Below are positions 1 through 64,000 of a stretch of 64,000 bases of DNA, in pieces. Under the pieces are notes generated by a model. It worked only from the letters and a program-made list of their open reading frames with translations. It made no database searches and was not told where the DNA came from. Origin of the DNA: Lineus longissimus (lineage: Eukaryota; Nemertea; Pilidiophora; Heteronemertea; Lineidae). The stretch is from positions 13,764,001 through 13,828,000 of the forward strand of contig NC_088312.1 in the NCBI RefSeq assembly GCF_910592395.1, read 5' to 3'. How positions within the stretch are numbered: the stretch's first letter is position 1; each line of letters begins with the position of its first letter. Made by a program: the position numbers and the translations under genes.

Positions 1-47
1 GACGCCGCGTCATGGTAAAGGCTCACCACAGGTGAGCCAAAAACCCA
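1..47 (+). mobile_element. 3' terminus of a Helentron-like repeat
   Basis: The window opens inside a repeat whose last bases match 12430-12475 almost exactly. A perfect hairpin (GGCTCACC, ACA loop, GGTGAGCC) lies at 20-38 and is followed by an A-run. Hairpin-terminated ends without terminal inverted repeats are typical of Helitron/Helentron-type elements; the family assignment is inference. The rest of the element lies outside the window. Confidence 0.5.
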
Positions 48-69
48 CAGTGACACGCTACGGCAAACT

Positions 70-110
70 AACAAGAGGCCCAAGGGCCTGGCGCTCAGCT
101 GAAATGGATA
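70..110 (+). repeat. 5'-type terminus of the AACAAGAGGCCC repeat family
   Basis: The stretch begins AACAAGAGGCCCAAGGGCCT and continues to a CGCTCAGCTGA box. The same sequence recurs at 449-481, and diverged copies build the satellite at 31028-32540. Its GCTCAGCTGA box is the reverse complement of TCAGCTGAGC in the hairpin termini at 6432-6458 and 10797-10823. This suggests the two kinds of sequence are opposite ends of one element family with subterminal inverted repeats. Confidence 0.45.
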
Positions 111-199
111 GGTGAAGGCAAGGGTCAAGTGTGTGTCGGTACCGTTATTATGAGGCAACGAAGAAGATAAAGAGTTGGTTAACAAAATGAACTTTATTG

Positions 200-282
200 G
201 TGCGGCAGATATTTGATGTCTTTCGGCAGATATTGAAGCGCCTTGCGGCAGATATTTGTTGCCTTGCGGCAGATATTTGAAA
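200..282 (+). repeat. Short tandem repeat, ~20 bp x 4
   Basis: Four imperfect copies of a unit centred on TTGCGGCAGATATTTG follow one another. Nothing coding is seen in 111-940; the short open frames there have no domain features. Confidence 0.6.
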
Positions 283-448
283 ACGCTCTCCAGGAATGGA
301 AAGCAGTAAAACGAGTTAGCACACCTTACTCTGAATGTGGGAACAGCAAGTGCTTTCCTGGACTTGAAATGTGCCAACGACTCCTCTTGCAATAACCAAC
401 AACAGTTAATCTGTAAAAAAAGAGAAGAGAAATTAACACTGACTGAAT

Positions 449-481
449 AACAAGAGGCCCAAGGGCCTGGCGCTCAGCTGA
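449..481 (+). repeat. Second copy of the AACAAGAGGCCC terminus
   Basis: The sequence is identical to the core at 70-102, including the AGGCCC-AA-GGGCCT stem and the GCTCAGCTGA box. It could be the left end of an element whose right end is the hairpin at 6432-6458, but the intervening 6 kb has not been shown to be one unit. Confidence 0.45.
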
Positions 482-942
482 GTTAATATCATTAATATCT
501 TCCCGGTGTTTAGTTCATTATGCATGAAAATGGCATGCTCCATGGTATTTGATATCCTTTTGCGTTCACTACGGTACCAATGTTTTTGGTTGACATAATT
601 ATGCCACTGTTCATTCCTCAATCCTGACCATAATTCAGGTAAAATCATTGTATGAAAATATTTACCGAAACATGAAGTTTATGCCATGAATGAGGATACT
701 CATTGTCATAGCCTCGTTTACAAGTACGAAGTATTTTCCCGCGAATATTCAAAACTGCTTGGCTCCTTGCCAGTTAAATAACATGTGACTATACACAAAA
801 TAGGAAACTTTGATGGAAATTGTAAATCATTTTTTTATCTATCAGGGGAAACAAGCTGATGATGATCAAATAAATCATTCATGAGAAATCGTTTTGTTGC
901 TGAAGCTTGCATGACGAAGTTAATGCTAAACCTTTTCTTGTG

Positions 943-1419
943 CTCTACTAGGGCAGAGACCTGTATTCATCCGCGACCGGAAGTGTGGCACAGTCACATA
1001 GAGCTTATCAAAATGTCAAGTTGTGGTAAATACATGGCTGGGATGGACCAAAGTGGAATTAATTCTCAATCTGTGGTTGATTCTAAATCTACAGAGTCAG
1101 GCCATCACAGAAACATGCTTTTTGATAATATATTTAAGAAAATGTGGTCTCACTGGTCAGTTTAGAACTTGTACTTTGACAGGGCCATATCAATGCACCA
1201 GTGACGTTTTGATGGATATGGTGTACGGAAATCTTTTTTTCTCAGGCAATCGGTATTGGAATTTTTTTAAACTTTATTATGCTATTGGCAAAGGGTTCTT
1301 CTTGACATGTATAAAATTTTGTGCAGATTGATTGGTCCAAGGTGTACTTTTTTTACCAAAACATATGCACAACAATGTACATGTAATGTACACAAGGTTT
1401 AATAGAGGACTCTGGCCTA
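943..1419 (+). repeat. 477-bp direct repeat, copy 1
   Basis: By eye this block is identical to 4771-5247, both starting CTCTACTAGGGCAGAG. The pair brackets the Mutator-like transposase and the His-Cys box exon in direct orientation. In this copy the ends form an imperfect inverted repeat (CTACTAGGGCAGAG at 945 and CTCTGGCCTAGTAG at 1410-1423), as in a MITE; the right-hand match is lost in copy 2. The left boundary also reads as a 3' splice site with a pyrimidine-rich tract, so a duplicated exon is an alternative. The ends are not TG...CA, which argues against LTRs. No target duplication was resolved. Confidence 0.75.
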
Positions 1420-1568
1420 GTAGTCAAAATGGTTGACCAAGTATGAAAAATTTGACACTTGCACGCACATTTTATCTTATTTTCTCTATTCTGCACGTCC
1501 TTTCCAGTCCTTTTTCTTGTAGTTGAACCAATATTTATGGCATTATTGTACATATTAACCCTTTTCAG

Positions 1569-1931
1569 CAGCAATCATGGATTCAGACCTTAAAAGTTAA
1601 AATAAACCGGAACAGCGAAGCTGATCTGAAGTCGAATTGTGTAAACTGTATATTATGGACTGGGTATAGTCGTCGTTATGGGGAGACACGGTTTAAACTA
1701 CCTTGGGACGGGTGCAGCAAAAAGCACAGGGCCCATAGGCTTGCTTATATTGCATATTATGGTGGCCCCTTGCCTTTTGGACTTGATGTCTCTCACAGAT
1801 GCCACAATGCGCTGTGTGTCAATGTTGACCACTTGAGTTTAGAAGCTAGGGGTATTAACAACCAGAGGAAGACTTGCCTGGCTGAAAAGAAATGCTTTGG
1901 GCACTTAGATAAAAAAGACTGCTTGTTTTGA
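1569..1931 (+). CDS. His-Cys box (I-PpoI-like) endonuclease exon
   Basis: A 120-codon open stretch without an internal Met runs from a 3' splice site (CCCTTTTCAG, ending at 1568) to a TGA at 1929-1931, so it is read as a terminal exon. The C-terminal half matches the zinc-binding loop of His-Me finger homing endonucleases with family spacing. The general-base His is H76 in the SHRCHN motif and the metal-binding Asn is N97. Zinc site 1 is C78, C83 and H88, probably with an upstream Cys near C24-C27. Zinc site 2 is C103, C109, H112 and C118. Proteins of this family nick double-stranded DNA at specific sites; here every expected catalytic and zinc residue can be seen. The exon is convergent with the transposase on the other strand, with 44 bp between the stop codons, and both lie between the 477-bp repeats. 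The upstream exon was not identified. Whether the protein serves the transposon is inference. Confidence 0.7.
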   Translation, partial: QQSWIQTLKVKINRNSEADLKSNCVNCILWTGYSRRYGETRFKLPWDGCSKKHRAHRLAYIAYYGGPLPFGLDVSHRCHNALCVNVDHLSLEARGINNQRKTCLAEKKCFGHLDKKDCLF

Positions 1932-1975
1932 GGTAAATAGTATAATAGTGGGTATAAAGTGAAGCTAGTGATATC

Positions 1976-4177
1976 TTAAATTGTTTCTGAGCTGGATGAA
2001 ATTGCTGTGTATTGTCGAAAGTGGTGGTTGTAATCTCTTGCTAGTCTCTTAGCTCTCTCCTTTAATCCACCCTCCTCCTCCCCCCCCTCTAGTTCTAGCC
2101 TGTCCTTATGGTAGTCAATGTCTTTAACTACCCCCCTTCTCTTTGCTTGATAGAATGCACGCGTTCGAATTGTCCTTACAACTCGTCGTCTAATCCTAGT
2201 TTTCAGCTCGCTTTCCCATTTCTTATAGTACCACTTCCTATTGTCCATTTCTTTCAGACAATTCATTGCTGCTGCTGAAACTCGGGCACCAAGTCTCTTG
2301 AGCTTCAGTGGAATGGACTTTCCCCGTGTATTGTTCATGGTGTGGATTGCTGCATGAACACGACTGCGATAGTTTTTAAGGTGAGTCACGTTTTTTGGCG
2401 CAATCAAATTCAATTGCCGATTGGCACTCTCACAGGCCTGTGTATTTGTCGCATGACGTATCTTTTTTAGACATGTTTTACTCAACTTCATCTCCAGTAT
2501 GCTTCTCACAAGAAGCTTGTCAGCATCACTCATGTTGAGGTCCTTGGCTGACAACTCCAAGTTGCTTAGTTTGCATGCACTCCACCAAGAACCTTGGCCA
2601 TCGCATACGGTTGTTTCGATTGAACACTGGCTGCAGTCACCGTCGAAACAAGCGATCAGATTGTCCACTATTGTGGCTAAGTTTTCACCAATTTGGTCAG
2701 TGTCCCCATGATACTTTTTAAACAGGGTATCGAAAATTGTGGATGCACGGATTGCAATATCACTGGAGAGACATTTCTTCGCCTCTGCTGCATCAGGTGC
2801 CTTCATACCAACAAACATTCCCTTTGAAAATTGGGCTCTCATGCCTTTACGAAATTGGGCTTGGCCCAAATGATATGTATCCGACATTCTTTCTACTTTT
2901 AAGGCCTTCCCAAGAAAGGTGCTGAAAGCATCCTCCATGCCAGCACTACATTTACCGTCACCGTCGGTTGTACAGCAATGAACAAGTAAGTGATTAGCTG
3001 CCAACTCTAACCCAACCATATTACCAATGTCATATTCCCTGAGAACTTGATAATCTGGAAGATTCGCCTTGCATCCATCATGTGCTTCATCTGTGCCACA
3101 CTTTGGTTGGAACCCTCTTCCTAAAAGCCATGCCCCCTTATAACACAGTTTGTCAAGTATACCTACTGCAATGATTTTGTGGGACGGTGTCTCATTTTCA
3201 CGAACTAATCCCACCGCTTGAGTCGCGGCTTGACCGGGCCTACTTCGTCTGGCAATAGTAAAACTATTATAGACTGTGTCCATTTGAACACTGACACCTG
3301 ATTGATCACATCTCATTCTTTTCACCTCTTTTAGATAATTCTGTTGTCTCTTCAAGTCATCCTTGTTGAGTTCAACAGTTTCCATCCCAACCCTATTGAC
3401 ATTGTTTTGTAAACTTGATTTTGACATTGGTGGAACATTTGCGATTGACAGTAATGTCTTAGTCTTTGATTGACTACCAATTTCCTGAGAAGCCAGTGCC
3501 AATGCAACATTTATTTCAGCCTGCTTTGCACCACGACCTTGCTTCTCTATTTCATTATAAAGTTTAAAATAATGCTTCCCACAAGCAAAATTACAATTTG
3601 CACACCTCAGTGCCCAGCGAGCACTAGCACCCTTCTTGATGTCATGTTCTATCTCAAACTTTGGAATGTCACAATGACCAATAAAGTTGAAATGGAGCTC
3701 TGAACACCCATTCAGCATTTCAAGAATTTTAAATTTGCTGGCAACAATATTAGTATCTTCAGTTGGTATAACATACGTATTGTCCTTTGCAGCATCCTGT
3801 CCCCGGCGAAGTATCTTCAGTGGGCTGACTGTGTTCTCGACCGTCGGTGCATAGATTATGCCATCCGAACGCTCACGCACAACATTGTCATAATCATCAT
3901 TACTGAAACGCGACCAGCTACCATTGGTTTTCTCTGGAGGCATTGTCCTGCTGTAGGGCGAGTGGTAAGAGTGACCAACTTGAAATCCACGGCTTGGCTT
4001 TTTGCTTAGCTTAGGCATCTTGAGTTGAAGTTTACTCTGTGGAGTCCACATGTAAAGTGACCCCCAGAGCATACCTAGTTGACACTTGAGGATATTGGGA
4101 TGGTTCATCATCATTGTGCTTCTCTGAATTGATGAGCTGCTAAGATAAACAAATACCTTAGCCATAACAGAAGTCAT
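1976..4177 (-). CDS. Mutator-like element (MULE) DDE transposase
   Basis: An uninterrupted 733-codon frame. Translation more likely starts at M54 (codon at 4016-4018), where a basic MPKLSKKPSRG segment begins; the first 53 residues look like read-through. A Cys/His cluster (C192, C195, C199, H202) forms a probable zinc motif before the catalytic core. The putative DDE triad is D300 in MDTVYN, D405 in TTDGDGK and E583 in ACESAN, with a PGQAATQA segment downstream of the first Asp. This layout is that of the Mutator-like transposase domain of metazoan elements. The C terminus is Lys/Arg-rich. The enzyme would cut and reinsert DNA at element ends in the nucleus. Apart from the doubtful N-terminal extension the frame is intact, so the copy may be young. 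Terminal inverted repeats were not found, so the element boundaries are unknown. The MULE assignment is confident; the subfamily is not. Confidence 0.8.
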   Translation of the reverse strand: MTSVMAKVFVYLSSSSIQRSTMMMNHPNILKCQLGMLWGSLYMWTPQSKLQLKMPKLSKKPSRGFQVGHSYHSPYSRTMPPEKTNGSWSRFSNDDYDNVVRERSDGIIYAPTVENTVSPLKILRRGQDAAKDNTYVIPTEDTNIVASKFKILEMLNGCSELHFNFIGHCDIPKFEIEHDIKKGASARWALRCANCNFACGKHYFKLYNEIEKQGRGAKQAEINVALALASQEIGSQSKTKTLLSIANVPPMSKSSLQNNVNRVGMETVELNKDDLKRQQNYLKEVKRMRCDQSGVSVQMDTVYNSFTIARRSRPGQAATQAVGLVRENETPSHKIIAVGILDKLCYKGAWLLGRGFQPKCGTDEAHDGCKANLPDYQVLREYDIGNMVGLELAANHLLVHCCTTDGDGKCSAGMEDAFSTFLGKALKVERMSDTYHLGQAQFRKGMRAQFSKGMFVGMKAPDAAEAKKCLSSDIAIRASTIFDTLFKKYHGDTDQIGENLATIVDNLIACFDGDCSQCSIETTVCDGQGSWWSACKLSNLELSAKDLNMSDADKLLVRSILEMKLSKTCLKKIRHATNTQACESANRQLNLIAPKNVTHLKNYRSRVHAAIHTMNNTRGKSIPLKLKRLGARVSAAAMNCLKEMDNRKWYYKKWESELKTRIRRRVVRTIRTRAFYQAKRRGVVKDIDYHKDRLELEGGEEEGGLKERAKRLARDYNHHFRQYTAISSSSETI

Positions 4178-4770
4178 ATCCTAATGAAAAACAAACATGT
4201 GATACACATGTGTCCTTTGATCTTTCAAGTTGAGAATGTGAGTAAATGAGGTTTCTCGGGGTCAAAGGGGTTCACTTTGAATTGGCCACACAAGCTCTTT
4301 GCTGGTCATATGAAGTTTAAACTTGATAGGTAGGCAAGTGTGAATCTGAAGTAATCTGGAATTGTGACTTTTTGAAAATTCAGACTCAGTGTTGTAGAGA
4401 TTCTACAATTTCTATATTCCGTTGTCATGGTAACTGCCCAAACTTAGAAACCTGGCCCTGGGACATCCAGCAATGACCATATGAACTCAAAAACTCTTAT
4501 TTCTAATAATGTATATATCCTTTATTTCAAACTAACAGTGCTTAGAGGGATTTAATAATTTTTAACAGAAATATTACATGTTGGGTATTTAAGAATTTGC
4601 CACGCCCACATCACTTCAACATAGAATTTGATGCCGGACATAGCAAGAAGATGAACTCGAATAAAAATTTTACTATTCAATATAATTCAAAAATTCCTTT
4701 TGCACAGTAATGTGAACATCTAGGGGAATCTGAAAACAGCAGAACATTTGACCTGGGGCCATTACTGGCT
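4178..4770. other. Region upstream of the transposase; no gene seen
   Basis: This stretch should hold the 5' untranslated region and promoter of the minus-strand transposase. It is AT-rich and contains a short palindromic stretch (GTGATACACATGTG near 4199). No other coding frame is convincing. Confidence 0.3.
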
Positions 4771-5247
4771 CTCTACTAGGGCAGAGACCTGTATTCATCC
4801 GCGACCGGAAGTGTGGCACAGTCACATAGAGCTTATCAAAATGTCAAGTTGTGGTAAATACATGGCTGGGATGGACCAAAGTGGAATTAATTCTCAATCT
4901 GTGGTTGATTCTAAATCTACAGAGTCAGGCCATCACAGAAACATGCTTTTTGATAATATATTTAAGAAAATGTGGTCTCACTGGTCAGTTTAGAACTTGT
5001 ACTTTGACAGGGCCATATCAATGCACCAGTGACGTTTTGATGGATATGGTGTACGGAAATCTTTTTTTCTCAGGCAATCGGTATTGGAATTTTTTTAAAC
5101 TTTATTATGCTATTGGCAAAGGGTTCTTCTTGACATGTATAAAATTTTGTGCAGATTGATTGGTCCAAGGTGTACTTTTTTTACCAAAACATATGCACAA
5201 CAATGTACATGTAATGTACACAAGGTTTAATAGAGGACTCTGGCCTA
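4771..5247 (+). repeat. 477-bp direct repeat, copy 2
   Basis: Same length and, by eye, the same sequence as 943-1419; the 102-codon frames inside the two copies are identical. Such identity implies recent duplication, gene conversion, or that the enclosed unit moved together with its flanks. The right edge departs from copy 1 after GGCCTA. Confidence 0.75.
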
Positions 5248-6352
5248 CTGCGCCACCGTAGTTTTCTATTTAGACCAGCGATGACGTCATTTCTGGTGAT
5301 TCCCTACGTTGTCCAATGAGCGCTTTTTAAAATGTGCCATTTGGTATTGTACAGTATGCAATGTATTTTTTCAGCGCTGCCAGTTGCCGAAGAGAATGCC
5401 GTAGCTCCCTCAATTTCCAATCAATTTTTATGGGAGTGACATTATTTTATTGCTTAGAATGTCTACTTTTTACTCATGAAAGAATCGTAGAACTAAAACA
5501 TAATAGGCGAACAGAATCATGCCGATTCACTGCACATACTGTGGGAATTCTCCACTTCAAAATACATCGGCGATGTCATCGCGAACAGAGCATGCACTTC
5601 CGATATCGTTTTCACAGAAATGTCGCCAAATATTCAAGAACTAATTTCTGAATTGAGTCCCTAAAGACCTTATGACTACCACTGAAACGAACTAGTGATA
5701 ATATCGCCTACCAGACTACTTTTTAAGCAGAAAATTGGGTACTTGAGTGTCATTGAGCTCCAAGATTATTGCACATAGCGTAAACAACATGCCGCCATTT
5801 TGTCTCCGCTTCGGTATTTCGTACGCCGCTTATAATGCACCTTCTCAATTAAAACCAACATAATAAGGCCTTACATCGTTGATTGAATAGGAACACCTCA
5901 CAAAACACAATAAAGTGGGGGTACAATCGATTACGAAGCTGAAGTGAACAGTGATTTATTCCTGGAGCTACTGCTTTTGTTGTGTAGCTGCCATGATGTT
6001 TTGTGAACTGGCAAATAGGAGACTTCATTGATAGCTGACGTCATCGGGCGGGAATTTGAATCGGCAGAAATAATTAAAAGGCAGGTAGCGCCCTCTCCTG
6101 TTAAAATTTTGAACTTTTTCTCAATAAAATAGATTTTTAAGAATTTTATCTTAATATTAGAGCATATTTCGACTAATTCTGCTGCTCCTAGGCCGATATA
6201 GGCCAGTTTCCTTCATGCACTCTCGCTCGCAGGAAGTAGGTCGAATGGCGACAAATTTTGTTTTGAAAGTAATGTTTGACCAGAAGTATCCAGAAATGCA
6301 AAATTGAAGTCTCTAGGTCTTACGGTTACAAAATGTGCACCATGGGTTTAAC
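5248..6352. other. Intergenic; no gene seen
   Basis: The sequence is AT-rich with scattered TGACGTCA-type palindromes (near 5282 and 6038). The longest frame (5334-5651, plus) has irregular composition and no recognisable motif, so it is not called. Confidence 0.4.
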
Positions 6353-6464
6353 GGACGGATGGATGGATGGATGGATGGATGGATGGATGGATGGATGGAC
6401 AGACGGACGCCACTGAACAACTTATTTGACAAGCTCGGCTGACTTAGTCAGCTGAGCTAAAAAA
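6353..6464 (+). mobile_element. GATG microsatellite plus hairpin terminus of a Helentron-like element
   Basis: A (GGAT)n run at about 6353-6399 leads through ACAGACGGACGCC to a hairpin at 6432-6458 (AGCTC.GCTGAC, TTA loop, GTCAGC.GAGCT) and then an A-run. The same microsatellite-hairpin-A-run order occurs at 10295-10413, 10740-10828 and 12415-12480. It resembles DINE/pearl-type non-autonomous Helentrons; that naming is inference. Confidence 0.55.
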
Positions 6465-7005
6465 GGGTGACATAGACGGGGAAATGTACACCACCGGATA
6501 CAGTCTGTGCTTGATCAGGCATCGGTCAGATGATATCCTGAACAAGGCATCTATGGAAGCAAATCCAGAAAGAGACTTAACCTTCGAAGGGCACACTTAT
6601 CACTCAGTGAAAAGTCAGTCCTGGGGGTTGTTTTCCAATTCAAAATAAAAGTGTAACCTCTTTGAATTAGTCTCACAGACTGAACCATAACACTCAACAG
6701 CCAACCGTGCCCACATGATGTGAGCCGTGAGCGAGTGGTGTACTACATTTTGAAAATTGTCTATCATGTAACAGAACAGGATCTAGTGGACTTAATGATG
6801 AGGTAGGCCTACTATCAAATAAGGTGTCCATCAAATGAATCATGAGGGCCTGTTGACTGAGTTATACTCTAAGCCTGCACAGCGCAGTGTACAGACAGTA
6901 CAGGATTGCCAACCAAAAACATGAGCATTGCTGCGTAAGGAAACTGCAGTGGAATTCATACTACGATGTCATAGGCCTAATGTGACTTTCAAAATAATTG
7001 TAAAC
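6465..7005. other. Intergenic; no gene seen
   Basis: No coding frame or clear element boundary was found in this stretch. Confidence 0.3.
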
Positions 7006-7306
7006 AAACGTAAATGGCGAGATTTGTTGACCGTCCCAAAATGGCCGACGGCGAATTCTCCGGTCGCTAGCGCAGTCCATAAACAAGCATCAATTTTACC
7101 AACTTTGGGTGCAAGCTTGGTCATAAAAGTTACAGAACTGTTAGAAATACATCTAAACAACATATATATACAGTTAAAAGTGCATAAAAATCCCGTTTCA
7201 ACCTCCGGGCGCTACCTTTTTTCTCCGCCACACGCCGGACCCTACCGGTCGTTATTTAGTGCGACCGCCACCAGAGTGTTTATCACGATCTTTCGCCGTT
7301 TTAATT
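7006..7306 (+). repeat. Repeat R1, first copy
   Basis: About 301 bp nearly identical to 8328-8629, with a few substitutions and one T-run length change. It starts AAACGTAAATGGCGAGATTT and ends at TTTTAATT. The open frames inside are shared only because the DNA is shared; no protein domain is seen. Confidence 0.8.
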
Positions 7307-7317
7307 TAAGGAATTAA

Positions 7318-7472
7318 TACCGAGCTGGCGGTCATTGGTTGTATAATCAAGACCGCTCGGGTAGACCGAAAATGCAGTCCAAAACCCGAGGCGCTTCGCC
7401 GAGGGTTTTGGACGTAATTTGAGGTCCACCCGAGCGGTCTTGATTATACAACCAATGACCGACAGCGAGGTA
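7318..7472. mobile_element. 155-bp foldback MITE flanked by TTAA
   Basis: The element starts TACCGAGC and ends GCGAGGTA. Its arms pair over nearly the whole length (GGTCATTGGTTGTATAATCA on the left, the complement on the right) around a central CCAAAACCC/GGGTTTTGG stem. TTAA flanks it at 7314-7317 and 7473-7476, the target duplication of piggyBac and Kolobok elements. A diverged single arm lies at about 7850-7900. Confidence 0.65.
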
Positions 7473-7849
7473 TTAATTTCTATTCTAAAAGGTTTCAAAA
7501 TTAAACAAATTAAATACGATTTGAAAGGTATGTTCCGTTTTCGTCAAAGAATGATCCAGCCTGGTGTCCGGAACTCCGCCATATTGTTGCTTGTGAAGAT
7601 GACGTCACGCAGCAAGGGAATTCCCAGTCTGCTAGCTCGATTTCTACCATTTCCTCGTCTTTGACCTCTTCTGAATCCTGACTGACGACCTCGAAAGAGT
7701 CCTCGGGTATCCTCCCTACTTCACAAATCCCAATATATCGGGGAATACTTCAAAATCTCGTGTTCTTGACATTGTTTTGTGGGGCTGAGTCGTTGCTTCT
7801 TGGTGAAAATAATTCGTCTGCTAAAATTCAGAATTTTATACCTACCCAG

Positions 7850-7900
7850 GCGGTCATTGGTTACGATACCAAGACCGCTCCGATCAAAACGAGGCGTAAT
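7850..7900. repeat. Diverged arm of the TTAA foldback family
   Basis: GGCGGTCATTGGTT, a spacer and AAGACCGCTC repeat the left-arm motifs of the element at 7318-7472 with substitutions. No partner arm was seen nearby. Confidence 0.4.
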
Positions 7901-7950
7901 GTATTTTGTATTAGAAACAATGATATACTGTGACTAAGGCCTTTTAGAAT

Positions 7951-8327
7951 GCGCGTTTAAGGTAGATTAATCAATTATTACATGCATGCATTATATATCA
8001 CCGAAATGATAATTGCGTAGGCTATTTGAAACTAAGTTCAGATGTCATTTTCGATCTTTGAATTGAATTTAGGCGAGTGATTTTTGACACCCGGTCGACA
8101 TATCAGGACTTGCAAAATTCACGCGAGATCGCTTGCATCATCGGCACGTTTGAAAACCGAATTTCACAAATTCCACAAATATTTATCACATACCATATGT
8201 ATCACCACAAAGGTAACTCTCTAGACTATTTGAAACCAAGTTCAGATACTTATTTTCACAAAAATTCGAAGCTATGCAAGCGATTTTTCAGTGGTAGAGA
8301 TCGACGGAAACAAATTTTTCGCTCTAA
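7951..8327 (+). repeat. Repeat R2, first copy
   Basis: About 377 bp nearly identical to 8630-9008, from GCGCGTTT to CGCTCTAAAA. Order along the DNA is R1, TTAA element and spacer, R2, R1', R2', so the last three blocks form a tandem duplication of a roughly 680-bp unit. Confidence 0.8.
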
Positions 8328-8629
8328 AAACGTAAATGGCGAGATTTGTTGACCGTCCCAAAATGGCTGACGGCGAATTCTCCGGTCGCTAGCGCAGTCC
8401 ATAAACAAGCATCAATTTTACCAACTTTGGGTGCAAGCTTGGTCATAAAAGTTACAGAACTGTTAGAAATACATCTAAACAACATATATATACAGTTAAA
8501 AGTGCATAAAAATCCCGTTTCAACCTCCGGGCGCTACCTTTTTTTCTCCGCCACACGCCGGGCCCTACCGGTCGTTATTTAGTGCGACCGCCACCAGAGT
8601 GTTTATCACGATCTTTCGCCGTTTTAATT
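8328..8629 (+). repeat. Repeat R1, second copy
   Basis: Second copy of the block at 7006-7306, lying directly between the two R2 copies. It lacks the TTAA-flanked foldback, so it probably shows the unit before that insertion. Confidence 0.8.
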
Positions 8630-9008
8630 GCGCGTTTTAGGTAGATTAATCAATTATTACATGCATGCATTATATATCACCGAAATGATAATTGCGTAGG
8701 CTATTTGAAACTAAGTTCAGATGTCATTTTCGATCTTTTGAATTGAATTTAGGCGAGTGATTTTTGACACCCGGTCGACATATCAGGACTTGCAAAATTC
8801 ACCCGAGATCGCTTGCATCATCGGCACGTTTGAAAACCGAATTTCACAAATTCCACAAATATTTATCACATACCATATGTATCACCACAAAGGTAACTCT
8901 CTAGACTATTTGAAACCAAGTTCAGATACTTATTTTCACAAAAATTCGAAGCTATGCAAGCGATTTTTCAGTGGTAGAGATCGACGGAAACAAATTTTTC
9001 GCTCTAAA
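8630..9008 (+). repeat. Repeat R2, second copy
   Basis: Second copy of 7951-8327, with a few substitutions. The sequence diverges after CGCTCTAAAA. Confidence 0.8.
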
Positions 9009-9267
9009 ATGACATGAGACGAGCACCAACTTCCGCTGATTTGTGCACAAAATTTCCGGAATATTATAAAAAACTATTGATAAATCTGAATTATATAGAC
9101 TCTTTTCAGTACCTAAACAAATTTCAGGTACATGGTCATGTTGATTAAAAGAGTATCAACCGATTGAACATGAGACAGTTCACTCACCTTCATTGAAGCA
9201 GCGACTACCGCCATTTTTAATGGTGGCATCTCTTCTATCGATCGGCCAATCAGCGGCACTGCTTGCA

Positions 9268-10306
9268 AATGAAATGGCCAGGGCCATTGTGCTCACCTCA
9301 TGTGGAGGAAAGATGGATAAAGAGCATGGTATTGTGTCATGTAGTGTTAGGTTTGATGTAGGTCCAAGCAATTACAATTTCCCCAAAATGGCCAATTTAC
9401 ATAACATTCGACCTCTGTGACCTTGAAAAGTAGGTCAAATCAAAGAAGACCCGGGTGACACATTGAATGGTTGTTAGAATTAGATGTACCTATGATATAA
9501 AATTGGTGCCAATCGGGCAAGTCATTACTAGGAATAATGGCATTTTGAAGAATTAAGGATTTGGCCCCCTCCCTGGAGGCCAAACGGCAAATCAGATCGC
9601 ACCAAACTTCGGTACCTGAGATCACCTGACCAAGGGGTACATGTGTACTTAATTTGTGATCAATAGTCATTGCAGTTAAGAAACGTGCCATAGTTACGGC
9701 CTGACGGCGAATTTACGCCATTTGACCTCTGTGACCTTGACAAGAAGGTCAAATTAAAAACCTGTGTGACATATACTGTATTGTGGTTAGATGTACCCAT
9801 GATATCAAATTGGTGGCAATCGGGCAAGAAGTTAAGGAATAATCACATTTTTAAGGTTTTTGGATTTTGCCCCCTGGTGGTCAAGTGGTGAATCATATTG
9901 GACCAAACTTCGGTCCCTGAGATCACCTGACTAAGGGGTAAATGTGTACCAAATTTGGTATCAATAGTCATTGCAGTTTAGAAACGTGCCATCGTTACAT
10001 CCTAACGGCCAATTTACACCATTTGACCTCTGTGACCTTGAAAAGGAGGTCAAATCAAAAACCCGGAGGATATATGATGCACCTTTGCTAGAAGTACCTA
10101 CCATATTTTTTTCAAAATTTCCCGACTACTATTAAGGGAGATATTGCATATTTTCACTTTTAACATTTGGCCCCCTGGTGGCCAAACCATGAAACGAATC
10201 GGACCAAACTTGGTTTCCAAGGTGTCATTACATAAGGGTACATGTGTACCAAGTTTCAACTCAATAGCTCTGACAGTTATGAAACGTGCCCTGCTAACGG
10301 ACGACG

Positions 10307-10356
<50 letters not shown>

Positions 10357-10413
10357 ACGACGGACGCCACGGTATGGGATAAGCTCACCTCTGCTAAGAG
10401 GTGAGCTAAAAAG
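9268..10413 (+). mobile_element. Helentron-like element A, three internal units plus (GAC)n
   Basis: The left end starts AATGAAATGGCC and carries GTGCTCACCT. Three diverged internal units begin near 9409, 9723 and 10024 (spacing 314 and 301 bp). A (GAC)n run (about 10299-10366) follows, then a hairpin at 10382-10407 (AGCTCACCTCT, GCTA, AGAGGTGAGCT) and an A-run. Each unit opens with TGACCT-type half-sites and contains a TTTGGCCCCCT segment. The frames of 118 and 86 codons across the microsatellite are poly-Arg artefacts. No transposase gene is present, so the element is non-autonomous. The Helentron assignment rests on architecture only. Confidence 0.6.
10299..10366. repeat. (GAC)n microsatellite
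   Basis: About 20 GAC/ACG triplets, slightly interrupted at the end, just upstream of the terminal hairpin of element A. Confidence 0.85.
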
Positions 10414-10739
10414 TTAAGCCACCGCCAAATTTGAAATCGCCAAAATTCAGGCAATGTGCCTGCAGCGCCAACTGGCGGTGAAAACTATATTAATTCCATT
10501 AAAAGTAAAAAATGAAAAAATATTTAAAAATATTCAGCCACATTTGAAAACAATATTTGCTCTGTGGACCGAGGTAAAAAGGGAAAGAAATCTAAACGCG
10601 AAATGACCTCATTCTCTTAATACAGGTCGGATCGCGCCGATTTTTCGTTTTTTGAGTTCACCTTGGGCAACTCCTAATTTAGCACCGTCAACGAAGTGGC
10701 TAGGCCTTCCCGGTCAGAAATGTCCAATTTTGTCCACAG

Positions 10740-10828
10740 ATGGGTCCCTAGATGGATGGATTGCAGGACGGACACCATTTGAACAGCTATACTACTAGCT
10801 CCGCTGACTTTGTCAGCTGAGCTAAAAA
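10740..10828 (+). mobile_element. Helentron-like hairpin terminus
   Basis: GATGGATGG, GGACGGACACC and a hairpin at 10797-10823 followed by AAAAAGG repeat the terminal order seen at 6353-6464. The upstream part (10414-10739) holds no gene and no clear left end. Confidence 0.5.
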
Positions 10829-11004
10829 GGTACAAACTACCAAACGACCATCCAATCCAAGATTCTTGGTGGACTCTGAATTAAAATACAGTAGCGCCAC
10901 AAAAACAGTGGGATGTCCTGGTGGTTTCTTTCCTTTTCTCCTCTTTTTACTGTGATTATCCCATTCTTTTAGGCCCTCTACCCCTGTATCCGACTCCTCA
11001 AGGG

Positions 11005-11400
11005 CCTAGTGCACTGACGTTAGGCCTAACGTTAATCCCTGGACCAGAATGTTAAAGGCTGCTGGTTTTTCACCCGTATGGCACTCTATGATCAGATTGT
11101 TTTAACTTGTTTTGCACCAAACTTCATTTTTAAAATTCACTGCTCGCAACAATTTGTATTATTCTGGATTTTCTGACAAATTATCATTTAAAAAGTTTCT
11201 TTCAATAATTCCACTAAATTTCAATGCATTACGCCGACATGGCGTCATACGTTGCGCATGACGTAAGGTATTAGCGCAGTGCATTGAATTAACTAGAATT
11301 ACTGAAAGAAATCTTTTAACTGATAATTTGTCTGAAAATCCAGAATTTGTAGCGAGCAATAAATGATGAAGTTTGGTGCAAAACAAGTTGAAACAATCTG
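11005..11400. mobile_element. Foldback element with ~150-bp arms
   Basis: Arms at about 11092-11245 and 11265-11400 are inverted copies of each other (CACCAAACTTCAT on the left, ATGAAGTTTGGTG on the right). The left tail (11005-11160) is also the inverted copy of 27063-27225, inside the insert that splits the Gypsy element. The shared end reads AAGGGCCTAGTGCACTGACG. No protein is encoded. Confidence 0.6.
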
Positions 11401-11603
11401 GGACACTGACTTTCTGGATGGATAATATAGCAACCTTGACCCTAGGAATTATTGCTCACAGTCCTGGATCGAGGTCGTCACAAATAATCCCTAGCGCAGG
11501 TGGCTCTCCGCCATCTTGAAACCGCTTCACAAATGGTCACTAAACGTTGTTTTGTAAATCGGTCGGATGCATACGCGCACAAAGTAGATCCGTAAATACC
11601 GTT

Positions 11604-12480
11604 AATGAAATGGTCCAGGGACCATGTGCTCACCTGTAAAGGCCATAAGAGAGGAGCAGTATCAAGCAAGCATATTTTGTCTTTCGACATTTTGCCCCCT
11701 ATTGGCCGAGCCGTGAAATGTATGACATCACGATTTGGTGTCTAAGTAGGGGCCACCAAGAGGTACATTCATACTAAGTTTAGTTTGGGATCTCTGGCTA
11801 AAGCGGTTACAAAACGTGCCACCGTTGACTAACTGCAGTGCCGCCAACACACTTTGACCTCTGTGACCTTGAAAATAAGGTCAAATCAAAAGCCCGGAGT
11901 ACATGTGATGTCCCATTGGTACCTACCATATTTTTTTCAAATTTTTCGGACCAGGAATAAGCGAGCAATCGCATATTTTCACTTTCGACATTTGGCCCCC
12001 TATTGACCAAACCGTGAAATGTATGAAGCCACAATTTGGTGTATGAGTAGGGGCCAACCAGAGGTACATTTGTGCAAAGTTTGGGATCTCTGGCTGAAGC
12101 GGTTACAAAACGTGCCACCATTGACTTACTATGGTGCTGCCGACACACTATGACCTTTGTGACCCTGAAAATTAGGTCAAATCAAAAACCCGTAGGATAT
12201 GTGATGTCCCATTGGTAGGAGTACCTACCATATTTTTTTCAAATTTTTCGGACCAGGAATAAGGGAGAAAATGCATATTTTCATGTTTTACCTTTGGCCC
12301 CCTGGTGGCCAAACCATGAATCATATGAGTAGCGGTCACCTAGGGACACATGTGTACCAAGTTTGAGTTCAATAGCTTTAGCGGTTACCAAACGTGCCAC
12401 TATTGTTTAACGACGACGGACGGACGGACGACGACGCCGCGTCATGGTAAAGGCTCACCACAGGTGAGCCAAAAAGCTAG
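11604..12480 (+). mobile_element. Helentron-like element B
   Basis: The left end (AATGAAATGGTCCAGGGACC, then GTGCTCACCT) matches the left end of element A. Internal units begin near 11855 and 12151. A short GACG run follows, then a hairpin at 12452-12470 (GGCTCACC, ACA, GGTGAGCC), AAAAAG and CTAG at 12477-12480, next to a T. A hairpin a few bases before CTRR at an A/T site is the classic Helitron 3' end. No coding capacity. Confidence 0.6.
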
Positions 12481-12576
12481 TCACACAAACTGTTTATGAT
12501 CACTCTTTCTTCACTCTTTTCTTCACCCTTTCTTCATAATTGATATCTATAAACATGTAATTGTAACGTCATTGAT

Positions 12577-12693
12577 TAATGTCGCCAGTTCTGAGGACGT
12601 CGCTTTTAATGTCGCCACGTCAGGGAAAGTAGAAATAACGTCACGGCGAATGTGGAGACATTAAAAGCTACGTCCTCAGAACTGGCGACATTA
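12577..12693. mobile_element. 117-bp foldback MITE
   Basis: The arms TAATGTCGCCAGTTCTGAGG (left) and the complement ending at 12693 pair over about 45 bp around a short loop. No coding capacity; target duplication unresolved. Confidence 0.6.
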
Positions 12694-14487
12694 CATGCAT
12701 TACAAGCAATGACTTTAGAAGGCAAATATAGTTGCGGAATCGAAATGTGTTTTTGATGGGTATAATCGAGGCGCTACTTTTTCGATTCAAAATGGCAGAA
12801 AAAACCCACCTCCTCCAGTGGTGTCTGCCGCCACGTCCCAATGTCCCGTCGCAAACGCCACTGGGTCGAGTTTGGGATAATAATAGACGACAACTGCTTT
12901 CTCGGGCGATTTTCAGCCAAGTGTGCAAATTGGGGATAAAAAATGTCTCATCTCATAAAACCCATTTTAATCATGAAATTTGGCCCAGGAAGCAATTTGA
13001 TATACCGGTAAATTGGAAAATGATTTTTGGGGCTCCAAAAAATTGTTTGGCATACTTTTATGTGATTTTTAGACAAAATACGGGGACTTTTGTGGCACAA
13101 ATGTCTTTTTTGATACCCGTCTTTAGTGAGGTCACTTTCAGTAAATTACAAATTTTTCTTCGAACTTGAATAAGCTTATCACTTTCAAAACTTATTCATG
13201 TTTCTATATCTTAGATCACAAATAAGATATATTTTCTTTTTATTTCCTGGGTTTCTTTCAGGAAATAAAAGTAAAAATAGCTGCGTTCCAAATTTGGATC
13301 GGTCCTCGTCTTTCTTGTTACCATCATTCCAAAGAGGGAAAATAGCTAACTTGTTGTCAAAAAGATAGCAAATATTAATATTTGGTCGCATGTCACAAAC
13401 TGGGCATAAGAATTTGATGGACTCGTTGCATTGCAACTGCAATTTTCAGATTCAACACATGATTTTCATATCTAAAAATTGGCCTATGCTTTTCAATGAG
13501 GTGTCTATTTCTTCCTTATGATGTCTTCTTTAAGATAGGTGAAATTTAATTTCATCAAGATTTTGCTGGTGGCAGGGGGAGGCAAGAGATGCCATTTTGG
13601 CAGGGGCGGACTCCCATTGAGGAGGAGTGAGGAGGAGGAGGAGGAGGTGGAGGATGACTTAAGCCAGGCCAATTCCATCTAAATAGGGACATGGCAGGCC
13701 AAAATCCATTTAGGTATTTTCATAAAAGTAGTTGCCTATTTTGAAGGTATATTATATGGGTTATCAAAAACCATGACAATTTTTTTGATACCGCCATTCA
13801 AAACTTCTTAGTAACCGTGACAACTGACAAGCCTATTTGTCAAATTTTTGTCATTTTCAGTCAGCAAAATTTCTATTTTTTGAACTGCTGCCCTGGTACT
13901 CAGGTATAACAAATGGTACAGATAATCTTTTCAGATGATTTGTTAGTGGAAGACATATATTACCATGGGTCATACCAGTTTTCCACAACTTATTTCTTAT
14001 TTTTGGTAGAATATGTCATCTTTTTGACACCGCATTCAGAAATGGTCGTGTAACGCCCGTCACGATTTTGACAATAAAGTTTGATTTCTCACACAAGCCA
14101 AGGCAGAATATTATGCCAATGCAAATCCTAAGTTAGTGTACCATTAGGTATAGAAATAAACCACATTGAGTTGCCTGCCTCTGGTAGTTAACCCATAAAA
14201 GCCGTGACGGGTGTTACAAAAAGTGCTCCGTGACGGGCGTTACGGCCATGCTTCCTTCAGCTAACACCACTTTGACCAAGTGGATGCTACTCGGGCACTA
14301 AGGGTTCAAATCACTGTGACGGATGTTACAAGTATGTGACGGGCGTTACCTTGTGCGAAATTTGATGCAATAAAGCTGTCTTTTGTGCCAGAAAAGGGAC
14401 TGAAACAATTTATTATGAGTATCAAAGTCATCCCTAAATAAATGCCATGTTAATGATTTTGATACTTCGTGCTACTCAAGTTCAACT
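12694..14487. other. Intergenic or intronic; iterated short words
   Basis: A 145-codon frame (12732-13169) contains AATGGCAGAAAAAACC near 12789 that could be a first exon, but composition and ending look random, so it is not called. The stretch carries five copies of a GTGACGGGCGTTAC-like word (14050-14350), a GGA-rich run near 13620 and one GTCTTTCTTGTTACC word at 13308. Confidence 0.3.
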
Positions 14488-14892
14488 GTGACCATGGGCA
14501 AGGCGCTTAACCTTGGGGTGACACTTTCACCCCTTAAGTCAGGCTTAAATGATGAAGGAAATGATTTTGAAAATGATACAACACATTTTTGTTATGTCAT
14601 TACTCCTACTACTAAATTTCCAAAGAGAATAAAAAAGTGGTGGGCATGGTGGATTGGGAACATCTCCGACTGCTCTGAGGAACATAGTGATATACAAGTG
14701 TCATTCATGCTTCCTCAGAGTCAAGCTTCAAATATCATATGGCCAACTCCAAAAGATGTTTGCTGGGTACCGTTAGAGCACATCCTGGCCATAATCGATG
14801 CCCCAACAACTTGTGGTCTAGAACGCAGTTATTTCATTTCCTCAGCTGATGAAACAAGAATAAAAGCAGGCTATCAGCGGTTCATGCACTGA
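14488..14892 (+). CDS. Uncharacterised protein, probable C-terminal exon
   Basis: A 134-codon frame with protein-like composition, ending at TGA 14890-14892. A polyadenylation signal AATAAA follows at 15035-15040, as expected for a terminal exon. The C-terminal half is Trp/Cys-rich (KKWWAWWIG, KDVCWVPLEHILAIIDAP). I have the impression of similar tails in transposon-encoded proteins, but cannot name the family. The GTG/ATG near the start may lie inside the exon rather than be the true initiation site, and no upstream exon was located. Confidence 0.4.
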   Translation: MTMGKALNLGVTLSPLKSGLNDEGNDFENDTTHFCYVITPTTKFPKRIKKWWAWWIGNISDCSEEHSDIQVSFMLPQSQASNIIWPTPKDVCWVPLEHILAIIDAPTTCGLERSYFISSADETRIKAGYQRFMH

Positions 14893-15940
14893 CTTTTGTG
14901 ATCTACATGTAGACCAAACTGTAGTATATTAGATGGGACTTATTGTTCTATGGTTCTTAGAAGAATGCTAAGGACAATCCAGTGTTTCCAGGGCTATTCA
15001 AATACCTACTGTAGCTGTTGTTCCTACTGTTATAAATAAAGTATTATATGGAAAAATTGTTTTTATGTACATTTATGTACATTAATGTACATGTTATATA
15101 GGGACGAGTGGCATACCAGTCTTGACTAGGGAAACTATTTATTTCCACTAGAAGGAGTGCTGGTTTGAAAAAGATTTTTTACTCACAAGTAGAGGGTACC
15201 AAGGTCTCTTGAGGAAAATTATTTTTTTCATCATTAACCCATTCCTACCTGGCCATTTTGGACCCTCAAAATGTGGCATTTTGGAGGTGGGACCAACTTC
15301 AGGACCACTTTTCAGACACTTCTGAATCTTTCAGGATGTTTCTTTTACACCAAGACAATGTCATTACAGGATACTTCCAAAACAACCATTCATTTGTCCC
15401 CACCCTGTTATAGTGTGGGTGGTAGAGCCCCCAAAAACGCAATTTTTGTCAAAAATCACCTAATATTGAAACCCCATAAATTTTCATCCTAAAGGTCTCA
15501 GTATATAATTAATGGGTTTAAAGCAGTCCTTGGGCCAAGAAGAAAACACCCTGAAAGAATCAAAAGGGTATCTCTAATACTTTCTGAGATATAGCCATTC
15601 AAAGATGGCTAGGAAATAGGCGGCTGCCCCCCAAAAGGTGCCACGCCCCCTTTTTTGGACCCTCCTGGGGGGCTAACCGTCAGGAATATGACAAAAATAT
15701 TTTGGACTTTTCATATTGGCCCTATAACATGTATAACCTACAAAATATGTAAAAATTAGCCAATTCTGAGACTATGACCTGGGAAGATTTTCTTAAATAG
15801 GTTGATTTCATATGGAATGCCTCACTGGTGTACTAACTCATGAATTGAGCGGTAACTAAACATGACCCTGGGGTTTGGATGGTATATTTATGTAGAAAAT
15901 ATATAAGGCTACAACATATAAAAAGTTTCCCACATATTTT
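14893..15940. other. Intergenic; no gene seen beyond the 3' UTR
   Basis: Apart from the probable 3' UTR, the sequence has no convincing frame. The 73-codon frame at 15271-15492 lies in low-complexity DNA and is not called. Confidence 0.3.
15035..15040 (+). promoter_or_regulatory. Polyadenylation signal AATAAA
   Basis: The canonical hexamer lies 143 bp past the stop of the frame ending at 14892. Confidence 0.4.
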
Positions 15941-15942
15941 TT

Positions 15943-16900
15943 TTTTAGCACGCAACACAATCGAGCCCCAGTTTGTGACATGCGACCAATCAGTTGTATG
16001 TAGCACTTCCTGTCACTCAGGCCGCTTCAAGGATCATCGACCTCGAGATCTGTCTCGTTGATATTCATGACTGGCTTACTGTTAACAAGCTCAAAGGAAA
16101 TCCTTCTAAAACAGAGATCGAACTCTTTGGCTCACAGAGAGTAATCGATTCACTGAACGTTAAATCACTTGTAGTCGCTGGCGTCCAGGTCACTCCGTCC
16201 AGTGGCCCTGTGCGGAACCTCGGAGTGTATTTTGATCAAACTCTTTCTATGGCATCACACATAAACTACATCGTCAAATCTGCAACTTACCACTTGCGCA
16301 ATATTGGTCGCGCTCGCAAGCTCCTTACAACTGCAGCAACGAAAGAGCTAGTGCACTCACTGGTGATGTCTCGTTTGGACTACGGAAATAGTCTGTTAGC
16401 TGGGGTTAATGAGCAACTCCTGCACAAATTACAACTAGTGCAGAGCCGTGCAGCAAGAATAATTACAAGGACTCCACTACGTGAGCACATAACACCCGTA
16501 TTGAGAACTCTCCACTGGCTTCCGATACCATATCGTATCGATTTCAAGGTTTTACTCATGGTGTTCAAAGCCAAAAACAACATGGCTCCATCATATATCT
16601 CGGACATCCTGCCATCGTATGTCCCAGGGCGATCCCTGGGATCGGATAACCAAGAGTTGTTGGTGACTCCCAGGTATCGCCTTGAGACATTTGGTGGCAG
16701 AAGCTTTACAGTTTATGCCAGCAAATTATGGAACTCGCTGGACACTAACACCCGCAACAGCTCCACCGTCAGCGAGTTCAAAAGAAGATTAAAAACCAAA
16801 CTATTTGAACAGTGTTTTTGTTAAGCGCAGCTGAGCAATTTTTCTAATTGGATTTTGCGCTATATAAATGCTATTTGTATGTATTTGTATGTATGTGAAT
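15943..16900 (+). mobile_element. 5'-truncated CR1/L2-like LINE
   Basis: The 276-codon frame at 15994-16824 is the C-terminal end of a non-LTR reverse transcriptase ORF2, downstream of the catalytic Asp box. It shows the thumb and tail signature common in Jockey/CR1-type elements (NPSKTE, LGVYFD, SRLDYGN, QSRAARIITR, LHWLPI, KLWNSL). The stop is followed by a short 3' UTR ending in TTTGTATGTATTTGTATGTA, the microsatellite-like tail usual for CR1/L2 insertions. Endonuclease and catalytic reverse-transcriptase parts are missing, so the copy cannot move. The frame itself is intact. Confidence 0.8.
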
Positions 16901-17870
16901 GACCAGGACCTAAGGAAGCTATTTTGGAGTCAATTATGAAATCTTAGTGTTGTTTTCAGAGGAAAAATGGACTTCCTAATGTGTCAATGCAAATTGCATG
17001 TCTTTCTTGTTACCGCAAAATAGTGGTGATTTTATCAAGAAACTGAAGAAGAGAACTTAAATTGGTGTAATGGGCCATGTTGGCTCCAATTTAAGGGGCA
17101 GAATTTAGTGCACCTGTCTGTAGGGTTCCAAGTAATGCTCCATTATGTGTCTTTCTTGTTACCAAAAACTGTCTTTCATGTTACTATTATGATGCATTGT
17201 GGGTAGAATCAGGGTAAAATCAAGGTAACAAGAAAGACAGGCGGTAACAGAAAAGATATTGGGGTTATAAAAGTCTTCGAATTAACCCATTAACCATGAT
17301 GCAGTTTTGTATTTTTTTAAACAATCATCAAAAGACAACTAACTACATTTTATAATGAATAGATATACTATGCGAGTCCTTTGACTTGAGTTACGGTGGT
17401 AACAAGAAAGACGACCCTGGTAACAAGAAAGACAGACCCTCAACATTTGAAAATTGATTTTCTCAGAATTTAGAGATAACCTTGCAATTCGCATTGCAGG
17501 CTTGTAAAATACTTACTAATTCATTGAATAAGCCATTGGAAACCAAATGATCAGGAAAAAATTGGTTTGATTTTTGAAAAGTGTCTTTCTTGCTATTGCA
17601 CACTTGGCTGAAAATCGCCCTCTCGCTGCTTTCTGGGTAGGCCTATGACTCCCGTCGAAAACTTTTGTCATTAAACTCCGCTTTATACGGACAAAGGTCA
17701 CTTTTCAAAAGGATTCTGGGCATCCAAAGTCTTCGTAAGGATCTAATGTTCACGTAGGCCTGGAATCGGTGCGAAATCGGCCCGGGAAATCGGCCGATGA
17801 ATTTGGACGAAAATTGTTGATTTTTGTCGCTGTAGGCCCCTACATACATTACATCCCCTTCTGGATGTGT
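16901..17870. other. No gene; iterated GTCTTTCTTGTTACC words
   Basis: Several copies of GTCTTTCTTGTTACC or its complement lie at 17000, 17149, 17171, 17224, 17398, 17419 and 17583. A 25-bp inverted match to about 12900-12927 occurs at 17600-17625 (GGGCGATTTTCAGCCAAGTG in complement). Confidence 0.5.
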
Positions 17871-18315
17871 ATAGATCGAGTCAACTTGGTACCCTCGGCC
17901 TTGCCGCTAGGTGGCGGACAAGACCTTGGCTCTGCTTGGGCGCCATTGCTCATGAATATTCATATATTCAAATTTTTTCTGGTCTCACCGAATTGATGAA
18001 TCTCTGATGGCGCAAGTTCTGTTCAAACTACTGCTTCAAAATACGCCAAATAATCTTTTTCTTATATGATGAATATATTGTTTATCAAATGTATGTTTTG
18101 AAAAATGCCATTTGAACGATATTTTTGATGTATGTCTTGGTTAGTATTTTTAGAATTATTAATAGAATTATCAGTCCCAAAGACCGCGACACCCAGATTT
18201 CTGCCCGCCCCCCTGCGAAGATAAGCAAGATGGCCGCCAACCAAAACCGATGGTCTCTCCGCCGCCCTGGTGGCCAAAAGGTGAACCCGAGGGTACCAAG
18301 TTGAGATCGAGTATG
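17871..18315. repeat. Diverged inverted repeat
   Basis: TCAACTTGGTACCCTCGG near 17880 and its complement near 18285-18303 form the outer arms of a roughly 430-bp foldback, with further imperfect pairing inward. No protein is encoded. Confidence 0.4.
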
Positions 18316-18559
18316 CCAGCCATGCCAGGAAGAGCCAGGAAATGGCTGCGCATGCGTAGTTTGCCGAGTGGCAGAATGTACACATAGCCTATTATGTGTG
18401 TCAACAAATGTAGCCTACACAAAATGCGTCACGTCACGTCACGTCGCCGTTTGCCACTCAGCAAAGTGCGTGCGCATCTGATTTCCTGGCGAATACATAG
18501 CAACTGACGTTGCGTAGCGCTGGTGCACTCGATCTATTACAGAGATCCTGGAATCAATA

Positions 18560-18730
18560 CACCTTACTCCGAACTCAGGTTGACCCCAGATTGACCTCAA
18601 TTTCTCTGTGCTGATTGGCTGAGACAGCGGTTGATGGTGCTGCCACCTTATCGGCTTGTCAATGTACAACTTCTGGTTCTAATGCATTTAGCATTGGGCT
18701 AAAAATAGCACCTGAGTTCGGAGTAAGGTG
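18560..18730. mobile_element. 171-bp MITE with 21-bp perfect inverted termini
   Basis: It begins CACCTTACTCCGAACTCAGG and ends with the exact complement. TA flanks both sides (18558-18559, 18731-18732), suggesting a Tc1/mariner-type or other TA-specific transposase as the driver. The interior is non-coding. Confidence 0.7.
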
Positions 18731-18732
18731 TA

Positions 18733-19987
18733 TACAGGGCCTGTCAAAAACAACGCCATGAGAGGCCTGTGAATGTGTGGTGGACATGGTGGAGTCCAGA
18801 GCAGGGAGCATGGTGATAGGGTGTTCAGGTCACGTGACTTTCAACGTTCCGTAAGCGCATTTTCGCGTCACGCACATAAAATAATGACGAAAAAAACTTT
18901 TCACACCTCTTGAAGATCGGTTAATTTCGGTGTCTTATCGATGATGTATGAAGAAACCAGGAAGACCCAAGGAAAACAGGTATCTAATCTTTCATTTTCT
19001 CAAATTTCAATGAAATTCATCGAGTATTTGGGGAGAAATTAGAAATTACGCACAACTTGGGCCGCTGTGGCGATCATCACGTCCGCCATAACGTTATGCT
19101 AATGAGGACGGCACGGGGGCGTGGCCAACTGTCACTTGCTCGTCAAATCTTTGGCGCCTTTTCCGCAAAAGGGCATATGACCTATGTAAATTATCTATCC
19201 GGAAATGAACTCTACTGCTGAAACTCTTGCTGTTCGTCCAAAACTGGATGAAATTCCGTCAATATTTACCGATTTTAGGCATTTTCAAGATTTGACACTC
19301 CTAAACAACAACTAATTATCCCTTCTGAAATTTCATAGAAATGATAATTAAAGGGATTTAGTGGTAATTGTAAGTATAAACCTCCGTTTTGATGAAAATG
19401 ATTTGACATCTCCAGCGGAATCAAGAGTTTATAATTTATTTTGTAGTTCCAACTTGGCCGATGGTGGCGCATGCCCAATTTTCGTAACATCCGGGCACTT
19501 TTCCAATTAAATTAGCATCAGAAAATCAACTGATTTCAGTCAGTTTGGGTAGGTTTATTGTATATTTTGACAATGTTTTCATTCTTGTTATCTCGTGACA
19601 GTTGACTAATGTTGTTCTTGACAGTCCTGAGACTCGAATGCTCTAAATTTAAAGGTTTTGTTGGGTAGTTTGGTGAAAATATCAATGTTTTTCTTTTCAT
19701 TTCCTGGTTCATGCATTCAGCATTGCATGGTTTTAGTGACAGTGTGGCAGTGTTCTGTGAGTGACCAGGCCATGTTTGGCTATAGCTGTGTGTACTATAG
19801 CACCATCTGTAACTCTGAACCAATAAAGCCTTGGGGGAGATGTCTCATTGACATAAATGATATAATTGAAAGTACCAATACCGACTAAGATATTATTCTT
19901 TATTTTGAGGTATTAAAATATTCTTTATTTTGAGGTATTATTCTTTATCTTCAGATCTGGCTGGATGAAGAGAATTGAGGCAGATTC
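18733..19987. other. Intergenic; no gene seen
   Basis: Several frames of 70-95 codons on both strands overlap and lack motifs or regular codon use. None is called. Confidence 0.3.
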
Positions 19988-20295
19988 AGCAGAGTGAGGG
20001 ATTGTGGTTGTCCAGTAGCGAATACATTCGATGGTACTTGAGATGTATTATCGGTTATTTTCATCTGTAATTTGCAAATGAGTTGAATAATAATGTATGA
20101 ACTTGATTTATAACGCTTCTAGTCTTTCTGTGTCTGTTATCAGCAGAGCGAGGGATTGTGGTTGTCCAGCAGCGAATACATTCGATGGTACTTGAGATGT
20201 ATTATCGGTTATCTTCATCTGTAATTTGCAAATGAGTTGAATAATAATGTATGAACTTGATTTATAACGCTTCTAGTCTTTCTGTGTCTGTTATT
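19988..20295 (+). repeat. 154-bp tandem duplication (two units)
   Basis: Units start at 19988 and 20142 (AGCAGAGYGAGGGATTGTGG) and are nearly identical through TCTGTGTCTGTTAT. Confidence 0.85.
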
Positions 20296-20395
20296 AGCCA
20301 CATTTTAAACAGTCGATTGGCGTCCTTACTCTCATCCGATCATTTTGATATATTACTACAAGCCTGGTTAGAATATTAATGGTGTTGGCAGAGTT

Positions 20396-20890
20396 TGACG
20401 GCCATCTTGGTTTCAATGGTGGCCATATTGGTTTCAACATGGCCGCCTGATGGCAGTTGCATGAAAGTGGATAAAGATTGACTGACCTCGAGCTGCATAT
20501 CATACCAGTGTCTTAGTTTAAGAAATGATATCTGCCAACATCCTTATTACCAGCAGCCATATTCCAATATTTGTCCTTGGCGGCCATCTTGGAATGCCGC
20601 CATATTGAATTCCAACCCGAAGATCCATAATCATCAAGTTTTACTACTCCTTTGGCTTGCAATGGGAGTCGGAGCTACAGAAAAGGTTGCGAAGTTGCAT
20701 AGTTTTGGTGGCCATCTTGGATTATTGGTAGCCATCTTGGATTTTGGCGGCCATTTTGGATTTGTTAGGACGGTCATCATAATATGACTCCGTTCTATAA
20801 ATTTTGCTGAAAAATATTCATAAATAAGATTCCTACAGCTAAAATACTGATCATTTTCTCACCCCGGCAGCCATGTTGGATGCCATTTGA
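20396..20890. repeat. Cluster of GCCATCTTGGA words
   Basis: GGCCATCTTGG/GGCCATATTGG-type words recur at about 20401, 20420, 20584, 20709, 20730, 20748 and 20868. The word is the complement of the YY1-type motif around CAAGATGGCGGC. It may be a degenerate minisatellite; no gene is seen. Confidence 0.5.
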
Positions 20891-22025
20891 CCTTTGACCC
20901 TGTTTGTAAGGCATTTTCCCTTTGGAGCCCTTGGTCAACAGGCCGGGTCGAACTCGAGAACCCAGGTTTTGTGCGGTGGCGCCATCTAAACTCGACTTTC
21001 CGAGTTCGCGCATGCGCAGTTTCATTATTTGCACTTGGGTTTGCAAGTTTTTGCCGCCGAATCTTCTTTGTGAGCCCCCTTTCCATTGGTTTACTCGCCG
21101 ATGACGTTCTTCCACCTGCGCAAAGAAGATGCAGAACGCGAACTTTTGATCGTGGGAATTTCGGATTGACGGTGGGAATCTAGAGATATTTTGCTTTGAA
21201 GAACGTGTTTTTTCGCCATATTTAGGAGTTTTTACGGCTACAAAGTATATCAAATAAGTTGTCTATTAGCATACGAATCATTGTGTGTGTATAAAGTAGA
21301 AGGACAAAGTGTTTTGAGTGGGCTTTGTTGAAGATTTTGATACGTGGTTTGTTTTTGCACCGTATTCGGACATCAAAGGACATGTGATATTGCATTATGC
21401 ACTGACGTGCATTCCCTGTGCATTTTGTCGGCACCATAATTGACTATTCCTTTGATGATTCTCGAATCACGATGTCAACTTGTGTAAAACGTATAATTTA
21501 TCCATCAAGAACAGGAAGTAAAGTACGTTTCCAATATGTCACATAGAATTACTCGCAGGCTGAAAATTAAGTCTGTGTTTCACATGCAATCATCAGAAAA
21601 CAAATGGTGTCATACCGGTACAGAAATAAATGTATGTTCAGGCATTTTCGGGTTCGAGTCTCAGTCAGTTGTTTATTTCTTTCAGGTGCCGAGACAATGG
21701 GCAGTCGGTAATGACTGGTTGATACTGAATGAGATGAAGTCCGGTGAGGAGCAGGTTAACAATATAACTTATCCTGTATAGATATATGATACAAGTAAAT
21801 GAATAGATTAAGTTACACATTGTTGTTCAAAAGTTGTCTTTGATTGAAAAAAAACAAACTCCTGAGACGTTTGAGGCATTAAAAACACTCGAAACGGAAA
21901 CTTAAAAACGTCTCATCAGGCCCCAGTCACTGTTCGTGTTGGCACGCCAATTAACCGGAGCTTGTCGTCTGCTAAGAGAATCGAGCGGAAGTAACTATCT
22001 CTTGCAAAGCATGGTGGGATAAAAT
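20891..22025. other. Intergenic; no gene seen
   Basis: Overlapping frames on both strands at 20795-21253 look like non-coding GC-richer DNA, possibly a promoter-like stretch (GCGCATGCGCAG near 21007). No exon was supported. Confidence 0.3.
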
Positions 22026-22250
22026 ACTCGAATTCGCAAGGTTTTCCAAACTCGATCAGTCGAGTGCACGGTAGCACCGCAGGTGTTCTTTAATAACAAC
22101 TCGATAACGCGAGTATACCTGGTATATCAAGTGCGATCGGCGCAGTGACTCACGGGATATAACACTCGAGAAAGCGAGTACACTTGCTTTTCCGAGCATT
22201 TTTCACGAATTGCATCTTGGTACCTTACACTCGATATTGAGAGTGCACCT
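22026..22250. repeat. Iterated short palindromes (ACTCGA...TCGAGT)
   Basis: Hairpin-forming words begin at 22050 (ACTCGATCAGTCGAGT), 22099 (ACTCGATAACGCGAGT), 22164 (ACTCGAGAAAGCGAGT) and 22229 (ACTCGATATTGAGAGT). Each is followed by a GTRYACYTG-like tail. The last three are 65 bp apart, yet the spacers look unrelated. Confidence 0.55.
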
Positions 22251-22408
22251 GGGTTCTCGAGTTCGACCCGACCTGGTCAAAATGTCCCAATCTTGCCAAG
22301 TTCAAATGCCTATAACTTTGGACTGAACAGGAATTTTTCCATTCTGTAAAAGCCATAATGCTCATAATAGCTGATACTTGAATTATAGCCTGCAATAATA
22401 ATTATAAG

Positions 22409-22436
22409 CGCGCAGCAGAAAAGCCGAAGGCTTTTC
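22409..22436. other. Perfect short hairpin
   Basis: GCAGAAAAGCC, GAA loop, GGCTTTTCTGC. It is not followed by a U-run, and its function is unknown. Confidence 0.5.
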
Positions 22437-23754
22437 TGCGAAGCGCTACTATGGTTAACGTGCATACGACGTCATCCAATGTAAACAATGTTTCTCAAGT
22501 CCATGGATTCGTTTCAAATGGCTTAAATTTGACTTAAAATGGCCGCCAGAAGAGATAAACGCGCGAAAGTAGTAACTCGACTATTCTGAGCTCCGAGAGA
22601 GAGCCAAACGATTATTCTCACTGTTTTTTAATCAAACTTCAATTTCTGGGGGTTTACCCTCCGACATATGTGTTTTGATTTTTGAGACTTTAGTAATGAT
22701 ATCCAAAAGATGCTTAAAATGGATATAATCCCGAAATAATGAAGCAAAAGACGGGCAGGCGTTCCGAAAAAAAAATGTTATTTTGAGATTTCAATAAACC
22801 TTTTGAACGAATTCCACATGGGCCGTGGTGGGATCCGAAGACACCTTAAGGAGGAATGCATGTTTTTATGGGGTACCATTGGTTTTGCAGATCTTCTGTT
22901 TTTTTCTAAAGAATAATCAATATTCGCTAGCAGGCTTTTTATGCTCCCAGGTATGAAGAGGGTTCTATGTTCCTTGAGTTCTTTGTTCATCAGTCTGGTG
23001 TTCCTCAAGAGTAAAGTGTCTTCAAGTCTCTTGGCCAGCAAAAACCCTTTCCAACCAATTTTTTATGCATTAACCATTCGGCAACATGTTGGTGGGGGAA
23101 AAACCTGATCCCTAGATCCCTGACCCCTTGAATTGGTTGCCCAGGTACAACCACAAGCAATTGCCTCAAGGAAGCCACCAGTACGACCTCGTGGGAGTCT
23201 TGCCAATATCATGCCAGTGAAAAGGAAGGGTAATGATGGTTGAGGGTTGCAGTTAGGGTACCATCAAGGAGTACCTCTTCCTCGCTCTGTCAAAGGACTG
23301 CACCATCATGAAGGTTTGGGGGTTCCACTCGAGCGCCCCAGGGTAAGCAGCTCGGAAGGACTTATTGAGAGGCCAATAGGGGGTTTGGGGGGGCCTTCCC
23401 CCCAATGCACTGGCTAAAACATGTCAGAGGGACGGGGCTTGGGGGGGGGGAGGGGCTCTCCATGGCGACAGTTGCGCGAGTTCAATAGAGCTTGCACTTT
23501 ACATTAGAATCTGCCAGAGTCCCAGACTACGATAGTCTGGACACCTTTCGGGGGGGGGGACATTTTCCATTTCTTTGCCGGCTATTATGACGATGGAGTT
23601 GAGTTACTGCTAATGCGATACACGGAGAAAAATGTCTATCAAAACAAAAAATTGGCGGAAGGAACTATAGCAGGGTCCCAACCAGGGGGTTTGGGGGGGT
23701 TGGTTTATTTTGACCTGAACACCCTAATGGTGAGAGGGCGAGGGTAGTACTTAC
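22437..23754. other. Probable intron/downstream of the minus-strand gene; G-rich tracts
   Basis: The frame at 22778-23041 (minus) contains a protein-like run (RNTRLMNKELKEHRTLF), so a downstream exon is possible but not supported by a clear splice pair. Several G-runs of 8-12 lie at 23390-23700. No other gene was seen. Confidence 0.25.
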
Positions 23755-24160
23755 ATTTTCCTTCGTCTACTACTTCATTGTAGTGATCCATATAGTCGAA
23801 GATAGCAGCCAGACGTTTGTCCACTCTTGTATAATAGCCATCCTCACATGCCATATGTAACTTAGTAATAGAGTTTTTGAAGACGTCCCAGGCCAATTCC
23901 CCCTCGTTAACATCTTGTGCCGCAAAGAACTCGGGCAGTAGATCGCGTTCAGAGCACTCAGATAATGGGCAACGAACATCATTGACAGCCACGAAATTCG
24001 TGTAGAAAAAATCCCCACGATTTCCTCCTCCCACCACTTTACCCGACATCCTATCTAAAAAGTTCATTACATCAACTTTCGTGGCGTTTGAGATCGGTAT
24101 TTTCTCAATCTGTTCATGTTTTTGCTGCGTTCTAGAACGCGAAGCACCGATCGCCGCCAT
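23755..24160 (-). CDS. Unrecognised gene, first coding exon
   Basis: ATG at 24158-24160 opens a frame with good codon regularity that reaches a strong 5' splice site (GTAAGTAC, complement of 23747-23754) after 135 codons plus one base. The product starts MAAIGASRSRTQQKHE and is soluble, mixed-charge, without a signal peptide. It holds a Cys pair in NDVRCPLSECSERD and an aromatic-acidic segment (AAIFDYMDHYNEVVDEG). I do not recognise the family. The Gypsy LTR at 24240-24354 lies only 80 bp upstream of the ATG, so the insertion sits in the promoter or 5' UTR. Confidence 0.6.
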
Positions 24161-24239
24161 TACTACCTCGAGAGCAGCCTCGCACCCAACCAGACTTCGG
24201 TCTCAGGTCTCACTAGCCAGTGCAATGGCCGGGCCTACC

Positions 24240-24354
24240 TGTAGTGTATTGCGTATTGATACATCATTATAATAAAGTAGTTCCGGAGTCAGTCGCAACT
24301 CGTGTCTTATGTTGGCCATTATTTATCGTCGTCCTAACTTCAGAGGTCGTTACA
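24240..24354 (+). repeat. 5' LTR
   Basis: 115 bp, TGTAGTGTATT...GTCGTTACA, unusually short for a Gypsy LTR. It contains AATAAAG near 24271 as a possible polyadenylation signal. By eye it is identical to the 3' LTR. Confidence 0.92.
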
Positions 24355-24377
24355 TGGTGTCCTAGAAGTGGGATTCG
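24355..24377 (+). promoter_or_regulatory. Putative primer-binding site
   Basis: TGGTGTCCTAGAAGTGGGAT directly follows the LTR. Its complement resembles the 3' end of an animal tRNA-Leu (a T-arm ending in CCA), apart from a two-base difference in the middle. The tRNA assignment is from memory. Confidence 0.5.
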
Positions 24378-24555
24378 CAAATCAAGGACATGAAAAGAAA
24401 GGCAGAGTATCGGTGAATCAATAGAAGTGAGAAACTCGATTTCCCCTATTGACATTTATGCGTGCCGCCTGATTTTAGTCGAGGCAAGATCAGTGCCCGA
24501 GAACATCGTTGTACATTCGTAGTGCATTTGAATATTCACCACAGCAGAATCCAAA

Positions 24556-26313
24556 ATGGCCGTTCAGGGAATACTTCCCCCTAAGTTCACCCCCGCCTCT
24601 CACGACATGGGAGTGCTCGCCACTTCATGGAGAGAATACAGGGACGAACTAGATCTATATTTCCTTGCTAGTGGGCAAGGAACAGCAGCACAGAAACAGA
24701 AGGTGTCCCTCTTGCTGTATCAAATGGGGAAGCAGTACATGAAAGTGTTTCAAAATGAACTGGTGTTCGAAGCAGACGCTGACAAGGACAAGTACGACAA
24801 GGTCTGCTCAGCGTTTGATAAGTACTTTGAACCAAAGAAACTGGTTAAAAGCCACATTACCAAGTTTCAAAAGCGGATGCAGGCCAGCAATGAGACAATT
24901 TCAGATTATATCACTGACCTGCGTCGCCTAGCGAAATTGTGTGAATTCGGTGACAAAGAGGACCGAATGATGTCTGTTCAGATTTCTAACGGTGTCAAAG
25001 ACGAAGTACTATTAAGGAAGAAGCTGTGGGACGAGGATCTGACGTTGCAGCAAACGATTGAAAAGTGCCAGACATTCGAACTACGTGCTGAAAGTGCAGG
25101 GTTGTTTAAAAAGCATAACAACACTGCTGGTGATAAGGAAGTGAACGCAGCCTATCGTTGGCGTGGTGGTAGTCGATCTAGATCACGGGGTCGCGGGTAC
25201 ACAAACTATCCCCGTGGAGGTGCCACTGCGAGTCAACATCATGGACGTGGACGCTCAACCCCAAGAGTAGCTCAGCAACGCGGGTATGGTCGTGGACGTC
25301 GCAGCCACAGCCAAAATCAGTATCATGGGTCATGCCAAAAGTGTGGTCGTCAACATGCCCCTAGACAGTGTCCAGCCTATGATCAACAGTGTAGACATTG
25401 CCACATGTATGGTCATTTCGAGAGAAAGTGCTTGAAAAAGAACGTGTGTTTCATCGATGGTGAATGTGACTATGATGAAGAACAGTCATGGTCATATGAT
25501 TATGAGCCCACTGAGGAGATGGACTCCCTCCACATATACTCTATCAAGACTAGATCAACTACTAGAGACAGTGCTGGTGATACTTGGACTGTACTGCTGC
25601 ATACTCCCTATGAAAATGGACGTGGTGCCATTAGAATGAAAATAGATACACAGGCTCATTGCAACACCATGTCCAAAACCTCTTTTGACAGAATGCAACA
25701 GCATGGTCACCTGCAGCTCAAGTCCACAGCATCTACCATCACTGCCTTTGGTAACACTACTGTAGTGCCTGTTGGCAAAACAACATTTGATGTCATCATG
25801 AAGGGTGAAACACACTCAATTGAGTGTGAGGTTGTACCTGGCAATGTGCCAAATCTTCTTGGTGCAAAGGATAGTGAAAGGTTAGGCCTAGTGAAGCGTG
25901 TATTCCATGTCAGAGACCAGCCATTGTTTGATGACAAATTCCTGAAGCGCATTTCAAATGTTGAGAAAGTACCAGAACCTATCTTGAAGGTACTTAGGGA
26001 CTTTCCAGACAGGTTTCCTGATGAAAGGGTTGGCAAGCTACCTGGTGAGTTTCATCTGTCCATTGATCCAGAGTACAAAGATGGTCCAGTGTCATATGGT
26101 AGTAGACCTATACCAGCAGCTCTGAGAGATATGACCAAGAAACAAATAGATTTCCTAGAGAGTAATGACATTATTTCCAAGGTACCACCCGGTGTCCCAA
26201 CACCCTGGTGTAGTCAACTGCATGTAGTGCATAAGAAGGATGGCAAGTCAGTACGCGTGTGTATAGATCCAAAGTTCTTGAATAAGGCTTTGCTCAGAGA
26301 GACCCATCCTATT
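24556..26313 (+). pseudogene. Gypsy Gag-protease-RT, 5' part of the polyprotein
   Basis: One frame of 586 recognisable codons. Gag occupies about residues 1-295, with an Arg/Gly-rich basic stretch (about 200-250) and two zinc knuckles (C260-C263-H267-C272 and C279-C282-H287-C292) that would bind RNA. The protease region is about 340-450; its active-site triad reads D364-T365-Q366, where the family normally has D-T/S-G, so catalysis is doubtful. The start of the reverse transcriptase follows (VPTPWCSQLHVVHKKDG near 547-563). Genuine sequence stops at about I586 (HPI, codon 26311-26313), where the foldback insert begins; the next nine codons and the stop belong to the insert. Gag and Pol share one frame, so no frameshift signal is needed. 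Confidence 0.88.
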
Positions 26314-27225
26314 AGGGTTACAGGAAAATTCGTCCCCGGATAATTCGTCCCCGGAAAATTCGTCCCCGCAAATTCGTCCCCGGAAAATTCGTCCCCGAGG
26401 ATAATTCGTCCCCGAGGATAATTCGTCCCCGGAAAATTTGTCCCCGAGGATAATTCGTCCCTGGAAAGTTCGTCCCCGAGGATAATTCGTCCCCAGAATA
26501 TTTAACAAAGTTGAAAGTTTCTGACTTTACTTTCTAGGACTCTTAAGTCTTGTCGAATGGACTGTAGTAATAACTAATACTTTCGATTTTTCTCATTCAG
26601 TGTAACATCCCTCTTTACTACCATACTAGCCAGTTACCTACCCCACTATTTTTATAGTAGGTGGAAGTAGGCAGGCGAAATATTTTATTGAGAATTTAGA
26701 GCTTTTCTTTCATTCTGACCAGTAAAAATACTTATTTGAAAAAAAAAATTATTTCGCCTGCCTACCTCTACCTACTATGAAAAGAGTGGAGTAGGTAACT
26801 AGCTAGTAGGGTAGTAAAGAGAGATATAATGAATGAGAAAAGTCGAAAGTAGTAAGTAGTAGTTATTACTAGAAACTAATGTCAGAAACTTTCAACTTTT
26901 GTTTAATTTTCCGAGGACGAATTATCTTCGAGGACGAATTTCCCAGGGATGAATTATCCTAGTGGACATATTTTCCGGGGATGAAATTTTCCTCGGGGAC
27001 GAATTTTCCAGGGACGAATTATCCTCGGGGACGAATTCTCCAGGGACGAATTTTCCAGGGACAAATAATACAAATTGTTGCGAGCAATGAATTTTAAAAA
27101 TGAAGTTTGGTGCAAAACAAGTTAAAACAATCTGATCATAGAGTGCCATACGGGTGAAAAACCAGCAGCCTTTAACATTCTGGTCCAGGGATTAACGTTA
27201 GGCCTAACGTCAGTGCACTAGGCCC
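26314..27225. mobile_element. 0.9-kb foldback insert with tandem-repeat arms
   Basis: Both arms consist of tandem copies of a roughly 16-bp unit (ATTCGTCCCCGAGGATA on the left to 26495, the complement from about 26908 to 27062). The middle is a long palindrome (CTACTATAAAAA-type arms, GGCAGGCGAAAT and its complement). The right tail (27063-27225) is the inverted copy of 11005-11160. It splits the reverse transcriptase between HPI and the first catalytic Asp box, and roughly 15-20 codons normally found there appear to be missing, which suggests a small deletion of target DNA. Confidence 0.75.
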
Positions 27226-29685
27226 TTTTCAGTACTTGATGCTAATCAAGGTTTCTTCCAGCTACAGTTGGACTATGAGAGTCAACTGCTTACTTGCTTC
27301 TCTACCCCTTGGGGGCGCTACATGTACAAACGTCTTCCTATGGGTGTCAAGTCTGCTCCAGAGATATACCAGCGGGCTATAGAAGAAATGTTCGCTGGGA
27401 TGGAAAACTTCGCCAATATCTTCGATGATATTTTGTTGCACACAGGTGACATTGAGCACCATTGTAAAGTACTGAGGAAAACACTAGAGACAGCACGTGA
27501 AAACGACTTGACGTTCAGGTTGAGTAAGTGCATGTTCGCGCAGCCAGAGGTAGATTACACTGGTCATGTTTTGACTGATGAAGGTGTGACTGTGTCGCCA
27601 GAGAAGGTTCGAGCCATTGTTGAACTTCCTGAGCCTACTTGTAAAGAAGAAGTGCGTACATTGTTAGGAATGGCCACATACTTGTCCAAGTATATTCCTA
27701 ACTTCTCTGATGTGACAAGTGACTTGAGAGAGGTTGTCAAAAAGAGACAAGATGGCAAAGGGTCTGAAGAGCCATTTCACTTTGATGAGCCACAGCGACA
27801 AGCTTTTAAGAAGCTCAAAGCGGCTTTGATACAAGCCCCGGTCATGAGTTACTACTCCAAGACTGAGCCGATAGTGGTTTCTTGCGATGCCTCGTTGGGG
27901 GGCCTCGGTGCGGTCTTGATGCAACATGACCACCCTATAGCATATGCATCTAAAACCCTGACTCAGACTGAACGAGCATATGCACAGATTGAAAAAGAGC
28001 TTCTGGCCATAGTGTTTGCTTGTAGGAAATTTCACCACCTACTGTATGGCAGAAATGACATCACAGTAGAGACAGACCATTTGCCTCTTGTCCACATCAT
28101 TGAGAAACCCTTGGGACAAGTTCCCTTGAGATTACAGAAGATGTTGTTGAAATTGCAACCATACAGTTTCAAACTGATAGGAAAGTCAGGGAAAGATATT
28201 CCTGTTGCTGATTGTCTGAGCCGAGCTCCATTGAAAGATTGTCACTACAGAGGCCTAGTTGATGACATGCATGACTACCAAGTCTGTGCTATGGAGATTC
28301 CTACTGTACATGCTTTCTCTGATTCCAAACTGAAGTTGTTGAAGACAAATACTGAGAATGATGCTGAGTTGCAGAAGTTGCGAAACCAGGTTGTCAAAGG
28401 TTGGCCTGATGACAGAGCCAAGGTAGAAAATGTTCTGAAGCCATACTGGGACTATAGGGCAGAGATCACTGTGTATGATGGTATCCTTTTCAAAGGAGAG
28501 CGAGTCATTGTACCCAAGCAGATGCATAAGAACATGGTAGAGTTGATACATAGTTCGCATCAAGGGATTGTCAAATCAAAACAGCTGGCTAGAGACGTTC
28601 TGTTTTGGGTTGGAATGAACAAGCAGATTGAAGAAGCTGTAAGCAAATGTCCATTGTGCCAAGCCAGTAGAAGTCAACAGCAGAAAGAGCCTATGATGAG
28701 CACTCCTGTGCCAACTCTACCATGGCAGTCTGTTTCATCAGACTTGTTTGTACTAGATGATGATTTCTATCTTGTGACTGTAGATCACTATTCTGGGTAT
28801 TTTGAAGTGGATGAACTGAAACCTGATCATAGTGCACCTGTTGTCATATCCAAACTGAAAAGAGTCTTTGCCACCCATGGCATCCCCAGGACTTTGTATT
28901 CTGATCATGGCTCGGAGTACACTAGTCGTGATATGAAAGATTTCAATACCCAGTGGGGGTTTGAAATCAAGGCATTCAGTGCTAAGAATCCACAGGCAAA
29001 TGGCCTAGCAGAAAAGTCAGTTCAGATTGCTAAAAACATGCTGAAGAAGTGTAGGCAAGATGGCACAGATTTTCAGTTGGCTTTGTTGGACTATAGGAAC
29101 ACCCCTAGAGACAATGTCTTGGGTTCCCCTGTACAAAGGTGTATGGGACGAAGGACACAGACTAGATTGCCTACAAATCCGTCACTGCTGAAGCCTAAAT
29201 TGTTGTCCCCAAAGCAAGTGACTGGCAGGTTGCAAGAATGTAAAGCCAGAAACAAGGTACACTATGACAAGCATGTGAAACCACTTCCAAACTTGACTAG
29301 AAATAATACTGTGAGGTACAGAACTGGTAAAACCTGGACACCAGCCAAATTTGTGTCTGAGGCTGATGGTCCAAGGTCATACAAGTTGGTCACACCCTCT
29401 GGCAAGACCATAGTTAGAAACAGGAGACACATTCTGAGAACGAGAGAATCTGGAATCTATGAGCCCATGAGGCGCCAGCTGTTGATGAATGAGGAAACTG
29501 AGCTTGCTACTCAGCCCAGGCCACCAGAAACTCCTGCTATTGCAGCTCCAAGGCCTGTTGCTTCTGGTCCTCCAGGTTCAGCTCCAGTCAGGTCAGTTCC
29601 TACTCCTGCTTCTAAACCTCCAGAACAGTTGAGAACAGGAAGAGTCTCAAGTGCTCCAAACCACCTGAAAGACTATGTCAAGTAA
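27226..29685 (+). pseudogene. Gypsy RT-RNase H-integrase, 3' part of the polyprotein
   Basis: The frame resumes at FSVLDANQGF, whose Asp (27238-27240) is the first catalytic residue of reverse transcriptase. The second box is IFDDILL, a variant of YxDD. RNase H follows (SCDASLGGLGAVL, IEKELLAIVFAC, VETDHLPL). Integrase has its HHCC zinc finger (HSSHQGIVK to CPLC) and a DDE core (D in VSSDLF, D in YSDHGSEY, E in GLAEKSVQ). A Pro-rich tail precedes the TAA at 29683-29685. There is no internal stop. The half lacks an initiation context because of the insert upstream. No envelope gene is present. Confidence 0.9.
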
Positions 29686-30031
29686 ATGTGTACTTGTGTA
29701 GAGTGTTGTGCTAACTAGACTGGTTCATGTTGGTATAAGTTTTGAGTCTTCTACTCAATAGTGGTATTGGAAAACTGAGTAATCTGGAATAGTGTGGAAA
29801 CTAGAGAAACTTACAAAACGCAAAATCAGTAATTTTCTAAATTTTTTTATCACATTTGGTGTGTTTTTTTTTCCCTTCTAAATTTGTTACTTTGTTGTAG
29901 TTAAAGTGACTTATTCTTGAATCTACTTTCAGACCTTTGAATCCTCTAATGGTCTTATCTTTATTCCATCTTCATGTATCATTGTTATTGTATGTCTTCT
30001 AACTTTTTCTTCTTTTTCGAAGAAAGGGAGA
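29686..30031 (+). other. Gypsy 3' untranslated region and polypurine tract
   Basis: AT-rich non-coding DNA between the pol stop and the 3' LTR. The purine run GAAGAAAGGGAGA ends at 30031, the usual plus-strand primer position. Confidence 0.75.
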
Positions 30032-30146
30032 TGTAGTGTATTGCGTATTGATACATCATTATAATAAAGTAGTTCCGGAGTCAGTCGCAACTCGTGTCTT
30101 ATGTTGGCCATTATTTATCGTCGTCCTAACTTCAGAGGTCGTTACA
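30032..30146 (+). repeat. 3' LTR
   Basis: Copy of the 5' LTR with no visible difference, followed by the target duplication CTACC at 30147-30151. Confidence 0.92.
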
Positions 30147-30151
30147 CTACC

Positions 30152-31027
30152 TGGCGCCACAAATGGCGCGACGTCATTTCATGCATACCCCTGTTCAAGT
30201 GGCTGTCGACCTTGCAGTATATCACTCTCACACATAAAGTTATACATTTCTGAATAGCTTGTCGCTTGTTATCAAGTAATTCAGTCATGAGAACATGGGG
30301 GCAGCACAATACATGAGACACCCTGTACATCGATGAAAATTTTGAAAATTTCACCTTGCCGCCTTATAACTTGACGATTAACATGGATGGTGAAATAATA
30401 TTTTTATAAACCTCTACTTATCACCTTGAGAAAGCCAAATAATAACAATTTTAAATTTTGATACCAAAATAAGGTGTCGTTGCGGCTTTTCTTTGAGCAT
30501 TTTGACCGCGAAGTCTCACCTTGAGAACATGTGCACTCTGACAGGAACCAGTTCATGTCAACATCCGATTGAGCTATAAATAGCATGCGAGGCCTGGTCA
30601 CTGCGGACGTGCACAGAAGAAGCTGATATTTTCCTCAAATAATCGTCAGAGCTACCTCTTCACAAAATACCCAGGACACCGACATTTCAACATGCAGCAA
30701 TAGCGATATGATAGGCTTATCTGTATCCATGGTAATCGCCTGAGATTGGAGAACTTTGACCTGATCACCACTGGCTAGTGAGACCTCACTCCACGGTTCC
30801 GGAGGGCGCGCCAGGTTGGGATAGAGGCTGGAGTCAAGCTAGCACGAAAATTTCCAGCCCGAGATTTCATCCCTAGGTTCTATCCCGAATCAAGCCAGCC
30901 CGAAATTCCAGCCCGAAACCTTAGCCGAAGCCAGTAACCATAGTTTACTCGGGTTGGCAAATATAAAACATGGAATACAGGTACATGCCACCGCGATGAT
31001 TCCATTCAGGCGCCAGTGCCCATTCTA
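30152..31027. other. Intergenic; no gene seen
   Basis: It continues the pre-insertion DNA that flanks the Gypsy element. A few AGCCCGAAA-type words recur near 30850-30930. No exon was supported. Confidence 0.3.
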
Positions 31028-32540
31028 TTGACTGCGTAACAAGAGGCCCCTGTACCATCTGCTCAGCTGGGATTCATAACAAGAGGTGCTAAGAGCAAAC
31101 TGATCAGCTGGGGGATCTCCGATAGTATAACAAGAGGCGCCAATGCCCGTTTTACTCTGCTGAAATTTATTTATTTGCAAAACAAGAGGCCCCCCCCCCC
31201 CCCATGCCATCAACTTTACATTGGATTAATCTTTGGCATAACTAATGCCAACTGTTTGTTTTTTAACTATAACTAGAGGTGCCAGTGCCCATTACTCAGC
31301 TGAAATCCATTTGTTTCATAACTAGAGGCCCCCTTCCCGTATACTTAGCTGGGACTGATCATTAGCATAGCAAGAGTAACAGAGGCCTACTGTTCGGCTA
31401 AAATAGATTTTTTAGTACATAAAGATCGAGGTGCCAGTGCCCTTTACTCAGCTGAAATCCATTGTTTTTTTGTAACTAGAGGCCCCCGTGCCGTCTACTC
31501 AGCTCGGATTGATCATAGCATAACAAGAGTAACAAAGGCTAACTGTTCGACTGAGATAGATTTTTCAGTATAACAAGAGGCGCCAGTGACCATTACTCAG
31601 CTGAAATCCATGGTTTTTTTATAACTAGAGGCCCCCGTGCCGTCTACTCAGCTCGGATTGATCATAGCATAACAAGAGTAACAAAGGCTAACTGTTCGAC
31701 TGAGATAGATTTTTCAGTATAACAAGAGGCGCCAGTGACCATTACTCAGCTGAAATCCATGGTTTTTTTATAACTAGAGGCCCCCGTGCCGTCTACTCAG
31801 CTCGGATTGATCATTAGCATAACAAGAGTAACAAAGGCGTACTGTTCGACTGAAATAGATTTTTTAGTATAACAAGAGGCGCCAGTGCCCGTTACTCAGC
31901 TGAAATCGAATGGCTGCATATCAAGAGGCACGCGGTGCCGTCTTCTTACCTGGGATTAAATCTTAGCACATTTAGTGTCACTAAGGTCTACTGCTCGGTT
32001 ACAATAGAATTTTAGTATAACAAGAGGCGCCAGTGCCCATTACTCAGCTGAAAGCTATTTTTGAATAACAAAGAGGCCCCCGTGCCGTATGCAGGGCCGT
32101 ATTTAGAGGGGGGGCAGGGGGGGCAGCTGCCCCCCCTGTGCAATAAATGTTGAAAAAAAATTTTCAGACAGTAATAAAAAGACAAACTAATCTTAGCCAT
32201 AGCTTTACCAGCATGATAGCAGCATATGGATAGCAGATGTTATCAACTCAGGTGCAACCCTTATAATCTGACCAGTCCAGTGCCCTGACCCTAGTCTTCA
32301 TAAAAGTGCCAAGTGGTCCATTTTTAGAGTAAAAATACTATTGATTCACACTTCCAAATGCCAGGAAAATGCCATTTCAGACCTTTTATTTTCAAATTTT
32401 TCTGGGGGAGAGCCCCCAGACCCCCCCTTTCGGATGCGCCTGCGGCGCATGCAGATCGCCTTCGGCGATCTATCCCACTGCCCCCCCTGGACAAAAAAGT
32501 TAAATACGGCCCTGGTATGCTCAGATGGGATTCATCCTTG
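31028..32540 (+). repeat. Higher-order satellite derived from a transposon terminus
   Basis: Monomers of about 50 bp start ATAACAAGAGGC or ATAACTAGAGGC and contain CTCAGCTGA. Three monomer types alternate (GGCGCCAGTGCCC, GGCCCCCGTGCCG, and AGAGTAACAAAGGC followed by GTTCGACTGA). They form a unit of about 149 bp with successive starts near 31425, 31572, 31721, 31871 and 32019. The monomer resembles the AACAAGAGGCCC...CTCAGCTGA terminus at 70-102 and 449-481. A MITE interrupts the array at 32092-32514. Confidence 0.8.
32092..32514. mobile_element. 423-bp hAT-like MITE inside the satellite
   Basis: The ends are inverted (CAGGGCCGTATTTA and TAAATACGGCCCTG) and a 5-bp target duplication GTATG lies at 32087-32091 and 32515-32519. 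G/C-rich subterminal runs flank an AT-rich core. No transposase is encoded. The CAGGG start suggests hAT; a 5-bp duplication would fit the hAT5 group, but this is inference. Confidence 0.75.
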
Positions 32541-32680
32541 ACATAACAAGATGATGTCATGTATGATTTGATGCATTATTTTTATCATTTCGTGACCCTA
32601 ATTTTTGTGAAGACATGCCAACCGCATTTAGATATTATTTCATGAACATTCAACGTTGACAGCGAAGTCGCCTTGGCTCG

Positions 32681-33611
32681 CAAGGAGGATACCGCGGTGA
32701 CGTCACATCACGTGATCCCGACCCATATTGCTGATCGCTATGGCCAATCAGATTCAGTCTACTGACAGCAGCAGCACTGAACACACCTCCACGTCTCACT
32801 GTCTGGTGCGCTCCTGTACACAAAAACACCAATAGACATGAAATATTGCAATACCTAGTATGGATTCTTCCTGTGTAAAATAAAATTTACAGAGCAGATT
32901 AACTTCCACGAATAAAAAAGACGTTTGGCGTGGCCAAAGTGCGGAAATAATGTCTCCGCTAAAATACACTACGAAATACACTAGGCAATGCACTACGCAA
33001 TATACAATAGAGATGCAGTTGAGTTTGTTATTGTTTTGACTTAGAAGCCCGCCCATATCATAATATATTCATGTATTCATGAAGTATGAACTCATTTCTG
33101 TCCCATACAACTCTAAGAACAGTCAATTTCTCTAAATCATCACCGAAACCGCGATATCCGCAGGAAGATTTCGTTCTAGTGTCCGAAAATGCATGATCTT
33201 ACAGGGGCGCTAAATCGACAAATAGAGGGGATCTATGCGAGTTTTAGGTCCTACAGGTCTCGAACTTGTAAAATCTGTAAACATGCCTCCAAATCCCATT
33301 ATGATAATGAAGAGATTGCCCCATATCTGGGAGACTGTTTTAAACCATCGCTAATTTTGGAAGATCGGTGCCTGGCTATTTGGTTTAAAAAACCCTATTT
33401 TTCCCCATCAAAACAGCACTTTTCATTATTCAAATGATAGCTTATTGTCTGAAGACTTATTTCATAGCAGAAAAGTACTAATAACTCTGATTTGATGCGA
33501 AAAATCTAACTTTTTTGATGACTTGATTTTCCCTTGGCCGTGGATCGAGTTTGTTTACAATATGCAGCGCCATCTTGGAAAAGCCGTGACGTCACCGCGG
33601 TATCCTCCTTG
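32681..33611. mobile_element. 931-bp non-autonomous element with 26-bp inverted termini and 9-bp target duplications
   Basis: The left end starts CAAGGAGGATACCGCGGTGA and continues CGTCAC; the right end is the exact complement. CTTGGCTCG occurs on both sides (32672-32680 and 33612-33620). Nine-base duplications are the hallmark of Mutator-like transposition. The terminus contains the palindrome GGTGACGTCACC, an ATF/CREB-type core. Internal frames of 60-86 codons have no domain. The element could be mobilised by a MULE transposase such as the one at 1976-4177, but no shared end was seen to prove it. Confidence 0.8.
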
Positions 33612-33639
33612 CTTGGCTCGTGCAGAAGGCGTACGGTCA

Positions 33640-34330
33640 ACCACGGTCGGTTACCGCCCATAAGTCCGAAGGTTCACAAGTCCGAAGGTTCACAAGTCCG
33701 AAGGTTCACAATTCCGAAGATTCACAAGTCCGAAGATCCATTAATCCGAAGGTTCATTAGTCCGAAGGTCCACAGTTCCGAAGGTTCACAAGTCCGAAAA
33801 CAATTTTTTTTATATTAATGCTGTTTGACCTTTAAAGCAGTAAAAAAATCTCGCCAGTATATCTTTTCCGTGGCATTCTTGTAACGATGGTTAGCGGAAA
33901 TCATTGAAAATTAGAACTTTTGTTCGAGCCCTCAGCCCTCTTTTCACGTAGGCCATGCTAAAAAATGACTATCTGCAAAGAAAATAACGTGATGCTGGGT
34001 CAGGTTGATCGGGTAAGCCGTATTTGATGTTTCCGCACGTTACATACTGATAACTATTTACAATATATACATGTACATTGTAACATACGCGCGTTTCAAA
34101 TGTTATTTCGGACTTATGAACCTTCGGACTTCTGGGCTGTCGGACTAGTGGACCCTTTTTCATTACTTTCGGACTTATGGTATTTCGGACTTGTGGACCT
34201 TCGTAACTGTGGACCTTCGGAATTATGGGACGTTTTCAAAAGAGATTTTTTCTTTGTGGTCTTGTGAACCTTCGGACTTCTGGACCTTCGGACTTGTGAA
34301 TTTCGGACTTATGGGCAGTCACCGTACGGT
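33640..34330. mobile_element. Foldback element with AAGTCCGAAGGTTCAC arms
   Basis: About eight tandem copies of AAGTCCGAAGGTTCAC-like units (33660-33805) face inverted copies (34105-34325). The outer ends match in inverted orientation (CGCCCATAAGTCCGAAGG and TTCGGACTTATGGGCAG). The centre is AT-rich and non-coding. The architecture equals that of the insert at 26314-27225 although the repeat sequences differ. Confidence 0.7.
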
Positions 34331-36128
34331 CTATACGCCGCAGTTGGTAGGTTCAAATCTGACCAGAGGCAATTCTTTTCAAAATCTCCTCTCTACACTC
34401 TCTACACTCTCTACACTCTTATCTTTTTTTCTCTCTTCTTTCTAGTCATCTTGTTGAAAATTGCAGGTCCTAACCTCGAATTTAAAACCTTGATGACGTA
34501 TTCGTAAAATATATAGTCTCCGCTACACGTCCTGCGATTTCCATGCAATCGGGAGGACGTTTCGATCATTGAGTCACATTTCCTTAGCTGCTTGGTTTGT
34601 GGCTTGAATTTCAAATGTGCAACTATGGACACGCTGGGCTACTTACCGAGAAGGGGGGTGCGTTGAAAATTGGACCCGTGATTATCACTATACAGTTCTT
34701 TCTTCTGGTGCAGGTCTGGACGTGCTGTGTTATTCGAGGGTCATTTGTGGCCAAATGAATGAATTAAAGTCACACTGACCTACATTTATGTGCAAGGTAC
34801 GCCAAAACGAGCTCACTTTGTCTAGAATTTTGTTCGCTATCGAATGCACTAGGTTTCGGGGGGGGGGGGGGGGAGATTGACCCGTTTTGAAATATTTCGG
34901 CGACGGAAATATCAAGGTCAAAAATCTTTTTTGGGTGACTATCGTGGGAACATGGGAACATGAGTCATGTGTTTCCGTTGGCAACGGATACCTGAATGAC
35001 GTGAACGGCTCATGTCGCGCCTGTGCTCCTTTACGTAGGTGCGTTTGAAAAAGATTAACTTAATAGATGATATTTATAGCCTTTATTTATAACACTCAAT
35101 TCAGTGATACATATATATTTGCAGTCAGCTTTTACCAGCTGTGTCCCGCATATTAATGTTGAATTCCCCAAAAATGATATCAAAAAATATATATACATGA
35201 CAAGATACGCAAATCGTAGAATGATACATAATAAAACTCACTTGGTGCAATTAAACAAGCCTTACATTCCCAGCTGTAAATATTCATACGGTAACGATTT
35301 TACTAAACATCCTTCCAGTCGACTCGAAAATTTCTGCCCCAATAGACGACATGTACTATTAGACAAGTGCAAACCAAATAATTGACCTTGGGTTAGCTGC
35401 TAGCGGTTATATTTGCTAACACCACTTTCGATATTTGCTAATCAGCGAAAACAAGACAATAATACAGTAAGCTTTTTTTTAAACCCCAATTCCTAATTTG
35501 ACAGTTTTTCAAATAACTTGTGTCTTTTCCTTTACCTGCACAGTAACAACCAAAAGATGAAATTTCTTTTAATTCAATGCCGACTTATTACATGACACAT
35601 AATTACACTACAAGGCCAAAATACCAGAAATATTTAAGCGTTTAAAATTATGAACATTCAATTCTGACGTCTACTTTTATTAACATGGTCAGCATTCTTA
35701 CGGATACAAATAGAATATGATGATGCAATGTTAATACAAATAATTCTTGAATGACATATACTTGCATCTGAAGTATCTGTTCTATTTCTATAATCTCATA
35801 GCGTTTGAAGTAATGGGCAAGCTATCTGTATAATCATGTTTCATACACCATACACCAGGGCCCTTTTATTGAAACAAATAATGTTGTTACTAACGCGGGG
35901 GTGAATTCAACATGTCTTCATGTGATGCCAAGTGAATATCAGCAAGCATTTGTGAATTAAAGCTCAACTGCAACAGCAGGTAATGAACAGTGTACTGCAT
36001 AGGTCACATTCTTTTTACTTATATAATTTAAGTAATAGACAAGACCACACTTTGTTTTTTAAATTATTTTAGCAGTCGTATTGTCAATGTTAGACCGCGA
36101 CGTATCAAATGACACGTGGGGTTAGGAA
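34331..36128. other. Intergenic; no gene seen
   Basis: Near 34345-34372 a GGTAGGTTCAAATC...GAGGCA stretch recalls the B box of tRNA-derived SINEs, without a clear A box. Three CTCTCTACA units follow at 34388-34420. A G-run of about 15 lies at 34859. Otherwise the region is AT-rich without supported exons. Confidence 0.3.
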
Positions 36129-36620
36129 TCAGAAATTTGGATATGATATTCCGGACAGTGGGGCCAGTAAATGTCGAAATTTAAAGTGGTAGTTGACCAC
36201 GGAATGTTTTTTAAATCGGACAAATTTGAGAGACGTTGATATTTCGACCCATTTTCGCCTACTGGGCAAAATCTTAAAACACGTCCCCATTGCCAAATAG
36301 CAGTTATAAACATACTCGCGTCCAATTGATAGGCCTCGACCCTCCAACTTATTAATATTATTATCAATGGTTGTCTTGTCCCGTGGTGCAATGGCCACCT
36401 AAGAAGCGTCATTAACAACTACAGCAATCTCTATGCCTTCAAGCTTGTGAGAATTCATTGGGGTAGTCATGAAACTTTTAGTTCGTCGATTGCGGACACA
36501 TGCCCAACACTTGATGACGTCCTTCATGAGATTGGTTGTCAGTTCTAGTTTCCCGCACGGCAACCGCGAACCGGGGAATACTGAAATGAGTAAAAGCATA
36601 AACTTTATGGCACTTTTCAT
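36129..36620 (-). pseudogene. Secreted-type protein frame with one in-frame TAG
   Basis: From ATG at 36618-36620 the frame codes 73 residues beginning MKSAIKFMLLLISVFPGSRL, a plausible signal peptide followed by Cys-containing mature sequence (LPCGK, IKCWAC). A single TAG at 36399-36401 interrupts it, after which the same frame stays open for about 90 codons (VAIAPRDKT... to a TGA at 36129). One stop in about 163 codons suggests a recently broken or read-through gene rather than chance. A splice explanation is weak because the TAG is followed by GTGGCC only. Family not recognised. Confidence 0.35.
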
Positions 36621-37575
36621 TATATGATAAAGAGATTACTTTCATAACCTCTTTTCATGCCTCTGAATATTCTAACATCACAATGTTAAACAAAAATAAA
36701 TAATCTGGTATAAACCAATATAACTTTGAAGAAAAAGGGGAAAGATATGCAATTATATGACTATTACCTTTACTAGTCACTGCGAGTAAAAAAATTCCAT
36801 GAATACTACCCAACAGCTCGGAGGAATAAAGGCCCCATTCAAGACTGTTAAGCAAACAGGCAAATGTTTTGAATAAAATATTTATTTTAACTTTCGACCA
36901 CAAAACACGCCCAGGCAAGGGGCGACAATCTTTTGTGACCTTCTATGATCGGGGTATGGCAGCTGGAAGTTAGATTACATGTAGACACTTGTCATTTTTG
37001 CACTTGCCTTTTTATTTCATTCCTGGTGATGGTTTTATTGGTGTCTATTGGTAAGCTGCCATTGGCGGAGGGTCGACAACTGAAACTTTAAGTAGAGAAA
37101 TGGTAAGGTATCTCATTTAACTCCTGGGTTAACAACAGTGTCACCAATTTTCCCGGCGTCGTCTGTCCTATGGTCGCAAGCCATCATGTTCATAAATGTA
37201 CCGCTGAAATTTGCTACAGGGATTAAGAAAGCGGGTAAGACGTATGTGTCGACGAATATCACAATCTCATCCGGAGTCTATCAAACATAACAAAGTTATT
37301 GGTTGAAGAAGGTAACCATTGCCGACGCTGAGAGATACATGTACGCCATACATCCGTGATTATATACACTGCTACTCACACAATGAATTAAAGTTACAAT
37401 ATTCATCAATAGCTTGACTATCTAATTAATAGGGTTTTACTTGAGTCAAAATTTTGTTTAATGTAAATTACATTAAAAGAGAATTAACACTCAAATTGAC
37501 CGCGACACTGCTTTGAATTGACATTGAGGTATTCAGGTTGTTAACTGAAGATTTTTCATGAGTTTGAAACATTTG
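36621..37575. other. No gene seen; diverged repeat fragment
   Basis: Around 37260-37320 a sequence (ATCAAACATAACAAAGTTATTGGTTG and on) resembles a diverged unit of the minisatellite at 38371-38885. Otherwise non-coding. Confidence 0.35.
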
Positions 37576-38238
37576 TTACATACCTTTTGACGCTTCATCC
37601 AGGAATTCTTTCATGCATCCCTCAACATGCCTCATCCATTGGAAGGCCAATCGTTTTTTTGGATGGACGCCATCATATAGATCCCGGGCCGTAAATTTGA
37701 CGATCTTATGTCCACGTTGTTTCTTTGACGTTTTTATGGTAGTCCTGTCAAGGCGAATAACATTCCTTGGTGGTTGAAGTTTTCTTAACTCCCGATTAAC
37801 AAAACCAACAGCACGCACTAATTGTTGCTGCATTTCACAAATTTCCTCTGCGAGGTAGCGACGACGCCACAGCTTTCGTTTTTGAACATTCGTGTTGTAT
37901 TTATGGAGGCATGCTGGTATTATTGTGGATATCATGACGGCTATGTTTTTCGCGCGAAAGTGATTATAGAAGTCTTTGATTAGGCTATTGAGCGCATGAG
38001 GTTTCTTTTCATCCAGGAAGACAAGCTCTTCACCGCCTCTATGTTTTATTTTCTCGATCAAATCGCATATCCCGGCAATCAAAACCACTAATATGTCCTC
38101 CGGAAGAATATTGTTGCCCAACAGACTACGAACTTTGCTATCGCCTTCAAACTTGAGTCGTTCTATCTTGGCACCTGCCAAAACAACACAGTCGGCCTCA
38201 TAGTCCGCATTTTCCCGTGACGTCAGTATATTTCGCAA
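37576..38238 (-). CDS. SGNH-hydrolase-like domain, partial exon
   Basis: A 220-residue open frame with an alternating beta/alpha pattern. DILVVLIAGICDL fits block III of SGNH/GDSL hydrolases, with Cys at the position usually held by Asn. NIAVMISTIIP is a later strand. DLYDGVHPKK near the C terminus supplies the catalytic Asp-x-x-His. The block I Ser (GDS) is not in this frame, so an upstream exon is needed; no in-frame ATG opens the frame and a stop lies just upstream. Stand-alone SGNH domains of this type are frequent in invertebrate genomes, some within retroelements (CR1, Ngaro), but no such partner is seen here. Lys/Arg-rich segments flank the core. A 109-bp minisatellite lies upstream. 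Confidence 0.5.
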   Translation of the reverse strand: MRNILTSRENADYEADCVVLAGAKIERLKFEGDSKVRSLLGNNILPEDILVVLIAGICDLIEKIKHRGGEELVFLDEKKPHALNSLIKDFYNHFRAKNIAVMISTIIPACLHKYNTNVQKRKLWRRRYLAEEICEMQQQLVRAVGFVNRELRKLQPPRNVIRLDRTTIKTSKKQRGHKIVKFTARDLYDGVHPKKRLAFQWMRHVEGCMKEFLDEASKGM

Positions 38239-38370
38239 TTCATATCAACGAGAATCCATGAGGAAAAGTACATGTACATGCTTCATTTTCTAAAAAAGAC
38301 AATATATCAGGTTTAATTTTGAATTCATCGCTAAAACATCCCTTCTCGCTCTGAGGTTGTTGAAACAGGG

Positions 38371-38885
38371 CAAAGTTACTGGTTGACGATGGTCTTTCAG
38401 GCTGTCAGACATAGCGAGGTAAATGGTTAGCGATGGTATTATCACCAACCCGATCTCACTGGGAGGCTTTCAAACATGGCAAAGTTACTGGTTGACGATG
38501 GTCTTTCAGGCTGTCAGACATAGCGAGGTAAATGGTTAGCGATGGTATTATCACCAACCCGATCTCAACAGGAGGCTTTCAAACATGGCAAAGTTACTGG
38601 TTGACGATGGTCTTTCAGGCTGTTAGACATAGCGAGGTAAATGGTTAGCGATGGTATTATCACCAACCCGATCTCAACAGGAGGCTTTCAAACATGGCAA
38701 AGTCACTGGTTGTTGATGGTCTTTGAGGCTGTTAGACATAGCGAGGTAAATGGTTAGCGATGGTATTATCACCAACCCGATCTCAACAGGAGGCTTTCAA
38801 ACATGGCAAAGTTACTGGTTGACGATGGTCTTTCAGGCTGTCAGACATAGCGAGGTAAATGGTTAGCGATGGTATTATCACCAAT
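38371..38885. repeat. 109-bp minisatellite, ~4.7 units
   Basis: Units start CAAAGTTACTGGTTGACGAT at 38371, 38480, 38589, 38698 and 38807, giving an exact 109-bp period with few substitutions. Confidence 0.9.
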
Positions 38886-39769
38886 TAAAATCCCCGCCGC
38901 CTGTATCCCCGTATAGGCGTCTATTAAGGACGGCTATTGGTCGATTATACTGTTCATATTACATCTACTTTACCAGTGCATTCTCCGCAAACAATAGTGG
39001 TATATCTACGATTGGTATTAGTGGCTTATAACGTACATATCCCACGATCCAAATCAGGCTGCCCCACCTTTCAGCTAGGGGTGGAACTAAACAGACATTG
39101 CGCTACAGTGGGATAATGATGAACTATAGCAACGAAGTATCTTTTAAGTTATGCGTGACGTCAGAGTGACGTCATTTTGTAAACAAAGGTATCCATCTAT
39201 TCGCGAAACCAGCCCGTATGAATGTTTTAGATTTGCATTAGGTTTGTAGTAATCATATAGTTTCATGACTCTTCAATTATTCTGATTAATCTTCACGCAA
39301 GTTTTCGACAGTTTTAAAGTTGTCAATATTTGCGGCAACCCATTTTACTGGAGAACTATATCAGCTCATCCTCGTTTCTCGTGCTACTTTTTTAGCCACT
39401 GCCTCTGCCGCTACTAAAACAGCAGCACAGGCACGTGAAACTTAGAGACCCCCCCCCCCCCCCCCTTCGGTTGCCCCCTTGACTGACAAACAAACCCCGA
39501 CTACACCGACAGCAAATCTAAAAACGATATCATTTTACATTTGGGGGGGGGGGGGATGGAGGTAGTTAGTCGAGGGGGCCTGAGCTGAATTGAAGGGGTA
39601 GGGGGCAATTGAGCTATTATATAATTTATCGCACCTGTGCACAGTAGTTTCGAGATCTCGCGGGATACAGAACGTGCGACATTCGATTTATCGGATGGTG
39701 TTCATGGTGTTGTAGTATTTCAGTTTTGCTCAATTCCATTGCTATTTACGGTTTGAAGTACTGGTAGGC
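38886..39769. other. Intergenic; homopolymer tracts
   Basis: A C-run of about 17 (near 39450) and a G-run (near 39543) sit in otherwise unremarkable DNA. No exon was found. Confidence 0.35.
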
Positions 39770-39832
39770 TATGAAACGTAGACCATGTCATAGTTAGGAC
39801 CGCATCAAATATCCTGGCCATTGAATTTGGTG
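39770..39832 (+). CDS. Candidate upstream exon of the 41-53 kb gene
   Basis: The frame DHVIVRTASNILAIEFG ends one base before a strong 5' splice site (GTAAGTAT at 39833). Its phase fits the exon that starts at 41103. The 5' limit is unknown and a TGA lies a few codons upstream, so the call is tentative. Confidence 0.3.
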
Positions 39833-41102
39833 GTAAGTATAGCCAGATGGTCGCCAAGGTGTTGTTTTTTTGTCACCTAATTCAGTAATTGTCCTAAATC
39901 GATCTGAGAAAAAAGCATGGCCGTCGCCCAGCCCCGGCCCAGGCCCAGCAGGGCACGTGCCTAGCTAGGCCTACCACCCGTATTGATAAATGAGATGCAT
40001 CCCCATGCTGCTGCCGTAAATGTATGTAAATGCTCGATGCGTGGACATCTTCATCATTATTTGTCATCATTGACATACACATTGATGTAATGGTAGGCCT
40101 AGTCCCCCCCCCCCCCCCCAACAAGCCCACCCCCTAGGCCTAGCCTACCCTGTGTGGCCACGCTTGCCGGGCGGGCAGGCCGCCCCCCCCTGGCCCTAAC
40201 CATAAATTCAAAATTTCACATTCATTGACTTAGACCGGCGTGCCTGCCCTTCTGCCAAAAGAGGTAATTCATGAATTGTGGCCTCAAATATTGTGGCGTT
40301 TCAATATTTCCCAGGCCGATTACCCTGTCATCGCATTAATTATTTCCATGTGATGTCTTGTCACAAGTCACCTCATGCACAGTGATTGACCAATTCGAAA
40401 ATAACATAGAACATGTATCACGTGAACGTTCAGGGGCGTAGCCTGATATCGCAGTAGGGGGGGGGGGGGGGGGGGGGCGGGGTTCTTCGCCTATTTCTTG
40501 AGCAACGAAGGCGCTAAGCCCGTGAACATGAGACCGATATCTGGCAGGTCAGCACTCCCAGTTACGAAGGACTGTATAAGGTCACTCAGGCCTCTCAATT
40601 ACATGATTCCTACACCGTACAGGATGTCCCCAAATTAGGTCTTTTTTTTTTTTTAAATATGACCCCCCTGAAGCGTTTTTTGACCACTAACATAACCAAA
40701 TCTCATCCAAATGGCCTCATTTTAAAGTTTTCCCCTAAAATTATGATTTTTCAGGTGTATGTGGTGATATCAGTCACTAACTTTGATTTATGACATCGCT
40801 GTTCAGACAAATTGGCGTGATGAAATGTCCCCAAATTAAGCCAAAAAGCAAAAAAACATGTCCCCCAAAATAGGCTAAAAAAATACAGGGTGTAGAGGTC
40901 TCCATGTAATTGAAAGGCCTGTCACTCTATCGTACAATGGCCCATTTGGATAGAATCATGGTGTTACAAAACCCAGTAGAAAAGTAGTTCGTGTTTGTTA
41001 AAATCATAAATCGAGTGTAGCCTGCATGGAGGCTGTATTTTGTCTAGGCTCAGTCATAGTTTTGACTATTAGTATTTTTCACTTTATGTGTTTGTTTTTC
41101 AG
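39833..41102. other. Probable intron; low-complexity tracts
   Basis: It contains C- and G-runs (about 40107 and 40457-40480) and no coding frame. The 3' end TTTGTTTTTCAG is a good acceptor. Confidence 0.4.
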
Positions 41103-41326
41103 CATCATCCAATGGTAATGATGACAATCCTTCTGGTGAGAATGCAGGGCATTATGCACGAATCAAAGAGTTGGCTGCCTCCTATCGCAGGGAAAAGGGG
41201 AAAACCTATCCTAAAAAGAACTTAAAGCCATATGTGAAGGCTCCATCCAGGGACATCAATGGTGCTATATAGATGGTCCATCAGTTCCCAGAAGAGAAAG
41301 AAAAGGGAAGAAAACCTCAACGACAG
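41103..41326 (+). pseudogene. Exon 1 (of those seen), with a 2-bp frameshift
   Basis: Acceptor TTTTTCAG, donor CAG/GTAGAT. The frame runs SSNGNDDNPSGENAGHYAR to DINGAI and then meets TAG in GCTATATAGATGG. Removing one TA from TATATA continues the frame as DGPSVPRRERKGKK and delivers the phase required by exon 2. A dinucleotide slippage, an allele or an assembly error would explain it. Confidence 0.6.
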
Positions 41327-44300
41327 GTAGATTGTTTTTGGTTGACAAATGCCTTCACCTCGTCTGAGCCATCAATATTCAATTAGGCTTTATACATGGA
41401 AAAATATTGCTGCTAGACTAGTCTTACATTAGTGCAATTAACTGATAATTTCATGTTCTGGACAAATGGTTTATGCCTACAAATCCAACCCTATCACTGC
41501 TATACCTCGTTAAAATTTCTCACCAATCTTTAAAATCAAACCAGAAAAATTAGTCTTTTCCACCCTCTTATGTAAGAAATTCCATGGAAGAAATTGCATC
41601 TTTTCTGGCGTAATCTGCATTTGGTCTTAATTTCAAAATTGCTTGTTTTTCCAGAGAAACTAAAGGACTTTCCTGAGGAATTGCTACCAAGTAATCATGA
41701 AGTAGAAATCGATGCACCTTTCGATTTTGAAGTGTTCCAGCAAGGTTTGTGATTTGTCTTTTAAGGTCTTTTTATTCATCAGCTAGTTGGCTCTATTCCA
41801 AGACACAAATCAAGTTGTCTATTTTATAAGGAGTAAGTTTCCGATTTGACCTACCATACTTTTTACGGCTGCAGAGGTCAAACGACGTTAAAGGCTTGTA
41901 CCCACGGGCGCGATTTATCGCCTACAAAACGTCGCTGCGATATTCCGCCGCGACAAGTCGTTGCGCGCCGAATTTCGTAACCTGTTCCGACTGAAGCGTA
42001 TAATGGAGCGTACTCATGTCAGGTTACGACATAATCTCTTGCTAATCGACTTCAAGGACTTGCGGAGTTCATTTTGGACACGTTGCACGCGTCATCTTTT
42101 TTGTCAGGATCCTTGTATTCCTCCAATCCTTTGTTATATATCCTAGGGAACTTCTCAATCTCCAGGATCAACCGTTCCAAAAAATCGGGTTCAGACATGT
42201 CGAGTTGGTGATGACGGACCCAAAATGATGACCAAGTGAACAGTTGAGGACTATTTGTGGACACAAGCCCGCAAATCATTACGTAATTCTGTCTGTCAAT
42301 AACCCAAAGGTAGTTACTTGAGTCAAAATGCCCATTTCCTTACAAGAAATGGCCATTTTGTTAGTTCATACTTACCTATGGAACACTTTTGCATGTTACT
42401 CCATTTGGGCTCAAACACAAGAGTATCCCTTTAATTTTCTAAAGGGAGAACTGAGTTAACAGCTCGGCCGCCAGGCGGCGCCCTGACCGATCCCGCGAGA
42501 TCGCGCCGATCTCATGCCGCCATATTTAGTCTTTACTCTTGAGCGTTAATAAAGAGTATGTCCCGTTTGTGGGGACGGCGGGAGGGCCGTGTTCCATAGG
42601 TAAGTATGAACTAACAAAATGGCCATTTCTTGTAAGGAAATGGGCATTTTGTGTCATTCAAACTTACCTATGGAACACTTTTGCATCGAATCCCAGCAAC
42701 CTATTGGAGGTGGGAAACGAGGACTTACCTAAGGCTGAGCTGTTGTTCCATCCAGGAGGCACCACCGGCATATTAGCTAAGGAGGACCGCCAGGGGAAAG
42801 AAATGGGGAGAACCGGAGGACCGGTATTTTGATCTCGGTATTACAATCATATTATAGAGAGTAATAGACCCATTCTCCGGAAAGCGCTAGAATTGCGTAA
42901 TAAAACCATCTTCTTTCCGGCAACAGAGCTTAGAGCAAGTAAGGCATGTTGAAGGGTGTAGAATGAATTATTGCTAAACAACAATAAGAAATTGCGTCCT
43001 TTCTAGTCTACTAGGGGTTGCCTGGATGTTGAAGATAGGGCATATCAAAAATGGCGCAAGATGCGCGTTTGACTCTTCAATCGGGCTTCCCCCCCCTTTT
43101 TTGATCTAGCCAGGATCAAACAACATGCCCCGCAGACACAATCGGGCCGATTGTGTGCATGCCATCTACGAGGGAAGAAACGTCTCGTAGGTAGAAACGA
43201 GAGAATGTGGAGTGATTACTCCAACATGCAGCGGAAACGACTTCTTGAAGAGCAACTCCTCCGTAATTAGCCCAGGAGGTGGCTAGTGCTCTAACTTCGT
43301 GCGCTGAGATGTTAGCTAGCGCACGAAGATCAGAGGAAGTCTTCAAGGTGTTGTAGGAAAGACGAATAGTCTCCACAATCCACCTTGAAATAGTGGCGGC
43401 CGCTATCTCTCGTTTATTTCCCTCCTTATAGGACAAAAACAAACGCTCTCTCCCCTGGCGGATACCGGGAGGTTTTGTCCTATTTATGTAGAACTTTAGG
43501 GCCCTGACGGGACATAAAGTTCTGTCAGGAAGATCATAAGAGATCGTTCCTGACAGAGAGGGAATAGTAACCGGGGGCCGAGAGGCGGCCGGTCCCTGGT
43601 TCTTCGCCAGAAATCCTGGTATAAAAGCCAGGATAACCTCCCCTCCCTCTCTAAAAGCCAGCTTCTTAAAAGAAAGTGCATGGAGCTCTGATCTCCGTTG
43701 GGCGGTAGCCAAGGCTACTAGAAAGACCGTTTTGAGTGTCAGATATTTCATGGATGAAATAGACATGGGTTCAAAAGGATGCCTCATGAGCACCTTAAGG
43801 ACAACAGAAAGGTCCCATTTAGGGGTGTTGTGAACCGGTCTAGGACGCTCTAATAACATTCCTCTGAAAAGAGGGGTTATTTGGTCCTCCCAACGAAGAT
43901 CCCAGGTGCTTAAAACACGGAGGGTAGAAGCGATGGCGGACTTGTACCCTTTTATAGCCGTGACAGATAGTTGTCTTTCCGTGAATAATTCAATAAGGAA
44001 ATCAACTAATCTGTATATAGAGGGAGAGATCGGATTAACTCCGTTCTCCCTGCACCAGGAAGTGAAGGTAGACCACTTTCCTTGATACACATCAAGGGTA
44101 GACCCCCTTTGAGGTGCGGACATGCGCTTGACAGCGATGTCCGAAAAGCCTCTCTGGTGGAGATGCAACTGGATAAGTTCCAGGCGTGAAACTTGAAAAA
44201 TCCAGGGTTCTGGTGGTAGCATCTCCCCAGGGGGTGCCACAGGAGGTGCTTCCAAGTAGGAAGACTCCTGGGGTGATCTATCAGGAGCTCCAGCAAGGCT

Positions 44301-47300
44301 GGGAACCAGGCCTGATTTGGCCAGCAAGGTGCGATGAGAGTTATTCTCACCGGATGGCTGGTCAAGATCTTGTTCAGGACTGGTTGGATGAGAGGGAGGG
44401 GTGGAAACGCATATGCGTTCAACCCGACCCAAGAGGCTGTAAGGCTGTCGACTTCCAGGGCCTCTTCGTCCGGAAGTGGAGAGTAATAGATGGGAAGGCG
44501 ATTGTTCAGCCTGGTGGCGAACAGATCTACCTTCGGAGATTGCCAAAGGCGACAAAGGTCGTCTACAATCTCCTGATGGAGTGTCCACTCTGTCTGAACT
44601 AGCTTGTTCTGACGGGACAGGGCGTTGGCAAGGATGTTGCGATTGCCCGGTATGTGTCTGGCACATATCGATACTCCAAGGTCGGCACAAAGATGGTAAA
44701 GCTCCCAAGTTAGCTGGCAAAGAATGCCGGACTTTGTGCCTCCCTGTCTCCTGACATATGCTACTACTGTAGAATTGTCGGAGAACAGGGATACTCTCCG
44801 ATTCTTCAGGCGAAGGGAAAGAGCCCTCACGGCAAGAAGGACAGCCTTCATTTCCAATATATTTATTGGAAGAATGGTCTCCTCCCTTGTCCATAGACCT
44901 CTTATGGACATGTCCCCGTTGTTCAGATGTGCTCCCCACCCTAGTAGGGAAGCATCTGTGAACAGGGACACTTCTGGGGGCGGTGGAGCAAGATCTACAC
45001 CGCTTTGGAGACGAGTCTCCGACTCCCAGAAGTTCCAGACGTTCTTGAGTAGGTATTGAGGTATCAATACCAACTTGTCTAATGGGTCCCTGTGGGGTTT
45101 CCATAGAGACATTAGAAACATCTGGATGGGACGCATATATAGACGGCCAAGGGGGATTTGGTCTGCTGCCGAATTCAGAAGTCCCAAAAGGCTCAAGCAT
45201 CGCCTTGCGGGAGCTTGAGTCCTTCCTCTGAATTCTGCGACGAGATGAAGAATTTTCTTTATCCTGTCTAGGGGGGGCAGCATTTTCCCTATGGCCGTAA
45301 GGAACCGAACTCCAACGTAAACGAAGTCTTGGGATGGTATGAATTCTGACTTTGTTTCGTTGATAATCCAACCTGCGGAAACTACTTTTTGCTTTAGAAC
45401 CTGAAGTTGTTGCAGTAGTAGTTCCCGCGATTTGCAACGGAGTAGCCAATCGTCTAGGTAGTGATGGAGCTTGAACCCCATCACGTGAAAGGGAGCGACG
45501 AAGGCTGTGACTATCATCGTAAAAATTAGGGGTGCCGATGCCAGACCGAACGGCAGGGCCCTGAATTGATACGTCTTTCCTTCGTAATGGAATCGAAGGA
45601 AGTGTTGATAGTCTGGATGGATCGGTACATGTAAGTACGCATCCATTAAATCCATCGATACCGCCCAATCGTTGGGCTGTATCGCCGTTGCTATAGACCT
45701 GGTGGTTTCCATCTTGAAATGAGGAACATTCAAGAAGGTGTTTAACCTGGAAAGGTCTATGATCAGCCTCCATGTCCCTGCTTTCTTGGGAACCAAGAAA
45801 ACGTGGCTGTAAAAGCCGGGGGAGCATGGATCTTGAAGGACCTGGATAGCTTGCTTCTCCAGTAATGTCGCGACCTCTGCTTGGAGGGCAGAGGCCTTGA
45901 CTGGGTCCTTCGGTGGCTGAACTGGGGTTGGATATATGGTAGTCGGGGGGGTACGGTTGAAATCTAGTTTCACTCCGTACCTCAACATGTTTGGGACTGG
46001 GGACCCCTTTGGGCACCAATCGTCCCAAATGTCTGCAAATTTTTGCAGACGGCCCCCGACTACCGGAGTCGGCTCCTTTTTGCGTCCGGGAGGAGAAAGG
46101 AGGGGGGAGTCACCTCTTCCGGCCAGCACCCCTTGGGCGAAAGGAGTGCTTAGTCGGACCGGATCCACCCTGGTTAGAGGAAGTATTTTTCCTCTTTCCA
46201 GTCCGGCGACCCTCCGCTTCCCGTCGGAAGGATCCAGCAGGAGCAGGCTGACTAGGCGGGGTAGGCCTAGGCAGGACCTGCCTGGCGTACGGGATTGAAC
46301 CCGATGCCTGCTGGGGCCTCTCTATCTTTCTAGCGTTAGGTAGAGAGGTCTTGGCCCTCTGTGTCGCAGTGGGGGCATATAATTTGTCCCAATCTTTCTG
46401 TGCTTGAGCCGCCTCTTGTACAGAATCTGCGAACAGGAAAGAACCGTCCATAGGAGCGGTTCTTAAGGCCCCTTCCAGCTGGAGGGATCTGATGACATTG
46501 AGAGAGCCCAGTGCGGCGTCTCTACGGAGTAGGACGCTATTTGCTGCGGTCTTGGCGGACAGCGCAATAGCGTGCCTAATCGAATGTGACAAGGATGTCA
46601 CAAGCGATTTTGTGTCATCAGATAGTGACTCATTATCTTTTAGGGATCTGGCTAGGGCCAGGTTAGTGTGCTCTGCGTAGGAGAGCACCGCTAACGTGTT
46701 TTTGGCCAGACCCTCTTGTGCTCTAAGGTCTCGGTAAGCCGAGGAGGAGGTCACCCTAGGCACGAGTTGGTCCAGCTGTACATCGTCCTTTAATATGGAA
46801 GTCGATGCTGCAGCTGGACAGCCGGCCGAGCTGACTCGATAATAGTCAGCGCGGTACTGCCTAACGGGAGGAAGTTGTGCCGTGAACAACTTCCCCGGTT
46901 TACACCAAGCTTCCGGTCCGACTGCCGGAAGGACAGGGATGGAAGTACGTTGGTGGGCGCCTTGTGAGTCTCTGATTGTACGCTCCAAAAGTTCAGAGAC
47001 TGCTAACACCGACGGGGAGGGAGGAAGGAATTCAAGTGCCCGAGTGGAGCCTTGAGAAACCTGTGGATTGGGATCCACTTCCTGTCCCCAGAGTGAAAAG
47101 GTCGGTGTTGACAAGGCTGGCAGTTCCGGCGGGGTAGGGCACAGATCCTGCGGGAGGTACGCTCTGATCAAGGATCTGAGTGTCCTCATATCCGACAGGA
47201 TACTGGCCTCCTCTGGTGACAGCTCCTCCTGATTGGGGGAGCGGTAGCCTGGCTGAGAACTCTCGTTCTCAGAAAATTCCTCTAAAATAGAGGAGTCGGA

Positions 47301-50300
47301 TGGTGGGTATCCGATGGGACCAGGCGCACCAGAGGAACCGGAACCCTGCTCCAGATGGCTGAGTCTATCAGAAAGACCTGCTACCATCTGGATGAGCTGG
47401 GACAGTTGCTGTCCCGACTCGGGTTCCGGACCCGACGTGCGGCTTCTCTCAACGACGGGCGGTTGAAGCGAGGGTGAGCGCATAAGCGAACCCTGGAAGC
47501 CGTATGTGCGGGCGAATGGGTCTTCCGGAAGCGGAAGTTGCCCATATTCTGAACTAGAGTTCAGATGTCCTCTCTGCGTAGCTCGTTCCATGGGAACGAC
47601 GCCTCTGCTACGAGGAGGGGGTGGCACTTCCGGTTGGTTCCACCCAAGAGGTTGGCCAACGTAGGAAGGTGCCTGCATTTCCGGTAGGACGAAGTCCGAA
47701 ACCGGAAATGCCCGTAACTCCTTCGCCGGTATGGAGCTACCGGAAGCCCTTTTAGAAGGAGGTACGGAGGGCGGAAACGCTGTTACCGAAGACGCATGGC
47801 GTTTCGGAGGTGGCGTTATAAGGTCCGGCCCTACTCTACTGTGTCCGTGAGGACTGGGGTTATTTCGCAGTAAAGACTGAGAAAAACCCCCAGTAGAGTC
47901 TTCGGTTACTGAAAAACGGGAACCCGCGTCAGTAACCGGAACTGCAATCGGCGGACCGGAAGCAGGGTGCTCCCGCGGGTACAAAGGGCTTGTACTCGGG
48001 GGAGCGGACGACAGGGGAACCGGAAGGTTCCCTGAGGTCCGGGGTATATTAAACCCTTGGAGACTTATTGGATGTAAGTCTCCCTTGGGACCACAGACAT
48101 TAATAATGTCAGATCCCGCATCCTTCGCAGCCGCGGCCGGAACCGGAACTCGGCTGACGGAAGGGGTGGTGGCGGGAGGTTTGCTAGACCTCCGGGTTAT
48201 ATGCCCGGAAACGGAACCGGAAGAGGGTTTAGGCGTCTTCGCGGCCCGTTTCCCGCCACCAGACGCATTCCTTTGTGGTGAGACAAAGGATGCCGTCGGT
48301 GGGGTACGCCATATAAAAAATGGTACCAATGACAATAAAAACACTGGGAACCCCAAGTAGGCCAGAAAGGACGCAATAATTAATGGAAAGGAAAACATGC
48401 CTACTTGAATTAAACACTATTGCAATGGATCTGAGTCTTGTTCATTACAATAGAGCGGAGAATAGCCTACTTAACTCTACCCTACCAAGATCAAAATAAT
48501 GGAGCCGGGTCGACTAAGCTAGCTAAGAAAATGTCTATAATTGAATAGACTGGACAATACTAATGCCAAGATTAGTTTGGCGGTCTACTCCGTAGGTGAA
48601 TGAACCCAAAAATCGTCTAGACTTGGCTGGTTGAATTTGGTTTTAAATCGAATTCACGGCAGCTTTGAAAAAACGATGTGCTTCGTAGAAGCACAAGAGT
48701 AAAGACTGAATATGGCGGCATGAGATCGGCGCGATCTCGCGGGATCGGTCAGGGCGCCGCCTGGCGGCCGAGCTGTTAACTCAGTTCTCCCTTTAGAAAA
48801 TTAAAGGGATACTCTTGTGTTTGAGCCCAAATGGAGTAACATGCAAAAGTGGTCCATAGGTAAGTTTGAATGACACAAAATGACCTAAACGGTCGCCGCG
48901 ATTTGTCGCATAGATTGCCCTTTTTGCAATCTCAATTACGTAGCGCGCAAGGCCAAGCACGAGAAAGCACGAGAAATCGCTTGGATTTTGTAGCATCGCT
49001 CAAGTGGGAACACATGTACTGAATTGACTAGGAACAATTCTTTGCGATTATCGCTGCGACTTTCCGCGGCGGCAAAAGCAAGGAAAATCGCGTCCGTGGG
49101 TACAAGCCTTACCCACGGGCGCGATTTATCGCCTACAAAACGTCGCTGCGATATTCCGCCGCGACAAGTCGTTGCGCGCGGAATTTCGTAACCTGTTCCG
49201 ACTGAAGCGTATAATGGAGCGTACTCATGTCAGGTTACGACATAATCTCTTGCTAATCGACTTCAAGGACTTGCGGAGTTCATTTTGTACACATTGCACG
49301 TGCCGTCCGGGTTCATTTTGAAACATGTCTTCAACGGATTCGGATTCTGACTTCGACGATATCCTCGTCGTACGCATGTTATGCAAGAGAAAGACGAAGA
49401 GAAGGCACAATTACTGGGTTCACGACCTGTGGCAGGAGAGGCCAATTTATGGCGAATATCATCATCTCATCAGACAGTTGTTTGGATACGAAGATAAATT
49501 CTTCATGTACTTCAGGATGTACCCGCACGAATTCAACAACCTGCTAGCGATGTTGAGAGAAGAATTGACGAAAGACGTCACAACTATGCGCAGGCCTATT
49601 GGTCCTGAGGAGCGGTTAGCCATATGCCTGAGGTAAGAAGACAAAGCAAGTTTAATTTGGTTAAATTTCATGAATTTATTTACCATCTGTTCAGAAGGAT
49701 GACCACGAGTTTTTCATCATTTGTTGGCCAAAGGTTTGTTGACAAGCTGAACCTACTGCAGCTGCACTCTGTTGCTGCCCAACCAAAGATTGGTTTGGTG
49801 CATTACATGAAGATGCATCTCTATTGCCTGATGAACTGGCTTTATACATTTGTTGCATTTCTGCTTGATGAACAAGGCCATGTACTTTGAACATTAGATC
49901 TACCCTAACATATGGGGGGAACTTTCTTACTTTAGTTGTCATAGACTTCATGAAATCTGCTACATCGTCATCAGTATCGGTTGGAGGTTTCCTGTCCATT
50001 TTTTCGCTTTTTTTCTTTATGTAATTTAGAAAGACTGCATCCGTAGTGGCAATGACATCAGTGCTCTCAGTTTTCTTCCTTTTCTTCGCTGTGACGGCAC
50101 TTGTCTTTGACGAACTGCTTGGCTCCATGGTGTCATCGTGATCCTCATCCACAGTCTGATCGTCATCCTCAGCAAGGAAGTCAGATACATCCTTGGTCGT
50201 CTGCTTTTCATCATGGCCCTCTTCTTGAGTAGCCTGAAGATTACCCGATGACCTAGAAAGAACAACATATTCAATTTTAATATGCTTGTTCATATGGCAA

Positions 50301-53300
50301 TTTATCTAGAGTCGAAATTTTGCAAATATCAAATCGTTCTTTACCTTCGATCCTCCAAAAACGGTTCCAGAAATCCCAGCATTTTTGCGTACTTGTATTC
50401 CTTTACTTTTTTTCTTCCTTGCCCACTCTTTGTACGAATATCGTTCTTGTATCTTCTCATGGCGTCCCTTATATTTTTCCACTTCGATTTTGCCAGAGGA
50501 ACTGAAAAAAAATGTTCTCATTTCAGGTTCTTAGCAACTGGTGATTCCTACAATACAATATCGACAAGTTTTCGTGTCGGGAAGACAACGGTCTCTAGAA
50601 TCGTGAAGGAAACATGCGAAGCAATTTGGATGAAACTACAGCCGTTGTACATGCCGAAACCGGACCGAAACCACTGGGAAAGAGGCATCGAAGGCTTCTA
50701 TACAAAATGGCAATTTCCAAATTGTTTGGGTGCATTGGATGGAAAGCATGTCCTCATTTTTGCACCAAAGAAATCTGGAAGTATGTATTTTAATTACAAG
50801 AAGACATTTTCCATTGTCTTGCTTGCCCTGGTAGACCATGACTACTCCTTCTCGGTCATTGATGTCGGATCATACGGTTCCAATAGTGACGGGGTATTTT
50901 CCGTAGGAGCGTCTTAGGCCAGGGTGTAGCCTCTGGCACCCTCCATATTCCAGAAGAAAAGCATCTACCAGATGCAGATCACAGAGGTTTGGTTCCATGT
51001 GTCATTGTAGCTGATGAGGCCTTCCCGTCACTACAAAACCTTCTTCGCCCTTTTCCGGGAAGAAATCTTCCCGTTGATCAGCGCATATTCAACTATAGGT
51101 TATCTAGGGCCAGACGTATTTCAGAAAATGCATTTGGTATTCTTGTAAACCGATGGCGACTCTTTCACCGCAAAATTCCTCTTCAACCAGAAAATGTTGC
51201 TGCGGTGGTGATGGCAACGTGCGTTCTGCATAATATGCTGCAGAAAAGGGGCACAGCTGTCCCTCCACCACCACCACAACCAAAAGCCCAAACAGATCGT
51301 ATTGATGATGGAATATTGCAGAACCTAGAGCAAGTCGGGCATAGGCAGAAGAAAGATGCCCTGGTTGTGAGAGAAACATTCAAGGACTATTTCATGTCAG
51401 ATGCCGGTGCTGTTTCATGGCAACACCAAAGTTGCTTTGGTGAAGACTAAATAAAACTGTCTAGTATCTCAGATAGAAGTAAGCCCTGCTGACTAGGACA
51501 TTTGGAACATCTGTATCAGCAGATCCATAACAAAAGTGTATAATATGTCCTTCTCAAATTGCTGATGATAACAGACTGTATCAGCCAAATGTACATCAAA
51601 TGTATTTACCTCCAATAGACAACTTATCAGCAACCTTTTTCCATGCGTCATCTTTTTTGTCAGGATCCTTGTATTCCTCCAATCCTTTGTTATATATCCT
51701 AGGGAACTTCTCAATCTCCAGGATCAACCGTTCCAAAAAATCAGGTTCAGACATGTCGAGTTGGTGATGACGGACCCAAAATGATGACCAAGTGAACAGT
51801 TGAGGACTATTTGTGGACACAAGCCCGCAAATCATTACGTAATTCTGTCTGTCAATAACCCAAAGGTAGTTACTTGAGTCAAAATGACCTAACCGGTCCC
51901 CGCGATTTGACGCATAGATTGCCCTTTTTGCAATCTCAATTACGTAGCGCGCAAGGCCAAGCACGAGAAAGCACGAGAAATCGCTTGGATTTTGTAGCAT
52001 CGCTCAAGTGGGAACACATGTACTGAATTGACTAGGAACCATTCTTTGCGATTATCGCTGCGACTTTCCGCGGCGGCAAAAGCAAGGAAAATCGCGTCCG
52101 TGGGTACAAGCCTTTACACTGTACAATTCAAAAGCAGACTGTCATGTCTCTGTGGACGAAGTCACGCAAGAGGACTATTTGTGGCCTTGGCATAATCCTG
52201 CAGGTTGGCATTCACTTCATATTCATTTACCCACAAACTTCACTTAGTACATGTACACAAAGTCCAGGACACAAATAACTCCAAGTGGTAATGTCCTGCA
52301 GTCATTTTCGATTGTTCAGAGAAATTGATCCAGCTGTTGTTTATCAAGCAATTTGAGGTTTAAAGCCTGAGTCGGCATTTTGCTCTAGGCTTACTGGTAC
52401 ATTGGTCTTCAAGTGATGTAAAGTACATTCTACCTTGTACATTTAACACAATTTGGTTGCAATGTAGCATTGGTTGCAAGTAAAATGTTAAGTTGCGCCT
52501 CAATCTTATAGTCACATTTCTGACATATCCAGCATGTATTTTTACCAGCGTTTCGGATGTACATGTAGGAGGGATGGAGCAAGAAACTTTTAGCCTGTAG
52601 TCCTAATATTTGTTTCTTCAATTCAGGGAACAAGGGAGAAACATTTGCTTTGAAGAAGGAAATAGTTGATATACATGAACACATGACCAGGTACATCGAG
52701 GAATTGCCTGTGCTCATTCAAGAGATGGTATCAACTGTTCTTTTCTTCAAGAAAAAAATCAACACCTTGGAAGACAGAATCAACACCGTGAACAATGAGG
52801 CCATCAAAAACCAAGGTAGTGGCCATGCAATTATTTTTACCCAACATTTGTGGAGGTTGATGCATACATGTACTTGTCTTGCTGTGGCACTACCTCTGAA
52901 TTAATCTGGGCTGTGGATGCTGATCTGGATCTGATTGCAACTTCGTTCTTTCCCAGCTCAGGTTCAGTTTACTAATACAAATGTACTACGCCCTGCTTTG
53001 AATTAATTCAAACCGAATGCCTTTCATTAATCTAACTGGACAGACATAAACTATTGGTTTGCAGATGTATGTGCATTACCTTTGTTGATGACTTCAGAAT
53101 TTTAATGTCCAGCTCTCCTTCTATTTAAGAAAACCATGGATTGGTGAAGTTGCTGCTGGAATCAAAGGAATTCTACACAGACCTTCTCCTAGAAGCAACA
53201 GATGTATTTGAATGTATAGACACTGACATAGAGATCGTGGTGGATTTTGAGGAAGGGGAGGTGCAACCTGGTGGTGAAGAATCAAATTCGGAGGAGGATG

Positions 53301-53353
53301 CGTCTAGCTCTGAGGAGGAGGATTGTGATGACATTGGCATTGAGTACGTGTAA
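41103..53353 (+). CDS. Unrecognised multi-exon gene hosting a 10-kb transposon stack
   Basis: Five exons (41103-41326, 41655-41744, 52135-52203, 52627-52815, 53130-53353) have GT-AG borders and phases that all match (one base carried over each time). The predicted product is soluble and charged. The first exon is Lys/Arg-rich (ARIKELAASYRREKGK), the middle exons are acidic and aromatic (EEDYLWPWHNP-like, read from 52135), exon 4 is a coiled-coil candidate (ALKKEIVDIHEHMTRYIEEL), and the C terminus is a long Glu/Asp/Ser tract (EESNSEEDASSSEEEDCDD). No enzyme motif is visible. The intron between exons 2 and 3 contains the Harbinger and DIRS elements; without them it would be about 165 bp. A two-base TA excess breaks the first exon (see its entry). 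Function unknown; the gene could itself descend from a transposon. Confidence 0.6.
41655..41744 (+). CDS. Exon 2 of the multi-exon gene
   Basis: Acceptor TTTTTCCAG, donor CAAG/GTTTGT, 90 bp. It codes KLKDFPEELLPSNHEVEI and an aromatic-acidic end. Enters in phase 1 and leaves in phase 1. Confidence 0.6.
41892..42330. mobile_element. PIF/Harbinger deletion derivative, left part
   Basis: It starts AGGCTTGTACCCACGGGCGC, the family's terminal inverted repeat. About 190 bp match the left end of the full-length copy at 49110. The sequence then jumps (near 42088, at a GCGTC microhomology) to the MADF exon-1 region, 42089-42330 being equivalent to 51644-51886. The whole transposase region is missing. 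The DIRS element begins at 42331; the right part of this derivative resumes at 48883. Confidence 0.85.
42590..42695. repeat. DIRS internal complementary region
   Basis: The left half is the reverse complement of the element's left outer end (from 42331) and the right half is the reverse complement of its right outer end (to 48882). They meet at a single CATTTTG. The region therefore carries the junction of the circular intermediate and can act as a template for regenerating both ends. Confidence 0.88.
43116..44123 (-). CDS. DIRS tyrosine recombinase
   Basis: 335 residues from ATG at 44121-44123, overlapping the RT frame by 118 bp. The open frame extends much further upstream, but that part is a shadow of RT. 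The N-terminal SAM-like core (about 1-115) is followed by the catalytic domain. Visible catalytic residues are Arg in AQRRSELHAL (R143/R144), the HEVR box (H275, R278), H304 or W301, and nucleophile Y311 in SRFYLRDV. The enzyme would recombine the circular element with a target that shares the CAAAATG core. No internal stop, so the copy may be functional. Confidence 0.85.
   Translation of the reverse strand: MSAPQRGSTLDVYQGKWSTFTSWCRENGVNPISPSIYRLVDFLIELFTERQLSVTAIKGYKSAIASTLRVLSTWDLRWEDQITPLFRGMLLERPRPVHNTPKWDLSVVLKVLMRHPFEPMSISSMKYLTLKTVFLVALATAQRRSELHALSFKKLAFREGGEVILAFIPGFLAKNQGPAASRPPVTIPSLSGTISYDLPDRTLCPVRALKFYINRTKPPGIRQGRERLFLSYKEGNKREIAAATISRWIVETIRLSYNTLKTSSDLRALANISAHEVRALATSWANYGGVALQEVVSAACWSNHSTFSRFYLRDVSSLVDGMHTIGPIVSAGHVV
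44006..46168 (-). CDS. DIRS reverse transcriptase-RNase H
   Basis: 720 codons, overlapping the Gag frame by 59 bp. Reverse transcriptase runs from about residue 60 to 290, with LVPKKAGTWRLIIDLS, the first catalytic Asp in VSMDLMDAY (D173/D176) and YLDD at 237-240. RNase H follows at about 400-520 with D406 (FTDAS), E440 (ILEMKAV) and D465 (SDNS). A C-terminal extension resembles the methyltransferase-position segment of DIRS proteins, but no motif could be confirmed. The frame is uninterrupted. Confidence 0.9.
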   Translation of the reverse strand: MDPVRLSTPFAQGVLAGRGDSPLLSPPGRKKEPTPVVGGRLQKFADIWDDWCPKGSPVPNMLRYGVKLDFNRTPPTTIYPTPVQPPKDPVKASALQAEVATLLEKQAIQVLQDPCSPGFYSHVFLVPKKAGTWRLIIDLSRLNTFLNVPHFKMETTRSIATAIQPNDWAVSMDLMDAYLHVPIHPDYQHFLRFHYEGKTYQFRALPFGLASAPLIFTMIVTAFVAPFHVMGFKLHHYLDDWLLRCKSRELLLQQLQVLKQKVVSAGWIINETKSEFIPSQDFVYVGVRFLTAIGKMLPPLDRIKKILHLVAEFRGRTQAPARRCLSLLGLLNSAADQIPLGRLYMRPIQMFLMSLWKPHRDPLDKLVLIPQYLLKNVWNFWESETRLQSGVDLAPPPPEVSLFTDASLLGWGAHLNNGDMSIRGLWTREETILPINILEMKAVLLAVRALSLRLKNRRVSLFSDNSTVVAYVRRQGGTKSGILCQLTWELYHLCADLGVSICARHIPGNRNILANALSRQNKLVQTEWTLHQEIVDDLCRLWQSPKVDLFATRLNNRLPIYYSPLPDEEALEVDSLTASWVGLNAYAFPPLPLIQPVLNKILTSHPVRITLIAPCWPNQAWFPALLELLIDHPRSLPTWKHLLWHPLGRCYHQNPGFFKFHAWNLSSCISTREAFRTSLSSACPHLKGGLPLMCIKESGLPSLPGAGRTELIRSLPLYTD
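46110..48398 (-). CDS. DIRS Gag-like protein
   Basis: 762 codons, Pro/Ser-rich in the first 300, with an acidic middle and a conserved-looking helical region near 540-690 (RRDAALGSLNVIRSL, MDGSFLFADSVQEAAQAQKDW). No zinc knuckle is present, as usual for DIRS Gag. The first 30 residues are strongly hydrophobic and may be leader read-through, so the true start could be a later Met. By position it is the structural protein encoded upstream of RT. Confidence 0.75.
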   Translation of the reverse strand: MFSFPLIIASFLAYLGFPVFLLSLVPFFIWRTPPTASFVSPQRNASGGGKRAAKTPKPSSGSVSGHITRRSSKPPATTPSVSRVPVPAAAAKDAGSDIINVCGPKGDLHPISLQGFNIPRTSGNLPVPLSSAPPSTSPLYPREHPASGPPIAVPVTDAGSRFSVTEDSTGGFSQSLLRNNPSPHGHSRVGPDLITPPPKRHASSVTAFPPSVPPSKRASGSSIPAKELRAFPVSDFVLPEMQAPSYVGQPLGWNQPEVPPPPRSRGVVPMERATQRGHLNSSSEYGQLPLPEDPFARTYGFQGSLMRSPSLQPPVVERSRTSGPEPESGQQLSQLIQMVAGLSDRLSHLEQGSGSSGAPGPIGYPPSDSSILEEFSENESSQPGYRSPNQEELSPEEASILSDMRTLRSLIRAYLPQDLCPTPPELPALSTPTFSLWGQEVDPNPQVSQGSTRALEFLPPSPSVLAVSELLERTIRDSQGAHQRTSIPVLPAVGPEAWCKPGKLFTAQLPPVRQYRADYYRVSSAGCPAAASTSILKDDVQLDQLVPRVTSSSAYRDLRAQEGLAKNTLAVLSYAEHTNLALARSLKDNESLSDDTKSLVTSLSHSIRHAIALSAKTAANSVLLRRDAALGSLNVIRSLQLEGALRTAPMDGSFLFADSVQEAAQAQKDWDKLYAPTATQRAKTSLPNARKIERPQQASGSIPYARQVLPRPTPPSQPAPAGSFRREAEGRRTGKRKNTSSNQGGSGPTKHSFRPRGAGRKR
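48883..49109. mobile_element. PIF/Harbinger deletion derivative, right part
   Basis: It continues the derivative after the DIRS insertion (ACCTAAACGGTCGCCGCG, compare ACCTAACCGGTCCCCGCG at 51887). It ends in the terminal repeat (CGCGTCCGTGGGTACAAGCCT). The full-length copy follows immediately, without a separate target duplication. Confidence 0.85.
49325..51450 (+). pseudogene. PIF/Harbinger DDE transposase, two exons, one frameshift
   Basis: Exon 1 (49325-49632) ends at CTGAG/GTAAGA; exon 2 starts at 50527 after TTCTCATTTCAG, and the frame joins cleanly (CLR to FLATGDS). A helix-turn-helix segment (TSFRVGKTTVSRIVKE) precedes the DDE_Tnp_4 domain. Visible catalytic residues are D in GALDGKH, D in SNSDG and E in SENAFG. 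A one-base deletion near 50895-50900 shifts the frame between the second and third catalytic residues; the original frame resumes as FRRSVLGQG and runs to TAA at 51448-51450. The protein would bind the terminal repeats and cut the element; this copy cannot make a full-length enzyme unless the shift is a sequencing error. Confidence 0.88.
49691..51754 (-). CDS. Harbinger accessory protein with MADF and BESS domains
   Basis: Three exons on the minus strand: 51610-51754 (ATG at 51752-51754), 50345-50501 and 49691-50252, with GT-AG borders and matching phases. Exons 1 and 2 form a MADF domain (LILEIEKFPRIYN, WKKVADKL, SKWKNIRDAMRRY, FLEPFLEDR), a Myb/SANT-like DNA-binding fold. Exon 3 is acidic and low-complexity (DDDQTVDEDHDD), then carries a KKRKK basic patch and a BESS-like motif (DVADFMKSMTTKVRKFPP). 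About 288 residues in total, uninterrupted. Harbinger elements need a second DNA-binding protein besides the transposase, and this fits that role. Exons 2 and 3 lie in the transposase intron, while transposase exon 2 lies in this gene's first intron. Confidence 0.82.
52135..52203 (+). CDS. Exon 3 of the multi-exon gene
   Basis: It codes DCHVSVDEVTQEDYLWPWHN. The acceptor is a tandem AAGCAG, so AAG or CAG can be used in frame. The donor is GCAG/GTTGGC. The Harbinger right end (52113) is only about 20 bp upstream, so branch point and most of the polypyrimidine tract must come from the transposon. Confidence 0.55.
52627..52815 (+). CDS. Exon 4, coiled-coil candidate
   Basis: Acceptor TTGTTTCTTCAATTCAG, donor CAAG/GTAGTG. 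The 189 bp code an amphipathic helix-rich stretch (IVDIHEHMTRYIEEL, FFKKKINTLEDRINTVNNEA) with heptad-like hydrophobic spacing. Confidence 0.6.
53130..53353 (+). CDS. Exon 5 (terminal), acidic C terminus
   Basis: Acceptor TTCTATTTAAG. The frame NHGLVKLLLESKEFYTDLLL runs into a Glu/Asp/Ser tract and ends IEYV with TAA at 53351-53353. Entry phase matches exon 4. Confidence 0.6.
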
Positions 53354-53981
53354 TTAACCCTTTGAAGCCGGATTTATTTCAGAAATCCCGATCTTTTTCG
53401 ACTTGATTTGGTCTAAGTTTGCCTAAAAGGGTATAGTGTCCCCAAATGTCACTCGAAGCTAACAAAGTATGCCACGAGATGCTAACGTTTTCGGAACTCT
53501 GTGGCATCTCTTAAGGCCCTTGCAGAGGTTCTCAAGAAGCATGTTTGTGAATAAGGTGACTTTTTGTAGTGAAAGTTCGAACTTCCAATGCAGTTTATTG
53601 GGAAACTACGCCACAGATCAGGTGTTGTGACGACCCTAAAATGACGTCGTATGGCAAAAAGTGTCAACTGAGGCAAAACTGTTCAGTGAGAGTTTTTTTT
53701 GCTCGTCTGGCGCTCAGGAATCTGCCAACTGTTCGACGATACAGCGATGTTCCGGCCCTCGGGACGAACTTAATCATGAGGGGGGTACCTGCTGCTGGTT
53801 AATTTTTTTATCTGACCGCAGGGGGCTAGGCTGATGTCCTGCAACTCCCAAAACGACTTAGAATTATTGCCGGACCACTAGGGACCTTGAAAAATGCCTT
53901 TTGTGTAATCTGATTTATTGTGAATCCACCAATTATGTATAAGCAGATTTGTATTACTGGCTGAATGTGAATTTCAGCAGC

Positions 53982-53987
53982 AATAAA
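53982..53987 (+). promoter_or_regulatory. Polyadenylation signal AATAAA
   Basis: The hexamer lies 629 bp after the terminal stop, a plausible end for the multi-exon transcript; 53354-53981 would be 3' UTR and holds no other gene. Confidence 0.4.
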
Positions 53988-54299
53988 ATGATTCTTGCAT
54001 CAAAATACATGCACTTGTTTTCATTGTTGCTCACCTTGGGTGAACACAGCTGATACTATCAGGCTGCCTACATGTATAAAGAACCATCAATTTTTGCCGG
54101 AAATGAGCAGACAGGTGTCAAAGATGTGTATGGTCAAGTAGCATCTGCCTCATCTTGACTGAGAAAGGTTGTGTATTCAAGTTGCCCTTGTCCTTGTGCC
54201 ATCCCCTGAAGGCCACGCTTTGAAGTGACTGACCATTGTATTGTCCTGCATGTACACGTATACATGTAGCGGGCTGTTGGATTACTGAGAAAAATCAAA

Positions 54300-54870
54300 C
54301 TACTCTTGAACGACATCTTCAAAGACCGTACTTCAGTATGCGGTAGGTGTATTCTGGTTGGATGTGACATTGTCTCAAGCAAACCATCATTCTGAATTAC
54401 ATACCATATGCAGCTGCAGTATTTTGGTTAGAAGTGACATTATATCGTACATGTAGGTAAACCCAACTCTTCTGAATGACATTATCAGAGTCATTATTTC
54501 CATACGATCAGGCGTATTCAGGTTGGATGTGACATTGTGTCGAAAGTAAACCGACCATTCTGGATGACGTCTTCAGAGACGGTATTTCCATACGATCAGG
54601 CATATTCAGGTTGGATGTGACATTGTGTCGAAAGTAAACCGACAATGCTGGATAATGTCTTCAGAGACGGTATTTCCATACGTTCGGCGTATTCAGGTGG
54701 GATGTGACATTTTTTAAAGCATTTTCAATGACATCTTGTGTATATTCTGGGTGGGTGTGACAAATCCTTAAGTAACCCAAACATTCTGAATGACGTCTTC
54801 AAAGGCAGTATTTCCGTATGTGGCAGGTGTATTCTTGTTGGACGTGACGTTGTCTAAGTAAAGTGTTACC
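54300..54870 (+). repeat. 88-bp minisatellite, ~6-7 diverged units
   Basis: The unit contains GTATTCAGGTTGGATGTGAC, AAACCGACCATTCTGGATGA and ACGGTATTTCCATACG. Well-conserved units start at 54504, 54592 and 54680; diverged ones flank them. Confidence 0.8.
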
Positions 54871-56292
54871 TTGCTGTTAGGACACTCCAATATCGTCTGC
54901 AATTGAAAGACGTCCTGGTTGTGGAATTCCACCCAAACCAATTCAGCACCGGTGTCCTTATTAGAGAGGTATCCACCGAGGGAGGCTCCAAGTCCAATGT
55001 ACATGTAAAGTACGCTGTAATTTGCAATCCTAGCACATGTAGCCAGACTTCTCTATTGATGCCAATTCAAGAGAAACTCAGTATTAAGTGCCGGTCTGGA
55101 TATTGTCTCAAGGTATGAATTCAGGGACCATCTCACAGGTACATGTTTTTTGAAGCAAAAATGACTCAAGTCACTTAGTATTGGGTGTGACCACACTCAA
55201 AAAGACTAAATGACTTACCCGTAGTCTTTTCGGCTTCAAAATACTTTTGAGATGGTCCCTTATAATACATGTAGTCAAGTCGCTGGGAGGTAGCAAAGAT
55301 AAAGGCAAGACTATATATGTATCTAATAATATGAAAAACGCCACGTTTATTGAATGATACATGTATACATCAGCCACAGATTGTCTGAAAAAACAATAAT
55401 TCCACAGTACATGTACATGTAACTTACATTTACTTTTAATGAGACCTTTGAAAGATATGATAAGTTTACATTGTACTATATTTGTGCGAATTCAATATTA
55501 TCCATTATGTAATCTTTCATCAAAAGTGATCATGTGAGTTTATGTCAGAATGAATAATGCGTGGAGGTGAAGAAGGAATACCGAAATACGTGAATTCCAC
55601 TGAACAAAAAAACACAGGCGGGAGGATTTGCACAAATTCACATAAATTTTTTCAACAATCGAAAGACATGAGGTGCATCACTTCTTGTGCGTTCCGGAAC
55701 CTAAAATAGAGGAAATTAAAAGAACCACTATTATGCAGATATTAGTATCACACGACATCATATCATTTTCTTCAAGGGTACACTACCAAAATATATGGAA
55801 TTAAGGCGAAGAAAACAAGCAAATCTCAATTACACTGCATTCATGCTGCAACCTCATACTGGTTTGAGATGCCTTTGAACCAAAGACTTCCACTGCTTTT
55901 AAGTGTTCCCAACAATTTTCTCACCAGCGAAGTGTTTTTATTGAATAGAAACCGTTCTGTAATTGCAATACAAAAGCCTTTTGAATGGACAGGTGAGTTT
56001 TATGACATCTTTTAATGTATCATCTGAAGGAATTTCAATAAATTGATTGTCAATCCTTCCTTTTGACTCCACAATTCTGATAAACGATAATTATGTGATA
56101 AGCTACAGTTGTTCGAATTGGGCACTACCTCTAAGAAACTGCTGCATCAGCCTGACTCACAACCACTACAACATCAACTGCATAGAGCACACAGCCATAA
56201 TCCTTTCAATCATAATTTACCTAATTTTTCTTTGTAAGAAGAGATGAGAGGAGAAGTGACGTCTTCCGCTTTCACCCATGAGTTGTGAGACA
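54871..56292. other. Intergenic; no gene seen
   Basis: AT-rich, with many TACATGTA-type palindromes (55002, 55268, 55361, 55408). Short frames have no motifs. Confidence 0.35.
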
Positions 56293-57345
56293 CATATTTA
56301 TTTATTCGTGTAAAATACATGTACAATATTTGATATAACATGACAAGACATTGAATTATGAACAAAATAAAACGTACATGCATTACACTGGTAACCGTGT
56401 AGGTCGAGACCTATTATATGGCACCAGATAATATGGGTTGTGTCGTCGGGGTGCCGGCGACATGCGCACTAAGTGGGCCGACAGTTTGCACAACGGCAGA
56501 AAGTGACGAAAGTGCACATGTCGTCGACATCCAAACGATCCAACCTGTCAAAATAATTAACATTAAGGGACGATTTAAAATGCATTTTTTTCAAATTATG
56601 TAATTGGACCGGGAGGCTGTTCCACAGCTTCGGTGTCCTCACCCAGTATGAGGCACCGAACGTCTCCGAGTGGAATCTCGGCTGCGCCAGTCGTAAACCG
56701 TCGCCCCTTACAGCCGGGGTTATATAAAAACGTGCATTAAAATCCAGGACATTATAATAAGAATCGTGCATAAAAACTAGATCCTTGATTTCCCGACGGT
56801 ACGACAGGGGCAGCAGAGACAACGCTCGCAGACGCTCCACATATGGCATATCAGGGCCTAAAATGTGACGAGTCACCCTCCGCTGGACACGCTCTAAAGT
56901 TTCAAGATCACGTCGCACATGTGTGTCGAATACCACCGTACCATATTCAAGGCGACTACGCACAAGTGATTTATACAACATAATATTCAAATTAACGTCT
57001 GCAGTACGCCCGCATACACGCCTGATCATACCCCACATTCTACTTGCACTGCTTGCAATACCATTGACATGAGATGACCATGACAGGTCCGAAGAAAAGA
57101 CAATACCAAGATCCTTGAATTTATCAACCCGAGACAATGCAAAACCATTGATATTGTAAAAGAAGTGTGTCGGATTTAACTTCCTAGTAACACTCATGAC
57201 CATGCATTTGCTTGGGCTAAATGTCATGCCCCACCGTTTACTCCAAGCGTACAATTTATCAAGGTCGGTCTGAAGTAGCAGACAGTCGGTTACAGACTCT
57301 ATCTCCCTACACATTTTGGAATCATCAGCAAAAAAACATCATATC
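56293..57345 (-). mobile_element. 5'-truncated non-LTR retrotransposon
   Basis: The 281-codon frame at 56469-57314 encodes the C-terminal part of a LINE reverse transcriptase, starting just after the catalytic FADDSKM box (visible upstream in a shifted context near 57320-57330). Downstream signatures are PSKCMVMSV, DLGIVFSSDLSW, SRLEYGTVVF, LERVQRRVTRHILG, LSLLPLSYRR and PKLWNSLPVQL. The 3' tail ends in AATAAATAAATA-like sequence near 56293. It is a dead-on-arrival copy with an intact remaining frame. Confidence 0.78.
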
Positions 57346-57903
57346 CTTGCCACTTAATGTAATACGTGTTGTTGTTGGGGTCGTAGTTGTCTATTCTCTC
57401 AGCTGCGCAATGGTCTCCTGCAAAATAAGTCAATTACATTTCATTCTGATGGCCATGCGACCAAATTGTCCCCCCCCCCCCCCCCGATTGGATATGAGGA
57501 TACAGGGGTCAGTTCCTCATTAAACCTTTCAACAACTGAACATTTGGCTGAATGTTTCTTTGTAATCTCATTGCATCATGCACTCCGAGGAGTCCATTAT
57601 TTCAATGGAAATATCACATAACTGTTTGTTTTTGCTCCGCAAATTAAATTTCTAAATCAGCTTATGGTTGCAAATTTCTATCAAAAATCCTATCCTCCTG
57701 ATGATGTGATGCAATGATGCCATGAAGACAAGTGCTACATTTTCTATATATCTTATGACCACTGTTATTTCCAACACGTCAACTTGAATCTAATAAAAAT
57801 TTCTTACCCTTCGCCTTGCTTGCTTTTCCCTTGCTGGCTTTTCTTTTCTGAAAAAAGTGGTACGTGTTTCCATTGATAGTGCTTCTTACATGTACATGTA
57901 CAA
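57346..57903. other. Intergenic; no gene seen
   Basis: A C-run of about 15 lies at 57470-57485. No exon or element boundary was supported. Confidence 0.3.
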
Positions 57904-58043
57904 TAAGAAAACCGCACGAGTGTCTGATCCGAGTATCCAGATTGCACGAGATGATTTTCTACGGCTTGAAAAGCTCTCGACCTGCGTAGAAAATCATCGA
58001 GTGCAATCTGGATACTCGGATCAGACACTCGTGCAGTTTTCCA
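57904..58043. mobile_element. Long near-perfect hairpin (~60-bp arms)
   Basis: CACGAGTGTCTGATCCGAGT and the following bases to 57963 are complementary to 57984-58043, with a loop of about 20 bases. Pairing extends outward to GAAAAC/GTTTTC. It is probably a foldback MITE; a transcribed hairpin RNA is possible. Confidence 0.7.
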
Positions 58044-58404
58044 TTTATCATATACGTCTGCCAGATCACTGCACTTAGGGTATATGATAAAAGTGCTTAA
58101 CGACAGACAAAGTCAAAGCCAACAATGCTGGACAAGATGAAATCGTAAGGATATAAGCTCACCCATGTAAGCCAAGAATAGAAAATGCCCACAACATTAC
58201 CATGACAAAAAAGGGAACTATTGACTTTTACACTAGAATTAGAAATTACAATTAGAACATTAGACAACGAAACCATTGGGTACATGCGTACTGGTTATCA
58301 AATTGGATATTGGTGGTGCAATAATAACACACACTCAGGTTTGGTAAGAAAGAATTTGAAAATACACTATTATTTCTGGAGGCCAAGGCAAAAATTAGAG
58401 AGTA

Positions 58405-60548
<2,144 letters not shown>

Positions 60549-60655
60549 CACTGTGGGCTTATAATAAACCGTGAGATGCACTTAATGATTACCTACCCAT
60601 ATCGCGATATCACAAGTTTGCATCTCACAGTTTATGTGATTTATAATAGCCCACA
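60549..60655. mobile_element. ~107-bp foldback MITE
   Basis: GTGGGCTTATAATAAACCGT near the left pairs imperfectly with the complement ending TTATAATAGCCCACA. GTGAGATGCA and TGCATCTCAC form the inner stem. Non-coding. Confidence 0.55.
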
Positions 60656-63600
60656 CTGTCACTGCATCTGCATGGCCATGGCCATGATGGCCCGTGAGTG
60701 TGAGTGTCACTGTCAGTGAGTGTGCTCACCTAACATAACATTAAAAATAATACCAATAATAGTAATAGGCCTACCCATCTCATAGGTGAAACAAGCAAAC
60801 AAATCAAGATTCCGCTTATTATTAAATGTCAAGGGTCCATAAATAACTTTATACATGTACCTTTGTCAGTCTGCACAGCAGCTGCCTGCTGTTCATGCAT
60901 TTCATTTCAGTTACATTCGATGCATCATGTGCATAGGCCTATGTTATTGACATTGTATGCAGGCTGTACCGAAAGGGGCTGGCTGGTTTGGTTGGCCAAA
61001 CGCCGCCAATGTCGATTATGTAAAGAAAACTTCACAATAATATTGATACCTGCTAAATCTTCATTAACCATGCTATTACCTGTATCATTACTGTTACTGG
61101 TAGAATCCATTTCGTCCCGATGGTAAGCGATATATTACGACAAATGAATAGGGGCATTTCGCAATCTTGAGACTAGAGGCGCTGATTTCGTCACTTTCGC
61201 AATGCATTCGAAGAACCTCCGTTGGCGTCGTGATTACGTTCGGTTGACTCATCACCCAGCGGAATAGGAAAAAGTAGGCCTATCATCCTGAGCTTGGGGG
61301 CATTTCCAATCAAACGTGAGGCGGAGAGAGTAAAAAAATCAATGTGCAGCCAAAGGCGTGGTGGTGGTTGGGGTCCGTGGGCGGGCACGTTTATGGGTGG
61401 GGATCAGGGGAGGGTACTCTTCCACTATTTTCCTTGTGCTTGCAAGCTGACTCGGGCTGATATCTTTTTAGAGGACTACAATAACGATTACACTGGACCG
61501 GTTTAGAAGTTTAAAATTTCCTAGGATAGAATGTCCGGGAAACAAAGGATTCTATTATGCGCTTCAATCTCTGAGCTATTGCATTGTCAGTCATGGTCTC
61601 GATAGACCAGATAATAGGACCATAAAAATATTATTATTATAGCAGAATACAATAGGGCCGGACACTTTTTCCAGGGGACATTTTCTACTTTTACACCGGC
61701 AGTTCGTACTGGTCGGGGCGCACGGTCGGAGCGCATAACGGGGACGTCAAAGGCAGATGTTCGGTAATTCAAAGGATTGCCTGCACTAAAAAGGGTAGGG
61801 CCTAAATGCAGGGTCTATGGTAGGGTGGAATCGGAGGGGGGGCGGGCGGGCGCCCGGGGAGCGGGGACGAGCGGGCAGTGACCATATATTAAAACAAAAG
61901 ATCAACAACCTAACCTCCTTCACTACAACGGACTCCTGATTGGCTGTTCATTAATCGTAGAATGCCCACGATATAAAGGCCAGATGTCAATCCTACATAT
62001 ACCACGTTTGTTTGGAGGAGACTACGTTGACTTTACATAGGAGAGAAGAGGAAATAACTGCGAATGCACCCGTAAGAGCGGGAAATCCGTAGTGAGGAAA
62101 TAGCTACCATACCAGACTTCACCATCGCTGGTCGGTCTTGACGGACGTATATGTACTTACGACAACAACAAAATGAACAAACAGCACTTGTAAATGATAA
62201 CAATTTTTTTGATCAGTATTCAAAAAGGCTACAGTTAAAACGGTGTAAAATATCATAAGTATCTCTGTCCGAACCGCCACCCGAAAACTTCTTGAAGCGT
62301 GTTGTGACGTCATCACCAGCGCCATCGGGGAAGTCGCCGTCCCGTGATTATTTTTGAACCACGTGGGGCATAACTCATGAATAATCAATAACAACGTCAC
62401 TGCACGCTATTTTTAGGTTTTTTAGGACGTGCGCCGGCGAACGTGCGTGACTTTCAAGTAGTGGGTTCGAATCACGGTCGAGGCAAATTTGTTTTTTTCC
62501 ATTCCTTATTTTTATTTTGGCCAACATTAACAACTCTTACGTAGACATATCTATTTTCATGTTGTTTCTTAGAGGTGATGGATGGAATTGCATGAGGTTA
62601 TTAAATACTATACTAACTCCCTAGTCATTAGGCATTTAATTGTCAGTCCCAAGGGTGTCCTTTATGCAGTGGTTCTGTATATTAAACAGAGGTTATAGGT
62701 TAAAGGGGCCGTGGCTTATATTATATAATAGTCACCAGAATCCCAATTTGACACCCCAGCTCTTGCCTCAAGTCACCCACTTTAAGTGAATATGGTCCAG
62801 AAAATAACAGTTAGCCTTTTTATGATGGTTTTTGACTTCGGCAAGGCAATACAAGGGCCTGTTCTCTCTTCTCGTGAAGTGGCTGGACCCCGGGACGGGA
62901 CCAGCTTGACTGGAGTGGCCGCCGCCTTTATACTCCTCGCACAGAGACAGTACTGCGCTTGAATATCAACTCTGCTTTTGGAGAATGCCATTCAGCTCTT
63001 TGGTTCTTGGTGTGTTTGTTTTGATTTGTCATTGCACATGGTGCGTGACATGCGGGCACTACCCAGCTTTATGATCATGTATGATTGTGCATCATTTCTC
63101 CGTCATATTTCTTTGACAACGATCATTGTCATTTGTTTGGTGTGTGTTAGGAAGATCGTTGTAATGCCATGTGCGTTTGTTTTGTCACGTGTCAAAACAT
63201 CATTTAATAAATATACTATTTGCATGTCAAATGTTATTCGTCAGCCAATCAAGTGCGTTTAATTTTACCATGTGACCAGTGGTTAATTGGAAGCGACCAT
63301 AGAAGCGCGCAATGACCCCTGGGTAAAGAGGTTGCAACAAAGGGTACACGAGATTTCGGGGATCTAGCCTCACCCATCACTTTTCACCTGCGACGACGTT
63401 TTCAGATTCATAAGGTATCAATAGGGAGTTTCGACATGTTCATGCGATATGTCCCCCAGCTAGATAGTTCCTAAGAAATTGTTGATTCCTTGTTCCCCTG
63501 TGTATGCCAATGCTGATTTACAATTGTTTTGGCATCGCATGTTGTTGGGAGTTAACCTTGAGCACTGTTCATTAGGCTGATAAAAAAAGGACGCATTTGA

Positions 63601-63673
63601 CTACTGATGTCAACGTACGTACATGTATGTGTACACTGAACTTGGGATGTGCGTCAGGCGTGTGTTAAAATAT
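60656..63673. other. Intergenic; no gene seen
   Basis: Frames of 60-94 codons lack motifs. A TATA-like GATATAAAGG near 61970 could mark a promoter but no downstream ATG frame supports it. Near 62455-62485 GTGGGTTCGAATCACGG resembles a tRNA B box, perhaps a SINE fragment, but no tRNA can be folded around it. Confidence 0.3.
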
Positions 63674-64000
63674 CCCAGAGTCAAAAAGTGCTCAGATCTC
63701 GAAAAATGTCCAATCAGCAGGGGTCTAGCGCACTCGGAGGTGATAGGCAGGTAGTCTGAGCATAATAATCCGTCGTAAAACCTCGGGGACGTCTTTTACC
63801 TTTTGCGTGAAGCCCATCCCAGAGTCGAAAATCGGCCCCGGTCGAGGGGGGTAGGCGAGCATAAAAGTGCTCAGATCTCGAAAACTGTCCAATCAGCAGG
63901 GGTCTAGCACACTTGGAGGTGATAGGCATGTAGTCTGAGCATAATAACCCGTCGTAAAACCTCGGGGACATCTTTTACCTTTTGCGTGAAGCCCATCCCA
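63674..64000. repeat. 179-bp tandem repeat, running off the window
   Basis: CCTCGGGGACRTCTTTTACC recurs at 63781 and 63960. The first unit lacks about 36 bp present in the second (CGAAAATCGGCCCCGGTCGA and following). The 85-codon minus frame spans the repeat and is probably not a gene. Confidence 0.75.

Follow-up and report, generated by a model that had tools for sequence, protein, structure and literature searches.

Within the Kolobok group of DNA transposons, the KolobokP lineage has been described from 228 families distributed over seven animal phyla (Kojima and Bao, 2022, Mobile DNA 13:24, PMC9587614). Literature searches on the lineage from 2022 onwards yielded this report and a single later paper citing it. 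As set out in the available text of that report, its members carry long direct repeats (LTDRs) of about 450 or about 660 bp, each with its own short terminal inverted repeats (TIRs) of 11-18 bp, perfect or imperfect, together with RR...YY termini and a target site duplication (TSD) of 3-5 bp. The KolobokP transposase displays a C/DxxH motif, a zinc finger before the last E and a second finger of the CCHC type, the latter being confined to KolobokP and a few related lineages, and is accompanied downstream, on the complementary strand, by a His-Cys box nuclease (PMC9587614). The Kol0/KolX, KolobokD, KolobokE and KolobokH lineages resemble KolobokP in the DDE transposase, in the RR...YY termini and, in almost all cases, in a zinc finger between the second D and the E, but encode different accessory proteins (KolX, DEDDh, lambda-type exonuclease and RecQ), and the LTDRs are presented in the same text as setting KolobokP apart from every other Kolobok family (PMC9587614). 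Mutator-like elements, which belong to a related DDE superfamily, have the C/DxxH motif in common with KolobokP according to that source (PMC9587614), as well as the name of a Pfam model.

The window analysed here, a whole stretch of DNA of 64 kb, contains at 950-5246 one copy of what is very probably a complete and apparently intact KolobokP DNA transposon. The combination of a transposase and a homing-type nuclease between long identical repeats has been known in KolobokP since 2022, and the present copy is a good specimen and not a new kind of element. An earlier note on this DNA had proposed a transposon bearing a homing-type nuclease, which is borne out by matches to PF05551 and HNH_3 and by a DDE transposase, both lying between identical LTDRs. 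The note had also regarded this pairing as unusual; the pairing is real, but it was already in print, the nuclease being a standard KolobokP gene in the published account (PMC9587614). The features of the element, in positions of the window, are listed below.

950..5246, minus strand (transposase sense): whole element, very probably KolobokP, LTDR-INT-LTDR, 4297 bp; placed by a scan for TIRs, RR/YY termini and TSD, with the architecture as in PMC9587614
947..949: putative target site duplication, left, ACT; weak alone, as ACT also precedes LTDR copy 2
950..1418: LTDR copy 1, 469 bp, identical to copy 2; starts with AGGGCAGAG and ends with CTCTGGCCT
950..967, plus strand: left short terminal inverted repeat, paired with the right one at 15 of 18 positions
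1419..4777: internal region (INT), 3359 bp; first bases AGTAGTC, last bases CTCTACT
1429..1440, plus strand: candidate first coding exon of the nuclease, MVDQ, donor CAA/GTATGA (split after CAA), phase 0; predicted from the sequence
1569..1931, plus strand: main exon of the His-Cys box (His-Me finger) nuclease, 120 codons and stop, acceptor TTTTCAG
1976..4018, minus strand: DDE transposase from its likely start methionine (residue 55 of the stop-to-stop ORF); the ORF is open to 4180
4778..5246: LTDR copy 2, 469 bp
5229..5246, minus strand: right short terminal inverted repeat; also present at 1401-1418 in LTDR copy 1
5247..5249: putative target site duplication, right, ACT

The direct repeats at 943-1419 and 4771-5247 are identical at 477 of 477 positions (100%), as the earlier note had stated. 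The limits that it had assigned to the element, 943 and 5247, reflect this exact identity, but the biological ends are better set at 950 and 5246, so that the identity overruns them by 7 bp on the left and 1 bp on the right. This placement was obtained by scoring start and end positions near the repeat borders for inverted ends, RR/YY dinucleotides and a flanking duplication, which yielded AG...CT termini (RR...YY), ACT on both outer sides and ends paired at 11 of 14 positions. An LTDR start at 943 was set aside, since it conflicts with the RR rule and the scan showed no duplication flanking it. In a control, none of 2000 random placements in the window (0/2000) did as well on 11/14 paired ends, RR/YY and a 3-bp duplication taken jointly. 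The same 11/14 is reached by a second placement, 955/5241, but both of its ends fall within the repeats, to which its duplication, GGC, also belongs. Because of this tie, the control supports the inverted RR/YY ends and not ACT by itself.

Perfect repeat identity, and the seven bases that are common upstream of the inferred ends, could also be produced by an assembly artefact or by a segmental tandem duplication with a unit of 3828 bp, resembling terminal repeats. A blind duplication, however, would not make inverted RR/YY ends at the repeat borders, which no random placement equalled, and the probability of such an origin is close to negligible. An LTR retrotransposon was rejected, the two main ORFs of INT encoding a DDE transposase and a nuclease and neither of them matching a reverse transcriptase family at E<=1. 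Under the KolobokP assignment, the open state of both frames and the identity of the repeats suggest that the copy is probably of recent origin or has undergone recent homogenisation. No further copy, solo LTDR or multimer was detected in the 64-kb window by BLASTN of 901-5300 (E<=1e-3).

Folded as single-stranded DNA, the LTDR gave a z-score of -2.71, with none of 100 shuffles as good, its inverted ends being paired and much internal pairing being present. A search of the LTDR for perfect semi-palindromes with 7-bp arms and a spacer of 0-6, as candidate cleavage sites of the nuclease, returned one, TGTACATgtaATGTACA at 1376-1392, which is not significant, at least one being found in 96 of 500 shuffles.

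On the minus strand, the ORF at 1976-4180 comprises 734 codons from stop to stop and matches PF20700, a family named 'Mutator' in Pfam (E 9.5e-48). The window protein was aligned with all six relatives found among 7630 candidates (n = 7), and the aligned N-termini indicate that methionine 55 (4018), and not the first methionine of the ORF, is the likely start of the transposase. The DDE triad, which had been reported as complete, is present as D301, D406 and E584. D406, D408, D434/H437 (the DxxH motif), C511/C516/C519 and E584 are invariant in 7/7 sequences, and D301 is kept in 6/7, with Y in the remaining one (P0005). The CCHC finger, C346/C361/H367/C370, follows the first D and is likewise invariant in all seven. 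In the window protein, the Kolobok zinc finger before the last E is formed by C511/C516/C519/C526, of which C526 is not invariant in the seven-protein alignment. In an AlphaFold2 model of low confidence (pLDDT 51.8, and below 50 for residues 575-605 around E584), D301 falls within a strand, D406 directly behind one and E584 within a helix, an arrangement that would fit an RNase H fold. A Foldseek search of the PDB with this weak model returned 532 structures at E<=10, none of them at E<=0.001, the top ones including retroviral integrases (RNase H fold) mixed with ribosomal proteins. In scans of viral contigs, two pattern matches with the transposase and ten with the transposase alignment were not confirmed, nor were 14 pattern matches obtained with the alignment in genome contigs.

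The name of the Pfam family agrees with the Mutator-like character that the earlier note had ascribed to the element, and capture of a homing-endonuclease gene by a Mutator-like element (MULE) would account for the PF20700 match. The target duplication of a MULE measures about 8-11 bp. At this locus no exact duplication of 6-11 bp was found for starts at 935-959 and ends at 5235-5259, the best 9-bp comparison agreeing at 7/9 positions with an end, 5240, located inside the repeat. No inverted repeat of at least 20 nt (seed 12) joins the ends, which are 18-bp imperfect inverted repeats, and the transposase contains, besides DxxH, two Kolobok-type zinc fingers, including the one between the second D and the E. 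With neither a long inverted repeat at the ends nor an exact 6-11 bp target duplication, and with Kolobok-type dinucleotides, a short flanking duplication, DxxH and two zinc fingers instead, the Mutator-like assignment had to be given up. The same pairing and order of genes are, moreover, published for most KolobokP families (PMC9587614), and the capture of a nuclease gene by a MULE is considered extremely unlikely. A literature search found no paper on a Mutator-like transposase with a homing endonuclease in a transposon. The 'Mutator' label of PF20700, these data suggest, covers Kolobok-type transposases.

The plus-strand frame at 1527-1931 matches PF05551 (zf-His_Me_endon, E 3.2e-9) and PF13392 (HNH_3, E 1.6e-8), both above the curated cut-offs. 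Comparison with PHROG (E<=0.1) returned nine families, eight annotated as HNH endonuclease and one as endonuclease, with E-values from 2.8e-15 for the best to 0.052 for the weakest. The catalytic and zinc-binding residues listed in the earlier note, H76, N97, C78/C83/H88 and C103/C109/H112/C118, are all in place when counted from 1569. In the nuclease group, residues S97, H98, H110, E114 and N119 of I-PpoI are described as conserved (PMC9587614), and they correspond to S75, H76, H88, E92 and N97 of the window nuclease, all five at a constant offset of 22. The window nuclease has the active-site and zinc-binding residues of the His-Cys box in common with I-PpoI and its relatives among the homing endonucleases of group I introns; the gene of I-PpoI resides in a group I intron, whereas that of the window nuclease lies in a DNA transposon. 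A search of a protein database with the nuclease found no homologue, and a search of the PDB by sequence retrieved no His-Me nuclease, its sole hit being a fatty acid synthase chain (E 0.24 and 0.15), regarded as fortuitous. A fold model from the single sequence had a mean pLDDT of 36, and three pattern matches in a scan of viral contigs were not confirmed.

The main exon of the nuclease begins 150 bp inside INT and contains no in-frame ATG. Twenty-eight phase-0 first exons with a junction to 1569 were enumerated; the best donor score is common to three of them, among which only the one starting at 1429 has both A at -3 and G at +4. The candidate first exon is therefore the segment at 1429-1440, followed by a putative intron at 1441-1568, which would place the predicted start of the nuclease 10 bp inside INT. 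The stop codon of the nuclease occupies the bases up to 1931 and that of the transposase the bases from 1976 on, in agreement with the earlier description of convergent genes 44 bp apart.

Taken feature by feature, the locus presents an LTDR of 469 bp, in the class of about 450 bp, TIRs paired at 15/18 positions, AG...CT termini and a 3-bp ACT duplication that is weak alone, together with a DDE transposase, in which DxxH and both zinc fingers, one of them of the CCHC type, are present, and an I-PpoI-like nuclease gene convergent with it. The order of the genes and their placement on opposite strands agree with the published KolobokP unit, and the length of 4297 bp falls within the range of 4022-4748 bp given for autonomous oyster families (PMC9587614). 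By comparison with this published architecture, as far as it is set out in the available text (PMC9587614), the genes and the repeats are one unit, and the reading of transposase, nuclease and repeats as chance neighbours was rejected. No tested defining feature differs from KolobokP; what sets the copy apart is that seven bases, and not three, are common upstream of both LTDRs.

LTDRs have inverted ends of their own, solo LTDRs are reported to be frequent (PMC9587614) and LTDR copy 2 by itself has ACT on both sides; two independent solo repeats, that is, copies of a short nonautonomous element, might accordingly have come to surround unrelated genes, or the nuclease exon might belong to an unrelated host transcript. 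The 477 bp are, however, 100% identical, and gene content, order and orientation are those of the published KolobokP unit, in which the INT of KolobokP-1_MeMe is likewise bounded by one short word, TATA (PMC9587614). As for a host transcript, the main exon of the nuclease lies 150 bp within INT and only 44 bp from the transposase stop. Either version of this explanation appears very unlikely next to a single KolobokP unit.

The seven identical bases, CTCTACT, precede both LTDRs, at 943-949 and at 4771-4777, and extend 4 bp beyond the 3-bp duplication. In the KolobokP interpretation, host DNA is expected at the left CTCTACT and the end of INT at the right one, and a simple model of transposition offers no explanation for the four extra base pairs. 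One consequence of the sharing is that ACT stands at either border of LTDR 2 taken by itself, a pattern that a solo insertion would likewise display. The probability of such sharing by chance is about 4^-7 if all seven bases are unrelated, and about 1 in 256 given the three bases of the duplication. The sharing could be due to chance, could reflect a target preference or could be left over from repair that used short homology. In KolobokP-1_MeMe, INT begins and finishes with the same short word, TATA (PMC9587614), and a duplication-like ACT at the end of INT is therefore not foreign to the lineage as described there. It is a very improbable idea that CTCTACT records the formation of this copy, a break made by the nuclease having been mended via short homology and an LTDR-INT unit having been added in place, and not by plain transposition.

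By analogy with the KolobokP family, the transposase would bind the short inverted ends and move the whole element or a single LTDR. Following the proposal of Kojima and Bao (PMC9587614), the nuclease might cut a semi-palindromic site in the LTDR or the joined ends of a circular form, and unequal exchange during repair from a sister copy would then lead to additional or restored LTDR-INT units. The available text of that report gives no bench test of the KolobokP nuclease (PMC9587614).

Several other repetitive features occur in the window. An exact 34-bp repeat, TAACAAGAGGCCCAAGGGCCTGGCGCTCAGCTGA, is found at 69-102 and 448-481 and contains the inverted repeat AGGCCC-AA-GGGCCT. Nested perfect or near-perfect duplications of 217, 273, 121 and 90 nt (96-100% identical) occupy 7006-9009, where an 85-nt inverted repeat with 86% complementarity and 3 nt between its arms is located at 7309-7481, and a family of related repeats with the common sequence GACCTCTGTGACCTTGA, spaced in part by about 300 bp, extends over 9401-12000. 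Gypsy-like pieces are present on the plus strand at 24532-29685 in two ORFs, with reverse transcriptase, RNase H and integrase above the cut-off and gag below it. On the minus strand, a large retroelement at 43116-48416 includes an RVT_1 match in a 771-aa ORF (E 2e-23) and overlapping or adjacent long ORFs of 997 and 768 codons for which Pfam gave nothing at E<=0.001; by eye only, the C-terminal portion of the longer of these two resembles a tyrosine recombinase, and the element is possibly of the DIRS/Ngaro type. A Harbinger-like transposase is encoded on the plus strand at 50252-51450, with DDE_Tnp_4 matched in the ORF at 50252-50917 (E 2.6e-8) and the next ORF, at 50890-51450, in another frame. 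No match came from NCBIfam, from Rfam (gathering threshold) or from ARAGORN.

In KolobokP, a homing endonuclease has been joined by nature to a DNA transposon, in an architecture that is LTR-like. With open frames, identical LTDRs, defined ends and a candidate first exon for the nuclease, the copy described here provides a convenient specimen for the question of where the nuclease cuts. If the improbable origin of CTCTACT in copy formation were true and matched junctions were found in sibling copies, CTCTACT would be a sequence trace of the nuclease-driven copying that is put forward only as a model in the published account of the lineage (PMC9587614).
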